Position numbers and translations under genes: made by a program. This document shows positions 1 through 64,000 of a DNA stretch of 64,000 bases, piece after piece; position 1 is the stretch's first letter; every line of letters starts with the position of its first letter. Location of the stretch: assembly GCF_004214835.1 (NCBI RefSeq), contig NZ_PIQJ01000003.1, forward strand, positions 124,001 through 188,000, written 5' to 3'. The notes under the pieces are model-generated. The model had not been told where the DNA came from. It did not search any database and worked only from the letters and a program-made list of their open reading frames with translations. The DNA comes from Pseudidiomarina tainanensis (lineage in GTDB: Bacteria > Pseudomonadota > Gammaproteobacteria > Enterobacterales > Alteromonadaceae).

Positions 1-681
1 ATAGGCGCGCTCAAGTAGCAAAAATTCGGTGTTACGCAGGCTACGAATATGTAGCTTCGAGTGTTCTAAGTCGTCTAAACGAAAGTTTTGAATTTGATTG
101 ATCAAATCGCGCATAGGTCGATTCAGCATGCGATGAAAGGCAACGCTGAACAACATAATCAAAAAAGTACTTTTAACGATGGCTGAACCAATAATGAAGT
201 ACAGACTAACTTTAATGCGCTGAATCGCAATGTCGCGGGTGGTGTAGAGCGTGACATCGCCCACTTGAGTCGAATCACCAGAAAATTCAAACACGAGCTT
301 GGAGTAGTAACCGAACACACCTTCACGCTCGGGTAGCTCATAACTGTCGGCTGAAATGGTCGGAAAACTGCGTAACGGTGGGGTTCGTCCAAGCTGGCTA
401 ACAATGCGTCCGGTATCGTCTCGAATCACGAGGCCGGCAATGGCTGGGATGTTAATCAAGCCATCGGCAATGGCTTCAATTTGCGGTGTGTTGTATTCCC
501 ACAATGAACGTGCCAATGAATGACTAAAGGTACTTTGCTGGTTATGTAATTCTTGTACCAGCATATTTTTGGTGTCGTAGTATTCCCCGACAACTTGTAC
601 CGACGTCACAATCAAAGTCAGTACAAAATAGACTGAAAGTACGTTGGTTAAGAGGGATTTTGAAATACTCGACGTAGCCAT
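1..681 (-). CDS. N-terminal part of a two-TM membrane sensor protein (partial)
   Basis: An open frame begins with ATG at 681 on the minus strand and runs off the left edge, giving 227 residues. There is a transmembrane segment at about residues 10-31, a periplasmic segment of about 125 residues, a second transmembrane segment at about 159-182, and then a HAMP-like juxtamembrane stretch beginning AFHRMLNRPMRDLI. This is the usual layout of the sensory half of a histidine kinase, diguanylate cyclase or chemoreceptor. The periplasmic part contains an LARSLWEYNTPQIEAIADGL stretch of the kind seen in GGDEF or kinase sensors of marine gammaproteobacteria. The output domain lies outside the window, so the protein class cannot be settled. 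It is divergent from ybdG across 128 bp. The start was chosen because it is the first ATG before a hydrophobic segment. The reading frame is seen; the sensor role is inferred. Confidence 0.75.
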   Translation of the reverse strand, partial: MATSSISKSLLTNVLSVYFVLTLIVTSVQVVGEYYDTKNMLVQELHNQQSTFSHSLARSLWEYNTPQIEAIADGLINIPAIAGLVIRDDTGRIVSQLGRTPPLRSFPTISADSYELPEREGVFGYYSKLVFEFSGDSTQVGDVTLYTTRDIAIQRIKVSLYFIIGSAIVKSTFLIMLFSVAFHRMLNRPMRDLINQIQNFRLDDLEHSKLHIRSLRNTEFLLLERAY

Positions 682-809
682 TGAAAGTCCTTGCAACAAT
701 TCACACAAGGTACTGTAAATTAACTCGCTTCGCAATATGTGAAAGATTGAGAAATCGCCCCCATTAGGCTATGTTATGGGCTCTTCATTAGCTGCAGGAA
801 CGCACAAAA

Positions 810-2090
810 ATGGACGTCATTACAAGCATGCAAGAGCAACTGGACAGTTGGCAAAAGTGGTTGTCGGAACATGCCGACATTGACACCATGGTCAAATTAG
901 CGCTGCTCCTGGTCGCTGCCTGGCTGGCTAATTTTGTAGTGAAGAAAATATTAATGCGTGGTGCGATGACGGTGCTGTCGTACACACCTGCAGGTAAAGA
1001 TCGCCAATTATTCGAGCGCAATATTATCGCGCGTCTAGCGAATGTCGTGCCAGCTCTGGTTATTTCCTATGGCATCAGTTCGGTTCCTAACCTGCCGGAG
1101 GAGCTGACCATCGTCATCAGCAACGTTTGCAACGCATTCGTTGTACTAACAATTGGACGCGCAATGAGCGGCGCATTGACCGTTGTTAATACTCTATATG
1201 AGCGTCAACCCGATGCCCATGAAAAGCCAATCAAAGGCTATATTCAAGTTGTCAAAATCGCTATTTATGCTGTCGCTACAATTCTCATTGTCGCCGCGTT
1301 AATTGACCGTTCGCCGATTATTTTATTATCTGGCCTCGGTGCGATGGCGGCGGTACTGATGTTAGTGTTTCAAGATACGCTCCTGTCTTTGGTGGCCAGT
1401 GTTCAAATCACATCAAATGACATTATTCGCGTTGGCGATTGGGTCGAAATGCCCAATCTGAATGTCGATGGCGATGTCACGGATATCGCGCTGCATACCG
1501 TGAAGGTGCAAAACTGGGATAAAACCATCTCAACGATTCCGACGAAACGCTTTATTTCAGACCCATTCAAAAACTGGCGCGGCATGCAAGAGTCTGGCGG
1601 GCGCCGGATTAAGCGCAGTCTCATGCTCGATCAAAATAGCGTGCATTTTTTGTCGCAAGACGAGCAAAAAAGGCTCCATCGTTTCCGTTTATTAAAAGAT
1701 TATTTGAATAATAAACAGCAAGAAATCGATGACTGGAATCAGAAATTAAAAGACGAAGGCAAAGAGCCGGTTAATACGCGGCGAATTAGCAATATCGGTA
1801 CTTTCCGCGCCTATGTTCTGCAGTATCTAAAAAATCACCCGCGCATTCATCAAGAGATGACGATGATGGTGCGTCAATTGAATCCAACCGCTGACGGTTT
1901 GCCGCTCGAGGTGTATTGTTTTACCGCGACCACAGAGTGGGTTGAATATGAAGGCATTCAATCGGATATCTTTGATCATCTCATCTCGATTTTGCCAGAG
2001 TTTGGTTTACGTGTATTCCAGCATCCAAGCGGTGTCGACATGCGCGAGATGGTCACAGAAATCAAACAAAACCGTCATATTGACACATAA
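810..2090 (+). CDS. ybdG: YbdG-type small-conductance mechanosensitive channel (MscS superfamily)
   Basis: A 426-residue inner-membrane protein of the MscS superfamily, predicted to release ions and small solutes on hypo-osmotic shock. The N-terminal half holds several hydrophobic helices. The pore-helix/beta-domain core reads LLSGLGAMAAVLMLVFQDTL followed by IIRVGDWVEMP, typical of MscS proteins. The segment SDPFKNWRGMQESGGRRIKR and the long C-terminal cytoplasmic part match the YbdG/MscM subgroup (about 415 residues in E. coli). It starts at ATG 810 with an AGGA-like ribosome site about 10 bases upstream. It stands alone; its stop codon overlaps the first Pho-box half-site of the next operon. 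Family assignment is strong. The exact conductance class is inferred from the subgroup. Confidence 0.9.
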   Translation: MDVITSMQEQLDSWQKWLSEHADIDTMVKLALLLVAAWLANFVVKKILMRGAMTVLSYTPAGKDRQLFERNIIARLANVVPALVISYGISSVPNLPEELTIVISNVCNAFVVLTIGRAMSGALTVVNTLYERQPDAHEKPIKGYIQVVKIAIYAVATILIVAALIDRSPIILLSGLGAMAAVLMLVFQDTLLSLVASVQITSNDIIRVGDWVEMPNLNVDGDVTDIALHTVKVQNWDKTISTIPTKRFISDPFKNWRGMQESGGRRIKRSLMLDQNSVHFLSQDEQKRLHRFRLLKDYLNNKQQEIDDWNQKLKDEGKEPVNTRRISNIGTFRAYVLQYLKNHPRIHQEMTMMVRQLNPTADGLPLEVYCFTATTEWVEYEGIQSDIFDHLISILPEFGLRVFQHPSGVDMREMVTEIKQNRHIDT

Positions 2091-2135
2091 GTGACATAAT
2101 ACAGTCACCAAGCTGTCACATAACTGCAGTATCTT
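2080..2135 (+). promoter_or_regulatory. Tandem Pho-box array and -10 for the DUF3450/TtpC/TonB2 operon
   Basis: Five 7-bp half-sites follow one another at exact 11-bp spacing, beginning at 2080, 2091, 2102, 2113 and 2124: TTGACAC, GTGACAT, CAGTCAC, CTGTCAC and CTGCAGT. The PhoB box consensus is CTGTCAT repeated with a 4-bp AT-rich spacer. Ten bp after the half-site ending at 2119 is a -10-like TATCTT (2130-2135). The array resembles those in front of pstS and pstC in this window. The first half-site overlaps the ybdG stop codon. Confidence 0.72.
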
Positions 2136-2171
2136 GCCCAGCATCATTCATTAGATGCGCAAGGTATTGTT

Positions 2172-2945
2172 ATGAAGCATTCCTTAATTTCCTCTGTGGT
2201 TCTCCTGGCTCTGGCCAGCGCGCCGGTTTTTGCTCAAGAGCAGTCGCTAGAGCCGGTGGTTGATGCCGCCAACAAGATCAACGCAGCAGCAAAATCATCG
2301 CAGCTTACCGTTGAAAAAATTGCCGATTCAACGCAAGAACGTATTCAGCAATATAAGCAAATCACCCGCCAAATTCAGGGCCTTGAGGTTTATACCGAGC
2401 AACTTCAGAAGCAACTTGATGCACAGCTCGTTGAGAAGGACGAGCTGAACAGCTCGATTGATGAAGTGAGCGTGGTTGAGCGCCAAATTACGCCACTGAT
2501 GCTACGCATGATTGAAAGCCTTGCCAAATTTGTCGAATTGGATGTGCCATTTTTGCCAGAAGAGCGTGCTGAACGCGTCGTCAGTTTACGTGACCTGATG
2601 GACCGCGCTGACGTGGATGTTTCTGAGAAGTTTCGCCGTGTTATGGAAGCGTTTCAGATTGAAGCCGATTATGGCCGTAATATTGAAGCGTACAACGGCG
2701 AAATGAGCGTCAATGGCCAAAGCCAAGACGTTGAATTTTTACGCATGGGTCGCACGGTGTTGCTTTATAAAACCCGTGATGGTGCTCACATGGGCGTGTG
2801 GAATCAACAGCAGCGCGAGTGGCAAGAGCTTGATTCAAGTTATGCCAGCAATGTTCAAGAAGCGATTCGAGTTGCGCGTAAGCAATTGGCGCCAGACTTA
2901 TTGATGCTTCCTGTTTTCACTCAAACTAACGGTGCTGGAGAATAA
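2172..2945 (+). CDS. DUF3450 periplasmic coiled-coil protein of the TonB2/TtpC operon
   Basis: 257 residues with a clear Sec signal peptide (MKHSLISSVVLLALASAPVFA, cleavage after residue 21), then a long helical coiled-coil part (about 30-110) and a conserved C-terminal part ending in FLRMGRTVLLYKTRDGAH and a tryptophan-rich stretch. This is the DUF3450 pattern. DUF3450 genes regularly sit directly upstream of ttpC in the TonB2 clusters of vibrios and Alteromonadales and are thought to assist the TtpC-ExbB2-ExbD2-TonB2 machine from the periplasm; the molecular function is not known. It is the first gene of an operon whose next gene starts 2 bp after its stop. Expression is probably under PhoB, given the tandem box upstream. 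Family confident, role inferred. Confidence 0.85.
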   Translation: MKHSLISSVVLLALASAPVFAQEQSLEPVVDAANKINAAAKSSQLTVEKIADSTQERIQQYKQITRQIQGLEVYTEQLQKQLDAQLVEKDELNSSIDEVSVVERQITPLMLRMIESLAKFVELDVPFLPEERAERVVSLRDLMDRADVDVSEKFRRVMEAFQIEADYGRNIEAYNGEMSVNGQSQDVEFLRMGRTVLLYKTRDGAHMGVWNQQQREWQELDSSYASNVQEAIRVARKQLAPDLLMLPVFTQTNGAGE

Positions 2946-2947
2946 TC

Positions 2948-4315
2948 ATGTTGAAGCAATTTTTAACCGGTGCAGTGGCAACAACTGCTTTATTACTCTC
3001 TCAGCAAGCGTTCAGTGCCCCGCAAGATCCGATCAACCTCGACCAATTGTTACAACAGTTGCAGCAAGGGCAATTTGAGCAAACCGAAGAGAACAAGCAG
3101 CGCGAAGCGCGGTTTCGTGCAGAAGCGGATGAGCAAGCGCGCATTTTACGCGAAGCCATTGCAGAGCGTGACCGCCTCGAACAGCTTAGCGAAACCTTAG
3201 AAACCAATTTCGAGAAGAACGAAATTGAACTGGCTGGCTTGACCGATACATTGACCCAGCGTATGGGCTCATTACGCGAACTCTTCGGCGTGTTGCAGCA
3301 AGTAGCCGGTGACACCAGCAGTAAGCTACAAACCTCGTTTGTTTCGGTTGAATTTCCGGGCCGTAGCGAGCAAATGAGTGAGCTTGCGCAAAAAATGGGG
3401 AGCAGCTCAAAGTTGGCTTCAATTGAGGAAATTGAGTCGGTTTGGTTAGCCTTACTCCAAGAAATGACCGAGTCTGGCAAAGTTAGCTCTTTTGAAACCG
3501 AAGTAACGCTTGCCAACGGCGAGAAAGTGAACAAGCCAGTGACCCGCGTGGGTACCTTCAATATGGTTGCTGACGGTCAGTATTTAGAGTTAGTGCCAGG
3601 CACTGACACTGTAGCTGAGCTCATTCGTCAACCATCTGGGCGCTATTTAGATACCGTGGCTGCACTTGAACAAGCCAACGACAACCCAGTGAAATTTGCG
3701 CTCGACCCAACCGGTGGTTCAATTTTGGGCTTACTCGTGCAAGCGCCTGACTTAGGTGAGCGCATCGATCAGGGCGGCACAGTCGGTTACATCATTCTAG
3801 CTCTTGGCGCTATCGGTCTCATCATTGCTATTGAACGGTTCATTACGCTCACCTTCATGGGTGGCAAAGTGAAACGTCAAATGAAGCAACCTGAAGCCCG
3901 CGAAGATAACCCACTCGGTCGTGTGATGGCGGTGCAACGCAAATATCCAGACGTTGATACCGAAACACTTGAACTGAAACTCAGTGAAGCGATTTTGCGT
4001 GAAGTGCCGAAAATTCAGCGCAACTTAACCTTTATCAAGATTATCTCTGTCGTGGCACCGCTCATGGGTCTCTTGGGTACCGTCACCGGTATGATCAATA
4101 CCTTCCAAGCGATTACCTTGTTTGGTACTGGCGACCCGAAACTGATGGCTGGCGGCATTTCACAAGCCTTGGTAACCACCGTACTCGGCTTAGTGGTAGC
4201 GATACCAATGACGTTATTGTTCGCCACGTTAAATACGCGCAGCCGCAACATCGTTCATGTATTGCAAGAACAGGCTTCGGGCATTATTGCGGAGCGCTCT
4301 GAGCGGAGTCACTAA
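2948..4315 (+). CDS. ttpC: TtpC-like MotA/TolQ/ExbB proton-channel protein with large periplasmic N-terminus
   Basis: 455 residues. A signal-like hydrophobic N-terminus ending QQAFSA is followed by a glutamine/glutamate-rich coiled coil (about 30-110), a periplasmic domain, a transmembrane helix near residues 275-295 (VGYIILALGAIGLIIAIERF) and a C-terminal MotA_TolQ_ExbB domain with SVVAPLMGLLGTVTGMINTF and ALVTTVLGLVVAIPMTLLF. This matches TtpC, the extra component needed for TonB2 function in Vibrio. It is expected to sit in the inner membrane with ExbB2 and ExbD2 and help transmit the proton-motive force to TonB. It lies 2 bp behind the DUF3450 gene and 2 bp before exbB, so translation is probably coupled. 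Family assignment is firm. The partner receptor is inferred to be Pho-related because of the operator upstream. Confidence 0.9.
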   Translation: MLKQFLTGAVATTALLLSQQAFSAPQDPINLDQLLQQLQQGQFEQTEENKQREARFRAEADEQARILREAIAERDRLEQLSETLETNFEKNEIELAGLTDTLTQRMGSLRELFGVLQQVAGDTSSKLQTSFVSVEFPGRSEQMSELAQKMGSSSKLASIEEIESVWLALLQEMTESGKVSSFETEVTLANGEKVNKPVTRVGTFNMVADGQYLELVPGTDTVAELIRQPSGRYLDTVAALEQANDNPVKFALDPTGGSILGLLVQAPDLGERIDQGGTVGYIILALGAIGLIIAIERFITLTFMGGKVKRQMKQPEAREDNPLGRVMAVQRKYPDVDTETLELKLSEAILREVPKIQRNLTFIKIISVVAPLMGLLGTVTGMINTFQAITLFGTGDPKLMAGGISQALVTTVLGLVVAIPMTLLFATLNTRSRNIVHVLQEQASGIIAERSERSH

Positions 4316-4317
4316 TT

Positions 4318-4869
4318 ATGTTCCTGCTCGAATTCAGTAACGCAATCCAAGATTTCATCGAAACCGGCGGCAACGTGCTGCTGGTTATCGGGGTACTCAT
4401 TTTCGTGATGTGGTTGATGATTCTAGAGCGCATTTTTTACTACATGCGAGGGCATCGCCAAGCAACCAAAGCGGCTCTAACAGCCTGGAATAACCGCGCG
4501 GATCGCTCATCTTGGCAAGCTGAACAAATTCGCGGTGCCATTATTTCACGCGTGTCATTAGCGTTAGGTGGCAATCTGCCGATTCTGCAAGCCATGGTGG
4601 CGTTATGTCCACTACTTGGCTTGATGGGAACAGTGACCGGCATGATTGAGGTATTTGACGTGATGGCCGTCGCTGGTACTGGCAATGCTCGTTCAATGGC
4701 TGCCGGTGTATCGAAAGCGACAATTCCGACGATGGCAGGCATGGTTGGCGCATTGTCGGGCGTGTTTGCCACCACCTGGTTGCAACGCACAGCGAAACGC
4801 GAACGACTTAAATTAGAAGATCGTTTGTTACTCGATCACGCAAGCGTATCTAAGCTTGCAAGCAAATAG
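4318..4869 (+). CDS. exbB: ExbB2-type proton channel subunit
   Basis: 183 residues, a compact MotA/TolQ/ExbB protein with three transmembrane segments: about 18-38, and two in the conserved C-terminal part (ALCPLLGLMGTVTGMIEVF and IPTMAGMVGALSGVFATTWL). It is shorter than canonical ExbB (about 240) and has the length usual for ExbB2 of TonB2 systems. With ExbD it forms the proton channel that energises TonB. It is tightly spaced between ttpC (2 bp) and exbD (12 bp with a GAGGTAAGG ribosome site). Confidence 0.93.
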   Translation: MFLLEFSNAIQDFIETGGNVLLVIGVLIFVMWLMILERIFYYMRGHRQATKAALTAWNNRADRSSWQAEQIRGAIISRVSLALGGNLPILQAMVALCPLLGLMGTVTGMIEVFDVMAVAGTGNARSMAAGVSKATIPTMAGMVGALSGVFATTWLQRTAKRERLKLEDRLLLDHASVSKLASK

Positions 4870-4881
4870 AGGTAAGGCGCA

Positions 4882-5289
4882 ATGAAACAACATTTTGCAA
4901 ATTTAGTGGACGAAGAAGAAGCGCAAATTGATATGACGCCCATGCTGGACGTTGTTTTTATCATGCTTATCTTCTTCATTGTGACCGCCTCGTTTGTTAA
5001 AGAGTCAGGCATTGATGTGAATCGTCCAGAGGCGGCGACGGCGGTGCAAAAAGACCGCGCCAATATCTTAGTGGCAATCAGTGATTCGGGCGAAATCTGG
5101 ATCAATAAACGACAAGTCGATGCGCGCGCGGTACAGGCGAACATTGAACGTTTGTATGCCGAGAACCCTCAAGGTTCGGTGGTGATTCAAGCCGATAAAA
5201 AAGCCACGACGGAAACGTTGATTAAAGTCATGGATGCCGCGCGCGCAGCCGGTGTCTTCGATGTCTCGATTGCAACGCAAGAAGACTAG
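4882..5289 (+). CDS. exbD: ExbD2-type biopolymer transport protein
   Basis: 135 residues. A short cytoplasmic N-terminus carries the conserved DMTPMLDVVFIMLIFFIVTA segment. Asp23 in the single transmembrane helix is the expected proton-carrying residue of the ExbD/TolR family. The C-terminal periplasmic domain (about 60-130) ends with the usual AARAAGVFDVSIAT strand. It pairs with ExbB to couple proton flow to TonB movement. It is followed by tonB after 2 bp. Confidence 0.94.
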   Translation: MKQHFANLVDEEEAQIDMTPMLDVVFIMLIFFIVTASFVKESGIDVNRPEAATAVQKDRANILVAISDSGEIWINKRQVDARAVQANIERLYAENPQGSVVIQADKKATTETLIKVMDAARAAGVFDVSIATQED

Positions 5290-5291
5290 TT

Positions 5292-5900
5292 ATGAAACGT
5301 GTATTGCTCGCACTCATCGCCGCTTTTGCTATTACAGCTGGGCTTTTCTATTTGATGCAATCGCTCATTGTCGGCGGTGAAGGTGCTATGTCAGAGCCGC
5401 CGCGCGGCAGCGTGCTTGATTTTGTTCGGGTGAAGCCAGAAGAGGTGGTGCAGCAGAAAGAGCGCAAACCGCAACGGCCACCCGAGCCTGAGCAGCCACC
5501 GCCGGATATGCCGCAACCACAAATGCAGAACGAAAGCGCTGACACAGATGCCGCAGGATTCGATTTTTCAGCGGATATTCAGACCGATACCAGCTTATCT
5601 GGCGGCGTAGGCTTAGATACCAGTGACGGCGAATATTTGCCGATTGTGAAAGTACAAGCGGTCTATCCACGTCGCGCGCTTCAACGTGGTATCGAAGGCT
5701 ACGTGGTCGTCGGATTTACGGTCACCAAGCAAGGTACTGTGCGTGACCCCTATGTGATTGAAGCGCAACCGGAAAGCATTTTTGACCAAGCAGCCATGGA
5801 AGCGGTGCTGAAGTTTAAATACAAACCGCGCGTTGTGAATGGTGAACCCGTAGAAGTGGAAGGGGTTCAGAACCGTTTAACATTCGCCATTGATGGTTAG
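5292..5900 (+). CDS. tonB: TonB2-type energy transducer
   Basis: 202 residues. An N-terminal transmembrane anchor (about 4-26) is followed by a short proline-rich linker (about 55-80, RPPEPEQPPPDMPQ) and a C-terminal TonB domain with the conserved YPRRALQRGIEGYVVVGF stretch and the terminal QNRLTFAIDG. The short linker is typical of TonB2 rather than TonB1. TonB spans the periplasm and pulls on the plugs of TonB-dependent receptors. A natural but unproven client within this window is the Oar-like receptor at 19743-22907, which shares the same type of Pho-box promoter. It is followed 11 bp later by the TPR gene. Confidence 0.94.
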   Translation: MKRVLLALIAAFAITAGLFYLMQSLIVGGEGAMSEPPRGSVLDFVRVKPEEVVQQKERKPQRPPEPEQPPPDMPQPQMQNESADTDAAGFDFSADIQTDTSLSGGVGLDTSDGEYLPIVKVQAVYPRRALQRGIEGYVVVGFTVTKQGTVRDPYVIEAQPESIFDQAAMEAVLKFKYKPRVVNGEPVEVEGVQNRLTFAIDG

Positions 5901-5911
5901 GAGACAAACTT

Positions 5912-7183
5912 ATGCGTTATTTACTCATTGTTGTTGCAGTCGTGGCGGTGGTTTTCAACTCCTCGGCTTTGGCTGAAGACCGGAAAAAGACGCCAGCTCT
6001 GCGTGAGCAAGTTTACAGTCAGTTAGCACGAGCCCAACAGCTAGCCGATGACGGCGATGTGAACGCTGGCTTAGAAGTTCTGCGTAATGTTGAGGGCAAG
6101 CTCAGCAGCATGAACAGCTACGAGCGCGCGATGCTCTGGAATTTCTATGGCTACATGTATTACGGCCAGGACAATATTGCAAAAGCTATTGAGTACTTTG
6201 CCAAAGTGGTTGAGGAAGAAGCCATTCCGCAAGCGCTTGAGCAAAATACATTGTTTAGTTTGGCTCAATTAGCACTGGGGCAGGGTGAGTTTGAGCAAAC
6301 CATTGCATTCCTAGCCAAGTGGGAACGCATTACTCCGGCTGAGCAACATCAAAAGGCTTGGGTGTTAAAAGCACAAGCACTGTATCAGCAAGGGGACTAT
6401 AAGTCGGCTTTAGCACCCATTACGAAAGCTATTGAGTTAGTGGAATCAAAAGGCCAAGTGCCTGAAGAAAATTGGCTGGTGTTACAGCGTGCAGTGTACT
6501 TTGAGCTAGGCGATACCAAAAGCGTTGCTGCCGTGCTTGAAGACATGGTGCGTTACTACAACAAACCTGAGTATTGGGTGCAGTTGGCTGGTATTTATGG
6601 TCAGCTTGGTCAAGAACATAAGCAACTAGCGATGTTAGAAACGGCTTTTCAGCAAGGCTTTTTAACCAAAGGCCAAGATTTACTGAACTTAGCGCAAACT
6701 TATTTTTTCAATGACGTTCCATTTAAAGCGGGCCAAGTATTAGAGCAAGCGCTGCAACAAGGCGCAGTTGAACGTAATTTGCGTAACTTAAAGTTATTAG
6801 CCCAAGCTTGGGTTGCCGCCCGTGAGACGGATAAAGCCAGTGCGGCATTGTTAGCTGCTGCAAAGCTGAGTGACGATGGTGAACTCGATGCGCAACGCGC
6901 CACGTTATTACTCAATGCGGAGCGTAATCAGGAAGCCATCTCAGCAGCCCGTGCCGCGCTTGATAAAGGTGGTTTGAAGCAACCGGGTGCCATGCATCTC
7001 GTAATTGGTATGGCTGAGCTTAACTTGGAAAACTTTAATGCGGCCTTGCAAGCATTCGCTATTGCGAAGAAATTTGACGATGCACGACAGTCTGCAGGCC
7101 AGTGGGAACGCTACGCTCAAGCAGAACAAGAGCAGCAAAATCGGTTGATGGAACTGCGCGCTGACATGAAAACGTCATCGTAA
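5912..7183 (+). CDS. Periplasmic TPR-repeat protein, last gene of the TonB2 operon
   Basis: 423 residues with a signal peptide (MRYLLIVVAVVAVVFNSSALA) and then helical tetratricopeptide-like repeats along the whole length (for example FYGYMYYGQDNIAKAIEYFA and WVLKAQALYQQGDYKSALAP). A TPR protein is the standard last gene of TonB2/TtpC clusters in vibrios and related bacteria. TPR proteins are scaffolds, so it probably helps assemble or stabilise the TonB2 complex in the periplasm. It starts at ATG 5912 after a TTAGGAGAC ribosome site. The repeat architecture is seen; the scaffold role is inferred. Confidence 0.85.
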   Translation: MRYLLIVVAVVAVVFNSSALAEDRKKTPALREQVYSQLARAQQLADDGDVNAGLEVLRNVEGKLSSMNSYERAMLWNFYGYMYYGQDNIAKAIEYFAKVVEEEAIPQALEQNTLFSLAQLALGQGEFEQTIAFLAKWERITPAEQHQKAWVLKAQALYQQGDYKSALAPITKAIELVESKGQVPEENWLVLQRAVYFELGDTKSVAAVLEDMVRYYNKPEYWVQLAGIYGQLGQEHKQLAMLETAFQQGFLTKGQDLLNLAQTYFFNDVPFKAGQVLEQALQQGAVERNLRNLKLLAQAWVAARETDKASAALLAAAKLSDDGELDAQRATLLLNAERNQEAISAARAALDKGGLKQPGAMHLVIGMAELNLENFNAALQAFAIAKKFDDARQSAGQWERYAQAEQEQQNRLMELRADMKTSS

Positions 7184-7212
7184 TGACACGTAAAAGACAA
7201 AAAACTGACACA

Positions 7213-7257
7213 TAGTCATGAAACTGTCATATTTCTGACATAACATAGCGCCTAAAT
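7213..7257 (+). promoter_or_regulatory. Pho box and -10 of the porin gene
   Basis: CTGTCAT (7224-7230), spacer ATTT, CTGACAT (7235-7241) form a near-consensus PhoB box. A weaker third half-site TAGTCAT lies 11 bp upstream (7213-7219). A -10-like CTAAAT (7252-7257) begins exactly 10 bp after the box, the same geometry as the other Pho promoters in the window. Confidence 0.75.
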
Positions 7258-7312
7258 CGGGGGTGTGGTCTATAGTCCACAGTGTGTTCACCTATATTTA
7301 GGCGGCTATGTC

Positions 7313-8257
7313 ATGAAAAAAACTTTATTGGTAACTGTTCCAGCGATTCTCGCGATGAGTTCATCAGCTGTTTTTGCTGACGATCAACCATTAACTTGGG
7401 ATATCTACGGTAAAATCAACGTATCGCTACAAAGCAATGATCTTGATGACGGCAACGGTTCACAGACTGACGTTGTGTCAAATTCTTCACGCTTTGGTAT
7501 TCAAGGCGGCACCCAGTTAAATGATGATTTAGAAGTTATCTACAAACTTGAATGGCAAGTTGATTTAGCCGACCTTGGTGGCTCAGATAACTTGAAATCT
7601 CGTAACCAATACATTGGCTTGAAAGGTAACTTTGGTGAAATCACCATTGGCCGTCGCGACACCGTATTGAAGACGATTCAAGGCGATATCGATGTGTTTA
7701 GCGACTATGAGGCCGACGTGAAAGCCTTATTCGAAGGTGAAAATCGTCTGAGCAACACGGTGAGTTATTACTCACCAGCGTTTAATCAAGTTCGCTTCCA
7801 AGTGAGTTACACAGCAAGCGACGATCCACTGATCGACGACGGCATCTCTACCGCAATTAGTTACGGTGACGAAGGCCTTGATGACACGTCGTTCTATTTA
7901 GGCGGTGCGGTTGATCGTAAAGTTGATGGTTATGACATTGAACGGGTTGTCGGTTATACCAAGTTAGTCTCGACTATTGTTGGCCTCATGTGGCAACAAC
8001 AAGAAAAAGTAGATGGCACTGCTGAAGCTGATGGTTATGTCGCAAGCATCAAGTATCCATACAACAACTTTACCTTCAAAGCACAATACCAGCGCATGGA
8101 CTTTAGTGTTGACGGTGTTGAGAGTTCTATGGCGGCAGGTGTTGATTATAAACTGGGTAAAAACACCAAAGTTTATACGTGGTACACAGGCCGTGACTTA
8201 GATGCTATCGATGTTAACCAAAGCTATTTGGCTCTGGGTATCGAACATAAGTTCTAA
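7313..8257 (+). CDS. Gram-negative porin, probably phosphate-regulated
   Basis: From ATG 7313 the product is 314 residues with a clear signal peptide (MKKTLLVTVPAILAMSSSAVFA, cleaved before DDQPLTWDIYGKIN). It is followed by alternating beta-strand sequence, the porin hallmarks YGKINVSLQSND, SRFGIQGGTQLNDDLEV and RNQYIGLKGNFGEITIGRRD, and a C-terminal aromatic residue (GIEHKF) needed for outer-membrane insertion. A GTG at 7265 would extend it by 16 residues but would bury the signal peptide, so 7313 with AGGCGG upstream is preferred. It forms a general or anion-preferring diffusion pore. The near-perfect Pho box upstream suggests a PhoE/OprP-like role in phosphate uptake. Selectivity cannot be read from sequence alone. 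Confidence 0.88.
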   Translation: MKKTLLVTVPAILAMSSSAVFADDQPLTWDIYGKINVSLQSNDLDDGNGSQTDVVSNSSRFGIQGGTQLNDDLEVIYKLEWQVDLADLGGSDNLKSRNQYIGLKGNFGEITIGRRDTVLKTIQGDIDVFSDYEADVKALFEGENRLSNTVSYYSPAFNQVRFQVSYTASDDPLIDDGISTAISYGDEGLDDTSFYLGGAVDRKVDGYDIERVVGYTKLVSTIVGLMWQQQEKVDGTAEADGYVASIKYPYNNFTFKAQYQRMDFSVDGVESSMAAGVDYKLGKNTKVYTWYTGRDLDAIDVNQSYLALGIEHKF

Positions 8258-8308
8258 GCAAGGTAAACTAAGGCCATCTTTTGACCTCAATTGGATTACA
8301 GTCGAGCG

Positions 8309-9235
8309 ATGGCCAACTTTATCTTCATTGCGGGCTACGTTGTTATTGGCTTATTGCTACAACGTAGCCGGCAATTCCCGCAAAATACCGGACAAATTCT
8401 CAACGCTTACGTGATTTATGTTGCGTTGCCGGCCGTTGTATTACAAAAAATACCCAGTTTAACGTTTGGCAAAGAGCTACTATATCCAGCACTTATCCCT
8501 TGGCTATTACTAGCGCTGACAGTGCCTGTGTTGCTCGGTTTAAGCAAGTGGCTTAACTGGTCGCGTATGACCACTGGCGCGATGTTGATTGTGGTGCCAC
8601 TTGGCAATACATCGTTTGTGGGTTTCCCAATGGTTGAAGCTTTTTTTGGGCCCGAGGGTATTCCATACGCGTTGTTATATGATCAACTCGGTTCGTTTTT
8701 CATTTTATCGATTTATGCCACTATCATTGCCGCTATTTACAGTCACGATCCGGGTGCTGATGCGAAGCGACCAAGTGCTGGCGCCATTGCACTGCGAATC
8801 GCCAAGTTCCCACCATTTATTGCGTTAGTCGTCGCATTGCTGTTGCGTGGTGTAGCTTATCCTGAGGTGATGAGCCAATTTATTGACTCACTGGCGATTA
8901 CGTTGGTGCCCGTGATTATGGTTGCGGTTGGTTTTCAGTTGAAATTTAAACTTCCACAAGAAGACCGCGGGCCATTGTATTGGGCGCTTGGTTTAAAATT
9001 GATTGCCACACCGATTATTGCATTGGCTGTGCTCTATGGCTTTGGTCTTGACCAATTAGCCGTGCAAGTCACGATAATGGAAGCCGCCATGCCAGCAATG
9101 ATTTCAGCTGGCGCATTAGCTATTATGGCAGGCTTAGCGCCGACTTTGTCAGCAGCTATTGTGGGCTATGGCGTGTTACTGTGCTTTGTGACGCTGCCAC
9201 TCTGGTACACTTTTATTCAGTTTTTGTTGCCATAA
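8309..9235 (+). CDS. AEC-family (auxin efflux carrier-like) permease
   Basis: About 308 residues from ATG 8309; an in-frame TTG at 8291 would add six residues. The protein is almost entirely hydrophobic, with about ten transmembrane helices in two halves. A polar break typical of the AEC/bile-acid transporter fold is visible in [18 protein letters not shown] and [19 protein letters not shown]. Bacterial AEC proteins export or import organic acids such as malate; the substrate here is unknown. Its 3' end overlaps the convergent xseA by 23 bp. Confidence 0.85.
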
Positions 9236-10538
9236 ACTCACCTTCGGCAACTTTCACCTGAAATGCTTCGCCCTGAGTCAGTTGCTCGGGGCTACGCACT
9301 AAGCTCCCGTCTGTTTTGCGCACAACTGCGTAGCCACGCTCAATGGTTTGCAGTGGGCTAACCATATGCAAACCTTGCGTGAGCGACTGAAAACGTTGCT
9401 GCTGTTGTTTGAGTAACTGCTGCATGGCGAGACTCAAACGCTGCTGCAACTGCTGCTGTTGCTGTTTCAATGGCGCAATTCGACGCTCTGGATGAACATT
9501 AATTAGGCGCTTATGTAATTGGATTTGGTTACTTTTGACCTGTTGTAGGTGGCGTTGCAACGCATTTTGCGTGCGCATTGACAGTTCGTCTAAGCGCTGA
9601 CCATTTTGTTGCAACTGCCGTTGCGGATGCTGTTGTTGCAAACGTTGTGATAAATAGCCATGGTGTTGCGAGCGCTGTCGAAATTGGCGCAGCCAGGCTT
9701 GTTCAACGCGATGACTCAAATGTTGAATGCGCGCCAGAGTTTCACGTTGATCACGACTCACGAGTTCAGCCGCCGCCGATGGCGTTGGTGCGCGCACATC
9801 GGCAACAAAATCACAGATAGTAAAGTCAACTTCATGGCCGACAGCCGAAATCGTCGGAATCGGGCAACTGTGTAGTGCGTAAGCTAATTGTTCGTCGTTG
9901 AAACACCATAAATCTTCGAGTGAGCCGCCCCCACGAGCCATAATCAAAACATCGACTTCATCACGAGCAATGGCGCGCTGCAGCATATGTAGCAATTCAC
10001 CGGTTGCCGCTTGGCCTTGCACCGAGCTTGGATAGATGATGACTTCAACACTTGGGTCACGGCGTTTTAATACCGCCAAAATATCGCGCACAGCCGCGCC
10101 GGTTGGTGAGGTAATCACCCCAACTTTCTTAATTGTTTCGGGTAAGGCTTGTTTATGTTCTGGGGCAAATAATCCTTCAGCTTGCAGCTTCGCTTTGAGT
10201 TGTTCGTATTTTTGTTGTAGCAAGCCAGCACCGGCATCTTCCATGTGTTCAATAATTAATTGATAGTCGCCGCGTGGTTCATACACAGTCAGTTTGGCCC
10301 GCACCAGCACTTGCATGCCGTGTTGCGGACGTAGTTTTACCCGTTGATTGGCATTACGAAACATCGCTGCGCGGATCTGCGCGCGCTCATCTTTTAGGGT
10401 AAAATACCAATGTCCTGAGCTTGGTGCTGCGAAGTTTGAAATTTCGCCAACCAGCCAAATCGAACCGAAGCCTTGCTCAAGCACCTGTCTTACCTCGGTA
10501 TTCAGGCCAAAGACAGTAAAAATATGCGGTTGTTGCAT
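9213..10538 (-). CDS. xseA: Exodeoxyribonuclease VII large subunit
   Basis: 441 residues. An N-terminal OB-fold (about 5-100, [20 protein letters not shown]) is followed by the catalytic domain with [37 protein letters not shown] and [20 protein letters not shown], then a very glutamine-rich coiled-coil region (about 285-395) and a short C-terminal tail with [15 protein letters not shown]. With XseB it degrades single-stranded DNA. Length and motifs agree with the E. coli enzyme (456). It is divergent from guaB, an arrangement common in gammaproteobacteria. Confidence 0.96.
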
Positions 10539-10570
10539 GATAAAACCTCGGTAAGAATGAAAAAAATCAG

Positions 10571-10599
10571 TTTACTGAAAAGCCGTTTGCGAGTAAAAT
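10571..10599 (+). promoter_or_regulatory. Likely sigma70 promoter of guaBA
   Basis: TTTACT (10571-10576) and TAAAAT (10594-10599) are separated by 17 bp in the 98-bp xseA-guaB intergenic region, about 38 bp before the guaB start. No clear purine-repressor palindrome was recognised. Confidence 0.45.
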
Positions 10600-10636
10600 C
10601 TGCCCGCAACATTAAGTCAGCCAGTGAGATGTTGCC

Positions 10637-12106
10637 ATGCTACGAATTGCTCAAGAAGCCCTAACCTTTGACGACGTTTTGCTCGTCCCCGGTCATTCAA
10701 CCGTTTTACCGCATACAGCCGACCTGCGCACGCGTTTAACCCGTGGAATTGAACTCAATATTCCAATGGTTTCTGCGGCCATGGATACCGTAACTGAAGC
10801 CGCTCTAGCGATTGCCTTAGCGCAAGAAGGCGGGATTGGTTTTGTGCACAAAAACATGACCGTTGCAGAGCAAGCCGCACACGTTCGTAAAGTTAAAAAA
10901 TACGAAAGCGGTATGGTGTCCGATCCAATCACAGTTAGCCCAGATACCACGCTTGGCGAAATCCGTGCGTTGGCAGTTGAACATGGCTTTCACGGTTTCC
11001 CAGTCGTTGAGAAATCAGGCGAATTGGTGGGTATTATCACCGGTCGCGATACACGTGCTGAGCGTGATGACAATCGCCTTGTTAGCTCCATTATGACGCA
11101 AAAAGACAAGCTGATTACCGTAAAAGAAAACGCGCAAAGCGAAGAAATTCTAAATTTAATGCATCAACACCGTATTGAAAAAATACTCGTGGTTGACGAT
11201 GCGTTCCACTTGCGCGGCATGATTACCTTAAAAGATTTCACCAAGGCCGAAAACAAACCGAATGCATGTAAAGACGAACTGGGTCGTTTACGTGTAGGTG
11301 CCGCAGTTGGTGTTGGTCCAGGTACTGAAGAGCGGGTTGAAGCACTTGTAGAAGCCGGCGTAGACGTCTTATTGATTGATACCTCGCACGGTCACTCACA
11401 AGGTGTTATTGATCGTGTGACATGGGCACGTAAAACCTATCCTGATTTGCAAATCATTGCTGGTAACGTAGCGACCGGTGCTGGCGCGAAAGCACTCGCA
11501 GACGCCGGTGTTGATGCAGTGAAAGTTGGTATTGGTCCTGGCTCAATTTGTACGACGCGAATTGTAACTGGTTGTGGCGTACCACAAATTACCGCAATCT
11601 CTGACGCTGTTGATGCACTTAAAGGCACCAATATTCCAGTCATTGCTGACGGTGGTATCCGTTTCTCGGGTGATATCGCCAAAGCGATTGCCGCTGGCGC
11701 CGACTGCGTCATGGTTGGTAGCATGCTAGCCGGTACCGAAGAATCACCAGGCGAAGTTGAGCTGTACCAAGGGCGTTATTACAAATCATATCGCGGTATG
11801 GGCAGTATTGGCGCAATGAACCAACGTCATGGTTCATCAGACCGTTACTTCCAAGCAACCAACGAAGCCGAAAAGCTGGTTCCTGAAGGTATTGAAGGTC
11901 GTGTTGCTTACAAAGGCCCAATTGCCACCATTATTCACCAGCAAATGGGTGGATTACGTTCAGCGATGGGCTTAACTGGTTGTGCCAATATGAAAGAAAT
12001 GCGCACCAAGCCGCAGTTTGTGAAAGTAACTGCTGCTGGTATGGGCGAATCTCATGTGCACGACGTGCAAATCACTAAAGAAGCTCCAAACTACCGGATG
12101 GGTTAA
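10637..12106 (+). CDS. guaB: Inosine-5'-monophosphate dehydrogenase
   Basis: 489 residues. It oxidises IMP to XMP with NAD+, the first committed step to GMP. The N-terminus [19 protein letters not shown] is typical. The barrel is interrupted by two CBS domains (about 93-205). The catalytic loop [20 protein letters not shown] carries the nucleophilic cysteine (about residue 305). The flap [20 protein letters not shown] is present. It precedes guaA by 6 bp, forming the classic guaBA operon. Confidence 0.98.
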
Positions 12107-12112
12107 GCCAAC

Positions 12113-13687
12113 ATGCAAGATATTCATGCACATCGCATATTGATTTTAGATTTCGGCTCGCAGTACACGCAGTTAATTGCCCGCCGTATTCGTGAACTCG
12201 GCGTCTACTGTGAACTGTGGGCGTGGGATGTCAGCGAAGACGACATCCGTAACTTTAAACCGAACGGCATTATTTTGTCAGGCGGACCAGAATCGGTAAC
12301 CGAAGCCAACTCGCCGCGCGCACCTGAGTATGTATTCGAGGCGGGCGTACCAGTATTTGGTATTTGCTACGGTATGCAAACCATGGCCGAGCAACTGGGC
12401 GGTAAAGTGCAAGGTTCACTCGAGCGTGAATTTGGCTATGCCCAGGTTGAGCGCATCGCACCGTGTCCGTTGTTCCACCACATTGAAGACAGTGTGCACG
12501 AAAGCGGCAACCCAGTGATTGATGTGTGGATGAGCCACGGTGATAAAGTCATTGAAGCACCTGCAGGCTTTGACATTGTCGCACAAACCCCGACCTGTCC
12601 AATCGCGGCAATGGCCGATGACAAACGTGATTTCTATGGTGTTCAGTTCCACCCAGAAGTGACCCACACGCGCCAAGGCATGCGCATTCTCGAACACTTT
12701 GTGGTTGAGATTTGCGAGTGTGAACGCAATTGGACTCCAGCGCACATCATTGATGACGCCGTTGCTCGTATTCGCGAACAAGTTGGTACCAACAAAGTCG
12801 TTTTAGGTTTGTCAGGTGGTGTTGATAGCTCAGTGACAGCTATGTTGTTGCACCGTGCCATCGGTGACCAACTAACCTGCGTATTTGTCGATAACGGTTT
12901 GCTGCGCTGGCAGGAAGCGGAGCAAGTCATGGAAATGTTTGGTGACCATTACGGCTTAAACATTGTCCATGTTGATGCGGAAAACCGTTTTCTTGACGCG
13001 CTTGCGGGAGAAAAAGATCCGGAAGCAAAACGCAAAATTATCGGCCGGGTATTTATCGAAATTTTCGACGAACAAGCCAGTCGCATCAAAGATGTATCGT
13101 TCTTAGCGCAAGGCACAATTTATCCAGACGTGATTGAGTCTGCGGGATCAAAAACCGGTAAAGCGCATGTGATTAAGTCACACCACAATGTCGGTGGCTT
13201 ACCAGAAGATATGAAATTGAGCTTGGTTGAACCACTACGCGAATTGTTTAAAGACGAAGTGCGTAAAATTGGTTTAGAGCTCGGTTTGCCGTATGACATG
13301 TTGTATCGCCATCCATTCCCAGGCCCTGGCCTTGGTGTACGGGTGTTGGCGGAAGTGAAGAAAGAATATTGTGACTTATTGCGTCGCGCTGATCATATTT
13401 TCATCAGCGAACTACGTAACGCTGGTATTTATCACGACGTCAGCCAAGCGTTCGCGGTGTTCTTGCCGGTGCGCTCAGTTGGTGTAATGGGTGATGCTCG
13501 CAAATATGATTGGGTTATTGCACTACGTGCCGTTGAAACAATTGATTTTATGACTGCACGTTGGGCACATCTCCCGTATGAGTTGCTTGAAAAAGTATCG
13601 AACCGCATCATCAACGAAATAGATGGTATTTCGCGTGTCGTGTACGATATTTCTGGCAAACCGCCAGCGACCATTGAGTGGGAATAA
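12113..13687 (+). CDS. guaA: GMP synthase (glutamine-hydrolysing)
   Basis: 524 residues. It converts XMP to GMP using glutamine and ATP. The class I glutamine amidotransferase domain is at about 8-200 with catalytic Cys85 in [10 protein letters not shown] and the FHPEVTHT histidine/glutamate motif. The ATP pyrophosphatase domain follows with the P-loop [10 protein letters not shown] near residue 228. The C-terminal dimerisation domain ends KPPATIEWE. Second gene of guaBA. Confidence 0.98.
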
Positions 13688-13690
13688 TGC

Positions 13691-15094
13691 GTGCTTAAGT
13701 GGCTTATAAGCTGGTCGTTAATTGGGTTGTTGCTCGGGTGTGCGCCCGAGCCGCAGCCGAGCCAGCTTGACGCCATCAAAGAGCGTGGGTTGTTGCGCGT
13801 AGGTACCTTACTTGGGCCAACCAGCTACTACCTTGATGCTGAAGGCGAAGCGGGCATTGAATATGTGCTCGCTAAACAATTTGCCGAAGAACTGGGCGTT
13901 GAGGTAGAGATGGTGTCGCGCTACAACGTGAAAAACCTTCTCAATTTGCTTGAGTCAGGCGAAGTCGATTTGCTTGCTGCCGGCTTGAATCGCACCGCGC
14001 AACGTGAACAGCGATTCCAATTTGGCCCACCTTATTTTGAAATATCTCAACGTGTTGTATTTAAACAAGGTGCTCGCGATCGGCCACGCAGCCTCGAGGA
14101 ACTCGACGCTGAGCTAGTGGTTGTTGAAGGTTCAAGCCACCATGATTGGTTATTACAAATAGCCGAAGATTACCCTGAGCTTAAATGGCGCGCCACAGAC
14201 GACCATGACGCGAATGAGTTACTGCGACAAGTGGTTGAAGGTGACATTGCCTATACCATTGCCGACAGTAATACCCTCGATGTGCAACGCCGCTATTATC
14301 CTGATTTGAGCGTTGCTTTTACTGTGCGTGACGACGTTGATATTGCATGGCTACTCAATCAACAAGTGGACGCTTCGTTATATGCCGAAGTGATTACCTT
14401 TTTCGGCAACCTTCGCCACTCTGGGCAATTATCACAGCTATTAGATCAGCATTTTGGCCACGTCGCCAACTTTAATTATGTTGATACCAGCCTGTTTATT
14501 GATGCCGTGCAAACGGTATTACCGAAATATCGCGATGTTTTTGAAAAACATGCAGGCGCGTTAGATTGGCGACTGCTGGCTGCGATAAGTTATCAAGAAA
14601 GTTTGTGGAATCCGCGTGCAATATCGCCTACTGGAGTGCGCGGCATGATGATGTTGACGCTACCAACCGCGAAAGCCATGGGTGTTGCCAGTCGGTTGAA
14701 TCCTGAGCAAAGCATTCAGGGTGGTGCGCGCTATTTTGAGCGTATGTTACAACGCATACCGGCGCGAATTCCGGAGCCCGATCGGATTTGGTTTGCGCTC
14801 GCGGCATATAATATTGGTTACGGCCATTTGGAAGATGCACGCATTTTAACGCAGCAGCAAGGCGGCGATGCCGACCGCTGGATTGATGTGCGAAAACGTC
14901 TACCTTTATTAAGACAGAAACAGTTTTATCGACAAACCCGCTTTGGGTTTGCACGTGGTGATGAACCGGTGCGATACGTAGGGAACATACGTCGCTATTA
15001 TGACACCTTGGTGTGGCTCGATAATCGAGGACGGATACCAGCCAAACCTATGGAAATCACGGTTCCTGAAGGGAGCGGTGATGGAGTCAACTGA
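13691..15094 (+). CDS. mltF: Membrane-bound lytic murein transglycosylase F
   Basis: 467 residues from GTG 13691, 3 bp after guaA. A lipoprotein signal (LIGLLLGC, lipidated cysteine near residue 17) is followed by an extracellular solute-binding (SBP_bac_3-like) regulatory domain (about 30-260) and a C-terminal SLT lysozyme-like domain with SYQESLWNPRAISPTGVRGM containing the catalytic glutamate, and FALAAYNIGYGHLEDAR. It cleaves peptidoglycan glycan strands with formation of 1,6-anhydro ends, acting at the outer membrane. Domain order and length agree with E. coli MltF (518). A 40-codon frame overlaps its stop codon. Confidence 0.95.
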   Translation: MLKWLISWSLIGLLLGCAPEPQPSQLDAIKERGLLRVGTLLGPTSYYLDAEGEAGIEYVLAKQFAEELGVEVEMVSRYNVKNLLNLLESGEVDLLAAGLNRTAQREQRFQFGPPYFEISQRVVFKQGARDRPRSLEELDAELVVVEGSSHHDWLLQIAEDYPELKWRATDDHDANELLRQVVEGDIAYTIADSNTLDVQRRYYPDLSVAFTVRDDVDIAWLLNQQVDASLYAEVITFFGNLRHSGQLSQLLDQHFGHVANFNYVDTSLFIDAVQTVLPKYRDVFEKHAGALDWRLLAAISYQESLWNPRAISPTGVRGMMMLTLPTAKAMGVASRLNPEQSIQGGARYFERMLQRIPARIPEPDRIWFALAAYNIGYGHLEDARILTQQQGGDADRWIDVRKRLPLLRQKQFYRQTRFGFARGDEPVRYVGNIRRYYDTLVWLDNRGRIPAKPMEITVPEGSGDGVN

Positions 15095-15216
15095 TGCGTA
15101 ATAAGAGTCGTCGATTAGTATCGCCAGAGCGTCGCCGCGCCTGGTTACGTAAACAACGCCATTTGCAAACCGAACGCCGGCAAAAGTGGTTTCGTTTAAC
15201 TGAAAAGCAAGATTAA
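15094..15216 (+). CDS. Candidate 40-residue basic protein overlapping the mltF stop
   Basis: An ATG at 15094 shares its A with the last base of the mltF TGA stop (TGATG) and opens 40 codons ending TAA at 15216. The predicted product ([20 protein letters not shown], ending WFRLTEKQD) is strongly basic, about one third Arg/Lys, with two Trp. The arrangement suggests translational coupling to mltF, with GGAGCGG and GGAG just upstream as ribosome sites. It fills the gap before purL almost exactly. No family recognised. It could be a small nucleic-acid-binding protein, or a chance frame. Confidence 0.45.
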
Positions 15217-15244
15217 TAGCCCTAAAATTTTTGGAGACTTGTCT

Positions 15245-18200
15245 GTGGAAATAGTACGCGGTGCTCCCGCTTTGTCTGAATTTCGAACTGAGAAATTATT
15301 GCAGCGCCTGCAAAATGCTGAGCTTCCGGTAACCGAAGTGTATGCCGAGTTTATGCATTTTGTTGATGTCGAACAGACGCTCGATGATGAAGCGACAACA
15401 GTTCTGACCAAATTGCTGACCTATGGACCAGCGCTCGCGGCGCATATTCCAGAAGGCAACCTGTTAGTTGTTGTGCCACGCCAAGGTACGATTTCACCAT
15501 GGTCTTCAAAGGCAACAGATATTGCTCACAACTGTGGCCTTACCCAAATTCACCGGATTGAACGTGGTATTGCTTATTATTTGTCGGGTGAGTTAACCGC
15601 GGCACAACTACAACAAGCGGCCGCGCTTATTCACGACCGTATGACTGAGATGGTCTTGCGCGACCTCGATGAAGCACAAGTATTATTCCATGAAGCGGAG
15701 CCAGCAAAACTGAAGAGTATCGATATTCTTCAGGGCGGTCGCGACGCACTGCAACGCGCAAATATCGATATGGGCCTTGCGCTTGCAGATGACGAAATTG
15801 ATTATCTTTTTGAAAACTTTAGTGCACTAAAACGAAATCCGAACGACATTGAACTGTATATGTTTGCGCAAGCGAACTCAGAGCATTGTCGTCACAAAAT
15901 CTTTAACGCTGATTGGACTATCGATGGCAAAGAACAACTGAAGTCGTTGTTCAAAATGATCAAGAATACCTTCGAGGTCACGCCAGAAAACGTTTTATCC
16001 GCTTATAAAGATAATGCGGCAGTTATGGTCGGTTCGGAAGCCGGGCGTTTTTATCCATATCCAGCAGGCACCAGTGCCGCAGGCGAGTACAGCTACTTCC
16101 ACGAACCTGTGCACATTCTGATGAAGGTGGAAACGCACAACCATCCAACAGCTATTTCACCGTATCCAGGGGCCGCAACAGGTTCTGGCGGTGAGATTCG
16201 TGACGAAGGTGCAACTGGTCGCGGTTCTAAGCCAAAGGCTGGCTTGGTTGGTTTTAGCGTTTCTAACTTACGTATTCCGGGCTTTGAGCAGCCTTGGGAA
16301 GAAGATTTCGGCAAGCCTGACCGCATTGTGACCGCGCTTGATATCATGCTTGAGGGCCCTCTGGGTGGCGCAGCTTTCAATAACGAATTCGGTCGTCCAG
16401 CTCTAACAGGCTATTTCCGTACTTACGAAGAAAAAGTCACCAGCCACAATGGTGAAGAGATTCGTGGTTACCACAAGCCAATCATGATTGCTGGCGGTAT
16501 GGGTAATATCCGCGAGCAACACGTCGAGAAAGGTGAGATTCCAGTCGGCGCAAAATTAGTCGTACTTGGCGGCCCAGCGATGAACATCGGTTTGGGTGGC
16601 GGTGCCGCATCGTCAATGACCTCTGGTACCTCTAGCGAAGATCTTGATTTCGCGTCGGTACAGCGGGATAACCCTGAAATGGAGCGCCGTTGCCAAGAAG
16701 TCATTGACCGTTGCTGGCAGCTTGGTGACAAGAACCCAATTGCCTTTATTCACGATGTCGGTGCTGGCGGTTTATCGAATGCGATGCCGGAGCTGGTGAG
16801 TGATGGTGGTCGTGGTGGTAACTTTGAACTACGCAAAGTACCCAACGATGAACCAGGTATGTCGCCACTGGAGATTTGGTGTAACGAATCGCAAGAACGC
16901 TATGTGATGGCCATTGCGCCAGAGCGTATGGACGTATTTGAAGAAATTTGTAAGCGCGAACGCGCACCGTTTGCCGTGATTGGCGAAGCAACTGAAGCTG
17001 AGCACCTGATCTTAACCGACGAACATTTCGGTGATAAGCCAATCGATTTACCGTTGAACGTATTACTTGGCAAGCCACCGAAAATGCATCGCGATGTGAC
17101 CACGAAGCAAGTAAAAGGTGATGCTATTGATCGCGACGGTATTAAACTCAGCGAGGCCGCGAAACGCTTATTACGTTTGCCCGCGATTGCGGAAAAAACC
17201 TTCCTGATCACCATTGGTGACCGCACTGTCACCGGCTTGGTTGCTCGTGATCAAATGGTTGGCCCGTGGCAGATCCCAGTTGCTGACGTGGCGGTAACCG
17301 CTGCCAGCTATGACACTTATGCCGGTGAAGCCATGGCGATGGGCGAGCGTACACCGTTAGCATTGTTGAACTATGCAGCGTCTGCACGTATGGCCGTCGG
17401 TGAGTCACTGACCAACATTGCCGCAGCTGATATTGGCGATCTGAAATTCGTGAAGCTTTCTGCTAACTGGATGGCGGCAGCGGGGCATCCGGGTGAAGAT
17501 GCTGGCCTTTATGAAGCCGTAAAAGCAGTGGGCGAAGAATTATGTCCGGCACTGGGGATTACTATTCCAGTGGGTAAAGACTCAATGTCGATGAAAACCC
17601 AATGGCAAGATGAGCAGGGCGCGAAGGCGGTAACCGCGCCATTAAGCCTCGTCATTACTGCGTTTGGCCGTGTTCGCGATGTACGTCGCACGCTGACGCC
17701 GCAACTGCGCATGGACAAAGGCGATAGTAAGTTACTCTTAATTGACCTAGGGCGCGGCAAAAACCGCCTTGGCGGCTCAGCTTTAGCGCAAGTTTATCGT
17801 CAGTTAGGCGATGTCACGCCAGACGTTGATAACCCTGAAATTTTGAAAGGTTTCTTCGACGCAACGCAACAGCTTATTCATGACAAGAAGTTGATGGCCT
17901 ACCATGACCGCTCAGACGGCGGTTTGTTTACAACTGTGGCGGAAATGGCATTTGCCGGTCACTGTGGTGTTGAAGTCGCGCTTGATAATCTGGGCGATGA
18001 CGACTTAGCAGCTTTGTTCAGTGAAGAACTCGGCGCTGTGGTGCAAGTGAGTGTTGAAGAACTTGAGCACGTGCAAAAAGTTTATGCTGAGCATGGCCTC
18101 GAAGACTGTGTTCACGTGATTGGGCGTCCGGTGCGTGAAGACGTCGTGCGCTTTAACCGCAATGGTGAAGAAGTGCTTTCTCACTTACGTAGCCACTACC

Positions 18201-19141
18201 GCGCTATTTGGGCAGAAACAACGCATCAAATGCAGCGTATGCGTGATAACCCCGCTTGCGCTGACGAAGAGTTTGAAGCCAAACAAAACTTGAACGATCC
18301 AGGTTTGTTTGCCGATTTGTCATTTGATGTTAGTGAGGATATTGCAGCGCCTTATATCAATACTGGGCGTGACCCAATGGTGGCTATCCTGCGCGAGCAG
18401 GGCGTAAACTCTCACGTCGAGATGGCGGCAGCGTTTGATCGCGCAGGTTTTGCAGCGATTGACGTGCACATGAGCGATATCTTAAGTGGTCGAGTGAGCC
18501 TTGAGAAATTCAATGGTCTGGTTGCCTGTGGCGGCTTCTCGTACGGTGACGTGCTGGGCGCCGGTGAAGGTTGGGCGAAATCAATTTTGTTCAACAACCG
18601 TGCGCGTGATGAGTTTGCGTCATTCTTTGAACGCAACAAAACCTTTGCGTTAGGTGTGTGTAACGGCTGCCAAATGTTATCAAACCTGAAAGAGTTGATT
18701 CCAGGCGCTGAAGCTTGGCCGCACTTTGTGACGAACCGCTCAGAACGCTTTGAAGCACGTTTCAGCCTAGTTGAAGTGCAACAAAACAACTCGTTGTTCT
18801 TTGAAGGTATGGCCGGCTCGCGTATGCCAATTGCGGTTTCACACGGTGAAGGCCGTGCTGAATTCAAAGGTAGCGATTTAGCGACAGTGAATGCTGAAGG
18901 CTTAGTGACCATGCGTTATATCAATAACCGTGGCGACATCGCAAGCACTTACCCGGCTAACCCAAATGGGTCGCCAGAGGGGATTACCGGCTTAACTACG
19001 AAAGACGGCCGAGTATCGATTATGATGCCGCACCCTGAGCGTGTGTTCCGTACCGTTGCTAACAGCTGGCACCCTGATGAGTGGGGTGAAGATAGCCCTT
19101 GGATGCGCATGTTCCGTAACGCGCGCGTCTATTTAGGCTAA
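15245..19141 (+). CDS. purL: Phosphoribosylformylglycinamidine synthase (large, single-chain)
   Basis: 1298 residues from GTG 15245. This start is preferred over TTG 15239 because GGAG at 15233-15236 gives 8-bp spacing and the protein then begins [13 protein letters not shown] like E. coli PurL. It catalyses the fourth step of purine synthesis (FGAR to FGAM with ATP and glutamine). An N-terminal PurS-like part is followed by two AIR-synthase-like halves ([40 protein letters not shown] and [16 protein letters not shown]) and a C-terminal glutamine amidotransferase domain with the cysteine motif [15 protein letters not shown] and histidine motif [11 protein letters not shown] strong terminator follows. 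Confidence 0.97.
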
Positions 19142-19156
19142 GTTGACGCAATCGAA

Positions 19157-19184
19157 AAGCCCGGTTTCTAAACCGGGCTTTTTT
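19157..19184. terminator. Rho-independent terminator between purL and tadA
   Basis: AAGCCCGGTTT and AAACCGGGCTT form an 11-bp stem around a 2-base centre followed by six Ts. The A-run on the other side makes it usable for convergent tadA as well. Confidence 0.9.
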
Positions 19185-19189
19185 CTAAA

Positions 19190-19209
19190 TAACTAACTAA
19201 CTAACTAAC
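19190..19209. repeat. Tandem TAAC tetranucleotide, five copies
   Basis: Five consecutive TAAC units lie between the purL terminator and the tadA stop, with the last base overlapping the tadA stop codon. TAA stops are thereby supplied in several frames. Confidence 0.8.
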
Positions 19210-19658
19210 TACCGGCGTTGACGAAAAAACTGCCGCAAGATATCACCGCATTCGTCGGCAAGTACACCACCGATCACTTCAATTTTGTGATTCATACTCG
19301 GATGATTTATCACCTCAATGGCTGTTCCAGTGGCACCAGTGCGCGGGTCATTGGCGCCGTAGACTAAGGTTTTCACCCGTGCATGGGTCATCATGCCTGC
19401 ACACATTGCGCAAGGCTCAAGCGTGACATAAAGCGTTGTATCGACGAGGCGATAGTTACCTAAACGCTGCCCGGCAGCGCGAATGGCCTGAGCTTCAGCA
19501 TGCGCTGAAGGGTCATTGAGCGTAATAACCTGATTGAAACCTTCGCCAATAATTTCATCATTCAATACTAGCACCGCACCCACGGGTACTTCGTCATATT
19601 GCTCGGCCGCAATTTGGGCGAGCTCGAGCGCTCGTTGCATATAATGTTCGTGATTCAT
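19209..19658 (-). CDS. tadA: tRNA adenosine(34) deaminase
   Basis: 149 residues of the cytidine/deoxycytidylate deaminase fold. The zinc motifs are SAHAEAQAIRAAG (His and catalytic Glu) and PCAMCAGMMTHARV (two Cys). It deaminates A34 to inosine in tRNA-Arg(ACG). Length is close to E. coli TadA (167). It is next to purL, a neighbourhood common in gammaproteobacteria. ATG 19658 is the natural start. Confidence 0.96.
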   Translation of the reverse strand: MNHEHYMQRALELAQIAAEQYDEVPVGAVLVLNDEIIGEGFNQVITLNDPSAHAEAQAIRAAGQRLGNYRLVDTTLYVTLEPCAMCAGMMTHARVKTLVYGANDPRTGATGTAIEVINHPSMNHKIEVIGGVLADECGDILRQFFRQRR

Positions 19659-19692
19659 AAGCTACTGTTGCAGTCGATCGATGTGCGCATCA

Positions 19693-19725
19693 TAAAAAAA
19701 AGCCCCCGCAGATGCGAGGGCTTTG
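19693..19725 (-). terminator. Rho-independent terminator of the Oar-like receptor gene
   Basis: On the minus strand a GC-rich hairpin (AGCCCTCGC / GCGGGGGCT with a small loop and one bulge) is followed by eight Ts, just downstream of the receptor stop codon. Confidence 0.85.
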
Positions 19726-19742
19726 TTCAAACATAATCCAAA

Positions 19743-22700
19743 TTAGAACTTGTAGTTAATGCCTAAGCGCATTTCCCAAAGTGATGGACCAGTTTCACGT
19801 GATTGTGGGCTTGGCTGGTTAAACTGCTCATAAACCAAGTTGTATTCGTCATCAAGAGATGCGTCTACGATTTGCTCGATTTGTGGGAAGCCTGCTTGAT
19901 ACAACACGCCCCAGTCGCTGTTCAACAAGTTACCAACGTTTTCAATAACGAAGAACATGTTCGCTTTGTGACCGTCAGCAAACCCTGGAAGTTCTTGGGT
20001 TACTTTCAGGTCAAATTTGTTCCACCAGCTGCTGTAGAAGCTGTTACGTGGAGCAATACCGCCAGCATATTTATCTAAGCCGCTTTCTTGGATATATGCG
20101 AAGAACGCATCAGTATCAAAGTCTGGGCCAAAGATAACTTTGCTGTCGTCAGCACCAGTTGGTACGTACAACAATTGACGGTTACCAGTGTCACCGAACA
20201 GGTCACGACCGTTTAAGCCGAAGCTATATGGACGACCTTTGTTCGCTTGACCGAACAAGCTGAAACGAGTCTCTAAACCATCGAAGAACTCAACACCATA
20301 GTTAACACGTAAAGTGAAACGATGTGGAATTTCGTAGTTCGCTGGAGCAGACGCATAGTAGTTCATGTCTGAAGTCGCAGTTTGCGAGAAGTTAGAACCA
20401 GCTACTGATGAGCTCATTGACTGAGACTCTTCTGAATCGGTGTATGCATAAGCTACCGACCAGTCAAGACCGAAGTCATAAGAGTGGCTCAACGCAAGTG
20501 ACAAGTTCAACTGGCTACCAGCATCGTCAGCATTGGTTAACTGATAATCACCTTCACGACCATTCGGGTTGGTGTACACAGGACGACCGTCAGATGCCAC
20601 GCCAACTTGCTCGAATGCTAAGTCGATGATTGCTGCAGAGTCTTTACGCTTGGTGTAAAGAATGTCACCCATCAAGACCATTTGGTTTTCAAAGGTGTAA
20701 GTTGCACCTAATGCGTATTTCCACTCGCTTGGAATTTCGAAGTTCGGGTCAAACGAGTTCACTGGGCTGTTGCCGCTAGCGTTAGCAACTGCATCGTACA
20801 TTGATTGTGGTACGTCGTAGAATGGACGGCCGCTACCTGACAAATCAACAGCGTTCAAATCAACGCCACGCTCTTGCAATTGGATTTGCGTAATACCATC
20901 GTTTTGATAGTTGTTTGCAATCCAAACGTTCGGGTTACCACCTGAGTAAAGACCGAAACCACCACGTACTTCTAACTCAAGCGTTGGTTTCCAGTTGAAA
21001 CCGACACGTGGTTGTAATAAACCTTCGCCATCGAAGTTGGTTGAGTTGCTGTAACCATACAAATCGATGAAGTTTTGGTTTTCACGTGGCAAGTCATCGC
21101 TGGTGTACCAGTCGTAACGAAGACCGTAAGTCAACGTCAAGTCTTGCTCGTACATGTAGTATTCGTCTTGTACGTAAAGGGTATTGATTTCGTACTGGAA
21201 CGCACCTGCTGCTTCTTCAGGGTTGTTGGTGCCAGCAGCGCTACCGTAGTAGATACGGTCAACGATACCTTGACGGAACAAGTCGATAGCTGCATTTGGA
21301 TCGTTGCTATCACGTGGAATATAGATGCGGTATTCACCACCACGTGCGTGCTGCACGAATAGGTTGTATACGTCTAACTCTTCACGTTCGAAACCAGCGG
21401 TAATAACGTGGTCACCCATGAAGTAGTTACCAGCTAACTTGATGTAGCGCGTATCGTAGTAAAGCTTGTTCGCTTGACGCGAGTCATCAGCACCTAAGAA
21501 TACAGTTGCGCTATCTTCGATACCGTCGTTGTCGTGGTCAAAACGAGTTTCGATTTGAACTTCACCGAAATCTTTTGGACCCAAAGTAACTTGGCGGTTA
21601 TCAACTTTCTGGTAGCCAGCACGAACTTCAGTTGAGAAGTTATCTGTCCAGTTTGAGTAGAATTCACCAACGTATGAAGTTAACTCAGTACCACGGTCAT
21701 AGTAGTGGTTTGAGAATTCATATGCCCAAGAATCTGACTGACGGATGTTACCGCCGTCGTTCCAGTTGTAAGTGAACGCTGCACGGTGCGCATCGTTGAT
21801 CTGCCAGTCTAATTTAAGCAACAATTTCTCGTCTTCTACTGGTGCAGAAGCGATTGGGTCGCCAACTTCATAGCCGTAAACTTCACGAGCGATTTGTGCA
21901 ATTTCGTCTACCTGTGCTTGCGACACACCATAGATTGGGTTACCTGCAGTTGGGTCATCGCCAGCGCCGTTATCAAACTTCACCGCACCTTCGTATTTTT
22001 CATACGCAGCGAAGAAGAATAATTGGTCTTCTAAGATTGGACCACCAACACTGAAGCCGTAGCGTTTTTCGTTGAAGTCGCCTTGCTCAAGTTTGGTATC
22101 TTCAATTTTGTCACCACGCATATCTTGGTTGGTGTAATCGAAGAAAACGCTTCCGTGGAATTCGTTCTGACCAGACTTGGTTACAGCGTTGATGTTACAT
22201 GCGGTAAAACCACCGTATTTCACATCAAATGGTGCTAATTCAACAGCAACCTGCTCGATGGCATCATAAGCAAACGGCATACGCTCAGTTGGGTAACCAT
22301 TTGAGTTCAAGCCGAAGTTGTCGTTCATACGAACGCCGTCAACAGTCAAGCTGTTGAAACGTGGGTTTGCACCACCACACTGAATACCATCACCGTAGGT
22401 TTCATCGATATAGATACGTGGGTCGATACGCACGATATCTTTGATGTCACGGTTGATAGCTGGCGCTTCTTCAAGGTCACGCAAGCTGAAGTTGCTTGCT
22501 GGGCCGGTGCCGCCATAGTTGTTGTTCAACATTGAGGTGCCAGTTACAGCAATACGCTCAACATTGCTTTCAACCATCAGGTTAACGTTCGCCGTTTCAC
22601 CCAAGGTTAAGTAAACTTCTTGTTCTTTGGTCGCGCCAGTTGTTGGGTCAGTTACCGTGATAACGTATGGACCGCCAACAGCCAAACCACGAGCAGAGAA

Positions 22701-22907
22701 AGTACCTGTCTCGTTGGTTGTTAAAGTACGCGATGCGCCAGTACGCGTATCGGTAATTACTACTTCAGCGTTAGCCAGCGTGCTGCCGGTATTTGAAGTA
22801 ATAACACCACGCAATGCAGAGGCTGTGTCTTGCGCATATGCAGTGGCCGAAAGGCCCATTGCGATAGCAACAGCTGCTGCGATACGTGTTTGTTTGCAGT
22901 TAAACAT
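19743..22907 (-). CDS. Oar-like TonB-dependent outer-membrane receptor, probably phosphate-regulated
   Basis: 1054 residues. The signal peptide MFNCKQTRIAAAVAIAMGLS continues to ATAYA. A carboxypeptidase-regulatory-like beta-sandwich (about 30-115, RGVITSNTGSTLANAEVVIT) is followed by a plug domain (about 125-250, NRDIKDIVRIDPRIYID and FNSLTVDGVRMNDNFG) and a long 22-strand barrel ending MRLGINYKF with a terminal Phe. This is the Oar/TonB-dependent receptor layout. It takes up a large or scarce substrate across the outer membrane using TonB. A Pho box with a -10 lies about 320 bp upstream, and the divergent gene encodes an EEP phosphohydrolase-like lipoprotein. Phosphate or phosphorylated compounds are therefore the likely cargo. 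A start-proximal AAGGGAAA ribosome site supports ATG 22907. Family firm, substrate inferred. Confidence 0.92.
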   Translation of the reverse strand: MFNCKQTRIAAAVAIAMGLSATAYAQDTASALRGVITSNTGSTLANAEVVITDTRTGASRTLTTNETGTFSARGLAVGGPYVITVTDPTTGATKEQEVYLTLGETANVNLMVESNVERIAVTGTSMLNNNYGGTGPASNFSLRDLEEAPAINRDIKDIVRIDPRIYIDETYGDGIQCGGANPRFNSLTVDGVRMNDNFGLNSNGYPTERMPFAYDAIEQVAVELAPFDVKYGGFTACNINAVTKSGQNEFHGSVFFDYTNQDMRGDKIEDTKLEQGDFNEKRYGFSVGGPILEDQLFFFAAYEKYEGAVKFDNGAGDDPTAGNPIYGVSQAQVDEIAQIAREVYGYEVGDPIASAPVEDEKLLLKLDWQINDAHRAAFTYNWNDGGNIRQSDSWAYEFSNHYYDRGTELTSYVGEFYSNWTDNFSTEVRAGYQKVDNRQVTLGPKDFGEVQIETRFDHDNDGIEDSATVFLGADDSRQANKLYYDTRYIKLAGNYFMGDHVITAGFEREELDVYNLFVQHARGGEYRIYIPRDSNDPNAAIDLFRQGIVDRIYYGSAAGTNNPEEAAGAFQYEINTLYVQDEYYMYEQDLTLTYGLRYDWYTSDDLPRENQNFIDLYGYSNSTNFDGEGLLQPRVGFNWKPTLELEVRGGFGLYSGGNPNVWIANNYQNDGITQIQLQERGVDLNAVDLSGSGRPFYDVPQSMYDAVANASGNSPVNSFDPNFEIPSEWKYALGATYTFENQMVLMGDILYTKRKDSAAIIDLAFEQVGVASDGRPVYTNPNGREGDYQLTNADDAGSQLNLSLALSHSYDFGLDWSVAYAYTDSEESQSMSSSVAGSNFSQTATSDMNYYASAPANYEIPHRFTLRVNYGVEFFDGLETRFSLFGQANKGRPYSFGLNGRDLFGDTGNRQLLYVPTGADDSKVIFGPDFDTDAFFAYIQESGLDKYAGGIAPRNSFYSSWWNKFDLKVTQELPGFADGHKANMFFVIENVGNLLNSDWGVLYQAGFPQIEQIVDASLDDEYNLVYEQFNQPSPQSRETGPSLWEMRLGINYKF

Positions 22908-23343
22908 GTTGATGTTTCCCTTGGGTTGTGGTTTTACAGTAAGAAAAAACTTCTGGATTGGTTGGCTCGAACGAAGCGTTCTTTGCCGAATTAGAGTTTG
23001 AGTTGTTTACGACTACAGAATGAATAAATGAGGTAACAGAAGAAATGATGAACAACGAAAAACATACACACCAACGACAGGAATTGCTCCAATATCGTTG
23101 CATGCGATAAGTTGAATTTCGCCACCCGTGACTCATTTTTTCGTCCTATAACCTAGACAATGACGAGATCAGGTAAAAACTGCAATATAATGACCTGAAT
23201 CCACCGATGTGGATTTATAGCATCGTACTGTGTCAAAAATATGACACTATTTTACGCAATATTTTTTACAATTGCATCGTATAAATTGAACCTTTATGCT
23301 TTTTGTCTGTCGTAGCATGCCCGCAAAAGGATAGTTCGTTCCG
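22908..23343. other. 436-bp divergent intergenic region between receptor and EEP genes
   Basis: This stretch holds the shared Pho box (23230-23247), the receptor -10 (23214-23219) and a 7-bp hairpin (AATCCAC / GTGGATT, about 23199-23216). It also holds a receptor leader of roughly 300 nt. Within the leader a 78-codon minus-strand frame (23136 down to 22900) starts 6-7 bases after AGGA and ends 8 bp inside the receptor gene. No RNA gene or known riboswitch was recognised. Confidence 0.6.
23214..23247 (-). promoter_or_regulatory. Pho box (two-way) between Oar-like receptor and EEP lipoprotein
   Basis: On the minus strand GTGTCAT, spacer ATTT, TTGACAC occupy 23247 to 23230, and a -10 TATAAA begins exactly 10 bp later (23219-23214), driving the receptor. 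The element is nearly palindromic (TGTCA at 23231 and TGACA at 23242, 11 bp apart, on the plus strand), so PhoB could also act toward the EEP gene. In that direction a -10-like CAATAT (23257-23262) is about 10 bp away. Confidence 0.7.
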
Positions 23344-24540
23344 ATGAAATTCCGTACAGCCCTTATTTTATCTTTCTCTGCGCTTTATTTAGCAGGATGC
23401 GATATGCCCCCAGAAAAAATTTCAGAGCCCGCTTCACTGCGCGTTGCCACGTTTAACGTGAGCATGGATGCCAGTAATTATTTATCGAATGACCAAGTGC
23501 AAACCCAAGGCGCCACCGCGCTTACTGATGCTTTAGCGCAGCAACACCCACAAATCAAAGCCATTGCTGAAATTATTCAGCACACGCGCCCAGATGTTTT
23601 AGTGTTGAATGAGTTCGATTATGTTGATGCGAGTCAAGGTGTTGATGTTTTTCGCCGCGACTACCTGCAACAAAGTCAGAACGGGGAATCGCCAATTGAT
23701 TACCCATATGTATATTTAGCGCCGGTGAACACCGGTGTGCCAAGCCCATTTGATTTAAGCGGTGATGGCGTGGCCAGTGGCACCGGCAATGATGCCTGGG
23801 GCTTTGGTTGGTATCCGGGCCAATACGGTATGGTGCTGCTATCTAAATATCCAATTCAAACCGACGCAGTGCGCACGTTCCAACTATTCAAGTGGAAAGA
23901 CATGCCGGGTGCGCTAGCACCGTTGCAACCGAATACGTCAGAACCATTTTATAGTGCAGAAGCTTGGCAACAATTTCGACTAAGCTCAAAGTCGCACTGG
24001 GATGTACCGATTGAAGTCAAAGGGCACCAATTGCATCTTTTGGTTAGTCACCCAACGCCACCGGTGTTTGATGGTAAAGAAGATCGTAACGGCCGTCGGA
24101 ACTTCGATGAGATTCGTTTCTGGGCTGACTACATTCAGCCACATCTTAGTGACTATATTTATGATGACAATGGCACGAAAGGTGGGCTAGGCGAACAACA
24201 GGCGTTTGTGATTGCCGGCGATTTAAATGCATCTGTTGAGAGCGAGGACAATGTACCTGGCGCGATTGCACAATTATTAGAGCATCCGTTAGTCAATGCT
24301 GAACAGACGCCAACGAGTGTGGGCGGCGCGCAACATACCCCTGATAATCAGCAAGCCGCAACGCATACCGCTGGTTGGCGCAAACGCGCCGATTACGTGT
24401 TGCCATCGGTATATGGTATCGAATTAATTCAATCAGGTGTGTTCTGGCCTGCCGCTGGTGATCCGAAAGCAGAACTGGTGCAAACGCGAGGTGCTTCTTC
24501 TGATCATCGACTGGTGTGGATAGACATTCAATTAAAATAA
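23344..24540 (+). CDS. Secreted EEP-family (endonuclease/exonuclease/phosphatase) lipoprotein
   Basis: 398 residues. A lipoprotein signal with lipobox LAGC (Cys near residue 19) places it on a membrane facing the periplasm or surface. The body is an EEP/DNase I-like fold: LRVATFNVSMD (strand 1 with Asn), VLVLNEFDYVD (metal-binding Glu), GMVLLSKYPI, LHLLVSHPTPP (His), FVIAGDLNASVE (Asp and Asn) and SSDHRLVWIDI (catalytic Asp-His). All key motifs of the family are present. Such enzymes cleave phosphoesters in DNA, phospholipids, inositol phosphates or other diesters; the substrate here is unknown. It sits divergently from the Oar-like receptor with a shared Pho box and immediately before phoB, which favours phosphate scavenging over DNA repair. 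Confidence 0.85.
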   Translation: MKFRTALILSFSALYLAGCDMPPEKISEPASLRVATFNVSMDASNYLSNDQVQTQGATALTDALAQQHPQIKAIAEIIQHTRPDVLVLNEFDYVDASQGVDVFRRDYLQQSQNGESPIDYPYVYLAPVNTGVPSPFDLSGDGVASGTGNDAWGFGWYPGQYGMVLLSKYPIQTDAVRTFQLFKWKDMPGALAPLQPNTSEPFYSAEAWQQFRLSSKSHWDVPIEVKGHQLHLLVSHPTPPVFDGKEDRNGRRNFDEIRFWADYIQPHLSDYIYDDNGTKGGLGEQQAFVIAGDLNASVESEDNVPGAIAQLLEHPLVNAEQTPTSVGGAQHTPDNQQAATHTAGWRKRADYVLPSVYGIELIQSGVFWPAAGDPKAELVQTRGASSDHRLVWIDIQLK

Positions 24541-24558
24541 ATGACACAAATTTGGTGA

Positions 24559-24592
24559 GTTTCATAAAAGTGTCATAAAGTATCGTGATAAT
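24559..24592 (+). promoter_or_regulatory. Pho box and -10 of phoBR
   Basis: GTTTCAT (24559-24565), AAAA, GTGTCAT (24570-24576), then GATAAT (24587-24592) exactly 10 bp later. This fits the autoregulated phoB promoter of other gammaproteobacteria. Confidence 0.65.
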
Positions 24593-24625
24593 CAGCCGTG
24601 CCAAAAACAAATTTAGGTGACGCAG

Positions 24626-25312
24626 ATGTCCAGAAAGATACTGATTGTTGAAGATGAAGCGCCGATTCGCGAAATGCTCAGCTTTGTCATGGAACAGCAC
24701 GGCTATCAAGCAATTGAAGCGGGTGATTATCAAGCCGCTCTAGAAAAGGTTGTTGAGCCTTTTCCAGATATGATTTTACTCGACTGGATGATTCCAGGTG
24801 GCTCTGGTATTCAGTTAGCGAAGAAGCTAAAAGGCGATGATTTTACCCGCGCTATCCCAATTATCATGCTCACCGCCCGTGGTGAAGAAGAAGATAAAGT
24901 GCGTGGCCTAGAAGTGGGCGCCGATGATTACATGACTAAGCCGTTTTCACCGAAAGAACTCATGGCGCGCATGCGTGCGGTGTTTCGTCGGGTTGCCCCA
25001 ACGGCGCTTGATGAACCGCTTGAGATTGAAGGTTTGCGTTTAGATCCGGTATCGCATCGAGTGACAGCATATAACGATCGGCTTGATATGGGACCAACCG
25101 AATTTAAATTACTCCACTTCTTTATGACGCACCCTGATCGGGTGTATAGTCGAGAGCAGTTACTAGATCATGTTTGGGGAACCAACGTATATGTTGAGGA
25201 CCGCACTGTCGATGTTCACATTCGTCGCCTTCGCAAAGCGTTGGAAGCGCATGGACATGATCGCTTGGTACAAACCGTACGCGGTGTCGGTTACCGTTTT
25301 TCAAAAAGCTAA
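24626..25312 (+). CDS. phoB: Phosphate regulon response regulator
   Basis: 228 residues from ATG 24626, preceded by TTAGGTGA; a GTG at 24617 would add three residues. The receiver domain (about 1-120) has the acidic pair near residues 9-10 (IVEDEAP), phospho-acceptor Asp53 in [11 protein letters not shown] and Lys in [10 protein letters not shown]. The OmpR/PhoB winged helix (about 130-228) has [20 protein letters not shown] and [18 protein letters not shown]. It is very similar to E. coli PhoB across its whole length. It activates transcription at Pho boxes under phosphate limitation and is expected to act on the six boxes listed here. Confidence 0.97.
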
Positions 25313-25330
25313 ACGGAGCCGACCTTAAGC

Positions 25331-26632
25331 ATGGATCGTCGTTATTCCGTCCTCTTTATTTTGAAAGGCCTACTGTGGTTTATTGTCCCAGTAGGCTTTT
25401 TCGGTTGGTTGCTCGGTTACTTCTGGGCAACGTTAGCTCTAGCACTTATTGCGTTGGTTGTTTGGCACTATTATTACCAATACAAATTAGTTGATTGGCT
25501 GTGGCATCGCCGCACAATGTTGCCACCAAGTGCACCGGGTAGCTGGAGTTATATCTACGATGGTATTTATCGCACCCAACGTCGAAGCCAACAACGTCGC
25601 CGTGCATTAGCGCGATTATTGCGACGCTTTCGTGAAGCATCGGAAGCAATTCCAGATGCTGCGATTGTGTTTCGCAAAGACGGCGGCCTCATTTGGTGTA
25701 ACAAATTAGGCCAATTCTATTTTGGCCTGAAGTGGCCGGCCGACACAGGTATTCGTCTTTCCAACTTGATTCGTCACCCAGAATTCATTGCCTATTTGCA
25801 GAAGGGCGATTTTAGCGACGACATTCATCTGCCATCTCCGGTGCGCGAAGATGTAGAACTTGAAGTTCGTATCATGCCTTATAGCGATGACCAATATTTA
25901 TTGATGGCACGTGATGTGACGCAGCTCAAACAACTCGAGCAAATGCGCAAAGACTTCGTGGCCAACGTCTCACATGAACTGAAAACGCCATTAACCGTAT
26001 TGCAAGGTTACCTCGAAATGCTGGATGAGCCGGCTTCGCTGCCACCAGCGATGCTAACTAAGGCGGTTACCGACATGCAGGCGCAAAGCGAACGTATGCG
26101 CAACTTGGTTGATCAGCTCCTATCGTTATCGCGTATGGATGTGCATCGTACCGATATGTTTGAACGTACTGTCAACGTACCGGCCATGTTAGAGGTTATA
26201 AAAAATGATGCCGAACGCTTAAATCAAGACAAGCAACATACGTTGGTGTTTGATATTGCAGATATCCAATTGCACGGTATTGAAGATGAATTGCGTAGCG
26301 TATTTTCAAATTTAGTCACCAACGCGATTCATTACACCCAACCGCATGGTGAAATCAAAGTAACCTGGAAAATGGTCGGGCAAGACGCCGAGTTCGCGGT
26401 GCAAGACAATGGCCCGGGTATTCCTGCCGAACATGTCGGCCGTTTAACTGAACGTTTCTATCGTGTGGACAAAGACCGCAATAGTAAAAAAGGCGGCTCT
26501 GGATTGGGCTTAGCGATAGTCCAACAAGCGCTTGAACATCATCACAGCCGGCTTATTATTGATTCTGTTGTGGGGCGCGGATCCAAGTTCTCTTTCCGTA
26601 TTTCTGAAGAGTTGGTCATTAAGCGTTCGTGA
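25331..26632 (+). CDS. phoR: Phosphate regulon sensor histidine kinase
   Basis: 433 residues. Two closely spaced hydrophobic segments (about 8-45) with almost no periplasmic loop are followed by a charged linker, a PAS domain (about 95-195), a HisKA domain with phospho-acceptor histidine in FVANVSHELKTPLTVLQGYL, and a HATPase_c domain with N box NLVTNAIHYTQ and G boxes VQDNGPGIP and GGSGLGLAIV. This is the canonical PhoR layout (E. coli 431). It phosphorylates PhoB and is held inactive by the Pst transporter with PhoU. Second gene of phoBR. Confidence 0.97.
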   Translation: MDRRYSVLFILKGLLWFIVPVGFFGWLLGYFWATLALALIALVVWHYYYQYKLVDWLWHRRTMLPPSAPGSWSYIYDGIYRTQRRSQQRRRALARLLRRFREASEAIPDAAIVFRKDGGLIWCNKLGQFYFGLKWPADTGIRLSNLIRHPEFIAYLQKGDFSDDIHLPSPVREDVELEVRIMPYSDDQYLLMARDVTQLKQLEQMRKDFVANVSHELKTPLTVLQGYLEMLDEPASLPPAMLTKAVTDMQAQSERMRNLVDQLLSLSRMDVHRTDMFERTVNVPAMLEVIKNDAERLNQDKQHTLVFDIADIQLHGIEDELRSVFSNLVTNAIHYTQPHGEIKVTWKMVGQDAEFAVQDNGPGIPAEHVGRLTERFYRVDKDRNSKKGGSGLGLAIVQQALEHHHSRLIIDSVVGRGSKFSFRISEELVIKRS

Positions 26633-26645
26633 TAAAAAATGACAC

Positions 26646-26690
26646 TTTTGTCATAAATGTCACAATACTGTCACATTGACTCACTAAACT
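26646..26690 (+). promoter_or_regulatory. Pho box and -10 of pstS
   Basis: Half-sites at 11-bp spacing: TTTTGTC (26646), ATGTCAC (26657) and CTGTCAC (26668-26674). TAAACT (26685-26690) lies exactly 10 bp after the last one. A small leader hairpin GTCGGT-AGAA-ACCGAC follows at about 26714-26729. Confidence 0.75.
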
Positions 26691-26754
26691 TGACTCCAGT
26701 TACTGATTAAAACCGTCGGTAGAAACCGACAAAACATCACGATTGGAGTCAACT

Positions 26755-27726
26755 ATGAAATTCAAATCGGCATTAATTACCGCTGCAGTTGCAGGTTTAA
26801 TTAGTTTTTCTGCAAGCGCACAAAAAGCAACGGACAACCTACCAGAATATGAAAAAGTAAGTGGTCTTTCAGGCAACCTTTCGTCAGTAGGTTCAGACAC
26901 CCTAGCAAACATGATGACCTTCTGGTCAGAAGAGTTTAAGCGTTTATACCCGAACGTTAACATGCAAATCCAAGCGGCTGGTTCTTCAACTGCGCCACCT
27001 GCGTTAACTGAAGGTACGTCAAACTTTGGCCCAATGAGCCGCGCGATGAAAGCGAAAGAAATCGAAGCTTTTGAAAAGCGTCACGGTTACAAGCCAACGC
27101 AAGTTCGCGTAGCGATTGACGCATTAGCCGTATTCGCACACAAAGATAACCCAATTGAAGGTTTAACCATTGCTGAAGTGGACGCAATCTTCTCAAGCAC
27201 GCGTTTGTGTGGTGCAAATGAAGAAGTGCGCCGTTGGGGCGATTTAGGTTTAACGGGTAGCTGGGAAAACCGTGACCTGCAATTATATGGTCGCAACTCA
27301 GTATCAGGCACTTACGGTTACTTTAAAGAAGTCGCGTTGTGTGACGGTGATTTCCGCAATAACGTGAACGAACAGCCAGGTTCAGCGTCAGTGGTACAGT
27401 CGGTATCAACTTCACTGAACGCCATTGGTTACTCAGGCATTGGTTACATGACTTCTGGTGTGAAAACTGTACCTCTAGCAGTTGAAGAAGGCGCCGAGTA
27501 CGTTGACGCAACCACTGAAAACGCGTTAGCGGGTAAATACCCACTGTCACGCTTCTTATACGTTTATGTAAACAAGCATCCAAACAAACCGCTTGACCCA
27601 GCGACTGCAGAATTCTTGAAAATGGCTTTATCTAAAACTGGTCAAGAAATTGTCGATAAAGACGGTTACATTCCACTTCCACGCGTTGTGGTTGAGCAAG
27701 AGCTTGAAAAGCTTGGCTTGAACTAA
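26755..27726 (+). CDS. pstS: Periplasmic phosphate-binding protein of the Pst ABC transporter
   Basis: 323 residues from ATG 26755 (GGAG at 26745-26748, 6-bp spacing; a TTG at 26743 is less likely). The signal peptide [20 protein letters not shown] ends in SA before QKATDNL. The PBP-like phosphate-binding fold shows [40 protein letters not shown] and [14 protein letters not shown], where Ser/Thr/Gly residues typically contact phosphate. It delivers phosphate to PstCAB. The gene is monocistronic with its own Pho promoter and terminator, separated from pstCAB-phoU by asnC/asnA. Confidence 0.94.
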
Positions 27727-27741
27727 GACTTAAGAAAGACG

Positions 27742-27768
27742 AAAGCCCGCATATTGCGGGCTTTTTTT
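27742..27768. terminator. Terminator of pstS, shared with convergent asnC
   Basis: AAAGCCCGC-ATATT-GCGGGCTTT stem-loop followed by a T-run. The matching A-run on the left lets it serve asnC on the minus strand, whose stop lies at its edge. Confidence 0.9.
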
Positions 27769-28213
27769 ATACCTGTATCTGCCGCATAATTGGTTGCTGT
27801 AACGAAATTAACGTTTCGGTGGCCTGAATTTCCTCAATGGGTTGAATTTTGTTGATCAGTAAGTTTTGAAGATCATCAATTGAGCGCACCATCACTTTAA
27901 TAAAAATACTATATTGGCCGGTGGTGTAGTGGGCTTCTACGACTTCGGGCAAGGCATTCAACTGCGCTAATGCGCTCGGGTAATCGCCGGCGCGCGCTAA
28001 ATTAATACCGATAAAACAGCACACATCGTAACCAAGTTTGCGTGCATCAACGTGCACGTGGGTACCTGTAATAATTCCCGCTTGGCGTAATTTCTCTACC
28101 CGCACATGAATTGTGGCGGGGCTAACGCTATGTTGCTTGGCAATTTCTGCATAAGAAATCCGCGCGTTGTCTTGCAGCGTGCTAATTATCGCTTTGTCTA
28201 AATTGTCGATCAT
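27767..28213 (-). CDS. asnC: Asparagine-responsive Lrp/AsnC-family regulator AsnC
   Basis: 148 residues. An N-terminal winged helix-turn-helix (about 1-60, ARISYAEIAKQHSVSPATIH) is followed by an RAM effector-binding domain (about 65-145, TTGQYSIFIKVMVRSIDDLQ and IQATETLISLQQPIMRQI). It is close to E. coli AsnC along its length and lies divergently from asnA as in E. coli. AsnC activates asnA when asparagine is scarce. The intergenic region carries a heptamer tandem repeat. Confidence 0.94.
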   Translation of the reverse strand: MIDNLDKAIISTLQDNARISYAEIAKQHSVSPATIHVRVEKLRQAGIITGTHVHVDARKLGYDVCCFIGINLARAGDYPSALAQLNALPEVVEAHYTTGQYSIFIKVMVRSIDDLQNLLINKIQPIEEIQATETLISLQQPIMRQIQV

Positions 28214-28350
28214 CTAATTTCTCGTCTGAATGCTTATATTGTTTTAAATAATATCTAATATTTTTAACTATGAATGCAAATAAATAATCGTGCAACAGTT
28301 TATTGGTTAGATGGTATTGAAGTAAGTATTGATCAGGGTTTAATTTGTTT

Positions 28351-28434
28351 AATAACGAATAACGAATAACGAATAACGAATAACGAATAACGAATAACGA
28401 ATAACGAATAACGAATAACGAATAACGAATAACG
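28351..28434. repeat. Perfect tandem repeat, 12 copies of AATAACG, in the asnC-asnA intergenic region
   Basis: Exactly 84 bp consist of twelve identical AATAACG units. The same heptamer occurs twice at about 39347-39361 next to the 6S RNA gene. It lies about 140 bp upstream of asnC and 75 bp upstream of asnA, where AsnC would be expected to bind. Copy number may vary by slippage. Confidence 0.98.
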
Positions 28435-28442
28435 ACCATTAT

Positions 28443-28493
28443 CGGGTAACCACCATTAACAGCGCTTTGCGCTACCCGGCGTGAAACGCCGGG
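28443..28493 (+). other. Alternative hairpins in the asnA leader
   Basis: CGGGT (28443-28447) can pair with ACCCG (28474-28478), enclosing AGCGC-TTT-GCGCT (28461-28473). CCCGGCG (28475-28481) can instead pair with CGCCGGG (28487-28493). The two folds compete for 28475-28478. This is either a regulatory leader or a small repetitive element. Confidence 0.4.
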
Positions 28494-28508
28494 CGACGAG
28501 GATTTGAC

Positions 28509-29498
28509 ATGTTGAAGCAGCAACAGAGAATTGCCGAGATCAAACAACGGATGACTGAATTGTTATGTACCACTTTGAACCTGACTGAAGTGCAGGCACC
28601 GCTGATGGTGCCGAGCGATGCTGGCGTACAAGATAATTTAAGTGGCGCAGAGCACGGCGTGTCAGTGCATGTGAAAGCTGAACAACGAGATTATGTGATT
28701 GTGCACTCACTCGCGAAATGGAAGCGCAGCGTGTTGGCGCATTACGGATGCCAAGCGGGTGAGGGCGTGATCGCACAAATGAAGGCGATTCGCGCCCACG
28801 AAGAGCAGTTAACTGAGCGGCATTCCGTTCTGGTTGAACAATGGGATTGGGAGCAAGTGATCACATCGAGTGAGCGCTCACTAACAACATTGCAGAGAAC
28901 GGTCAGTGATATCTATCAATCCTTAAGCCAATTAATGCGAGAGGTGGCACCAGAACATACTGATCAACTCGCATCGCAGGTGGTATTCATTCATGCCGAA
29001 CAACTCCGCAAGATGTATCCATTGCTGACCCCGAAAGAACGTGAACGCGAATTCACCAAGTTACATAAAGCCGTATTTATTATTGGTATCGGTGGTGAAC
29101 TGGCTGATGGTTCATTACATGACGCGCGTTCGCCAGATTACGATGACTGGAGTACCTGTGTTTCCTATTCAACACATTCACAACCGTTACCCGGTTTGAA
29201 TGGTGATTTGTTGGTTTGGCATGCGCCCATTGATGACGCATTGGAGTTGTCATCAATGGGCATTCGGGTCAACGCTGAAGCACTCAAACGCCAAACCGAA
29301 CAGCGCAAATGCGAGGCGATATTGCAGCAACCATGGCACCAAGATTTATTAAGCGGACTTCTTCCAGAATGTATTGGTGGCGGTATCGGTCAGTCGCGTG
29401 TTGCCATGTGGGTGTTACAACTTCCTCATATCGCCGCAACACAAGCTCCACAGCTAAATTGGCAGTATTCAACAGGCGAAAAAATTCGTGCTGCATGA
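28509..29498 (+). CDS. asnA: Aspartate--ammonia ligase (asparagine synthetase A)
   Basis: 329 residues, the length of E. coli AsnA (330). It makes asparagine from aspartate, ammonia and ATP and has a class II aminoacyl-tRNA-synthetase-like fold. Visible family segments are VQAPLMVPSDAGVQDNLSG, VHSLAKWKRSVLAHYG, SDDW-type YDDWSTCVSY and the C-terminal GGGIGQSRVAMWVLQLPHI. GAGGA lies 6-7 bp before ATG 28509. It is divergent from its regulator asnC and interrupts the pst cluster. Confidence 0.96.
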   Translation: MLKQQQRIAEIKQRMTELLCTTLNLTEVQAPLMVPSDAGVQDNLSGAEHGVSVHVKAEQRDYVIVHSLAKWKRSVLAHYGCQAGEGVIAQMKAIRAHEEQLTERHSVLVEQWDWEQVITSSERSLTTLQRTVSDIYQSLSQLMREVAPEHTDQLASQVVFIHAEQLRKMYPLLTPKEREREFTKLHKAVFIIGIGGELADGSLHDARSPDYDDWSTCVSYSTHSQPLPGLNGDLLVWHAPIDDALELSSMGIRVNAEALKRQTEQRKCEAILQQPWHQDLLSGLLPECIGGGIGQSRVAMWVLQLPHIAATQAPQLNWQYSTGEKIRAA

Positions 29499-29525
29499 CA
29501 GAAAAATGTCAGGAATATGACAGCA

Positions 29526-29559
29526 CTGTAACAATACTGTCATAGAAAGGGTCTATACT
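29526..29559 (+). promoter_or_regulatory. Pho box and -10 of pstCAB-phoU
   Basis: CTGTAAC (29526-29532), AATA, CTGTCAT (29537-29543), and TATACT (29554-29559) exactly 10 bp later. A further partial half-site ATATGAC precedes at 29515. Confidence 0.78.
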
Positions 29560-29609
29560 CTGCTGCATCAAATTCATGTTAGATCATTTTTAGACTTGAA
29601 GAGGCAGCA

Positions 29610-31853
29610 ATGGCGGCATCACAACGTGCAGAGTTGGGAGCCAGTAATGTGCGATTAATCAAAGACAAAGCTGCTCGCTGGGGGGTAACTCTTGGCGGCG
29701 GTTTAGTGTTAATGGCACTGCTACTGATATTCTTTTACTTGTTATATGTGGTTGAACCTATTTTCCGTGGTGTTGAAGTTGAACACCAGCAATCGTTTGC
29801 CGTGCCAGGGCAAGGTCAGACCGTTGCCATGGGTATGGAAGAGCAGTCTGAAATTGGCTATCGCTTTGCCGATAACGGTGAACTGAGCTTCTTTGCACTC
29901 AAGCAAAAGCCGGGCACCGATTGGCAACCTGGCCAAGTTTTACTGACCGAACAAGTTGCCGACGAGCCGACCGCATTTGCAGCTACTCAGCCGCAAAACA
30001 AGCGTTACGCTTATGCAGTGGCCAACGGTCAAGCGCGCGTTATTGAGCCAAAGTTTCGGTCGCAATTCACTAATGGTCGCCGCTTAACCACGCCAGTGGT
30101 TGGTTTCGCCAACGATGGTGATTTGGTTCAAGTTGATCCGCAACAACGCACCTTGAAACAGTTAGCCTATGAATATGATGGCGAATCACAACTGTTTGCA
30201 GCGGTAACAGCTGATGACAAAGTCATCGTCAATTTCCTACAAGCTAGCCGCAGCTTTCTCACTGGAACCGTTGAACTGCAATCAAAGTTTGCTGAACTGC
30301 CGATAACTGGAGCGGTTGATAACGTCAAAGTCACGCCTGACTTGTCGCAAGTGTTTGTGCGTCAAGGCAACCGTTTCTATGTGTTTGGTATTTCCCGCAC
30401 AGGTAACGTCAGCGAGCGTCAAATATTAACCATTGACCGTCGCCGCTACGGCGATATCACCAGCATGCAGCTTTTGGCAGGGGCCAGCTCCGTGCTCTTT
30501 GGCCATGCCAACGGGCGTGTCACGCAATGGTTCGAAGTTGCTGGCGCCAATGGCCGCCAATATGAATACATTCGTGAGTTTCAGGCTGGCACTTCAGCAG
30601 TTACCGACATCATCGCTGAGTATTACCGTCGTACTTTTTATACCGTATCGGCCAACGGCGAAGTTGGCATTTTTCATACCACGTCTGAGGCTAATTTATA
30701 TCGCGAAAATATCGATGGCATCAAAGCCGACCGCGTAGTGATTGACCCGCGCGCCAATACGTTATTGATGCAAAGCGGCGATGAGTTACATAGCTTTAAT
30801 CTTGAGAATGAACATCCAGAGGTAACCTGGAGTGGCATTTGGCAAGAAGTTTGGTACGAAGGCTACCCAGAGCCACAATACGTTTGGCAGTCAACGTCGG
30901 GTTCAGATGATTTTGAACCGAAGTTTAGCCTTGTGCCAATTTCATTCGGTACCATCAAAGCTGCTGCTTACGCGATGCTATTTGCGGTACCGATAGGTTT
31001 AGCCGCAGCGGTTTACACAGCTTACTTTATGTCGCCAAGCGTGCGCAAAGTGGTGAAGCCAACTGTTGAAATTATGGAAGCTTTGCCAACGGTTATTTTG
31101 GGCTTCTTGGCTGGCTTGTGGTTGGCTCCGCTTATTGAACAATATTTACCCGGTATCGTCGCGACGATCATCCTGATACCGCTGGCGATAATTGCCTTTG
31201 CTGCCATCAGTACAGTCTTGCCAAAAACTTGGCGTAACCGTTTTACCGATGGCCGCGCAGCACTGATCTTACTGCCAATTGTTGCCTTTGTTGGTTGGTT
31301 ATCATTTGAGTTGTCACCATGGGTTGAACAAGCCTTATTTGACGGCAACGTGCGTCAATATATAACGAATGAACTGGGTATTACTTTCGACCAACGTAAT
31401 TCATTAGTCGTTGGTATTGCGATGGGGTTTGCCGTTATTCCGACCATTTTCTCGATTGCCGAAGATGCGGTGTTCAGCGTACCGAAGCACTTATCGAACG
31501 GTTCATTAGCATTGGGTGCGACCACCTGGCAAACACTGACCAAAGTTGTTCTATTGACTGCGAGTCCGGGTATTTTCTCGGCAGTCATGATGGGCTTAGG
31601 CCGTGCGGTAGGTGAGACCATGATCGTACTGATGGCAACCGGTAACACACCGATTATGGATTGGAATATTTTCGAAGGCATGCGCACATTGTCGGCCAAT
31701 ATCGCCGTTGAAATGCCAGAATCAGAGGTCGGTAGCTCGCATTATCGCATCTTGTTCTTAGCGGCCTTTGTATTGTTCATTTTTACTTTCGCGTTTAATA
31801 CCGTCGCTGAGCTTGTGCGTCAGCGTCTACGCGAAAAATATAGCTCGATGTAA
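29610..31853 (+). CDS. pstC: Phosphate ABC transporter permease PstC, long form
   Basis: 747 residues, more than twice E. coli PstC (319). After a transmembrane anchor (about 32-55) comes a periplasmic domain of some 370 residues with beta-propeller-like repeats (for example FANDGDLVQVDPQQRTLKQL). Then follows the permease domain (about 440-740) with the ABC coupling segment [20 protein letters not shown] and GLGRAVGETMIVLMATGN. It forms the inner-membrane phosphate channel with PstA. Long forms of this type occur in Shewanella, Vibrio and Alteromonas relatives. The role of the added domain is unknown. Confidence 0.93.
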   Translation: MAASQRAELGASNVRLIKDKAARWGVTLGGGLVLMALLLIFFYLLYVVEPIFRGVEVEHQQSFAVPGQGQTVAMGMEEQSEIGYRFADNGELSFFALKQKPGTDWQPGQVLLTEQVADEPTAFAATQPQNKRYAYAVANGQARVIEPKFRSQFTNGRRLTTPVVGFANDGDLVQVDPQQRTLKQLAYEYDGESQLFAAVTADDKVIVNFLQASRSFLTGTVELQSKFAELPITGAVDNVKVTPDLSQVFVRQGNRFYVFGISRTGNVSERQILTIDRRRYGDITSMQLLAGASSVLFGHANGRVTQWFEVAGANGRQYEYIREFQAGTSAVTDIIAEYYRRTFYTVSANGEVGIFHTTSEANLYRENIDGIKADRVVIDPRANTLLMQSGDELHSFNLENEHPEVTWSGIWQEVWYEGYPEPQYVWQSTSGSDDFEPKFSLVPISFGTIKAAAYAMLFAVPIGLAAAVYTAYFMSPSVRKVVKPTVEIMEALPTVILGFLAGLWLAPLIEQYLPGIVATIILIPLAIIAFAAISTVLPKTWRNRFTDGRAALILLPIVAFVGWLSFELSPWVEQALFDGNVRQYITNELGITFDQRNSLVVGIAMGFAVIPTIFSIAEDAVFSVPKHLSNGSLALGATTWQTLTKVVLLTASPGIFSAVMMGLGRAVGETMIVLMATGNTPIMDWNIFEGMRTLSANIAVEMPESEVGSSHYRILFLAAFVLFIFTFAFNTVAELVRQRLREKYSSM

Positions 31854-31867
31854 GCGTGAGGATGTCC

Positions 31868-33523
31868 ATGAATAAATGGTTTAAATCAGGAAAACCTTAT
31901 ATTTGGCTTACTGCGGGCGCGGTAAGTGTCAGCTTAATCGCTGTGCTTGGCTTATTGGCACTGATAGCGTGGCGGGGCTTGTCATTCTTTTGGCCGGCAG
32001 CCATTCATGAAGTTGAAGTGCAGGCGAACGATGGCTCAACTCGTGTGATCATTGGCGAAGTTTATGACCGCGAAGAAGTGCCGATTTCACGACTACAAGA
32101 ATCGGGCGTTACCCTTGAAGGCTTTGAGGGCGAGATGCTTGAGCGTAAGTTGTTTAAAGTGGGTAACCGCGAGTTTGTGCCACTCGATTTTATGTGGGTG
32201 ATGCAACCGCAGATTATTCGCGACGAAACACCACAAGACTTAGCCGTTTTAGAACGCTCAAAAGACGGCAACTTTTATGGTTACGTGGTGGATGTGCTCG
32301 AAAATGGCGAGTCAGTGGCGAACTCTGAAAATCTACGCGAAGTATTGTTTGAACGTATCGAGCGCGCAGTTGAGTTCAACGAAAAGGCCAGCGACCTGCA
32401 GCAAGGGCCAATCGGTGCGATTAACTATGAGCTCAACCAATTACGGCTAGAAGCGCGAGCACTGGACCTTGAAGGTCAGTTGACGGAAGCTGAGCAACAA
32501 CGTTTGGCAGCCGAAGAACAGGCGTTGAACGAACAGTATAAAGTGCTCGAAAAAGAGCTGTTTGCATATCGTGAAGCGGCCAGTCGTGACAGCGTGGTGA
32601 TGCGTGACATGCGCGGCGTGGATGTGACGATTCCAATGTATCGCGTGCTTGACGCAACGTTCCCGAATGATATGGGCGTACTGAGCAAAGTCGGTCACTT
32701 CTTTGTGCAAATCGGCAAGTTTGTGTCGGAAGATCCGCGTGAAGCAAACACGGAAGGCGGTGTATTCCCAGCGATTTTCGGTACTGTCTTCATGGTACTG
32801 CTCATGTCGGTTATCGTGACGCCATTTGGTGTTATCGCTGCGGTTTACTTGCACGAGTACGCCGGTAAAAATGCTATCACGAGGCTGATTCGTATCGCGG
32901 TGATTAACCTCGCCGGCGTACCGTCGATTGTTTATGGTGTGTTTGGTTTAGGTTTCTTCGTATACATGGTGGGTGGCACACTCGACCAAATCTTTTACCC
33001 AGAAGCATTGCCAAGCCCAACCTTTGGTACGCCTGGGGTGATGTGGTCAGCGATTACGTTGGCAATTCTGACATTGCCGGTGGTCATTGTATCTACCGAA
33101 GAGGGCTTGTCGCGCATACCAAGTACATTGCGCGAAGGTAGCTTGGCACTCGGTGCCACGAAAGCTGAAACCTTATGGCGCATTATTTTGCCGATGGCAT
33201 CGCCGGCTATTATGACTGGATTGATCTTGGCCGTAGCGCGCGCCGCCGGTGAGGTTGCACCATTGATGCTGGTGGGTGTGGTGAAATCTGCACCGATGTT
33301 GCCGGTAGACGGTAACTTCCCGTACTTCCATTTAGATCGCAAATTCATGCACTTGGGCTTCCACATTTATGATGTCGGTTTCCAAAGCCCGAACGTTGAG
33401 GCCGCGCGTCCATTGGTATACGCCACCTCATTCTTGCTGGTTACGGTGATTGTCGGGTTAAACCTGACCGCTATTGGCGTGCGTAACCATTTACGTGAAA
33501 AATATCGCTCTCTTGAACATTAA
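31868..33523 (+). CDS. pstA: Phosphate ABC transporter permease PstA, long form
   Basis: About 551 residues from ATG 31868 (GAGG 6 bp upstream); ATG 31862 and GTG 31856 are in-frame alternatives. TM1 (about 12-38) is followed by a periplasmic insertion of about 250 residues, with a predicted coiled coil rich in Glu, Gln and Leu at about 175-245. The permease core has [34 protein letters not shown] and the coupling helix [20 protein letters not shown]. It is the partner of PstC. The usual PstA is about 300 residues, so both permeases carry matching periplasmic additions. Confidence 0.93.
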
Positions 33524-33534
33524 GGTTAAACATT

Positions 33535-34353
33535 ATGATTTCGGTTACTCCGAACACTAGCAATGTCGAATCATTAGATTTAGCAAACTTAACGCCAGAG
33601 CAAACCGCGTTAGAAATTCGCAACCTCAACTTACATTATGGGGAAGCGCAAGCGCTGTACGATATCTCGATGAACATTCCGAAGAATCGTGTCACCGCAT
33701 TTATCGGTCCATCGGGCTGCGGTAAATCAACCTTGTTGCGTTGTATCAACCGCATGAACGACCTCGTAGAAATTTGCCGTGTCAAAGGCGAAATCCTGTT
33801 GCATGACAAGAACATCTACGACAAAAACGTGGATGTAGCTGAGTTGCGTCGCCGCGTTGGTATGGTGTTTCAGCGTCCAAACCCATTCCCGAAATCGATT
33901 TATGAGAACGTGGTATACGGCATGCGTCTGCAAGGTGTGAACGATCGCCGCACCTTGGATGAAGTGGTTGAGCGTTCATTGAAAGGCGCCGCGCTGTGGG
34001 ATGAAGTGAAAGACCGTTTAAACGAATCGGCTTTCGGATTATCCGGTGGTCAGCAGCAGCGCTTGGTAATTGCGCGTGCGATTGCCATTGAGCCAGAAGT
34101 GTTGCTGTTAGATGAACCAACATCAGCATTGGACCCAATCTCAACCTTGACGATTGAAGAGCTGATTACTGAACTGAAAGAAAAATATACCGTGGTTATC
34201 GTCACGCACAACATGCAACAAGCCGCACGTGTGTCTGATCAAACGGCATTTATGTATATGGGTAAATTGATTGAATATGCAGACACCAACACGCTGTTCA
34301 CGACCCCAGCCCAAAAACAAACCGAAGATTACATTACCGGACGTTACGGTTAA
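33535..34353 (+). CDS. pstB: Phosphate ABC transporter ATPase
   Basis: 272 residues. Walker [11 protein letters not shown]-loop [15 protein letters not shown], signature LSGGQQQR, Walker [13 protein letters not shown], and the H-loop histidine in [16 protein letters not shown]. The FQRPNPFP stretch is diagnostic for PstB. It hydrolyses ATP to drive PstCA. It is 11 bp after pstA and 14 bp before phoU. Confidence 0.98.
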
Positions 34354-34367
34354 TAGGAGCGCAGGCA

Positions 34368-35084
34368 ATGGATAAACTCAATATGAGCCGGCATATTTCC
34401 GGAAAATTTAACGAAGAGCTTGAAGCAGTCCGTAACCAAGTATTGAATATGGGCGGCTTGGTTGAGCAGCAATTGCGTGACTCGCTGCATGCCATTGAAA
34501 AGTCAGACCACGAACTGGCTGAGCAAATTTTGCAGCGTGACTACAAAATTAATGCGTTGGAAGTTCAAATTGATGAAGCGTGTGTGCAAATCATTGCAAA
34601 ACGTCAGCCAGCGGCAAGTGACTTGCGCTTAATCATCGCGATTTTCAAGACGATTTCTGATCTTGAGCGTATCGGCGATGAGGCAGAACGTATTGCGCGG
34701 GTTGCACTCGAGAGCTTCAACAACGACCAACAGCAATTCTTGGTCAGCCTAGAAAATCTCGGCCAGCAAGTATTAGCAATGTTGCATGGTGTATTGGATG
34801 CATTTGCACGTATGGATTTGGACGCGGCGTTTGAAGTGCACCAAATGGATGCGCAAGCCGACCGTCAATACGAGGCGCTGACACGTCAGCTGATGACCTA
34901 CATGATGGAAGATCCGCGCGGGATTCCAAAAGTCATGAATGTATTGTGGTCAGCACGTTCATTGGAACGTATCGGCGACCGTTGTCAGAATATCGCCGAG
35001 TACATTATTTTCTTCGTGAAAGGTAAAGACGTACGACACGTTTCTCCTGAATCGATGGAGCAAACGGTAAAAGGCGCGCGTTAA
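34368..35084 (+). CDS. phoU: Phosphate transport system regulatory protein PhoU
   Basis: 238 residues, all-helical, with two PhoU three-helix repeats. Each carries the acidic metal-binding motif, seen as IFKTISDLERIGDEAERIA and VLWSARSLERIGDRCQNIA. It connects PstB to PhoR and shuts off PhoB activation when phosphate is plentiful. Last gene of pstCAB-phoU. Its end is convergent with serA, 8 bp away. Confidence 0.98.
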   Translation: MDKLNMSRHISGKFNEELEAVRNQVLNMGGLVEQQLRDSLHAIEKSDHELAEQILQRDYKINALEVQIDEACVQIIAKRQPAASDLRLIIAIFKTISDLERIGDEAERIARVALESFNNDQQQFLVSLENLGQQVLAMLHGVLDAFARMDLDAAFEVHQMDAQADRQYEALTRQLMTYMMEDPRGIPKVMNVLWSARSLERIGDRCQNIAEYIIFFVKGKDVRHVSPESMEQTVKGAR

Positions 35085-35110
35085 CGCTGTAATTAATACA
35101 GCACGCGCGC
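35074..35110. terminator. Hairpin spanning the convergent phoU and serA stop codons
   Basis: GCGCGCG (35074-35080) pairs with CGCGCGC (35104-35110), and an inner GCTGTA (35086-35091) pairs with TACAGC (35097-35102). Only short T-runs flank it, so efficiency is uncertain. Both stop codons lie inside the hairpin. Confidence 0.5.
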
Positions 35111-36349
35111 TTTGATAGTGCCGTCGATATCACGCATTGCTACCAGTAAATCATCGGCAATGGTGCTTTTCGGCGGCGTTTCTATATCAATCACTACATA
35201 ACCGACTTTGCTATCGGTTTGCAGATACTGACCCGAAACGTTGATATTTTGCTCGGCCAATAATTGGTTAATGCGGGTTAGCATACCAGGGCGGTTGTGG
35301 TGAATGTGTAGCAAGCGGCGCGAGCCTTCATGTGCAGGCAATGCCACCTCAGGGAAATTCACTGCTGATAAAGTCGAGCCGTTATCGGAATAACGCACTA
35401 ATTTACCCACCACCTCAATGCCAATGTTTTCTTGTGCTTCTTGCGTTGAGCCACCAATGTGTGGGGTCAAAATACAGTTATCTAAACCACGTAATGGCGA
35501 TTCAAACTGCTCATCGTTACCTTTCGGTTCAACCGGGAATACGTCAATCGCCGCGCCGGCTAAATGTCCTGATTTTAACGAATCTGCCAAGGCATTGATT
35601 TTCACCACGGTGCCGCGAGAAGCGTTAATAAATACCGCACCTGGTTTCATCTGGGCTAACTCTTGAGCGCCAATCATCCATTGCGTTTGTGGTGTTTCTG
35701 GCACGTGCAACGTCACCACATCGGCTTGCTTCAACAGTTCATTTAGACTGCTCACCTGTAAGGCGTTACCGAGCGATAATTTTGTTTCGATATCGTAATA
35801 GCGAACCTGCATACCCAGCTGCTCTGCCAAAATACCCAGCTGTGTGCCAATGTGGCCATAACCAACAATGCCAAGCACTTTACCGCGCACTTCAAATGAA
35901 CCTTTGGCGGCTTTGTCCCAACCACCGCGATGCGCCGCCGCGTTTTTCTCTGGAATTCGGCGCAGCAACATAATGATTTCCGCTAGCACTAGCTCAGCAA
36001 CGCTTCGAGTATTCGAAAATGGTGCATTGAAAACGACCACGCCGTTATCGCGCGCGGCTTCGAGGTCAACCTGATTGGTACCAATACAAAAACAGCCTAC
36101 AGCAGCAAGCTTCTCGGCTTTTGCAAAGACTTTAGCAGTTAGTTGAGTGCGTGAACGAATGCCAATAAAGTGCACATCTTTAATTGCTTCACACAGCTCG
36201 TCTTCATTCAGTGACGTTTTCAGCGTTTTGATATTGCTGTAGCCATGCTGTTTAAGCACCTCGACCGCGCTGTCATGCACACCTTCAAGTAACAGAATTT
36301 GAATGCGTTCTTTGGCCAGAGATACCTGTGGTGCTGCTGGGGTGTTCAT
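35093..36349 (-). CDS. serA: D-3-phosphoglycerate dehydrogenase
   Basis: 418 residues. It catalyses the first step of serine synthesis, 3-phosphoglycerate to 3-phosphohydroxypyruvate, with NAD+. The Rossmann nucleotide motif is VLGIVGYGHIGTQLGILAEQ, the catalytic Arg/Glu/His set is in FINASRGTVVKINAL and DNCILTPHIGGSTQEAQ, and the C-terminal ACT domain (about 345-415, HHNRPGMLTRINQLLAEQNI) would bind serine for feedback inhibition. Length equals E. coli SerA (410). Last gene of a ygfA-rpiA-serA run, 2 bp after rpiA. Serine made here can feed the glycine cleavage locus 10 kb away. Confidence 0.97.
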   Translation of the reverse strand: MNTPAAPQVSLAKERIQILLLEGVHDSAVEVLKQHGYSNIKTLKTSLNEDELCEAIKDVHFIGIRSRTQLTAKVFAKAEKLAAVGCFCIGTNQVDLEAARDNGVVVFNAPFSNTRSVAELVLAEIIMLLRRIPEKNAAAHRGGWDKAAKGSFEVRGKVLGIVGYGHIGTQLGILAEQLGMQVRYYDIETKLSLGNALQVSSLNELLKQADVVTLHVPETPQTQWMIGAQELAQMKPGAVFINASRGTVVKINALADSLKSGHLAGAAIDVFPVEPKGNDEQFESPLRGLDNCILTPHIGGSTQEAQENIGIEVVGKLVRYSDNGSTLSAVNFPEVALPAHEGSRRLLHIHHNRPGMLTRINQLLAEQNINVSGQYLQTDSKVGYVVIDIETPPKSTIADDLLVAMRDIDGTIKARVLY

Positions 36350-36351
36350 AG

Positions 36352-37026
36352 TTACTCCATGAATTGCAAACCGTCAGGGCTTGCGATAATCGCGATATTG
36401 GCGCCGCGCTTGGCGAATAGGCCGTTAGTGACCACACCTACAATACTATTCAATTGTTGCTCAAGTTGAACAGGGTTTAAGATATCAAAGTTGTGAATGT
36501 CCAGAATGACATTGCCGTTGTCGGTCACAAAACCTTGACGCCACACTGGGTCACCGCCAAGTTTGACGATTTCGCGAGCCACATAGGAGCGCGCCATCGG
36601 AATCACTTCAACCGGGATAGGGAAGCGACCCAAGCGGCCAACCACTTTGCTTTGGTCGGCAATACAAACAAATTTGTCAGCGACTGCGGCAATAATTTTT
36701 TCGCGGGTTAATGCACCGCCACCGCCTTTGACCATGCGCATGTGCTCGTCAATTTCATCAGCCCCATCAATGTACACCGGCAAGTCAGCTACGTTATTAA
36801 GCTCAACCACTTCAATGCCGTGGGCTTTCAAACGCTCGGTGGATGCTTCTGAACTCGATACCGCCGCCTCAATATCATTTTTCATGGTTGCCAGCGCATC
36901 AATGAAAAAATTAACGGTAGAGCCGGTACCCACGCCGATAATTGAATTGGGTTGGACGTACTTCAGTGCGGCTTCAGCAGCTTGCTTTTTTAGATCATCT
37001 TGCGAGGTGGTCATGGCGGAATCCAT
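36352..37026 (-). CDS. rpiA: Ribose-5-phosphate isomerase A
   Basis: 224 residues (start ATG 37026; ATG 37014 is also possible and closer to the E. coli start). It interconverts ribose 5-phosphate and ribulose 5-phosphate. Family motifs are [59 protein letters not shown] with the catalytic region, and [14 protein letters not shown]. Gene order ygfA-rpiA-serA is conserved in many gammaproteobacteria. Confidence 0.97.
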
Positions 37027-37059
37027 AGTCAGTTGTCTATGGCGGTTTAGTATACAGTT

Positions 37060-37671
37060 TTAGCCTCGGAAATCCCACACTTTCGAGGGGGTAATGACCA
37101 TCGAAAGCGGCACGTCCCATGGCTGTACTGGTAATTCGTGAACATATTGGCAATCCAGTGCCAGCCCAATTGGCAGCACATTGATTTTACCCTGTCGCCA
37201 AGCACTTAAGGTACGATCATAAAAGCCACCGCCCATGCCCATGCGGTTGCCTGTGGCGTCAAACCCGACTAACGGTACCAGTAGCACATTCAACTGGTCG
37301 AGTGGAGTCACATGACGCACGTCGAGTTCCGGCTCAGGGATACCAAAACGGTTATGTGTCCATTGGGTGGTCTGGTTGAGCTGTATAAACAGCAAATGCC
37401 AAGCGCGAAACGGATGCAAAATCGGCAACGACAACTGATGTTCATGTGCCATAAGCCGCTGGTTAATGGCATGGGTGGGTAACTCAGCTTTCACGCTAAA
37501 ATAACTGCCAATGTGGCACGGTTGCTGCAGTTCCGGCAATTGCAGTAAGTGTTCACCGACTTGCAACGCCGCATCATCTCTAGCTGCGTTAGAAAGACTC
37601 GCGCGTGCGTCGAGTAGTTGGCGGCGTAATTGCTGTTGGGTCACGGCGCTGATATCCTTGCTGAACAACAT
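37060..37671 (-). CDS. ygfA: 5-formyltetrahydrofolate cyclo-ligase
   Basis: 203 residues. It converts 5-formyl-THF to 5,10-methenyl-THF with ATP. The family motif VPLVGFDATGNRMGMGGGFY with DRTL is present, plus the N-terminal LRRQLLDARASLS stretch. In E. coli it lies directly downstream of the 6S RNA gene. Here a plus-strand amidohydrolase gene separates the two. It links folate one-carbon metabolism to the gcv genes. Confidence 0.95.
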   Translation of the reverse strand: MLFSKDISAVTQQQLRRQLLDARASLSNAARDDAALQVGEHLLQLPELQQPCHIGSYFSVKAELPTHAINQRLMAHEHQLSLPILHPFRAWHLLFIQLNQTTQWTHNRFGIPEPELDVRHVTPLDQLNVLLVPLVGFDATGNRMGMGGGFYDRTLSAWRQGKINVLPIGLALDCQYVHELPVQPWDVPLSMVITPSKVWDFRG

Positions 37672-37697
37672 AATTAAAATAATAGTGAGTGCTTTCC

Positions 37698-39257
37698 ATG
37701 ATACGCCAATTTCTAAGTATGTTAACCCTGTCGCTGGCCATCAGTACGGCAGCGCAAGCAGCACCGCCAAAAGCGCCAGAGCGCGGCGACCAAGGGGCGG
37801 GCCCATATGATCGCTTAATCATTCGCGGCGCTACGTTAATTAACGGTGAAGGTGCGCCGCCGCAGGGGCCTGTGGATATCGTGATTGAAGATGACCGCAT
37901 CGTGAACGTGGTGAGTGTTGGCTATCCGGGCGTACCGATTAAAGATGATCGTCGCCCACTGGCAGGTCCGAACGATCAAGAAATTGATGCACATGGCAAG
38001 TACGTGTTGCCAGGCTTTGTTGAAATGCACGGCCATATTGGTGGGTCGGCCGAAGGTATTCCGGCTGAGTATGTCCTGAAACTTTGGCTGGCACACGGCA
38101 TCACCACGGTACGCGAACCGGGCAGCTTCAATGGCCTTGATTGGACGAAATGGCACCAAGAAAAAGCCGAAGAAAATGATATCGTTGGACCGCGCATTAT
38201 TCCTTATGCAGGATTTGGTATGGGGGCTGAAGATCCCATCTTCAACGGTGAGCAAGCCCGTGATTGGGTGCGTAAAATCAAACGTCAAGGCGCTTCGGGT
38301 ATCAAGTTTTTTGGCGCCACGCCAAAAGTTATGGCGGCAGCGTTAGATGAAGCGAAAAAGCAAAACCTTGGCACCATGATGCACCATGCGCAGCTGAATG
38401 TCGTGCGTACCAGCGTGATTGATTCGGCGCGTTTAGGTCTTGGTAGTATGGAGCACTGGTACGGTTTACCAGAAGCGTTATTTACCGGTCAGCGGATTCA
38501 GAATTATCCCGCCGATTACAACTACAACAACGAGCAAGACCGCTTCCGCGAAGCTGGGCGGCTTTGGGCGCAAGCTGCTGAGCCGGGTTCGGAGCAGTGG
38601 AATAAAGTACGCGATGAACTGATTGCATTGGATTTTACAATCAACCCAACGTTGACGATTTATGAAGCAAGTCGTGACCTGATGCGTGAACGCCGCGCGA
38701 TTTGGCACGAAGAATACACCTTGCCGCAACTTTGGGATTTTTTCACCCCAAGCCGCTATGCCCATGGGTCATATTGGTTTGATTGGACCACCGATGAAGA
38801 AGTCGCGTGGCGTAAAAACTATCAGTTATGGATGACGTTCTTAAACGACTTTAAAAATCATGGCGGCCGTGTCACCACAGGTTCTGATGCGGGTTATATC
38901 TACAAAATTTATGGCTTTGCCTATATTCGCGAGCTGGAATTATTGCGTGAAGCCGGCTTTAACGCATTGGAAGTGATTCAATCAGCAACGTTAAATGGCG
39001 CTGAAGCGCTTGGTCTCGATGACCAAATTGGTAGCGTAGTGCCCGGCAAAAAGGCCGACATGATCATCGTCGACGAAAATCCTTTGGCCAATTTCAAAGT
39101 GTTATACGGCACAGGTCATTATAGGCTTGACGACAATAATCAGCCGATGCGCACCAAAGGCATCCGCTACACCATCAAAGATGGCATTGTCTACGACGCC
39201 CAACAACTCCTCGCCGACGTCCGCGAAATAGTGAAAAGCGAAAAGCAAAAGCGTTAA
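37698..39257 (+). CDS. Secreted amidohydrolase-family metal-dependent hydrolase
   Basis: 519 residues from ATG 37698. A signal peptide (FLSMLTLSLAISTAAQA) exports it to the periplasm. The amidohydrolase barrel shows VLPGFVEMHGHIGG (the HxH metal pair), ASGIKFFGATP, TMMHHAQLNV (metal His), LGSMEHWYGLPE (metal His) and TTGSDAGYIYK (metal Asp). The C-terminal strand domain has GSVVPGKKADMIIVDENPL. It resembles imidazolonepropionase-like or prolidase-like amidohydrolases that degrade peptides or cyclic amides; the substrate cannot be told. It is inserted on the opposite strand between ygfA and the 6S RNA gene, which are neighbours in most relatives, suggesting a later insertion. Confidence 0.85.
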   Translation: MIRQFLSMLTLSLAISTAAQAAPPKAPERGDQGAGPYDRLIIRGATLINGEGAPPQGPVDIVIEDDRIVNVVSVGYPGVPIKDDRRPLAGPNDQEIDAHGKYVLPGFVEMHGHIGGSAEGIPAEYVLKLWLAHGITTVREPGSFNGLDWTKWHQEKAEENDIVGPRIIPYAGFGMGAEDPIFNGEQARDWVRKIKRQGASGIKFFGATPKVMAAALDEAKKQNLGTMMHHAQLNVVRTSVIDSARLGLGSMEHWYGLPEALFTGQRIQNYPADYNYNNEQDRFREAGRLWAQAAEPGSEQWNKVRDELIALDFTINPTLTIYEASRDLMRERRAIWHEEYTLPQLWDFFTPSRYAHGSYWFDWTTDEEVAWRKNYQLWMTFLNDFKNHGGRVTTGSDAGYIYKIYGFAYIRELELLREAGFNALEVIQSATLNGAEALGLDDQIGSVVPGKKADMIIVDENPLANFKVLYGTGHYRLDDNNQPMRTKGIRYTIKDGIVYDAQQLLADVREIVKSEKQKR

Positions 39258-39374
39258 TCGTGTTTCGTGCGCTTCGCTGTTCGTCCGCTTCGCTGTTCGA
39301 ATAGTGAGCGTAGCGAACGTACTAACAGCGAACGAAGTGAGCGCACGAATAACGAATAACGTTTTTTGAAAGGG
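39258..39374. repeat. Interlaced short repeats downstream of the amidohydrolase gene
   Basis: The left part contains two direct copies of CGCTTCGCTGTTCG. The right part carries related sequence on the opposite strand (AACAGCGAACGAAGTGAGCG), giving an imperfect inverted repeat closed by CGTGCGC (about 39265) and GCGCACG (about 39340). It ends with two AATAACG units, the same heptamer that is expanded near asnA. Probably a small mobile or slippage-prone repeat family; no gene seen. Confidence 0.7.
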
Positions 39375-39558
39375 TGACTACCCGGAATGCCGCTGCGTGC
39401 CTTGGCCCTTGAACCCACTGGTTCAAGGCGGGGCGCAATTGAAACGGCCGCAGGCTTCTCGATACTAGTCGAGCTTGCTCAATAGCCGCCCAGTGAGCCC
39501 CTTTACTGCTAGCATCGGCTCAGGGACATCGGCGTGCTGGCGCACATCCCAGGCAGTC
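39375..39558 (-). ncRNA. ssrS: 6S RNA
   Basis: On the minus strand a segment of about 184 nt has the 6S layout. The 5' ACTGCCTGGGATG pairs with the 3' GGCATTCCGGGTAGT to close the terminal stem. The conserved TCCCTGAGCCGAT follows on the 5' side. The 3' side carries GAGAAGCCTGCGGC and the typical CCTTGAACCAGTGGGTTCAA hairpin. 6S RNA mimics an open promoter and binds sigma70 RNA polymerase in stationary phase. It lies just downstream of zapA, as in other gammaproteobacteria. Ends are approximate to a few bases. Confidence 0.93.
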
Positions 39559-39572
39559 ATAATCTGACTATT

Positions 39573-39878
39573 TTAACGTCCGGGGCGTTGTTCTGCCATG
39601 ACTTGTTCGAGGGTTTCTTGCAGTAGTTTCAATTTTTCTTCGAGATCAGCGATGCGTTGTTGCTGACGCTTCTCGTCTTGGGCAAATTCATGGCACAAAT
39701 TCAACCCGGCCATCACTGCAATTTGCTCGGGATTCGACAACTTGGTGTTGGTACGAATCGTTTCTAGCTTATTATTCAAGCGATCAGCAGCCTGCTGCAA
39801 AGCAACCTCTTGCCCCGGTGGGCAATTCACTTTGTAGTGACGTTCCATCAATCTTATGTCCATGGCGCGTTGACTCAT
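39573..39878 (-). CDS. zapA: Cell division protein ZapA
   Basis: 101 residues. The N-terminal globular part (about 1-45, DIRLMERHYKVNCPPGQEVA) is followed by a C-terminal coiled coil (about 60-98). ZapA binds and bundles FtsZ filaments at midcell. It is directly upstream of the 6S RNA gene on the same strand and divergent from ygfB, the standard gammaproteobacterial arrangement. Confidence 0.95.
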   Translation of the reverse strand: MSQRAMDIRLMERHYKVNCPPGQEVALQQAADRLNNKLETIRTNTKLSNPEQIAVMAGLNLCHEFAQDEKRQQQRIADLEEKLKLLQETLEQVMAEQRPGR

Positions 39879-40016
39879 GCCGCTTCCTCTGTGCTTGTAC
39901 TATTCTTATGTTTAGAACTAACCATATTATGGCACGTCCTACGGGGCTTTGTCAGCTAGCCTGAACAGCTTTGCAATGGTAGGATGTGCGTAAAGAACGT
40001 AAAGAGTACAACGCTT

Positions 40017-40604
40017 ATGTCAGACTTAGGTAGCAGTTCAGCTAACCCATTGAGTTACGACCGTTTATCAGAATTTTTTGAACAAAACGGAATTTTATCC
40101 AACGCCGCCGAAGTACACGGCATTCTCACCGGCATGATAGCGGGTGGTGCAAGTATTGAGGGTGATGACTGGTTATTGCTATTAAGTGATTTAATTCATG
40201 AAGGACAGTCATTTAAACCCGCGGTGCGCGAACGCATGATCGAAATGGCCAACGACATTTGTGCCAGCATGCGCGATCCCGACCTCGGTTTTAATTTATT
40301 ACTGCCAAGTGATCATGAATCATTGTTGGAACGTTTAACCAGTATGATTAATTGGGTGCAATCCTTTCTCGTTGGTTTCGGTGTCAATCAAACTAACCTG
40401 ACGGGGCTCTCAGACGATGTCCGCGAAGTCATCGACGATATGGTTGAAATTGCTAAGCTAGATTTTGCCGTTGATGAAGACGAAGAAGGCGAACGCGCAT
40501 ACTTTGAGGTCGTCGAGTATTTGCGAATCTCCGCTATGTTATGCTTCAACGAGCTGGGCCGAAAGGTCGGCGCAAGTTGCACAACCAACAAAGTATTGCA
40601 TTAA
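40017..40604 (+). CDS. ygfB: YgfB/UPF0149 family protein
   Basis: 195 residues from ATG 40017. An upstream in-frame ATG at 39984 would add eleven unrelated residues. All-helical UPF0149 fold with AAEVHGILTGMIAGG, WVQSFLVGFGVNQ and the acidic DEDEEGERAYFEVVEYLRIS. The function in most species is unclear; in Pseudomonas aeruginosa YgfB modulates expression of a peptidoglycan amidase gene. First gene of a ygfB-pepP-ubiH-ubiI operon as in E. coli. Confidence 0.92.
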   Translation: MSDLGSSSANPLSYDRLSEFFEQNGILSNAAEVHGILTGMIAGGASIEGDDWLLLLSDLIHEGQSFKPAVRERMIEMANDICASMRDPDLGFNLLLPSDHESLLERLTSMINWVQSFLVGFGVNQTNLTGLSDDVREVIDDMVEIAKLDFAVDEDEEGERAYFEVVEYLRISAMLCFNELGRKVGASCTTNKVLH

Positions 40605-40633
40605 TTCATCACCTTAATCTGCTGTAGGTTCAC

Positions 40634-41956
40634 ATGTCTCACGCTATTGCTATTGAAGAGTACCAAAAGCGCCGCGCGCACCTGTTGGCGCGCCTCAAAA
40701 AAGTATCCGCGCATGCTGTCGCCGTTATTCCAAGTGCCCAATTGCAAACGCGCAGCCGTGATACCGAATTTCCATTTCGACAAGACAGTGATTTCTTTTA
40801 TTTGACCGGATTCAACGAGCCGAACGCGTTATTGGTGTTGGCACCCCATGCTGATATGCCGGTACAACTCTATTGCCAGCCAACTAGTCCGCAAGAAGAA
40901 GTGTGGCACGGGCGTCGTTTAGGCGTTGACCGAGCTGTCGAAAAGCTAGGTGTTGACTTTGCTGCCAGCATTGACGATGTCGACGACCATTTGTATGCCT
41001 TACTCGATGGAGTCGAGCAGGTTTATCATTCACATGATAAGCCTGATTTAGCTGCTCAGTTATATAGCATTGCGGATGAATTGCGGGCGTCATCGAAGCA
41101 AGGTCATCAGGCACCACAAGCTTGGGTGGATATCAATCCGTGGTTGGCCGATATGCGCATTATTAAAAGTAACGCAGAGCTGGACTTAATGCGCGAAGCT
41201 GCACGAATCAGCGTGTTAGCGCACAAGCGAGCCATGTTATTTGCGAAGCCAGGTAAGTTCGAATATCAGGTCGCCGCTGAAATTCATCATGAATTTGCGA
41301 TGCATGGCGCGCTGTCCCCAGCTTACGGCACCATTTGTGGCAGTGGCGAAAACGCCTGCATTTTGCACTACACCGAAAATGAATCAGAGCTCCGCGACGG
41401 CGATTTGCTGTTGATTGACGCAGGCGCTGAGTATCAAGGCTTCGCCGGTGATATCACGCGCACATTCCCCGTGAATGGGCGCTTTTCTGAGCCGCAAAAA
41501 GAGCTCTACAATGTGGTGCTCGCGGCTCAAGAAGCTGCATTGGCGACCTTGAAGCCCGGCAGTAATTTACCCACCGCCATGAAAGCTGCAGGTAAAGCAC
41601 TAACCGAAGGTTTGCATGCGCTGGGAATCTTAAAAGGCAACCTGAGCAAGCTGGTTGCTGATGAAGCCTTCCGCCCATTTATGATTCACGGTTTAGGACA
41701 TTGGCTTGGCTTAGACGTGCACGATGTGGGCACGTACACCCAAGAAGGCAAAAAGCGTAAGTTCGAGCCAGGTATGGTGCTAACCATCGAACCAGGAATT
41801 TATATTCCACAAGGCATGCCGAATGTGGATGAGAGATGGCACGGTATTGGTATTCGTATTGAAGATGATGTGATTATTACCGAAGATGGCCATGAAAACA
41901 TGACCAGCGCTGTTCCGAAAACCGTGGCAGAGATTGAAGCATGGATGGCACAGTAA
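40634..41956 (+). CDS. pepP: Xaa-Pro aminopeptidase P
   Basis: 440 residues (E. coli 441). The N-terminal domain (about 1-170, FPFRQDSDFFYLTGFNEPNA) is followed by a pita-bread metallopeptidase domain. Two-manganese ligands are visible in LLIDAGAEYQGFAGDITRTF (two Asp), IHGLGHWLGLDVHD (His), LTIEPGIYIP (Glu) and GIGIRIEDDVIIT (Glu). It removes N-terminal residues preceding proline. It overlaps ubiH by 16 bp. Confidence 0.97.
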   Translation: MSHAIAIEEYQKRRAHLLARLKKVSAHAVAVIPSAQLQTRSRDTEFPFRQDSDFFYLTGFNEPNALLVLAPHADMPVQLYCQPTSPQEEVWHGRRLGVDRAVEKLGVDFAASIDDVDDHLYALLDGVEQVYHSHDKPDLAAQLYSIADELRASSKQGHQAPQAWVDINPWLADMRIIKSNAELDLMREAARISVLAHKRAMLFAKPGKFEYQVAAEIHHEFAMHGALSPAYGTICGSGENACILHYTENESELRDGDLLLIDAGAEYQGFAGDITRTFPVNGRFSEPQKELYNVVLAAQEAALATLKPGSNLPTAMKAAGKALTEGLHALGILKGNLSKLVADEAFRPFMIHGLGHWLGLDVHDVGTYTQEGKKRKFEPGMVLTIEPGIYIPQGMPNVDERWHGIGIRIEDDVIITEDGHENMTSAVPKTVAEIEAWMAQ

Positions 41957-43119
41957 ACTATCCAATCGCCATTGCTGGGGGCGGGCTAGTCGGCGCGCTC
42001 ACCGCATTATTATTGGCGCGCGGTCGGCCGGATTGGCGGATTGCGGTATTAGAACCGCAGGCTCAAGGGCCTGCGCAAGACAAACGCACCATTGCGTTAG
42101 CGGCGGCGACAGTTGCCCTGCTGGAACAAATTGGCGTGTGGCAGAATCTAGCTACCGAAGCCAGCCCAATTGAACATATTCATGTCAGTGATCGCGGACA
42201 TCTGGGTATGACCCGTTTGCATGCTACTCAGCATGGCGTTGCCGCAATGGGACAAGTGATATCCGCAGCACTATTAAATCGGGCGCTGTATGACGCCTGT
42301 TTACAACAGGCAAACATCGAGTGGCTTGGTGGTGCGTGGTTTGAGCATGCCGAACGCACGCGTGACGCTGTTACCGTTCATTTTAAACAGCATGATAGCG
42401 CCACCGAATTAACCACGCAGTTACTGATTGGTGCCGACGGACAACGCTCGCAAGTGCGCGAAGACGCCGGCATTGTTATGAAGCACACTGACTATCAGCA
42501 AGTGGGGATTATTGCGACTTTAAGGCTATCCGATGATCTCGGTGGTTGGGCCTATGAGCGCTTCACTGACACCGGACCAATCGCGTTGTTGCCATTACCC
42601 GATCAACAAGCCTCGCTGGTGTGGAGCTTAAGCCCTGAGCAAGCCGAGCAAACCATGCAACTCTCAAACGCCGAATTCTTAGTAGCATGTCAGCGTGCAT
42701 TTGGGTATCGCGCCGGGCGTTTTACTGCGGTGCGAGACCGGGTGCAATATCCCTTGCAATTGCATTTAGCTGAATCCAACATTTGCCACCGAAGCGTGAT
42801 CATCGGCAACGCTTCGCATACATTGCACCCGATTGCCGGCCAAGGTTTTAACCTCGGCGTGCGTGATGCGATTGAATTGAGTGCGTTGTTGATTGTGGCA
42901 GATGACCCAGGCAGTTACCGCCTATTAAGCGAGTATAACCAGCAGCGCCAAAGTGACTATCAGCGCATTATTGGGCTAACGGATAGCTTGGTGCGTGGGT
43001 TCTCAAATCAATATGTACCGCTTCTCATTGGTCGTAATCTAGCGTTGTTTGGGTTAGATAACCTACCACCCATACGTCATCTTTTCGCACGTCAAACCAT
43101 GGGGTTTCGTAACGCATGA
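41941..43119 (+). CDS. ubiH: 2-octaprenyl-6-methoxyphenol hydroxylase
   Basis: 392 residues. FAD-dependent aromatic hydroxylase with the N-terminal dinucleotide motif IAGGGLVGALTALLLARG, the middle LLIGADGQRSQVRE (DG motif), and the second FAD motif IGNASHTLHPIAGQGFNLGV. It acts in ubiquinone ring hydroxylation. Being ubiH and first of the ubiH-ubiI pair follows from operon order and the NASHTLHPIAGQGFNLG signature. It overlaps ubiI by 4 bp. Confidence 0.94.
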   Translation: MDGTVNYPIAIAGGGLVGALTALLLARGRPDWRIAVLEPQAQGPAQDKRTIALAAATVALLEQIGVWQNLATEASPIEHIHVSDRGHLGMTRLHATQHGVAAMGQVISAALLNRALYDACLQQANIEWLGGAWFEHAERTRDAVTVHFKQHDSATELTTQLLIGADGQRSQVREDAGIVMKHTDYQQVGIIATLRLSDDLGGWAYERFTDTGPIALLPLPDQQASLVWSLSPEQAEQTMQLSNAEFLVACQRAFGYRAGRFTAVRDRVQYPLQLHLAESNICHRSVIIGNASHTLHPIAGQGFNLGVRDAIELSALLIVADDPGSYRLLSEYNQQRQSDYQRIIGLTDSLVRGFSNQYVPLLIGRNLALFGLDNLPPIRHLFARQTMGFRNA

Positions 43120-44276
43120 GTGGACCATTTAAAGCGCAAACAATTGTGATTGTCGGCGGCGGCATGATTGGCCTCAGCGCCGCGTTGGGTCTGCGGTTAC
43201 AAGGGCATCGTTTGTTTGTCATCGAGCGCAGTGGGCGCCCAGAATATAGCGAGTCACCTGAGCTACGAGTCAGCGCTTTAGCGCACCACAGCCGCAAGTT
43301 ATTGTGTGAATTGGGCGTGTGGCAACAATTACCGCAACAGCGTCTGGGCCCGTATACCGGTATGCAGGTGTGGGATCATGACAGCTTCGGAGAAATTGAA
43401 TTTAAAGCTGCTGAAGTGGGTGCTGATGATTTGGGCGCTATTGTTGAAAACAAAGTGCTTGAGCAAGCCTTGTGGGACGCCGCCATTGCACAAGGCGTGC
43501 AGATTATTGCCGACGACGAAGTGGTCGAGCATCAGGTTACCGAGAGCCAAGTCACCGTGAAACTGCGGTCACAGCAACAATTGCAAGCGGATTATCTGAT
43601 TGCTGCAGATGGCAACCGTTCACCTACCCGTGAACGCGCCAAGCTTCCGCTAAGCTTTTGGGATTACGAACAAACTGGCATTGTGGCGGTGATTAAAACC
43701 GAAAAGCTCCACGATGGCATTGCCCGCCAAGTGTTTTTGCCAACCGGACCGATTGCGTGGCTACCGCTGAACGATGCGCATTTGGTATCGTTGGTATGGT
43801 CAGCGGATACCGAAAAGGCGCAGCAATTATTAGCGCTGGATGAACACGCTTTTATGAACCAACTGCAGGCAGCCAGTGATCAGTGTCTCGGTAAATTGGA
43901 ATTAGATTCGGTACGAGCCGGTTTTCCGCTGCGCATGCAATACGCTCAGCGTTGGCTAGAGCAACGTCTCATACTGATTGGTGATGCTGCGCACAGCATT
44001 CATCCGCTAGCTGGGCAGGGGGCAAACCTTGGCTTCGGCGACGTGGTTGATTTGCTGCCGGTGTTTGCCGCTAACCCGAATCACCGCGAGTTGCGTGCGT
44101 GGGAGCGCAAGCGTAAGGCCGCGGCGGTAACGATGATTGGCGCCATGGAAGCTTTCAAACGTGGTTTTGGCACCGCGAATCCACTGGCAAAACTGGTGCG
44201 TGGCATTGGCTTTAAAGCTGCCAACAGCATTCAGCCATTAAAACGCCAATTGATTAAAGCCGCGCTGGGCGAATAA
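43116..44276 (+). CDS. ubiI: 2-octaprenylphenol hydroxylase (VisC)
   Basis: 386 residues, paralogue of ubiH in the same FAD monooxygenase family. N-terminal VIVGGGMIGLSAALGLRLQG, middle LIAADGNRSPTRE, and GDAAHSIHPLAGQGANLGFG. It hydroxylates the ubiquinone precursor at C5. Last gene of the ygfB-pepP-ubiH-ubiI run. Convergent with the LysR gene 1 bp away. Confidence 0.93.
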   Translation: MSGPFKAQTIVIVGGGMIGLSAALGLRLQGHRLFVIERSGRPEYSESPELRVSALAHHSRKLLCELGVWQQLPQQRLGPYTGMQVWDHDSFGEIEFKAAEVGADDLGAIVENKVLEQALWDAAIAQGVQIIADDEVVEHQVTESQVTVKLRSQQQLQADYLIAADGNRSPTRERAKLPLSFWDYEQTGIVAVIKTEKLHDGIARQVFLPTGPIAWLPLNDAHLVSLVWSADTEKAQQLLALDEHAFMNQLQAASDQCLGKLELDSVRAGFPLRMQYAQRWLEQRLILIGDAAHSIHPLAGQGANLGFGDVVDLLPVFAANPNHRELRAWERKRKAAAVTMIGAMEAFKRGFGTANPLAKLVRGIGFKAANSIQPLKRQLIKAALGE

Positions 44277-44277
44277 G

Positions 44278-45135
44278 CTAAATACGTTCCTGAATAAACT
44301 GCGCTAACTGCCGCGCCGCCTGATTGGTGGTATCGGCTTGCCACATCGCCACGCTGACTTCACCAAGTTCGGGCAACGTAATTTGACCAATACGCTGCTG
44401 GCGCGACAAGTTATCGGGTACGGTGCTTTGTGCCAGAACCGTCAAACCAAGCCCACTTTCTATCGCGGCGGTTAACCCTGAAAAGTCCGCATTCGTATAA
44501 CTGATGCGCGCAGGAATATTCGCCTGCCGTAAAGCACCTAATGCGCGGCGGCGGTAAATACAGCCCTCAGGTGCGACCACCAGCGACAAATCTTCTTGTA
44601 GATAGCTCAACTCCGCTGTTGCACCAACCCATACGAGAGGCTCTTGTTTGAGAATGACTAAACCGGGGCGGGTAATCCGCTTATCTGGCTCTTTGAGCGC
44701 AATCACCAAATCAAAATGCGCTTGCTCGTCTTTCAACAAGTCTTTGCTAAGCGCCGATGTCACTGAAAGCGATACGTTCGGATACGCATGCGCAAATTGG
44801 CCGAGAACCTGCGGTAATAATTTACTCGCAAACTCACTGGGAATCCCAAGGCGAACTTGTCCAGATACGGCAGGCTCGGTGAAGCGCGCAATAATTTGAT
44901 CGTTCAAGCCCAACAACGTTCGCGCTTGTTCGAGCAACTCAGTACCGCTCGGTGTTAAATGAATACGCCCGCCACTGCGTGTCAGCAGTGAGGTATCGAG
45001 TAACTCTTCGAGGCGACGTAACTGTAGACTAATGGCCGGTTGTGAACGGTTTAGTTGCTGTGCAGCAGCAGTGTAGCTCTGAAGCTCATAAATGCTGACG
45101 AAAGCGCGTAAGGCTTCCAAGGGTAAATGTTGCAT
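44278..45135 (-). CDS. LysR-family transcriptional regulator
   Basis: 285 residues. N-terminal winged helix-turn-helix (about 4-62, YTAAAQQLNRSQPAISLQLR) and a LysR substrate-binding domain (about 88-280). It is divergent from gcvT across 184 bp. It is not recognisably GcvA, so regulation of the glycine cleavage genes is only a positional guess. Effector unknown. Confidence 0.9.
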   Translation of the reverse strand: MQHLPLEALRAFVSIYELQSYTAAAQQLNRSQPAISLQLRRLEELLDTSLLTRSGGRIHLTPSGTELLEQARTLLGLNDQIIARFTEPAVSGQVRLGIPSEFASKLLPQVLGQFAHAYPNVSLSVTSALSKDLLKDEQAHFDLVIALKEPDKRITRPGLVILKQEPLVWVGATAELSYLQEDLSLVVAPEGCIYRRRALGALRQANIPARISYTNADFSGLTAAIESGLGLTVLAQSTVPDNLSRQQRIGQITLPELGEVSVAMWQADTTNQAARQLAQFIQERI

Positions 45136-45228
45136 CTTGAGCTCCTGTAAATCACCGAATTCATAATTTAATTTAATACATTATAAATTCGTATTTAATA
45201 TTTTTATAAATGTATAAGTAATATTCAT

Positions 45229-45257
45229 TTGTTGCAAGGCGCTTTGAGTTCTATAAT
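45229..45257 (+). promoter_or_regulatory. Likely sigma70 promoter of gcvTH
   Basis: TTGTTG (45229-45234) and a perfect TATAAT (45252-45257) with 17-bp spacing, 62 bp before gcvT. The rest of the 184-bp intergenic region is AT-rich; no glycine riboswitch core was found. Confidence 0.6.
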
Positions 45258-45319
45258 TCGCGTAATTTTTTGAATGTGAGCAAACTCGCATCTCGACAAC
45301 AAAAAAGGATAACTAGGTC

Positions 45320-46402
45320 ATGGCAAATCGCACTCCTTTGTATGACGCGCACGTAAAAGCTGGCGCGAAAATGGTGGACTTCCACGGCTGGGACATGCCG
45401 CTGAACTACGGCTCACAGATTGAAGAGCACAATGCTGTGCGTAATGATTCAGGTGTGTTTGATGTATCGCACATGACCATCGTTGATGTTGCAGGCATCG
45501 ACGCCAAAGCTTTCTTACGTTACCTATTAGCCAACGACGTCGCTAAGTTAACTGTTCCTGGCAAAGCGCTTTACAGCGGCATGCTGAATGAAAAGGGCGG
45601 CGTGATTGATGACCTGATCGTATATTTCTTCACTGACGAATCGTATCGCTTAGTGGTGAACTCAGCGACGCGTGAGCGCGACATGGCATGGATTCACAGC
45701 GTTGCGAGTGACTTCAAAGTCACAATTACCGAACAACCAAGCCTTGGCATGGTCGCCTTGCAAGGTCCAAAAGCCGAAGAAAAGCTGAAATTGGTGCTAG
45801 GCGATGACGCATTTGCCCCGGTTGCGGGTATGAAGCCGTTTATGTCTGAGCAAGTGGGCGATTACTTCATCGCTACAACGGGCTACACCGGCGAAAAAGG
45901 CTACGAAATCGTTGTACCAGGCGACAAAGTTGAGAAACTTTGGGACGACCTCTTAAATGTTGGCGTGCAGCCATGTGGTTTGGGCGCTCGTGATACTCTG
46001 CGCTTAGAAGCCGGCATGAACTTGTACGGCCAAGACATGGACGAATCAGTGACACCACTTGAATCGAACATGGGTTGGAGCGTGGCGTTTGAGCCTGCAG
46101 ATCGCAAATTCATCGGTCGCGAAGCCCTTGAGCAGCAAAAAGCTGCTGGCCATGCGAAGCTTGTTGGCTTGGTCATGAAAGACAAAGGCGTATTGCGCCA
46201 CGGCCAAAAAGTTATCGTAGAAGGCGGTGAAGGCGAGATCACCTCAGGTACGTTCTCACCAACGCTGGGCTTCTCTATTGCCATGGCACGCGTGCCAGCA
46301 TCTGTGGGTGATACTGCAGAGGTGGAAATTCGCAAGAAATTAGTTACAGTAAGCGTGGTCAAACCAAGCTTCGTGCGTCAAGGCAAATCAGTACTTGCCT
46401 AA
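45320..46402 (+). CDS. gcvT: Glycine cleavage system aminomethyltransferase (T protein)
   Basis: 360 residues. It transfers the methylene group from the aminomethyl-lipoyl arm of H protein to tetrahydrofolate, releasing ammonia. Family segments: [42 protein letters not shown] and [20 protein letters not shown] with the folate-binding Asp region. Length as E. coli GcvT (364). Followed by gcvH after 38 bp. Confidence 0.97.
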
Positions 46403-46440
46403 GCAATCACTTTTTAGAATGAGATTACGAGGAACAGAAC

Positions 46441-46830
46441 ATGAGCACTATCCCAAAGGAACTTAAGTACGCATCAACGCATGAATGGGTGCGCAACGAA
46501 GGTGACGGCATTTTTACGGTAGGCATTACTGAGCACGCACAAGATTTGTTGGGCGACATGGTATTCGTTGAGTTGCCAGAAGTTGGCGCCAACGTAGCCG
46601 CAGGTGATGACGTAGCCGTGTGTGAATCGGTAAAAGCAGCGTCTGACATCTACGCACCAATTGCTGGTGAAATTGTTGAAGTCAACGAAGACTTAGAAGA
46701 CGCACCAGAAACTGTAAACAATGACCCATTTGGTGACGGCTGGTTGTTTAAAATTAAAGCCGAAGACCCAAGTGAAGTTGAAAGCTTGCTTGATGCTGAA
46801 GGTTATCAAGCAGTTATCGACGAAGAATAA
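46441..46830 (+). CDS. gcvH: Glycine cleavage system H protein
   Basis: 129 residues. The lipoyl carrier of the glycine cleavage complex. The lipoylation lysine lies in [20 protein letters not shown] (about residue 65). It shuttles the aminomethyl intermediate between P and T proteins. A strong terminator follows, so gcvP expression depends on read-through or its own promoter. Confidence 0.98.
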
Positions 46831-46850
46831 CAGCTCGTTTTGTTGCTAAG

Positions 46851-46875
46851 CCCCGGTCACTCGCACCGGGGTTTT
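46851..46875 (+). terminator. Terminator between gcvH and gcvP
   Basis: CCCCGGT (46851-46857), 7-base loop, ACCGGGG (46865-46871), followed by TTTT. It can set a lower level of gcvP than gcvTH or separate the units. Confidence 0.8.
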
Positions 46876-46924
46876 GTGTTTCAAATGTCTTGTATCCACC
46901 CGGAAGCTAGGGGACCTGAAGTAA

Positions 46925-49810
46925 ATGACGACTACTACACTGAAACAGTTAGAAAATCACGGTGAATTCATTGCGCGCCACATTGGCCCAAGCGCTGATG
47001 AAACCAAAGCTATGTTAGCTGAATTGGGTGTGAACACCCTTGAAGAGCTAACGCGCGACACCGTTCCTGGCGCGATTCGTCGCGACCCATTTTTGTCTAT
47101 TGGCGAACCAATGAACGAGCGCGAAGCGTTGGCTAAGCTCAAAGGTATCGCGAGCAAAAACAAAGTGTATAAGTCATTTATCGGTATGGGTTACTACGAC
47201 ACCCTAGTCCCGAACGTTATTTTGCGTAACGTGCTGGAAAATCCAGGTTGGTACACCGCTTACACGCCATATCAGCCAGAGATCGCGCAAGGTCGTTTGG
47301 AAGCGATTCTGAACTTCCAACAAATGACCATGGACTTAACTGGTCTTGAGCTTGCGAGCGCGTCGTTGTTAGACGAAGCAACTGCCGCAGCTGAAGCGAT
47401 GGCCATGTCGAAGCGCGTGAGCAAGAGCAAATCAAATACTTACTACGTGGCTGACAACGTCTACCCACAAACGATCGACGTAGTGAAAACGCGCGCCGAG
47501 CAGTTTGGCTTTGACGTAATTGTTGGGCCAGCGCGTGAAGCGGACAATCACGATGTATTCGGTGCCTTGTTGCAATACCCAGATCGCAACGGTGAAATCC
47601 ACAACATCGAAAAACTGATTGCCGACATTCAAGCCAACAAAGGTATCGTTGCAGTAGCTGCGGATATCATGAGCTTAGTGTTGTTGAAATCGCCAGGCGA
47701 AATGGGCGCTGACATGGTCTTCGGTTCAGCCCAGCGCTTCGGTGTACCAATGGGCTACGGCGGTCCACACGCTGCTTTCTTCGCAACCCGCGACAAGTAC
47801 AAGCGTTCACTGCCAGGCCGTATTATTGGCGTGTCAAAAGACACCCGCGGCAACCAAGCATTGCGTATGGCAATGCAAACGCGCGAGCAGCACATTCGCC
47901 GTGAAAAAGCCAACTCAAACATCTGTACCGCGCAGGTATTACTTGCCAACATGGCATCGTTCTACGCGGTATACCATGGCCCACAGGGTCTGAAAACCAT
48001 CGCGTCGCGCATTAACCGCCTGACCGATATCGTTGCGCTTGGCTTGAAAGAGAAAGGCGTTAAAGTATTGAACAACCATTGGTTCGATACCTTAACCTTC
48101 CAACTTGAACGTGACACTTCTGACGTATTAGCGCGCGCTGACAAGCTTGAGCTAAACCTGCGCGTTGATGGTAACGGCCAATTCGGTGTGAGCTTAGACG
48201 AAGCCAAAACTCGCCACGACGTTGATGCGTTGTTCGCTGCAATTTTCGGTGACGACCACGGCTTAGAAATCGACGTACTGGATTCACGCGCTGCATCAGG
48301 CGAGGTTGAATCAATTCCAGCTGCATTGCGCCGTGAAAGCGCGATTTTGGAACACCCAGTGTTCAACAGCTATCACTCAGAAACCGAAATGCTGCGTTAC
48401 ATCAAGCAGCTAGAAAACAAAGACTTGTCGTTGAACCACAGCATGATCTCGTTGGGCTCATGTACCATGAAACTCAACGCCACCGCTGAAATGATTCCAG
48501 TGACTTGGCCAGAGTTCGGTCAATTGCACCCGTTCTGCCCAGCAGACCAAGCACAAGGCTACGCTGAACTACTCAGCACCTTGTCAGAGTGGCTGGTGGA
48601 CATCACCGGTTACGACGTGATGTCAATGCAACCAAACTCAGGTGCACAAGGCGAATACGCCGGCTTGTTAGCGATTCAGAAATATCACCAAAGCCGTGGC
48701 GATGCGCACCGTAACATCTGCTTGATTCCAAGTTCTGCACACGGTACTAACCCAGCGTCAGCACAGATGATGAGCATGAACGTGGTCGTAGTTGATTGTG
48801 ACAAGAACGGTAACGTTGATTTGGCTGACTTGAAAGCCAAAGCTGCCGAAGCCGGCGACAATTTGTCGTGCATCATGGTCACGTACCCGTCGACTCACGG
48901 TGTGTACGAAGAAGGCATTAAGGAAATTTGTGAGATCGTGCACGCGCATGGTGGCCAAGTGTACCTTGACGGTGCCAACATGAACGCCCAAGTGGGTGTC
49001 ACCTCACCAGGCTACATCGGCGCTGACGTATCGCACTTAAACTTGCACAAAACCTTCTGTATTCCACACGGTGGCGGCGGCCCAGGTATGGGACCAATTG
49101 GCGTGAAACAACACTTAGCGCCATTCTTGCCAAACCACAGCGTGGTGAAAATTGACGGTACTGGTGCCGACAACGGTGCGGTTTCAGCAGCACCATTTGG
49201 TAGCGCGAGCATTCTGCCAATTTCGTGGATGTACATTGTGATGATGGGTTCACGCGGCTTACGCGAAGCAACGGAAGTGGCGATAATGAACGCCAACTAC
49301 ATTGCGAAGCACTTAAGCAAGCACTACCCAATTCTGTACAAAGGCCGTAACGACCGCGTTGCACACGAATGTATTATCGATTTGCGCCCATTAAAAGACG
49401 CTTGTGGCGTGACCGAAATGGACGTGGCAAAACGCTTACAAGACTACGGCTTCCACAGCCCAACCATGAGCTTCCCAGTAGCGGGTACGTTAATGGTTGA
49501 GCCAACCGAGTCGGAATCGAAAGCTGAGCTAGATCGCTTCATTGAAGCCATGATTAGCATTCGTGAAGAAGCCAAGCGCGTCGAAGCGGGTGAGTGGGCT
49601 GAAGACAACAACCCACTGCACAACGCACCACACACGTTGGCAGACATTGTTGACGCCAACTGGGAACGCCCATACAGCCGTGAAGTGGCTGCATACCCAG
49701 TCGCTGCGGTTAAAATCAACAAGTTCTGGCCAAGCGTCAACCGTATTGATGACGTATACGGCGACCGGAATTTGATGTGTAGCTGCCCTGCGGTTGATAC
49801 GTATCGTTAA
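46925..49810 (+). CDS. gcvP: Glycine dehydrogenase (decarboxylating), P protein
   Basis: 961 residues (E. coli 957), both halves of the P protein fused in one chain. The PLP-binding lysine is in [20 protein letters not shown] (about residue 709). Other family segments are [20 protein letters not shown] and [15 protein letters not shown]. It decarboxylates glycine and loads the aminomethyl group on GcvH. Together with serA and ygfA in this window it is part of serine/glycine/one-carbon metabolism. Confidence 0.98.
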
Positions 49811-49830
49811 TTGGTATTGATGTGATGAAA

Positions 49831-49859
49831 AAGGCGAGCTTTTTAGCTCGCCTTTTTTT
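49831..49859 (+). terminator. Terminator of gcvP
   Basis: AAGGCGAGCT-TTTT-AGCTCGCCTT stem-loop followed by a run of Ts. It marks the right end of the core block before the AT-rich accessory island. Confidence 0.92.
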
Positions 49860-49929
49860 ATGTTTGACTGCTTAGCGGTTCTATGGCGATATATTAGCCA
49901 GTCACGAGACGAAAATGGAGAAAATTAAT

Positions 49930-50733
49930 ATGGATATTCTGCTGTCAGCGTTTCAGCAAAACACCGATATGTTTAAGTATCTTGGTGCTATGGCGTTGCT
50001 GCTTGTTGTTATCAAAATCTTCAATACATCGTGGTTCAAAGGAAAGCTCGGTGAGTTTTTAGTGAACCTTGCCGCGAAAATTCATTTAGATAAAGACCAA
50101 TACCACCTCATAAAAGATGTGACGTTACCTACTGATGACGGCACCACACAAATTGATCATATTATTGTCTCGATTTATGGCGTATTTGTTGTCGAGACGA
50201 AGTACTTCCGCGGTTGGATTTTCGGTTCTGAGAAGCAAAAGACATGGACTCAGGTTATTTATCGGAATAAATATAACTTTCAAAATCCGTTGCATCAAAA
50301 CTACAAACATACTCAAGTACTCAAAGAAATACTGCAACTAACCGATGAACAAATTTACTCGCTGATTGTATTTATCGGTGATAGCCAATTTAAGTCACAA
50401 ATGCCGGATAATGTTTTCTTTGGTGCACGTTATATTAATTTTATCCAAGCCAAGAAAATGCCTGTCTTGAGCACTGAGGAAGTGCGTGTAATTCGGGATA
50501 AGATTGAATCAAATGCGCTAACACGTTCAATTCAAACTTCTCGTGCGCATCGCCAGCACGTTAAAGAAATTATTGAGCAGAAGACCAATAAATCAAATTC
50601 CGCTGATGAGGGCGTTCAGTGCCCAAAATGTGGAGCACAGATGGTAAAGCGATTGGTAAAACGAGGTGAACATCAAGGGCGACAGTTCTGGGGATGTTCG
50701 GCATTTCCTAAGTGCCGAGGTGTGGTCGCTTGA
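49930..50733 (+). CDS. NERD-domain nuclease-related protein with C-terminal topoisomerase-type zinc finger
   Basis: 267 residues from ATG 49930 (GGAG at 49917-49920); ATG 49915 would add five. An N-terminal membrane helix (about 15-35) is followed by a NERD domain (about 45-165) with TTQIDHIIVSIYGVFVVETK, the D...ExK pattern of the PD-(D/E)XK fold. A C-terminal CPKCGAQMVKRLVKRGEHQG ... WGCSAFPKC four-cysteine finger is of the type found at topoisomerase I C-termini. NERD proteins are suspected nucleases and recur in defence islands. The gene is AT-rich and opens the accessory region. Next gene 22 bp downstream. Domain calls are confident, function open. Confidence 0.85.
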   Translation: MDILLSAFQQNTDMFKYLGAMALLLVVIKIFNTSWFKGKLGEFLVNLAAKIHLDKDQYHLIKDVTLPTDDGTTQIDHIIVSIYGVFVVETKYFRGWIFGSEKQKTWTQVIYRNKYNFQNPLHQNYKHTQVLKEILQLTDEQIYSLIVFIGDSQFKSQMPDNVFFGARYINFIQAKKMPVLSTEEVRVIRDKIESNALTRSIQTSRAHRQHVKEIIEQKTNKSNSADEGVQCPKCGAQMVKRLVKRGEHQGRQFWGCSAFPKCRGVVA

Positions 50734-50755
50734 AAGGCTTACAGAGGATAGTGAA

Positions 50756-51163
50756 ATGCCACGTCGACTAACGAAAACGCAAAAAGGTACGCATCAAACT
50801 CTAAAAAATACATCATTTGAAAGCATGGTGGTTTCATGGCTAATGCAGGATGGATGGCAAGTATTCTTACCTATTTTAGATCACGGACATCAAACTGATT
50901 TATTGATTTCTGATGGACCAAACTACTATCGAATTCAAGTTAAAACAGTCGCCGCTTCTGATCTCAAACACGACGTCTCGAACCAATGGAAAGAAAGTAA
51001 TGTCGATTGTGTTGTCTACTTCGCTAGAAATTCGAACTGGGGTTGTGTCGCACCAGCATTTCTTGAAGATAAACGCTCAATAAATCATCCAGACCATAAT
51101 ATATTCGAGCAAAACAAAAAGAGCTTTCTAAAGGCATTCCACCTCATGGATGTAAAGGTTTAG
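50756..51163 (+). CDS. Small PD-(D/E)XK-fold putative endonuclease
   Basis: 135 residues from ATG 50756, preceded by AGAGGATA. A longer in-frame start at 50666 would overlap the NERD gene by 68 bp and adds an unlikely N-terminus. The core reads SFESMVVSWLMQDGWQVFLP, then HQTDLLI ... YRIQVKTV, the D-x(n)-QxK version of the restriction-endonuclease-like active site. VDCVVYFARNSNWGCVAP follows, as in the PD-(D/E)XK families of small stand-alone nucleases. Cotranscribed with the NERD gene. Substrate unknown; it may be a defence effector or mobile-element remnant. Confidence 0.7.
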   Translation: MPRRLTKTQKGTHQTLKNTSFESMVVSWLMQDGWQVFLPILDHGHQTDLLISDGPNYYRIQVKTVAASDLKHDVSNQWKESNVDCVVYFARNSNWGCVAPAFLEDKRSINHPDHNIFEQNKKSFLKAFHLMDVKV

Positions 51164-51309
51164 GTTTCTAGTACCTGGCCGAAATTTTCTTGGGGGCAAA
51201 AGGCATTTGCATTTTTTTGGAAAAAATTCGCGCTGGAATTAATGTCAGCTTTGAGCGATCTATAGTCATTCCCACCCTGGGGGCTACAATCAAATATGCT
51301 TCAGGGTAT

Positions 51310-51381
51310 GCGCTTATTGGATACGAATATTGAGCGAGAATCACTCGACGATCACCGCTTTTCTTTCGATCCAATAAGTGC
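51310..51381 (+). ncRNA. Candidate guide (bridge) RNA structure in the IS110 left flank
   Basis: A 13-bp stem with one G-T pair is formed by 51310-51322 (contains CTTATTGGAT) and 51369-51381 (ATCCAATAAG). It encloses a smaller CGAG-AATCA-CTCG hairpin (51335-51347) and a 20-base single-stranded stretch. IS110-group elements encode a bridge RNA in this position. This is a structural analogy, not proof. Confidence 0.4.
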
Positions 51382-51487
51382 TCCACAGCTCGCTAACGAA
51401 TACTCAGGGCATGCATACAAATTGCTGGCTATATTTCTTTCGAAGAGCGTGGAAAGCATACCAATCTTCAGTAAGTAGGAGTTGGTT

Positions 51488-52726
51488 ATGACTGCGATTA
51501 ATCAGTTTGCTGCCCATGTCGGATTGGATTGGGCAGATAAAAAACACGATGTGTGTATTCAATATGAGAGTGGCGAACGTCGCTTCCAAGTAATAAAACA
51601 CACGCCAGAAGCTCTTGATACTTGGCTCAGAGAGTTGCACAAGCAGGTAAAGGGAACGATTGCGGTTGCTCTTGAGCTGAAGAAAGGGCCGATTGTTTAC
51701 GCACTGCAAAAGTATCCCTATGTGACTGTATTTCCTGTTCATGCGTTATCTTTAGCCCGTTATCGACAAACTTTTTGGCCCAGTGGCGCTAAAGATGATC
51801 CACTTGATGCTGAGTTAGCTCTCGATTTGATGCTGCGCTATCCCAATAAGATAAAAGCTATTGAGCCGAGCAATAGCGAGATCCGGTTATTACAGCAGCT
51901 TGTCGAGCAACGCCGTCTGTTGGTGGAAGATAAACGTCGTTTTGTGAACCGTATTATCAATACACTGAAACAGTATTATCCCCAACCTCTGGAATGGTTC
52001 TCCCATCGGGACAGTGAGCTGTTTTGTGATCTGGTTATACGATGGCCTAGTCTCCAGCAACTAAAACGGGCGCGAGCTCAAACGGTTAGAATATTTCTCA
52101 ATTCAAAAGGTGGGACAGCAGTTGCTCATACTGAGCAGCGTATTAAGCACATTGCAGATGCGGTTCCACTGACTACGGACGTCAGTGTCATCGAAGCTAA
52201 CGCGCTGATGGCGGTCGCTCTAGCTAAACAAATCAAACTCGTGGCTTCAAATATCAAAGCTTATGACGAACGAATTGAAGCGCTATTTGACACATTGCCG
52301 GATGCTAACTTATTCAAATCATTACCGAGTATGGGACCTTGCATGGGGCCGAGGATGCTGGCGGCAATTGGTGATGATCGAAATCGTTTTAACAGTGCCG
52401 AAGAGATACAAAATTACGCAGGTATTGCTCCTGTTACCGAGCGGAGCGGACAGAAATCATGGGTGCATTGGCGATGGCAGTGTGCCAAGTTCGTGAGGCA
52501 GACGTTCGTGGAGTGGGCTGCTAAGACGGTGTATTCATCTTATTGGGCTGAGCTATATTACCAACAGCAAAGAGAAAAGGGTAAATCTCATCAGTCTGCC
52601 GTTAGAGCATTGGCATTTAAGTGGATACGCATTATTTACCGTTGTTGGAAGAACAAAACACCTTACGATGAAGCAAAATATTTAAAGGCATTGCGAGAGC
52701 GAAATTCGCCGCTACTAATGGTATAA
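51488..52726 (+). CDS. IS110-family transposase (DEDD recombinase)
   Basis: 412 residues from ATG 51488 with AGGAG 6 bp upstream. The N-terminal RuvC-like DEDD domain shows HVGLDWADKKHDVCI (first Asp), TIAVALELKKG (Glu) and SGAKDDPLDAELALDL (Asp pair). A central coiled coil (about 130-230) and a C-terminal Transposase_20 domain with LPSMGPCMGPRMLAAIGDD, QNYAGIAPVTERSGQK and a conserved Ser complete the family layout. It catalyses RNA-guided cut-and-paste recombination in characterised relatives. It appears intact and could be active. Confidence 0.95.
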   Translation: MTAINQFAAHVGLDWADKKHDVCIQYESGERRFQVIKHTPEALDTWLRELHKQVKGTIAVALELKKGPIVYALQKYPYVTVFPVHALSLARYRQTFWPSGAKDDPLDAELALDLMLRYPNKIKAIEPSNSEIRLLQQLVEQRRLLVEDKRRFVNRIINTLKQYYPQPLEWFSHRDSELFCDLVIRWPSLQQLKRARAQTVRIFLNSKGGTAVAHTEQRIKHIADAVPLTTDVSVIEANALMAVALAKQIKLVASNIKAYDERIEALFDTLPDANLFKSLPSMGPCMGPRMLAAIGDDRNRFNSAEEIQNYAGIAPVTERSGQKSWVHWRWQCAKFVRQTFVEWAAKTVYSSYWAELYYQQQREKGKSHQSAVRALAFKWIRIIYRCWKNKTPYDEAKYLKALRERNSPLLMV

Positions 52727-52737
52727 AAAAGCTTGTT

Positions 52738-52774
52738 GAAAGTCTCAGGGCGTGAAGCGGACCCTCTCACTTTC
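52738..52774 (+). ncRNA. Symmetric hairpin just after the IS110 transposase
   Basis: GAAAGT pairs with ACTTTC, a CTC/CTC internal loop follows, then AGGG pairs with CCCT around an 11-base loop. IS1111-type relatives encode their guide (seek) RNA 3' of the transposase, so this may be part of it. It could instead be a simple terminator-like structure without a T-run. Confidence 0.35.
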
Positions 52775-52950
52775 AGTCTTTTCCAACTAGTTAATAGCCG
52801 TCCCGTTACTAATAGTTTTGGGTATCCTTAGCGATGCACGGCACATTCACTTGGGGAATAATGCCCGTTTTGTTGTTCTGTTGTGTATTTAAGTCGTTTA
52901 CTGTCAATGACATAACAAAAAATAAAGGTTGGATATTATGCGCTCGGTAG

Positions 52951-53033
52951 AGTATAACTGATCATGCTCAAATTGCCTTTCCTAACTCGAAATCTTTCAA
53001 GTCAGGAATGCCTGCTTGATCAGTAAGTTAACA
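52951..53033. other. attC-like imperfect hairpin, possible left boundary of a gene cassette
   Basis: ACTGATCA (52957-52964) pairs with TGATCAGT (53017-53024). Interrupted inner pairing (TCCT with AGGA, ACT with AGT, GAA with TTC) has single mismatched bases as in attC sites. It ends in GTTAACATCCG, almost the same as the end of the second site (GTTAACGTCCG). The R'' box (GTATAAC) is imperfect, so this call is tentative. Confidence 0.4.
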
Positions 53034-53176
53034 TCCGAAAACTATCAATGGGACGAGTTTCCAAGTGCGCACGCACAATATACAAATGTTAGTTGCTAAG
53101 GCAAGCTATCTGACTATCTCACAGGGTTCTGAGAATTCAAATATCTAAATTCGGTGTTGGAAATTTATTAAATTTT

Positions 53177-54646
53177 ATGAAAAGTATTAACTTATTATCT
53201 CTTTCTCAGGCTCATGAATCATTAGCTCCTGACGAGTACAAGTCATTCAGAGAGCACTATGAAATAGATATTGATGATGCAGAGTTGGGTGATATAAAAG
53301 TATTGATAAACGAGATGTTATCTCTGTTGTCATTTGTCAATATTTACAATGATTTTTATGTTGGCTATAAAATACAACACATAAGCAAAGAGTTTGACTT
53401 GCTCCGCTTTGGGTCAAATTACATAGTAAATGTTGAGATTAAGAATGAAAGCACTGAAGAAAAGATAAAAAATCAGTTAACGAGAAACAAATATTATCTT
53501 CACCATATTAATAAAGTCATCCACAACTATTGTTTTGTTGCTACAAGCAAGGTTTTATATCAATTGAACTCTTCGGGTGATATCGAAACCGTACCATTAG
53601 AATCGCTAGTCCAGTTGTTGACTAGTCAAAACTTAATTAAGCTCGAAAGCCCTGATGTTCTTTTCAACCCTTCTGACTATCTGGTCTCTCCATTTAATTC
53701 AACGACCAAGTTTCTAGCTGGACAGTATTTTCTGACTGGACAGCAAGAGACAATAAAAAATCAAATTACTAAAAACATCACGAGCTCTTCAGCCTCTGTT
53801 ATTTCACTAACTGGAGGAGCAGGCACAGGAAAAACTTTGTTGACATACGATATTGTAAAGTCTCGTATGGGGGCTATGAAAACCGTAGTTGTGCATTGTG
53901 GGCAGTTGAATGATGGGCACCAAAGGCTAATCAACTCAGGCTGGCATATCGTCTCCATAAGAGATTTTAGAAATTACGACTTGACCAATGTCGATCTAGT
54001 TGTAGTCGATGAAACACAACGAATATACGCAAATCAGTTCGACAAGTTAATAGCAGAAGCAGCGTCGAAAAATACCCATTGTATTTTTTCATATGACAGG
54101 CAGCAAACACTATCAAGGTCCGAAGCGCATACAAATATTGAAGGCAAGATTAATTCTATTGTTGGTGCTTACAAATATAGCTTGTCGGACAAAATAAGGA
54201 CAAACAAAGAGATTGCGAATTTCATTAAAGTGCTATTCGACAATAAAAGAAACAATATAGCTGTATCGAATTGTGGGAATATTGACTTCGATTACTTTAC
54301 CGACTCATCAAATGTTAAAAATTATATCTCCCTGATAAGTAGTGAGGGCTGGGAGGTTCTACGGTTGACGCCATCTCAATATAACAATGAACACCATGAG
54401 TCATATTCTGAAGTTACTAGTAAGAATTCACATCGGGTCATTGGCCAAGAGTTTGACAATGTTGCAGTGGTAATAGATGAATACTTCTCTTATGGAGCTG
54501 ATGGAAAGCTAATCTATACCTCAAGAACATACTATGATTCAGTGAAAATGTTATTTCAAAATATAACTAGAACTAGAAAAAAGCTAAAACTAATAATAAT
54601 AGGAAATAGACAGATTCTAAGCCGGTGTTTGTCAGTTATGAAATAA
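53177..54646 (+). CDS. NERD-like nuclease fused to DUF2075/SF1 helicase, candidate antiphage protein
   Basis: 489 residues. The N-terminal part (about 1-130) has a PD-(D/E)XK-like segment EFDLLRFGSNYIVNVEIKNE with the D...ExK spacing. Then comes an SF1-type helicase/ATPase core of the DUF2075 kind with Walker A SLTGGAGTGKTLLTYDIV, Walker B NVDLVVVDETQRIY, sensor-like HCIFSYDRQQTLS, LSDKIRTNKEIANFIK and the C-terminal GQEFDNVAVVIDE and FQNITRTRKKLKLIIIGN. Nuclease-helicase fusions of this build occur in phage defence. It is strongly AT-rich compared with the core genes and flanked by attC-like sites, so probably acquired as an integron cassette. Function is inferred from domains. Confidence 0.75.
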   Translation: MKSINLLSLSQAHESLAPDEYKSFREHYEIDIDDAELGDIKVLINEMLSLLSFVNIYNDFYVGYKIQHISKEFDLLRFGSNYIVNVEIKNESTEEKIKNQLTRNKYYLHHINKVIHNYCFVATSKVLYQLNSSGDIETVPLESLVQLLTSQNLIKLESPDVLFNPSDYLVSPFNSTTKFLAGQYFLTGQQETIKNQITKNITSSSASVISLTGGAGTGKTLLTYDIVKSRMGAMKTVVVHCGQLNDGHQRLINSGWHIVSIRDFRNYDLTNVDLVVVDETQRIYANQFDKLIAEAASKNTHCIFSYDRQQTLSRSEAHTNIEGKINSIVGAYKYSLSDKIRTNKEIANFIKVLFDNKRNNIAVSNCGNIDFDYFTDSSNVKNYISLISSEGWEVLRLTPSQYNNEHHESYSEVTSKNSHRVIGQEFDNVAVVIDEYFSYGADGKLIYTSRTYYDSVKMLFQNITRTRKKLKLIIIGNRQILSRCLSVMK

Positions 54647-54660
54647 GCCTAGAATGAGGC

Positions 54661-54732
54661 AACTAACAAGGCGCTGCTGTCGGACAATTTCTCCGCTGCG
54701 CTCCAAAATTACCGCAGAGCGCGGCGTTAACG
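54661..54732. other. attC recombination site (integron cassette)
   Basis: R'' AACTAAC (54661-54667) and R' GTTAACG (54726-54732) lie at the ends. L'' GCGCT (54671-54675) pairs with AGCGC (54718-54722), with an unpaired AAG/GGC spacer between R and L. G54676 is extrahelical, followed by CTG/CAG pairing, and AATTT pairs with AAATT around a TCTCCGCTGCGCTCC loop. These are the features of chromosomal-integron attC sites. The crossover point would be between 54726 and 54727. Confidence 0.75.
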
Positions 54733-54848
54733 TCCGCTGTTGGCACAAAGCAGTCCCGCTCCGAGTCATTTCCCAAGCATAGTATTTTGTATTTCAAGGG
54801 GCTATTCAATATTGTAATTCGTAGACACGCCTTGAATAAGGAAATGAC

Positions 54849-55358
54849 ATGAAAACCAAATGGATTGCAGCGTTACTCTCTCTAGCCAATGTAACTTGCA
54901 TAGCTGGAGCAACGGACTTAATTGGTCAGCGTTATCAGGACTTTCAGAAAGATTTTCCTGGGTTTAAGAAGTTATCCGGAAGTTGTCTTTTAGGCTGCAT
55001 GTATTCACTTGGCAGCGTTAAAGATCTCAGTACCGAAGAGCGCCTGATTATTTTATCCAAAAAAACGCAGGGCTCTAAACGATGGGAAATAGTCGACGTA
55101 CTAGAAGGTCCTCAGGGGCGCGCAGCTGTATCAAACTGTACGGAAAATTATTCTTCATTTAAACAATTATATGGGAGCATGCCAGACGTGATGCCATCGA
55201 GCGACAACTTTGTCGCTTTAATTAGTTCCGCATCTGAGAAAGATAAAGACAACAAGCTATGGTTAAAAGCGACACAAGTATTCATTATCGACACTGAGTC
55301 ACACACGTTCAAAGAAATATCGAATGACGATGTCTATTGCTATGTAGGAATAGGCTAA
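54849..55358 (+). CDS. Secreted orphan protein with four cysteines
   Basis: 169 residues with a probable signal peptide (MKTKWIAALLSLANVTCIAG, cleaved near residue 20). The mature part has four Cys (in GSCLLGCMYSLG, SNCTEN and DVYCYVG), suggesting disulfides in the periplasm. AAGGAAATGAC precedes ATG 54849. It directly follows the attC site, so it is either the next cassette, with no attC after it, or the first chromosomal gene beyond the array. No family recognised. Confidence 0.65.
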   Translation: MKTKWIAALLSLANVTCIAGATDLIGQRYQDFQKDFPGFKKLSGSCLLGCMYSLGSVKDLSTEERLIILSKKTQGSKRWEIVDVLEGPQGRAAVSNCTENYSSFKQLYGSMPDVMPSSDNFVALISSASEKDKDNKLWLKATQVFIIDTESHTFKEISNDDVYCYVGIG

Positions 55359-55375
55359 AAATACTCGTCAGCATT

Positions 55376-55394
55376 ATTGCGAATCATTCGCATT
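55376..55394 (+). promoter_or_regulatory. Fur box upstream of the FTR1 gene
   Basis: ATTGCGAATCATTCGCATT is a 19-bp near-perfect palindrome (9-1-9, one mismatch) of the Fur type, 75 bp before the start codon. It predicts repression by Fe-Fur and induction under iron starvation. Confidence 0.7.
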
Positions 55395-55468
55395 AGTAGT
55401 AACATCGCTCGTCATAACATGCACTTTGTTTCTATCTTTTAAACGTTTCAAATTGACGAGCGAACCTC

Positions 55469-57412
55469 ATGACGCTTCAAGCCATTACTCGTGCCGCGTT
55501 GGCGGTTGTTGTTTTTGCCACGCTGGCTGTATTAAGCCCGCAGATACAAGCCCAGTCCTTAGCGAATCAAACAGCCAATCAACCAGAACTGCAACAAGAA
55601 TACATGCGTCAAATTGCGCAGTTGGTGGAATATGTTGGAGTGGATTACAGCGAGGCGGTTGCCAACGGCGAAGTAGTTAACGCTGGCGAATATGCCGAAA
55701 TGGAAGAGTTCTCGTCAATTATTCTGCGCAATATCAACACCCTCGCAACTGACAATCCAGCGCTACAAACGTTAATCCAGCCGGCGCAACAGCTACGCGA
55801 ATTAATCATGAGTAAAGCGAATTTGGCTGAGGTGCGCGGTGCAACCTCGCAGTTACGCGCGCAAATTTTGCAGCTGTTACCGAAAGTGGAACTGCCAAAA
55901 GCATTGTTGCCAACGGCGCAAACCAAAGAGATATATCAAGCGCAATGTAGTGCATGTCATGGCCAGCAAGGTCAAGGTGACGGCCCTGCAGGGCAAAACC
56001 TAGAACCTGCGCCAACCAACTTTACTGATTTGGAGCGCGCTGAAAACCGCTCGCTACTTGGTCTATACGATGCTATTACGAAGGGCATTGACGACACCGC
56101 CATGATGGCCTTCACCGATTTGACCGAGCAGCAGCGTTGGTCGCTGGCATTTTATGTGGGCTCGCTCGCGTTTCAACACGGTACCGTGGTTGCGCCGCAA
56201 GCCAGCATGGATGTGATTGATTTACAGCAAATGGTTAATACGAGCCCAGCACAATTACGTGCTGAGCTACCGAGTTCTCAAGCGAATTTGGTCACTATTT
56301 TACGGGCGAATCCGCAACAAATTTTCCAAGCTGAAATATCGCCATTTGCGGTGGCAAAAGCGCGCCTACAAGCGGCGGAAGAGGCCTACAAAGCAGGTGA
56401 ATTAAAGCGTGCAAACCACCTCGCAGTCAGTGCTTACTTAGATGGCTTTGAATTAATGGAGAACGGTTTGAGTGCATACGATGCCGCACAAACCAAAGCC
56501 ATTGAAGCGCAAATGATGGACTTGCGTCGCATTATTGCAACGCCGAATCAGCAAACACAAGTGAGCGCCGCGATTAGTGACACCCTAGCGGCCCTGGAGC
56601 GTGCCCAAGCCACCATGAATGAGCAGCAGCTTTCAAATACTGCGTTAGCAACAGCGAGCTTTGTGATTTTGCTGCGTGAAGGCTTAGAAGCGTTGTTGGT
56701 GGTGCTGGCGCTGATTACCGTACTGCGTCGTACTGAGCGGAACGATGCCGTGAAATATGTGCACTCAGGTTGGCTTGCTGCGCTTGTGCTCGGCGGTTTG
56801 ACCTGGTGGGCGGCGCAGTCACTGATTTCAATTAGTGGTGCGAGCCGCGAGATCATGGAAGGTGTGGCTGCGGGTATTGCCGCAGTGGTGTTGGTGTACG
56901 TCGGTATATGGATGCACAGCAAAACCAATGCACAGGCATGGCAGCGATACATCAAGCAAAATCTCAATGCTCATTTAGCGGCCGGGACGTTGTGGGGTAT
57001 TGCCCTGTTGAGCTTTATTGCCGTGTATCGCGAAGTGTTTGAAACCGTGCTGTTCTATCAGTCATTACTGACTCAAGCGCAAAGCGCGCAGCACACCAGC
57101 GTTTGGGGCGGATTTATCGCAGCCGCCGTGGTATTGGCAATGATCACGTGGGTTATCTTACGCTTTAGCGTGAAACTGCCAATTGCCAAGTTCTTTGCTT
57201 ACACCACGTACTTGCTGCTGATACTTGCGTTCGTGTTAGCCGGTAAAGCAATGATCGCATTCCAAGAGGCAGGTTGGCTTAGCGCCACACCATTCCCTGT
57301 GTCGTTGAATATCGACTGGCTCGGTATGACCGCCACGTGGGAGAGTCTTGGTGCGCAGGTGCTTGTGCTGATTGTGTTTAGCGTGTTCTTTCTTAAACAA
57401 AGAAAAATTTAG
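55469..57412 (+). CDS. Cytochrome c - FTR1 iron permease fusion
   Basis: 647 residues. A signal peptide (about 1-29, to IQAQS) is followed by a periplasmic helical part, a class I cytochrome c domain with the haem motif YQAQCSACHGQQGQGDGPAG (CxxCH, about residue 155) and a Met ligand region near MAFTDLTEQQ. A second helical segment and a C-terminal FTR1 permease with about seven transmembrane helices and the iron-binding motifs ILLREGLEALLVV and IAVYREVFETVLF complete the protein. FTR1 proteins import iron after oxidation of Fe2+; the fused cytochrome c probably accepts the electron. A Fur box lies upstream. Domains are clear, the oxidation step inferred. Confidence 0.92.
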   Translation: MTLQAITRAALAVVVFATLAVLSPQIQAQSLANQTANQPELQQEYMRQIAQLVEYVGVDYSEAVANGEVVNAGEYAEMEEFSSIILRNINTLATDNPALQTLIQPAQQLRELIMSKANLAEVRGATSQLRAQILQLLPKVELPKALLPTAQTKEIYQAQCSACHGQQGQGDGPAGQNLEPAPTNFTDLERAENRSLLGLYDAITKGIDDTAMMAFTDLTEQQRWSLAFYVGSLAFQHGTVVAPQASMDVIDLQQMVNTSPAQLRAELPSSQANLVTILRANPQQIFQAEISPFAVAKARLQAAEEAYKAGELKRANHLAVSAYLDGFELMENGLSAYDAAQTKAIEAQMMDLRRIIATPNQQTQVSAAISDTLAALERAQATMNEQQLSNTALATASFVILLREGLEALLVVLALITVLRRTERNDAVKYVHSGWLAALVLGGLTWWAAQSLISISGASREIMEGVAAGIAAVVLVYVGIWMHSKTNAQAWQRYIKQNLNAHLAAGTLWGIALLSFIAVYREVFETVLFYQSLLTQAQSAQHTSVWGGFIAAAVVLAMITWVILRFSVKLPIAKFFAYTTYLLLILAFVLAGKAMIAFQEAGWLSATPFPVSLNIDWLGMTATWESLGAQVLVLIVFSVFFLKQRKI

Positions 57413-57435
57413 CTAGCGGGATTTGAATTACGGCC

Positions 57436-57465
57436 TATACTTAGGTATATCCATTTTGAATATAC
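57436..57465 (+). promoter_or_regulatory. Likely VapB operator
   Basis: Two overlapping palindromes: TATAC-TTAG-GTATA (57436-57449) and GTATAT-N9-ATATAC (57445-57465), sharing the middle half-site. It sits 22 bp before vapB, as expected for an autoregulated toxin-antitoxin operon. Confidence 0.5.
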
Positions 57466-57486
57466 AATTGGATAAAGGAGGCGCGT

Positions 57487-57729
57487 ATGAAATCAACGAA
57501 AGCTAAAACCAAAATATTTAAAAGTAATCAAACCCAGGCGGTGCGATTGCCGAAAGATGTCGCCTTCCCTGAAGATGTTAGGGAAGTGGAAGTCTTAGTG
57601 GTTGGAGAAAGTCGTATCATAACGCCAGCAAAATCGAGTTGGCGTAGTTGGTTTTCAGGAGAACCGGCAAGCTCAGATTTCATGACTGAACGAGATCAAC
57701 CAGATGAACAACAGCGAGAAACGCTGTGA
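57487..57729 (+). CDS. vapB: VapB-type antitoxin
   Basis: 80 residues. N-terminal AbrB/SpoVT-like DNA-binding region (KIFKSNQTQAVRLPKDVAFP) and a flexible acidic C-terminus that would wrap VapC. The GATAAAGGAGG ribosome site is strong. The 4-bp overlap with vapC and the operator palindromes upstream are typical for a type II toxin-antitoxin module. Confidence 0.88.
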   Translation: MKSTKAKTKIFKSNQTQAVRLPKDVAFPEDVREVEVLVVGESRIITPAKSSWRSWFSGEPASSDFMTERDQPDEQQRETL

Positions 57730-58175
57730 ATCTGCGTTACATGCTCGACACGAATATTTGTATCTATGTCATGAAAAATCGACCTGAGTTTTTGGCCGAT
57801 TTATTTGATGCCCACGCACGAGAGTTATGCGTTAGTTCTGTTACCGTCATGGAACTGTATTATGGCGTTGAATGTTCTGCGCAGCGTGTCAGCAACGCAG
57901 ATAAACTAGAGAGCTTTTTGTCGCGCCTTCAAGTACTGGATTACGACACGGCGGCAGCCTACCAAACTGCGATTATTCGTGCTGAGCTGCGTCGATTAGG
58001 AACACCAATCGGTTCATATGATGGGATGATAGCCGGACACGCAAGATCTCATTCATTAACGGTAGTCACCAATAATGTCAGTGAGTTTATTCGTGTACCT
58101 GGGCTAATGATCGAAAATTGGCTACAGCAATCGCCACAATCAACGGTTAACGAACCTCTACCAGCTTACCGCTAG
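57726..58175 (+). CDS. vapC: VapC-type PIN-domain toxin ribonuclease
   Basis: 149 residues from GTG 57726. PIN domain acidic residues: YMLDTNICIYVM (Asp), TVMELYYGVE (Glu), GTPIGSYDGMIAGHA (Asp) and VTNNVSEFIRVPG (Asn/Glu). VapC toxins cleave tRNA-fMet or 23S rRNA. It forms a pair with the preceding vapB. It appears intact. Confidence 0.93.
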   Translation: MNLRYMLDTNICIYVMKNRPEFLADLFDAHARELCVSSVTVMELYYGVECSAQRVSNADKLESFLSRLQVLDYDTAAAYQTAIIRAELRRLGTPIGSYDGMIAGHARSHSLTVVTNNVSEFIRVPGLMIENWLQQSPQSTVNEPLPAYR

Positions 58176-58182
58176 CCTGACG

Positions 58183-59106
58183 TCACTGCATGCCTTTCAA
58201 AAATGCGACCACACTTCGCCCCAGCGAGCTGTGGTCGTAACCACCTTCTAAAGTCGCAACAATGCGGCCTTCACAGTAGCGTTCAGCCAACTCCTTCAGT
58301 TCACGTCCTATCCAGTGATAGTCCGTTTCGGTGAGCTTAAACTGCGCCATGTCATCTTCTAAATGACCATCAAAACCCGCGGAAACCATGATCAGTTGCG
58401 GCTCAAAGGCATCAATGGCAGGGAACCAGCGTTCGCGCACGGCTGCTTGCCACGTTGGGCCATCGCAGCCGGCTGGCAACGGAATATTGATCACTTCGTG
58501 ACTAATGGTTTCGGTACCTGAATTCGGGTACAGCGGGTGTTGAAACGAGCTACAAAACAGCACGCGTTCGTCATTTAGAAAAATGTCTTCGGTGCCGTTA
58601 CCGTGATGCACGTCAAAGTCAACAATTGCCACGCGCTCAATGCCGTAAGCATGCATAGCGTAAGCAGTGGCCACGGCGATATTGTTGAATATACAAAAGC
58701 CCATGGCGGCATCCCATGTGGCATGGTGACCGGGCGGGCGTACCGAGCAAAATGCTCGGCGATTCTCGGCGGTAAACACTTCGTCAACGGCGCAAATCCC
58801 GCTGCCGGCAGCATACAAAGCTGCACGCAGGGTACCGGCGGTCATCATGGTGTCGGGGTCGAGCCAAATATGTTGGTCGGGTTCAGTGGGCGCACGTTCG
58901 AACACGTCATCGACATAGTTTGCGGCGTGCACGCGGAGTAAGTCCTCACGTGTTGCTGGTTTGGCGTCTTTTTGCGTAAGCGCAAATTCCATGCCCGAGC
59001 GAATAATCTGATCGTTAATGGCGGCGATACGCGCCGGCTCTTCTGGGTGCACCTCAGAAACGCGATGCAAGCTGCAATATTGATGACTAAATACGGTTAT
59101 CGACAT
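58183..59106 (-). CDS. Histone-deacetylase-superfamily hydrolase (class II HDAC-like)
   Basis: 307 residues. Zinc-dependent HDAC/AcuC fold with FCSVRPPGHHATWDAAMGFC (the His-His charge relay), VAIVDFDVHHGNGTEDIF (zinc Asp and His), MVSAGFDGHLED (zinc Asp) and the C-terminal ATLEGGYDHSSLG with the catalytic Tyr. Bacterial members deacetylate acetyl-lysine proteins, polyamines or small amides. It lies 3 bp downstream of an acetyl-CoA hydrolase/GNAT fusion on the same strand, so the two are cotranscribed and may act on the same acetylated substrate. Confidence 0.93.
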   Translation of the reverse strand: MSITVFSHQYCSLHRVSEVHPEEPARIAAINDQIIRSGMEFALTQKDAKPATREDLLRVHAANYVDDVFERAPTEPDQHIWLDPDTMMTAGTLRAALYAAGSGICAVDEVFTAENRRAFCSVRPPGHHATWDAAMGFCIFNNIAVATAYAMHAYGIERVAIVDFDVHHGNGTEDIFLNDERVLFCSSFQHPLYPNSGTETISHEVINIPLPAGCDGPTWQAAVRERWFPAIDAFEPQLIMVSAGFDGHLEDDMAQFKLTETDYHWIGRELKELAERYCEGRIVATLEGGYDHSSLGRSVVAFLKGMQ

Positions 59107-59109
59107 ACA

Positions 59110-60978
59110 TCACTCACTGTCTGCGGGTGCGCTAAGCACCAACTCCAAATACACTTCGCCAGGCTCTTCTGAAGGCTTACGCACAAATCCGGCGCGTTCA
59201 AACACCGCCAACATTTTGCCGTTTTCTGAGCGCACGTAAGCAAGCATGCGCTCAAGGCCACGCTCGCGGGCAATTCGCTTCATTTCTTCCAACAGGCGGG
59301 TTGCCATGCCTTTACCGTGCTGAGTTTCTCGCGTTACAAAGGCCACTTCACAGCTTTTTTCGTCGTGTAGCAGATAATAGCGACCAACGGCTTGAATCTG
59401 CGCCATTGAGCCTTTTTGTCGCACAATACATAACGCCAAATCACGCGACTGATCGACACTCACCAAGGTGCATGATTTTTCCCGGCTCATGCTGGTAGGC
59501 ACCGTGTTATAGCGCATCTGCAGGGTTTCTTTGGTGTGCGAATAGAAGAACTCTTGCAGGCGGCGCTCGTCACTCGGATTCAGGGGACGCAAGTCAAAGA
59601 ACTCACCATTAATGGAGATCTCTTTAAAGCCAACCGGGCCAAGCTCAGGCACTTCAACCGAGTGCAGAATTTGATAGTGGGGCACATAGTAATGCTTACG
59701 CACTTCTTCTAATAATTGCTGGCGGAATTTTGGATGCGCAACACGAATTAATTCCAACGCACGTTCACGAATACTTTTACCGCGCAGCGATGCCACGCCA
59801 AACTCGGTGACCACGTAGTACACATGCGCGCGCGAGGTGGCGACGCCACTGCCTTCGCTAATAAATGGCACAATCCGTGAGACGGTCCCGTTTTTGGCGG
59901 TTGAGGGCAGGGCGATCACTGGTTTACCGCCAGGACTCATGCTGGCGCCACGGCTAAAGTCCACATGCCCGCCAATTCCACTATAAAAATGATGACCAAT
60001 GGAATCCGACACCACTTGCCCGGTTAAATCCACCTCAATGGCGCTGTTAATCGAGACCATTTTTTCGTTGCGGGCTATGTTCGCTGGTGAGTTCACATAT
60101 TCCGATGGATAAAAGCCGATGTGCGGGTTGTTGTTCACAAAGTCATAGAGCTTCTTGCTACCAATGCAAAAGCTAGTCACCGCTTTGTGCTGGTGATAGG
60201 TCTTCTTGCGGTTGTTGATCACGCCGCTAAGCATCAGTTCCATAATTCCGTCAGTAATCAGCTCGCTGTGTACGCCTAAGTCTTTGTGATTGCTCAAGTA
60301 GCGCAAAACGGCATCGCAAATTTTGCCAAAGCCAATTTGAATGGTGGCGCCATCTTCCACCAACAACGATACATACTGGCCAATCCGCTCGGTCACGGCA
60401 TCGAGCTCAGGCGCGGTAATTTCTGGCAGGTCTTGCTCGGCTTCAAAAAAGGCATCAATTTGGCCTTTGTGAACGAATGCTTGGCCAAAAGTGACGGGCA
60501 TTTTCGGATTCACTTGGGCAATAACCTTTTTCGCTGAACGCAAGGCCGAGGACACAATATCTACGGACACGCCAAGCGAATGGTAACCGTATTGGTCGGG
60601 CGGGCTCACCATGATGAGCGCCGCATCAAGAGGCAGAATCTCTTCGCTAAATAACGACGGAATATCAGACATGAATGCAGGGGTGTAATCGGCACGGCCT
60701 TCGGCAACGGCTTTGCGTACTTTCTCGCCACCAATAAACAGCGAGTTGACCTTGAAGGTCTGGTTGTATTCGGGGTTCACCCAGTGGTTATCGCCAAGCG
60801 CATAAATCTGCACAATTTCGATATCGTGAAAGTGTTGACTGTGATCGGCAAGGTCGTGCAGCAATGCGTGAGGAACGCCTGCGTGGGTGCCAATAAAAAT
60901 ACGGTCACCAGACTTTAGTAGCTGTTGCCACTTTGCCGGTTGGCCATCAACCATCAACTGTCGTTCATTGCTACCCAT
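59110..60978 (-). CDS. Acetyl-CoA hydrolase/transferase fused to a GNAT acetyltransferase
   Basis: 622 residues. The N-terminal acetyl-CoA hydrolase/CoA-transferase part (about 10-435) shows GDRIFIGTHAGVPHALLHDL, VEDGATIQIGFGKICDAVL, FSRGASMSPGGKPVIALPST and VVTEFGVASLRGKSIRERAL. The C-terminal GNAT domain (about 455-615) has the acetyl-CoA loop ETQHGKGMATRLLEEMKRIA and MLAYVRSENGKMLAVFERAG. Such fusions occur in several gammaproteobacteria. It would shift acyl groups between CoA thioesters and acids and acetylate an amine. Start ATG 60978; an in-frame Met at residue 9 is possible. Confidence 0.92.
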   Translation of the reverse strand: MGSNERQLMVDGQPAKWQQLLKSGDRIFIGTHAGVPHALLHDLADHSQHFHDIEIVQIYALGDNHWVNPEYNQTFKVNSLFIGGEKVRKAVAEGRADYTPAFMSDIPSLFSEEILPLDAALIMVSPPDQYGYHSLGVSVDIVSSALRSAKKVIAQVNPKMPVTFGQAFVHKGQIDAFFEAEQDLPEITAPELDAVTERIGQYVSLLVEDGATIQIGFGKICDAVLRYLSNHKDLGVHSELITDGIMELMLSGVINNRKKTYHQHKAVTSFCIGSKKLYDFVNNNPHIGFYPSEYVNSPANIARNEKMVSINSAIEVDLTGQVVSDSIGHHFYSGIGGHVDFSRGASMSPGGKPVIALPSTAKNGTVSRIVPFISEGSGVATSRAHVYYVVTEFGVASLRGKSIRERALELIRVAHPKFRQQLLEEVRKHYYVPHYQILHSVEVPELGPVGFKEISINGEFFDLRPLNPSDERRLQEFFYSHTKETLQMRYNTVPTSMSREKSCTLVSVDQSRDLALCIVRQKGSMAQIQAVGRYYLLHDEKSCEVAFVTRETQHGKGMATRLLEEMKRIARERGLERMLAYVRSENGKMLAVFERAGFVRKPSEEPGEVYLELVLSAPADSE

Positions 60979-61104
60979 GGTCTCATTCCTTATGCCGTAC
61001 TAATACTGCAATGAGTTACTAAGGCAGTATAAACATAATTTTGGCTTCGACGAAATTGGCGCTATGCTGTGGGGCGTCATTTTTCAAACAATAAGAATAA
61101 ACCT

Positions 61105-62349
61105 ATGACACAACTCACAGAATCGTCCCGGCGACACGCTCTTGGTCCAGGCATTATTTTAGCGGCAGCAGCTGTCGGCGCGTCACATCTTGTCGCCTCA
61201 ACCCAAGCGGGCGCTTTATTCGGTTGGCAACTTTGGTGGGTGATTGTTTTGGTGAATGTGCTGAAGTATCCGTTCTTCCGCTTTGCCGTTACCTACACAC
61301 TCGAAAGTAAGCAAAACTTAATTGCTGGATACTACGGTGAAGGCAAGATTTACCTGTGGCTCTTCACGATTTTGAATACCATTGCGGCGGTGGTGAATAC
61401 GGCCGGCGTGTTGTTGCTGACTGCGAGCTTATTAAGGTTATTTATTCCTGAATTGTCACTGTTAGCCCTGTGCTGGCTGATTTTGCTCGGTTGTCTGTTG
61501 GTTATTTTAGGTGGCCAATATCGCCTGCTCGACACCCTTTCGAAATGGATTATGGCAAGCTTGAGTTTAGCCACTGTGGTGGCCGTAATCATCGCATGGG
61601 GAAGCGCACCGCCGCCACCAGCCGACTTTGTTGCGCCATCTCCATGGCAACTCTCAGCACTGGCGTTTTTAGTAGCGATGATGGGCTGGATGCCTGTTCC
61701 CATTGAGCTGTCAGCAATTAATTCGCTGTGGTTGCAAAGCAAGCAAAAGCTCACCCGAATCAGCTTGAAGCACGGGTTATTCGACTTCAATTTAGGCTAT
61801 TGGGTAACCGCGGCTTTGGCAGTCGTGTTCCTTTCGCTTGGAGCCTTGGTGCAATTCGGTAGTGACCAACCGATTGCATTAGCCGGTACGCAGTTTGCGC
61901 AGCAATTTGTCAGCATGTATGGCAATACCATTGGCGCTTGGTCGGAATATCTAGTCGGCGGTATCGCTTTCTTGTGTATGTTTGGTACCACACTGGCTGT
62001 ACTCGATGGCTACGCACGAACCCTCAAAGAATGCCGTTCGCTTCTAGCACCGTCAAAGAAGAAGAGCGAGTCTCAAGCTAAGTCTGACAGCCTCACTTGG
62101 TGGGTCATCGGACAGTCAATCGCCGGTATGCTAGTGATTATTTACTTTCAAAGCGCGCTCGGGCCAATGCTGACATTTGCGATGACGTTAGCGTTCTTAA
62201 CCACGCCGTTTTTCGCTTGGCTCAACTTTAAGCTGGCGCGAAAAAATGCCATGTCGAAGCGCATGCGAGCCTATGGCTGGATCGGATTAACCTACTTAAT
62301 TGTCTTCGCGTTAGGTTATTTGTACTTTTTGCTGTTCATGGGCTCGTGA
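61105..62349 (+). CDS. Nramp-superfamily transporter lacking the usual metal-binding motifs
   Basis: 414 residues from ATG 61105; an upstream ATG at 61069 would add 12. About eleven transmembrane helices in the Nramp/LeuT order. TM1 reads GPGIILAAAAVGASHLVAST where classical Nramps have a DPGN motif. TM6 reads MMGWMPVPIELSAINSLWLQ where they have MPH. The two helix breaks are therefore kept but the transition-metal ligands (Asp, Asn, Met) are not all present. It is annotated as Nramp-related; substrate may be another divalent ion or an unknown solute. Confidence 0.85.
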   Translation: MTQLTESSRRHALGPGIILAAAAVGASHLVASTQAGALFGWQLWWVIVLVNVLKYPFFRFAVTYTLESKQNLIAGYYGEGKIYLWLFTILNTIAAVVNTAGVLLLTASLLRLFIPELSLLALCWLILLGCLLVILGGQYRLLDTLSKWIMASLSLATVVAVIIAWGSAPPPPADFVAPSPWQLSALAFLVAMMGWMPVPIELSAINSLWLQSKQKLTRISLKHGLFDFNLGYWVTAALAVVFLSLGALVQFGSDQPIALAGTQFAQQFVSMYGNTIGAWSEYLVGGIAFLCMFGTTLAVLDGYARTLKECRSLLAPSKKKSESQAKSDSLTWWVIGQSIAGMLVIIYFQSALGPMLTFAMTLAFLTTPFFAWLNFKLARKNAMSKRMRAYGWIGLTYLIVFALGYLYFLLFMGS

Positions 62350-62443
62350 CCATCTTGAAAATCAGTACGTTTGGCTCACTCGCCTTGAGCTTTACCAAGC
62401 GATTGCATTAAATGGAACAACAATAAAACCAGAGGAAGTAATC

Positions 62444-63964
62444 ATGAAGGGCATGAAACATCTCATTTTCGCAGTGATGATGGGGTCAAGCTTGGTTGTA
62501 ACTGCAACCGCAACAGAACTCCCAGAAGCAAAAATCGCCGCAGACGAAACGGTTGTGACTGAGCACAGCACCACCATCAACGGTCAGCGTTTTAAATACA
62601 CCGCAACCACCGGCACCCAGCCAGTGTTTAACGAAAACGGCGAAGCAACCGCCGCGTTGTTTTTCACGTACTACGAACGCCAAGGCGTTAAGAACCGTGA
62701 AGAACGTCCGCTATTAATTTGATTTAATGGTGGCCCTGGCTCTGCGTCTGTTTGGATGCATGTGGCTTACACCGGTCCAAAATCACTTCGTGTTGATGAC
62801 GAAGGTTTCCCACTCATGCCGTACGGCGTGAAAGACAACCCGCATTCAGTACTCGATGTCGCTGATATTGTGTTTGTGAACCCAGTGAACACCGGCTATT
62901 CACGCCCGTTGCCAAAGAAAGACGGCTCACAGTATTCGCGTGATGAACTGCAAAAAATGTTCTTTGGTGTGAATGCCGATGTGAAATATTTAGCTGATTG
63001 GATCAACACCTTTGTGACCCGTCATGAACGCTGGCGCTCACCGAAGTACCTGATTGGTGAAAGCTACGGTACCACGCGTGTATCAGGTTTAGCGCTTGAG
63101 CTGCAAAACCGTCAGTGGATGTATTTGAACGGTGTCATCTTGGTATCGCCAACGGATATCGGCATTGAGCGTAACGGCCCAGTAAAAGCAGCGAACCGCT
63201 TACCGTATTTTGCTGCGGCAGCGTGGTATCACGATGCATTGAGTTCTGATCTGCAAAGCAAAGACTTACTCGAGCTATTGCCGGAAGTTGAGAAGTATAC
63301 GCTTGACGTTTACTTGCCAGCTTTAGCAAAAGGCGCCATGTTGCCTGCCGCTGAGAAAGAGCAAATTGCTGAGCAAGTAGCGAAGTATTCAGGTTTAGAC
63401 AAGCAAACTGTAATGCGTGCCAACCTTGATATCAGCACCTCGTTTTTCTGGAAAGAGTTATTGCGTGATCGCGGTCAAACCATTGGTCGTTTAGATTCGC
63501 GCTACCTCGGTATTGACCGTGATGACGTGGGTTCACGCCCAGATTACAACTCTGAGCTGACCTCTTGGTTACATTCGTTTACTCCAGCGATCAATTATTA
63601 CTTGCGCGAAGAACTTGGCTACAAAACTGACGTGAAATACAACATGTTTGGCCCTGTACACCCATGGGATCGCAGCAACGACAATACTGGTGAAAATCTG
63701 CGCCAAGCAATGGCACAGAACCCTTACTTGAATGTGTTAATTCAGTCAGGTTACTACGACGGCGCAACCAATTATTTTGATGCGAAATACAATATGTGGC
63801 ACATCGATCCAAGCGGTCGTATGGCTGACCGTATTGGCTTCAAAGGTTATCGTAGTGGTCACATGATGTATTTGCGCGCAGAAGATTTGAAATTGTCGAA
63901 CAACGACTTGCGTGAATTCATAAAAGCGACTATTCCTGCTAAGGACGAAGCAGCGAAATACTAA
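62444..63964 (+). pseudogene. S10 serine carboxypeptidase-like gene with one in-frame TGA
   Basis: One continuous frame of 506 codons interrupted only by TGA at 62720-62722 (codon 93). A signal peptide (MKGMKHLIFAVMMGSSLVVT, cleaved near ATATE) leads to RPLLI-stop-FNGGPGSAS. In S10 peptidases this position is Trp (PLLIWFNGGPGS), so TGG has become TGA. Downstream the catalytic triad is intact: Ser in LIGESYGTTR, Asp in IQSGYYDGATNYF and His in YRSGHMMYLRA. No other lesion is seen. Without read-through the product is a 92-residue fragment. The restart at ATG 62756 would lack the signal peptide and the NGGPG oxyanion loop. Either a very recent pseudogene, a strain-level mutation or a sequencing error. 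Confidence 0.85.
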
Positions 63965-63982
63965 CGACCAAGGAGATAACCC

Positions 63983-64000
63983 ATGGATTTAATCCGGATT
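63983..64000 (+). CDS. Start of a downstream gene (partial)
   Basis: ATG 63983 preceded by AAGGAG (63970-63975) opens MDLIRI and runs off the right edge, 18 bp after the peptidase stop. Too short to identify. Confidence 0.5.

Follow-up and report, generated by a model that had tools for sequence, protein, structure and literature searches.

On which substrate do a TonB-dependent receptor and a phosphoesterase encoded beside phoBR act, and are both genes driven from one Pho box? These questions are raised by a locus of Pseudidiomarina tainanensis, lying in a window of 64,000 nucleotides (the whole stretch of DNA that was analysed). The original prediction was a module for scavenging organic phosphate, transcribed in both directions from a shared near-palindromic PhoB site. 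Judged from the sequence, this interpretation appears right in outline and can, with moderate confidence, be narrowed to nucleic acids or nucleotides.

The receptor and EEP genes and their conservation

The gene order in the window is receptor (minus strand), EEP gene (plus strand), phoB, phoR, pstS, an asnC/asnA-like pair and pstCAB-phoU. Reading frames and profile searches agree with the earlier description of the first two genes. An Oar-type TonB-dependent receptor of 1054 aa is encoded at 19743–22907 (minus strand), and an EEP-family phosphoesterase of 398 aa, a predicted lipoprotein, at 23344–24540 (plus strand). They are followed on the plus strand by phoB (24629–25312, TIGR02154), phoR (25331–26632, TIGR02966), pstS (26758–27726, TIGR02136) and pstC, pstA, pstB and phoU (29610–35084), the last four named from reading their translations.

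The receptor carries an N-terminal CarboxypepD_reg extension (PF13620, 49.1 bits against a cut-off of 32.3) and an outer-membrane beta-barrel (PF25183, 141.8 bits) that is also seen in the predicted structure; a putative plug domain (PF07715) scores 21.5 bits, below the cut-off of 23.9. The whole predicted model matches TonB receptors, FusA first. Neither the receptor nor the EEP sequence matched a PDB chain at E<=0.01. Between the tadA-like gene (19.2 kb) and phoB there is no further sense frame of at least 120 aa that could encode a SusD partner.

The Exo_endo_phos domain (PF03372) and the EEP fold are present in the phosphoesterase by profile search, alignment and structure model. Residues N38, E90, H236, D293, N295, D387 and H388 are invariant in 40 alignment rows and make up the catalytic series Asn, Glu, His, Asp, Asn and Asp-His of the superfamily. 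That the enzyme is secreted, as had been proposed, is doubtful: its lipobox, LAGC-D, has Asp at +2, which in lipoproteins of enterobacteria is an inner-membrane retention signal. All 10 Pseudidiomarina rows of the alignment have GCD at this lipobox.

The EEP gene lies upstream of phoB in 13 Pseudidiomarina-like loci, and 12 of these have kept both the divergent receptor and the box. At the thirteenth (L018, from a MAG), restriction-like genes, so labelled from reading the sequence, take the place of the receptor, the box is absent and Arg replaces the lipobox Cys. Of 79 Alteromonadaceae genomes, 58 contain EEP and 70 contain the receptor (E<=1e-60), 55 of these 70 having just one receptor match; seven of the nine genomes without a receptor at this threshold are also without EEP. 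The receptor stands beside EEP in 45 of 55 Alteromonadaceae EEP loci, 21 without an intervening gene and 24 with one. By arrangement, 24 of the 45 have a TetR gene between the two, seven are directly divergent and 14 are co-directional. The pair is thus conserved in relatives, and chance adjacency was rejected, given that most genomes have only one copy of the receptor. Of 59 EEP matches, four (own genome, G070, G065 and G019) fall outside the 55-locus count; by coordinates, the receptor is adjacent to EEP in the own genome and G070 and apart from it in G065 and G019.

Gene neighbourhood and the substrate

Neighbouring genes were named by Pfam and NCBIfam from one representative per cluster and counted by BLAST against those representatives, the lowest identity being at least 52% for TetR, DeoA, Cdd, Udk, NupC and PhoA. 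Genes for thymidine phosphorylase (deoA) and cytidine deaminase (cdd) are both present in 17 of the 24 TetR loci. Outside the TetR group, uridine kinase (udk) occurs in 16 loci and NupC in 10, 17 loci together, and nucleoside genes in either arrangement accompany 34 of the 55. A PhoA-type alkaline phosphatase is found in 25 of the 55 loci, namely all 24 TetR loci and L171, where EEP and alkaline phosphatase are naturally fused in one 831-aa frame. Adjacency or fusion of EEP to phosphomonoesterases supports the predicted organic-phosphate role. The substrates originally listed were DNA, phospholipid head groups and inositol phosphates; with its deoA, cdd, udk, nupC and S1/P1 nuclease genes, the neighbourhood in Alteromonadaceae favours one part of that list, nucleic acids or nucleotides. 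Outside Alteromonadaceae, immediate neighbours were tallied over 57 of 80 listed neighbour proteins, excluding loci of giant fused proteins; no family stood out clearly, the most frequent ones having three members each.

Receptor loci away from EEP were analysed in a set of 20, of which 14 come from 13 EEP-less genomes and six from genomes with EEP elsewhere; the receptors of G033, G065, G073 and G075 and extra copies in some others lie outside this set. At 13 of the 20, udk and/or nupC are present in the fetched stretch (adjacent at seven, one or two genes off at six). At one, deoA is one gene off the receptor, and at three an S1/P1 nuclease gene adjoins it; three have none of these neighbours. 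A fourth receptor–S1/P1 pair is seen by coordinates in G028, and S1/P1 nuclease is present in 69 of the 79 genomes, mostly in single copy. With such nucleoside or nuclease neighbours at loci apart from EEP, the receptor therefore keeps nucleic-acid company by itself, and its nuclease partner is changeable.

We consider it probable that the pair represents, in its Idiomarina-type form, a module of Alteromonadaceae for scavenging nucleic acids under PhoB control. A wider proposal is offered tentatively, with somewhat less than even expectation: that a clade of Oar-type receptors carries nucleic-acid fragments or nucleotides through the outer membrane by active import, driven by a TonB system dedicated to phosphate starvation and partnered by an interchangeable nuclease (EEP or S1/P1).

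The pair could instead be a general organic-phosphate module, with EEP a broad phosphodiesterase, a receptor that takes various phosphoesters, and nucleosides as one product among others. Such breadth is suggested by cyanobacterial EEP family members with fused phytase-like, phytase, GDPD and PhoD domains, by a PhoX fusion in Teredinibacter, by PhoX genes adjoining EEP in L203 and L206, and by fold matches of EEP that include sphingomyelinase. However, the recurrent neighbours in Alteromonadaceae are nucleoside genes, in two different arrangements, and they stay with the receptor even where EEP is absent. No phytase or lipid-phosphate enzyme was found among the recurrent clusters scanned, c2–c5 and c8–c11. 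A general module is therefore regarded as unlikely.

The Pho box and probable phosphate control of the receptor

The 436-bp receptor/EEP intergenic region contains, at 23230–23247, the near-palindromic 18-bp element GTGTCAAAAATATGACAC. As predicted, it reads as a Pho box on both strands, its arms forming a perfect 6+6 inverted repeat, TGTCA-N6-TGACA. The scoring matrix was derived solely from 22 phoB, pstS and pstC boxes (21 different sequences) of the same relatives; with it, the element scores 12.3 and ranks 12th of about 128,000 window positions. Of the top 18 matrix sites in the window, 17 lie within or border on six promoter regions, those of the TonB operon, the porin, the receptor/EEP intergenic region, phoB, pstS and pstC. 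Three of the 17 are training sites, and the sole exception among the 18 is at 54219. In Markov-shuffled copies of the intergenic region, the box score was reached in 2.55% of 2000 and a TGTCA palindrome of box form arose in one of 2000. Within the 2.37-Mb genome, exact TGTCAN6TGACA is confined to three places, each inside the window: ahead of the porin, in the receptor/EEP intergenic region and ahead of pstC.

Toward the receptor, a TATAAA (23219–23214, minus strand) stands exactly 10 bp from the box, as had been described. The spacing was examined by scoring hexamers against TATAAT at offsets 5–16, the hexamer being independent of the matrix training. On the receptor side, the -10 score over the window sequence and those of 12 relatives, 13 Pseudidiomarina sequences in all, peaks at offset 10 with a mean of 4.08 of 6. 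The same layout of box, 10 bp and -10-like hexamer is found at six other Pho-type promoters of this genome, least clearly at the porin. These are the plus-strand promoters of phoB (box 24559–24576, then GATAAT), pstS (box 26657–26674), pstC (array 29495–29543, core box 29526–29543), the porin (overlapping boxes 7213–7241) and the TonB operon (half-site array 2080–2119, best box CAGTCACCAAGCTGTCAC at 2102–2119, then TATCTT), and that of the alkaline phosphatase, which lies on another contig (-10 TAAACT). The receptor side matches them. Promoter architecture, a conserved box with a -10 hexamer at 10-bp spacing, thus argues for Pho control of the receptor.

Toward EEP, the same 13 sequences give a mean of 2.15 of 6 at offset 10, without a peak. 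The CAATAT previously assigned to this side is one base off; at exactly 10 bp the hexamer is AATATT (23258–23263, plus strand), a weak -10 candidate matching at 4 of 6 positions. A conserved EEP-side -10 is absent, the offset-10 hexamer scoring 1–3 of 6 in the 12 box-bearing relatives. Because this -10 is weak and not conserved, the claim that one box drives both genes is half supported. It holds for the shared position and for the receptor side, but not as demonstrated control of EEP. A conserved block between box and EEP, TTGCAYCG..GAACC, was compared by eye with known promoter types and rejected, its spacing not fitting an ECF promoter and the -10 of a sigma-70 promoter being missing in some loci.

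The TonB operon (2172–7183, plus strand) is opened by a DUF3450 protein gene (2172–2945), followed by two ExbB-like genes, a long-form MotA/TolQ/ExbB family member (2948–4315) and an ExbB-type proton channel (4318–4869), these three assigned by profile search. An ExbD-like gene (4882–5289, by position and sequence), tonB (5292–5900, PF03544) and a gene for a TPR protein (5912–7183) complete it. Of the 30 Alteromonadaceae copies of the first gene that match best, 29 have an upstream Pho site scoring at least 12.3, as against none of five fetched second DUF3450 copies. This TonB/ExbBD operon, the Gram-negative porin (7310–8257, plus strand, PF13609) and the genome's own alkaline phosphatase appear from their promoters to belong to the same response as the receptor. 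No good Pho site was found in the regions of the genome's S1/P1 nuclease (best 5.5) and two 5'-nucleotidases (best 5.5 and 7.6).

In the TetR loci, the TetR protein is nearest to RutR but, judged by one representative, reaches 166 bits where the cut-off is 368. An operator of RutR type, with three mismatches or fewer, was found at 20 of the 24 TetR loci, 6 of the 14 co-directional, none of the 7 directly divergent and 1 of the 10 receptor-less loci, and those of the 20 TetR loci were equalled by at most 2 of 50 shuffles. Pho sites at p<=0.05 against shuffles are present at 16 of 24, 7 of 14, 6 of 7 and 0 of 10 of these loci, respectively. At the receptor promoter of TetR loci, 19 of 23 scorable cases have a Pho-type box and, exactly 10 bp from it, a hexamer with at least five of six matches to TATAAT; each of the other offsets between 5 and 16 yields 0–1 of 23. 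Co-directional loci gave no sharp box/-10 spacing in the offset test. The window pair has no sense frame between receptor and EEP that could be a TetR gene, and its best match to a RutR-type operator has six mismatches (five to six in 13 relatives).

From the RutR-like TetR and its operators, it might be argued that the receptor imports nucleosides or bases for carbon and nitrogen, Pho control being secondary and EEP and the phosphatase supplying these compounds from outside or in the periplasm. Receptor genes near udk/nupC without EEP, and a Pho signal missing in half of the co-directional loci, fit such a role. Yet exactly spaced Pho promoters face the receptor in 19 of 23 TetR loci and in Pseudidiomarina, and the pair in the window directly adjoins phoBR without a RutR-type site. 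A primary function in carbon and nitrogen supply is considered quite improbable.

The two TGTCA-like half-sites of the box itself, 11 bp apart, are TGTCA and TGACA, and the core is symmetric because a half-site seems to tolerate either of these mutual reverse complements. Ahead of pstC and the TonB operon both forms alternate in 11-bp steps, and one relative (L025) has the direct repeat TGTCA-N6-TGTCA at the box position. The upstream region of E. coli ugpB, which has a Pho box, contains the form seen here, TGTCA-N6-TGACA (TGTCATCTTTCTGACA); unlike the present one, it precedes a glycerol-3-phosphate ABC transporter gene. That another dimeric regulator uses the palindrome as its operator, as the identical 6-base arms might suggest, is very improbable and was set aside on the exactly PhoB-type spacing, the L025 direct repeat, the alternating half-site arrays and the ugpB form.

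Proposed route, related systems and receptor variation

For a nucleic-acid scavenging module, the following route is proposed. At low phosphate, PhoB would bind 23230–23247, as the promoter architecture suggests, and activate the Oar-type receptor, which is probably powered by the TonB/ExbBD system under its own Pho box. The receptor, judged by the neighbouring genes, would import oligonucleotides or nucleotides. These would be cut by EEP, a predicted membrane-anchored phosphodiesterase with an EEP fold and invariant catalytic residues. The genome's PhoA-type phosphatase, with its Pho-type promoter, would then release phosphate for Pst, and the nucleosides would enter transport and salvage pathways. 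Many other genera have the pair tied to a RutR-like regulator as well, a layer absent in this lineage.

Dissolved DNA is a large marine phosphorus pool, and to our knowledge the passage of nucleic acids as food across the Gram-negative outer membrane is poorly understood. If the wider proposal on Oar-type receptors is true, nucleic acids would have a class of TonB receptors of their own, and marine bacteria a 'selfish' way to draw phosphorus from DNA. A receptor–phosphoesterase pair that a marine family conserves, with control elements of both the phosphate and the nucleobase type, gives such uptake named genes, and suggests a job for Oar-type receptors, the EEP family of this pair and the DUF3450 TonB operon. 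No Oar-EEP nucleic-acid module is described in the titles and abstracts of the open-licence literature found, which is weak evidence of novelty.

Several known systems share features with the pair. The phosphate utilisation systems (Pus) of Flavobacterium are TonB-type outer-membrane transporters induced by phosphate depletion and, as here, co-located with phosphomonoesterases and phosphodiesterases (PMC8115612). They are Bacteroidetes SusC-SusD pairs, whereas the present receptor is Gammaproteobacterial, Oar-type and without a SusD neighbour; nucleoside genes near the pair in relatives are a further feature that sets it apart from Pus as described there. The PhoB regulon of Caulobacter takes in various TonB-dependent receptors together with exonucleases and further enzymes that release phosphate (PMC11208175); that is a regulon gene list, while here an adjacent, conserved receptor–phosphoesterase pair is found in a nucleoside context. 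A Caulobacter receptor near a phosphate-starvation lipoprotein is reported not to be phosphate-induced (PMC2996285). Loci of sediment DNA degraders are alike in that nucleases are co-located with phosphate-stripping and product-importing genes; the terms 'TonB' and 'outer membrane' are absent from that paper by term search (PMC8289736). The Oar-like receptors of Xanthomonas, like the present one, have an N-terminal extension between signal peptide and plug, and the passages on them in PMC1790865 ascribe to them no part in phosphate starvation or in the use of nucleic acids.

The receptor at this promoter varies between close species. Compared with P. marina, EEP is 90% identical and the receptor only 36%. 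A tree of 79 receptors has two large clades, of 36 and 38 members (support 1.0 and 0.79), and both include divergent, co-directional and EEP-less loci. The simplest reading of this turnover would be differential loss from an old tandem pair; several species have both receptor kinds, in tandem or one gene apart.

The TonB operon and the pstS-pstCAB interval

The DUF3450/ExbB/ExbD/TonB/TPR operon at 2172-7183 of the window has a promoter of Pho type, and the operon is also kept in relatives. The upstream box was absent from the second DUF3450 copy in all five genomes checked.

Between pstS and pstCAB lies an asnC/asnA-like pair (27767-29498), and the same split was seen in several relatives. The pair was not found at loci L019, L024-L027 and L046 of other genomes. 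A short tandem repeat, of which one frame reads VIRYSLF repeated, is present between asnC and asnA at about 28300-28500.

Surroundings of the receptor

Alignment of the relatives' intergenic regions revealed two strongly conserved blocks, ATTTTAnnCA and AATTGCAYCG, on the EEP-ward side downstream of the Pho box (23248-23290). At L018:1-4260, from a MAG, restriction-like genes occupy the expected place of the receptor and Pho box, and the lipobox Cys of the EEP protein is replaced by Arg.

In other genomes, an S1/P1 nuclease gene directly adjoins the Oar-type receptor (L244, L240, L247 and G028:C41). A recurring gene pair, clusters c10 and c11, was found near the receptor at 8 of the 55 Alteromonadaceae EEP loci (for example L175:858-1817 and L182:2256-3146) and again at several loci fetched around the receptor itself; its members are a PhnD-like binding protein and a second protein of about 320 aa. 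At G000:C1:1525744-1526398 (L225, L226, L228), nupC stands next to udk and is split over two overlapping frames of 332 and 138 aa. This may be either a broken gene or an error of assembly. About 60 bp before udk at this locus is a weak Pho-like site, scoring 10.6 with the phoB/pstS/pstC matrix.

EEP fusion proteins

A single 831-aa open frame at L171:6199-8694 joins an EEP domain (56-407) to an alkaline phosphatase domain (423-828). A RutR-type operator with one mismatch is located upstream of this gene, and a NupC-cluster gene is in the vicinity. At the cyanobacterial loci L047, L058, L073 and L055, this EEP domain forms the N-terminal part of very large proteins whose added domains are phytase-like, phytase, GDPD or PhoD.
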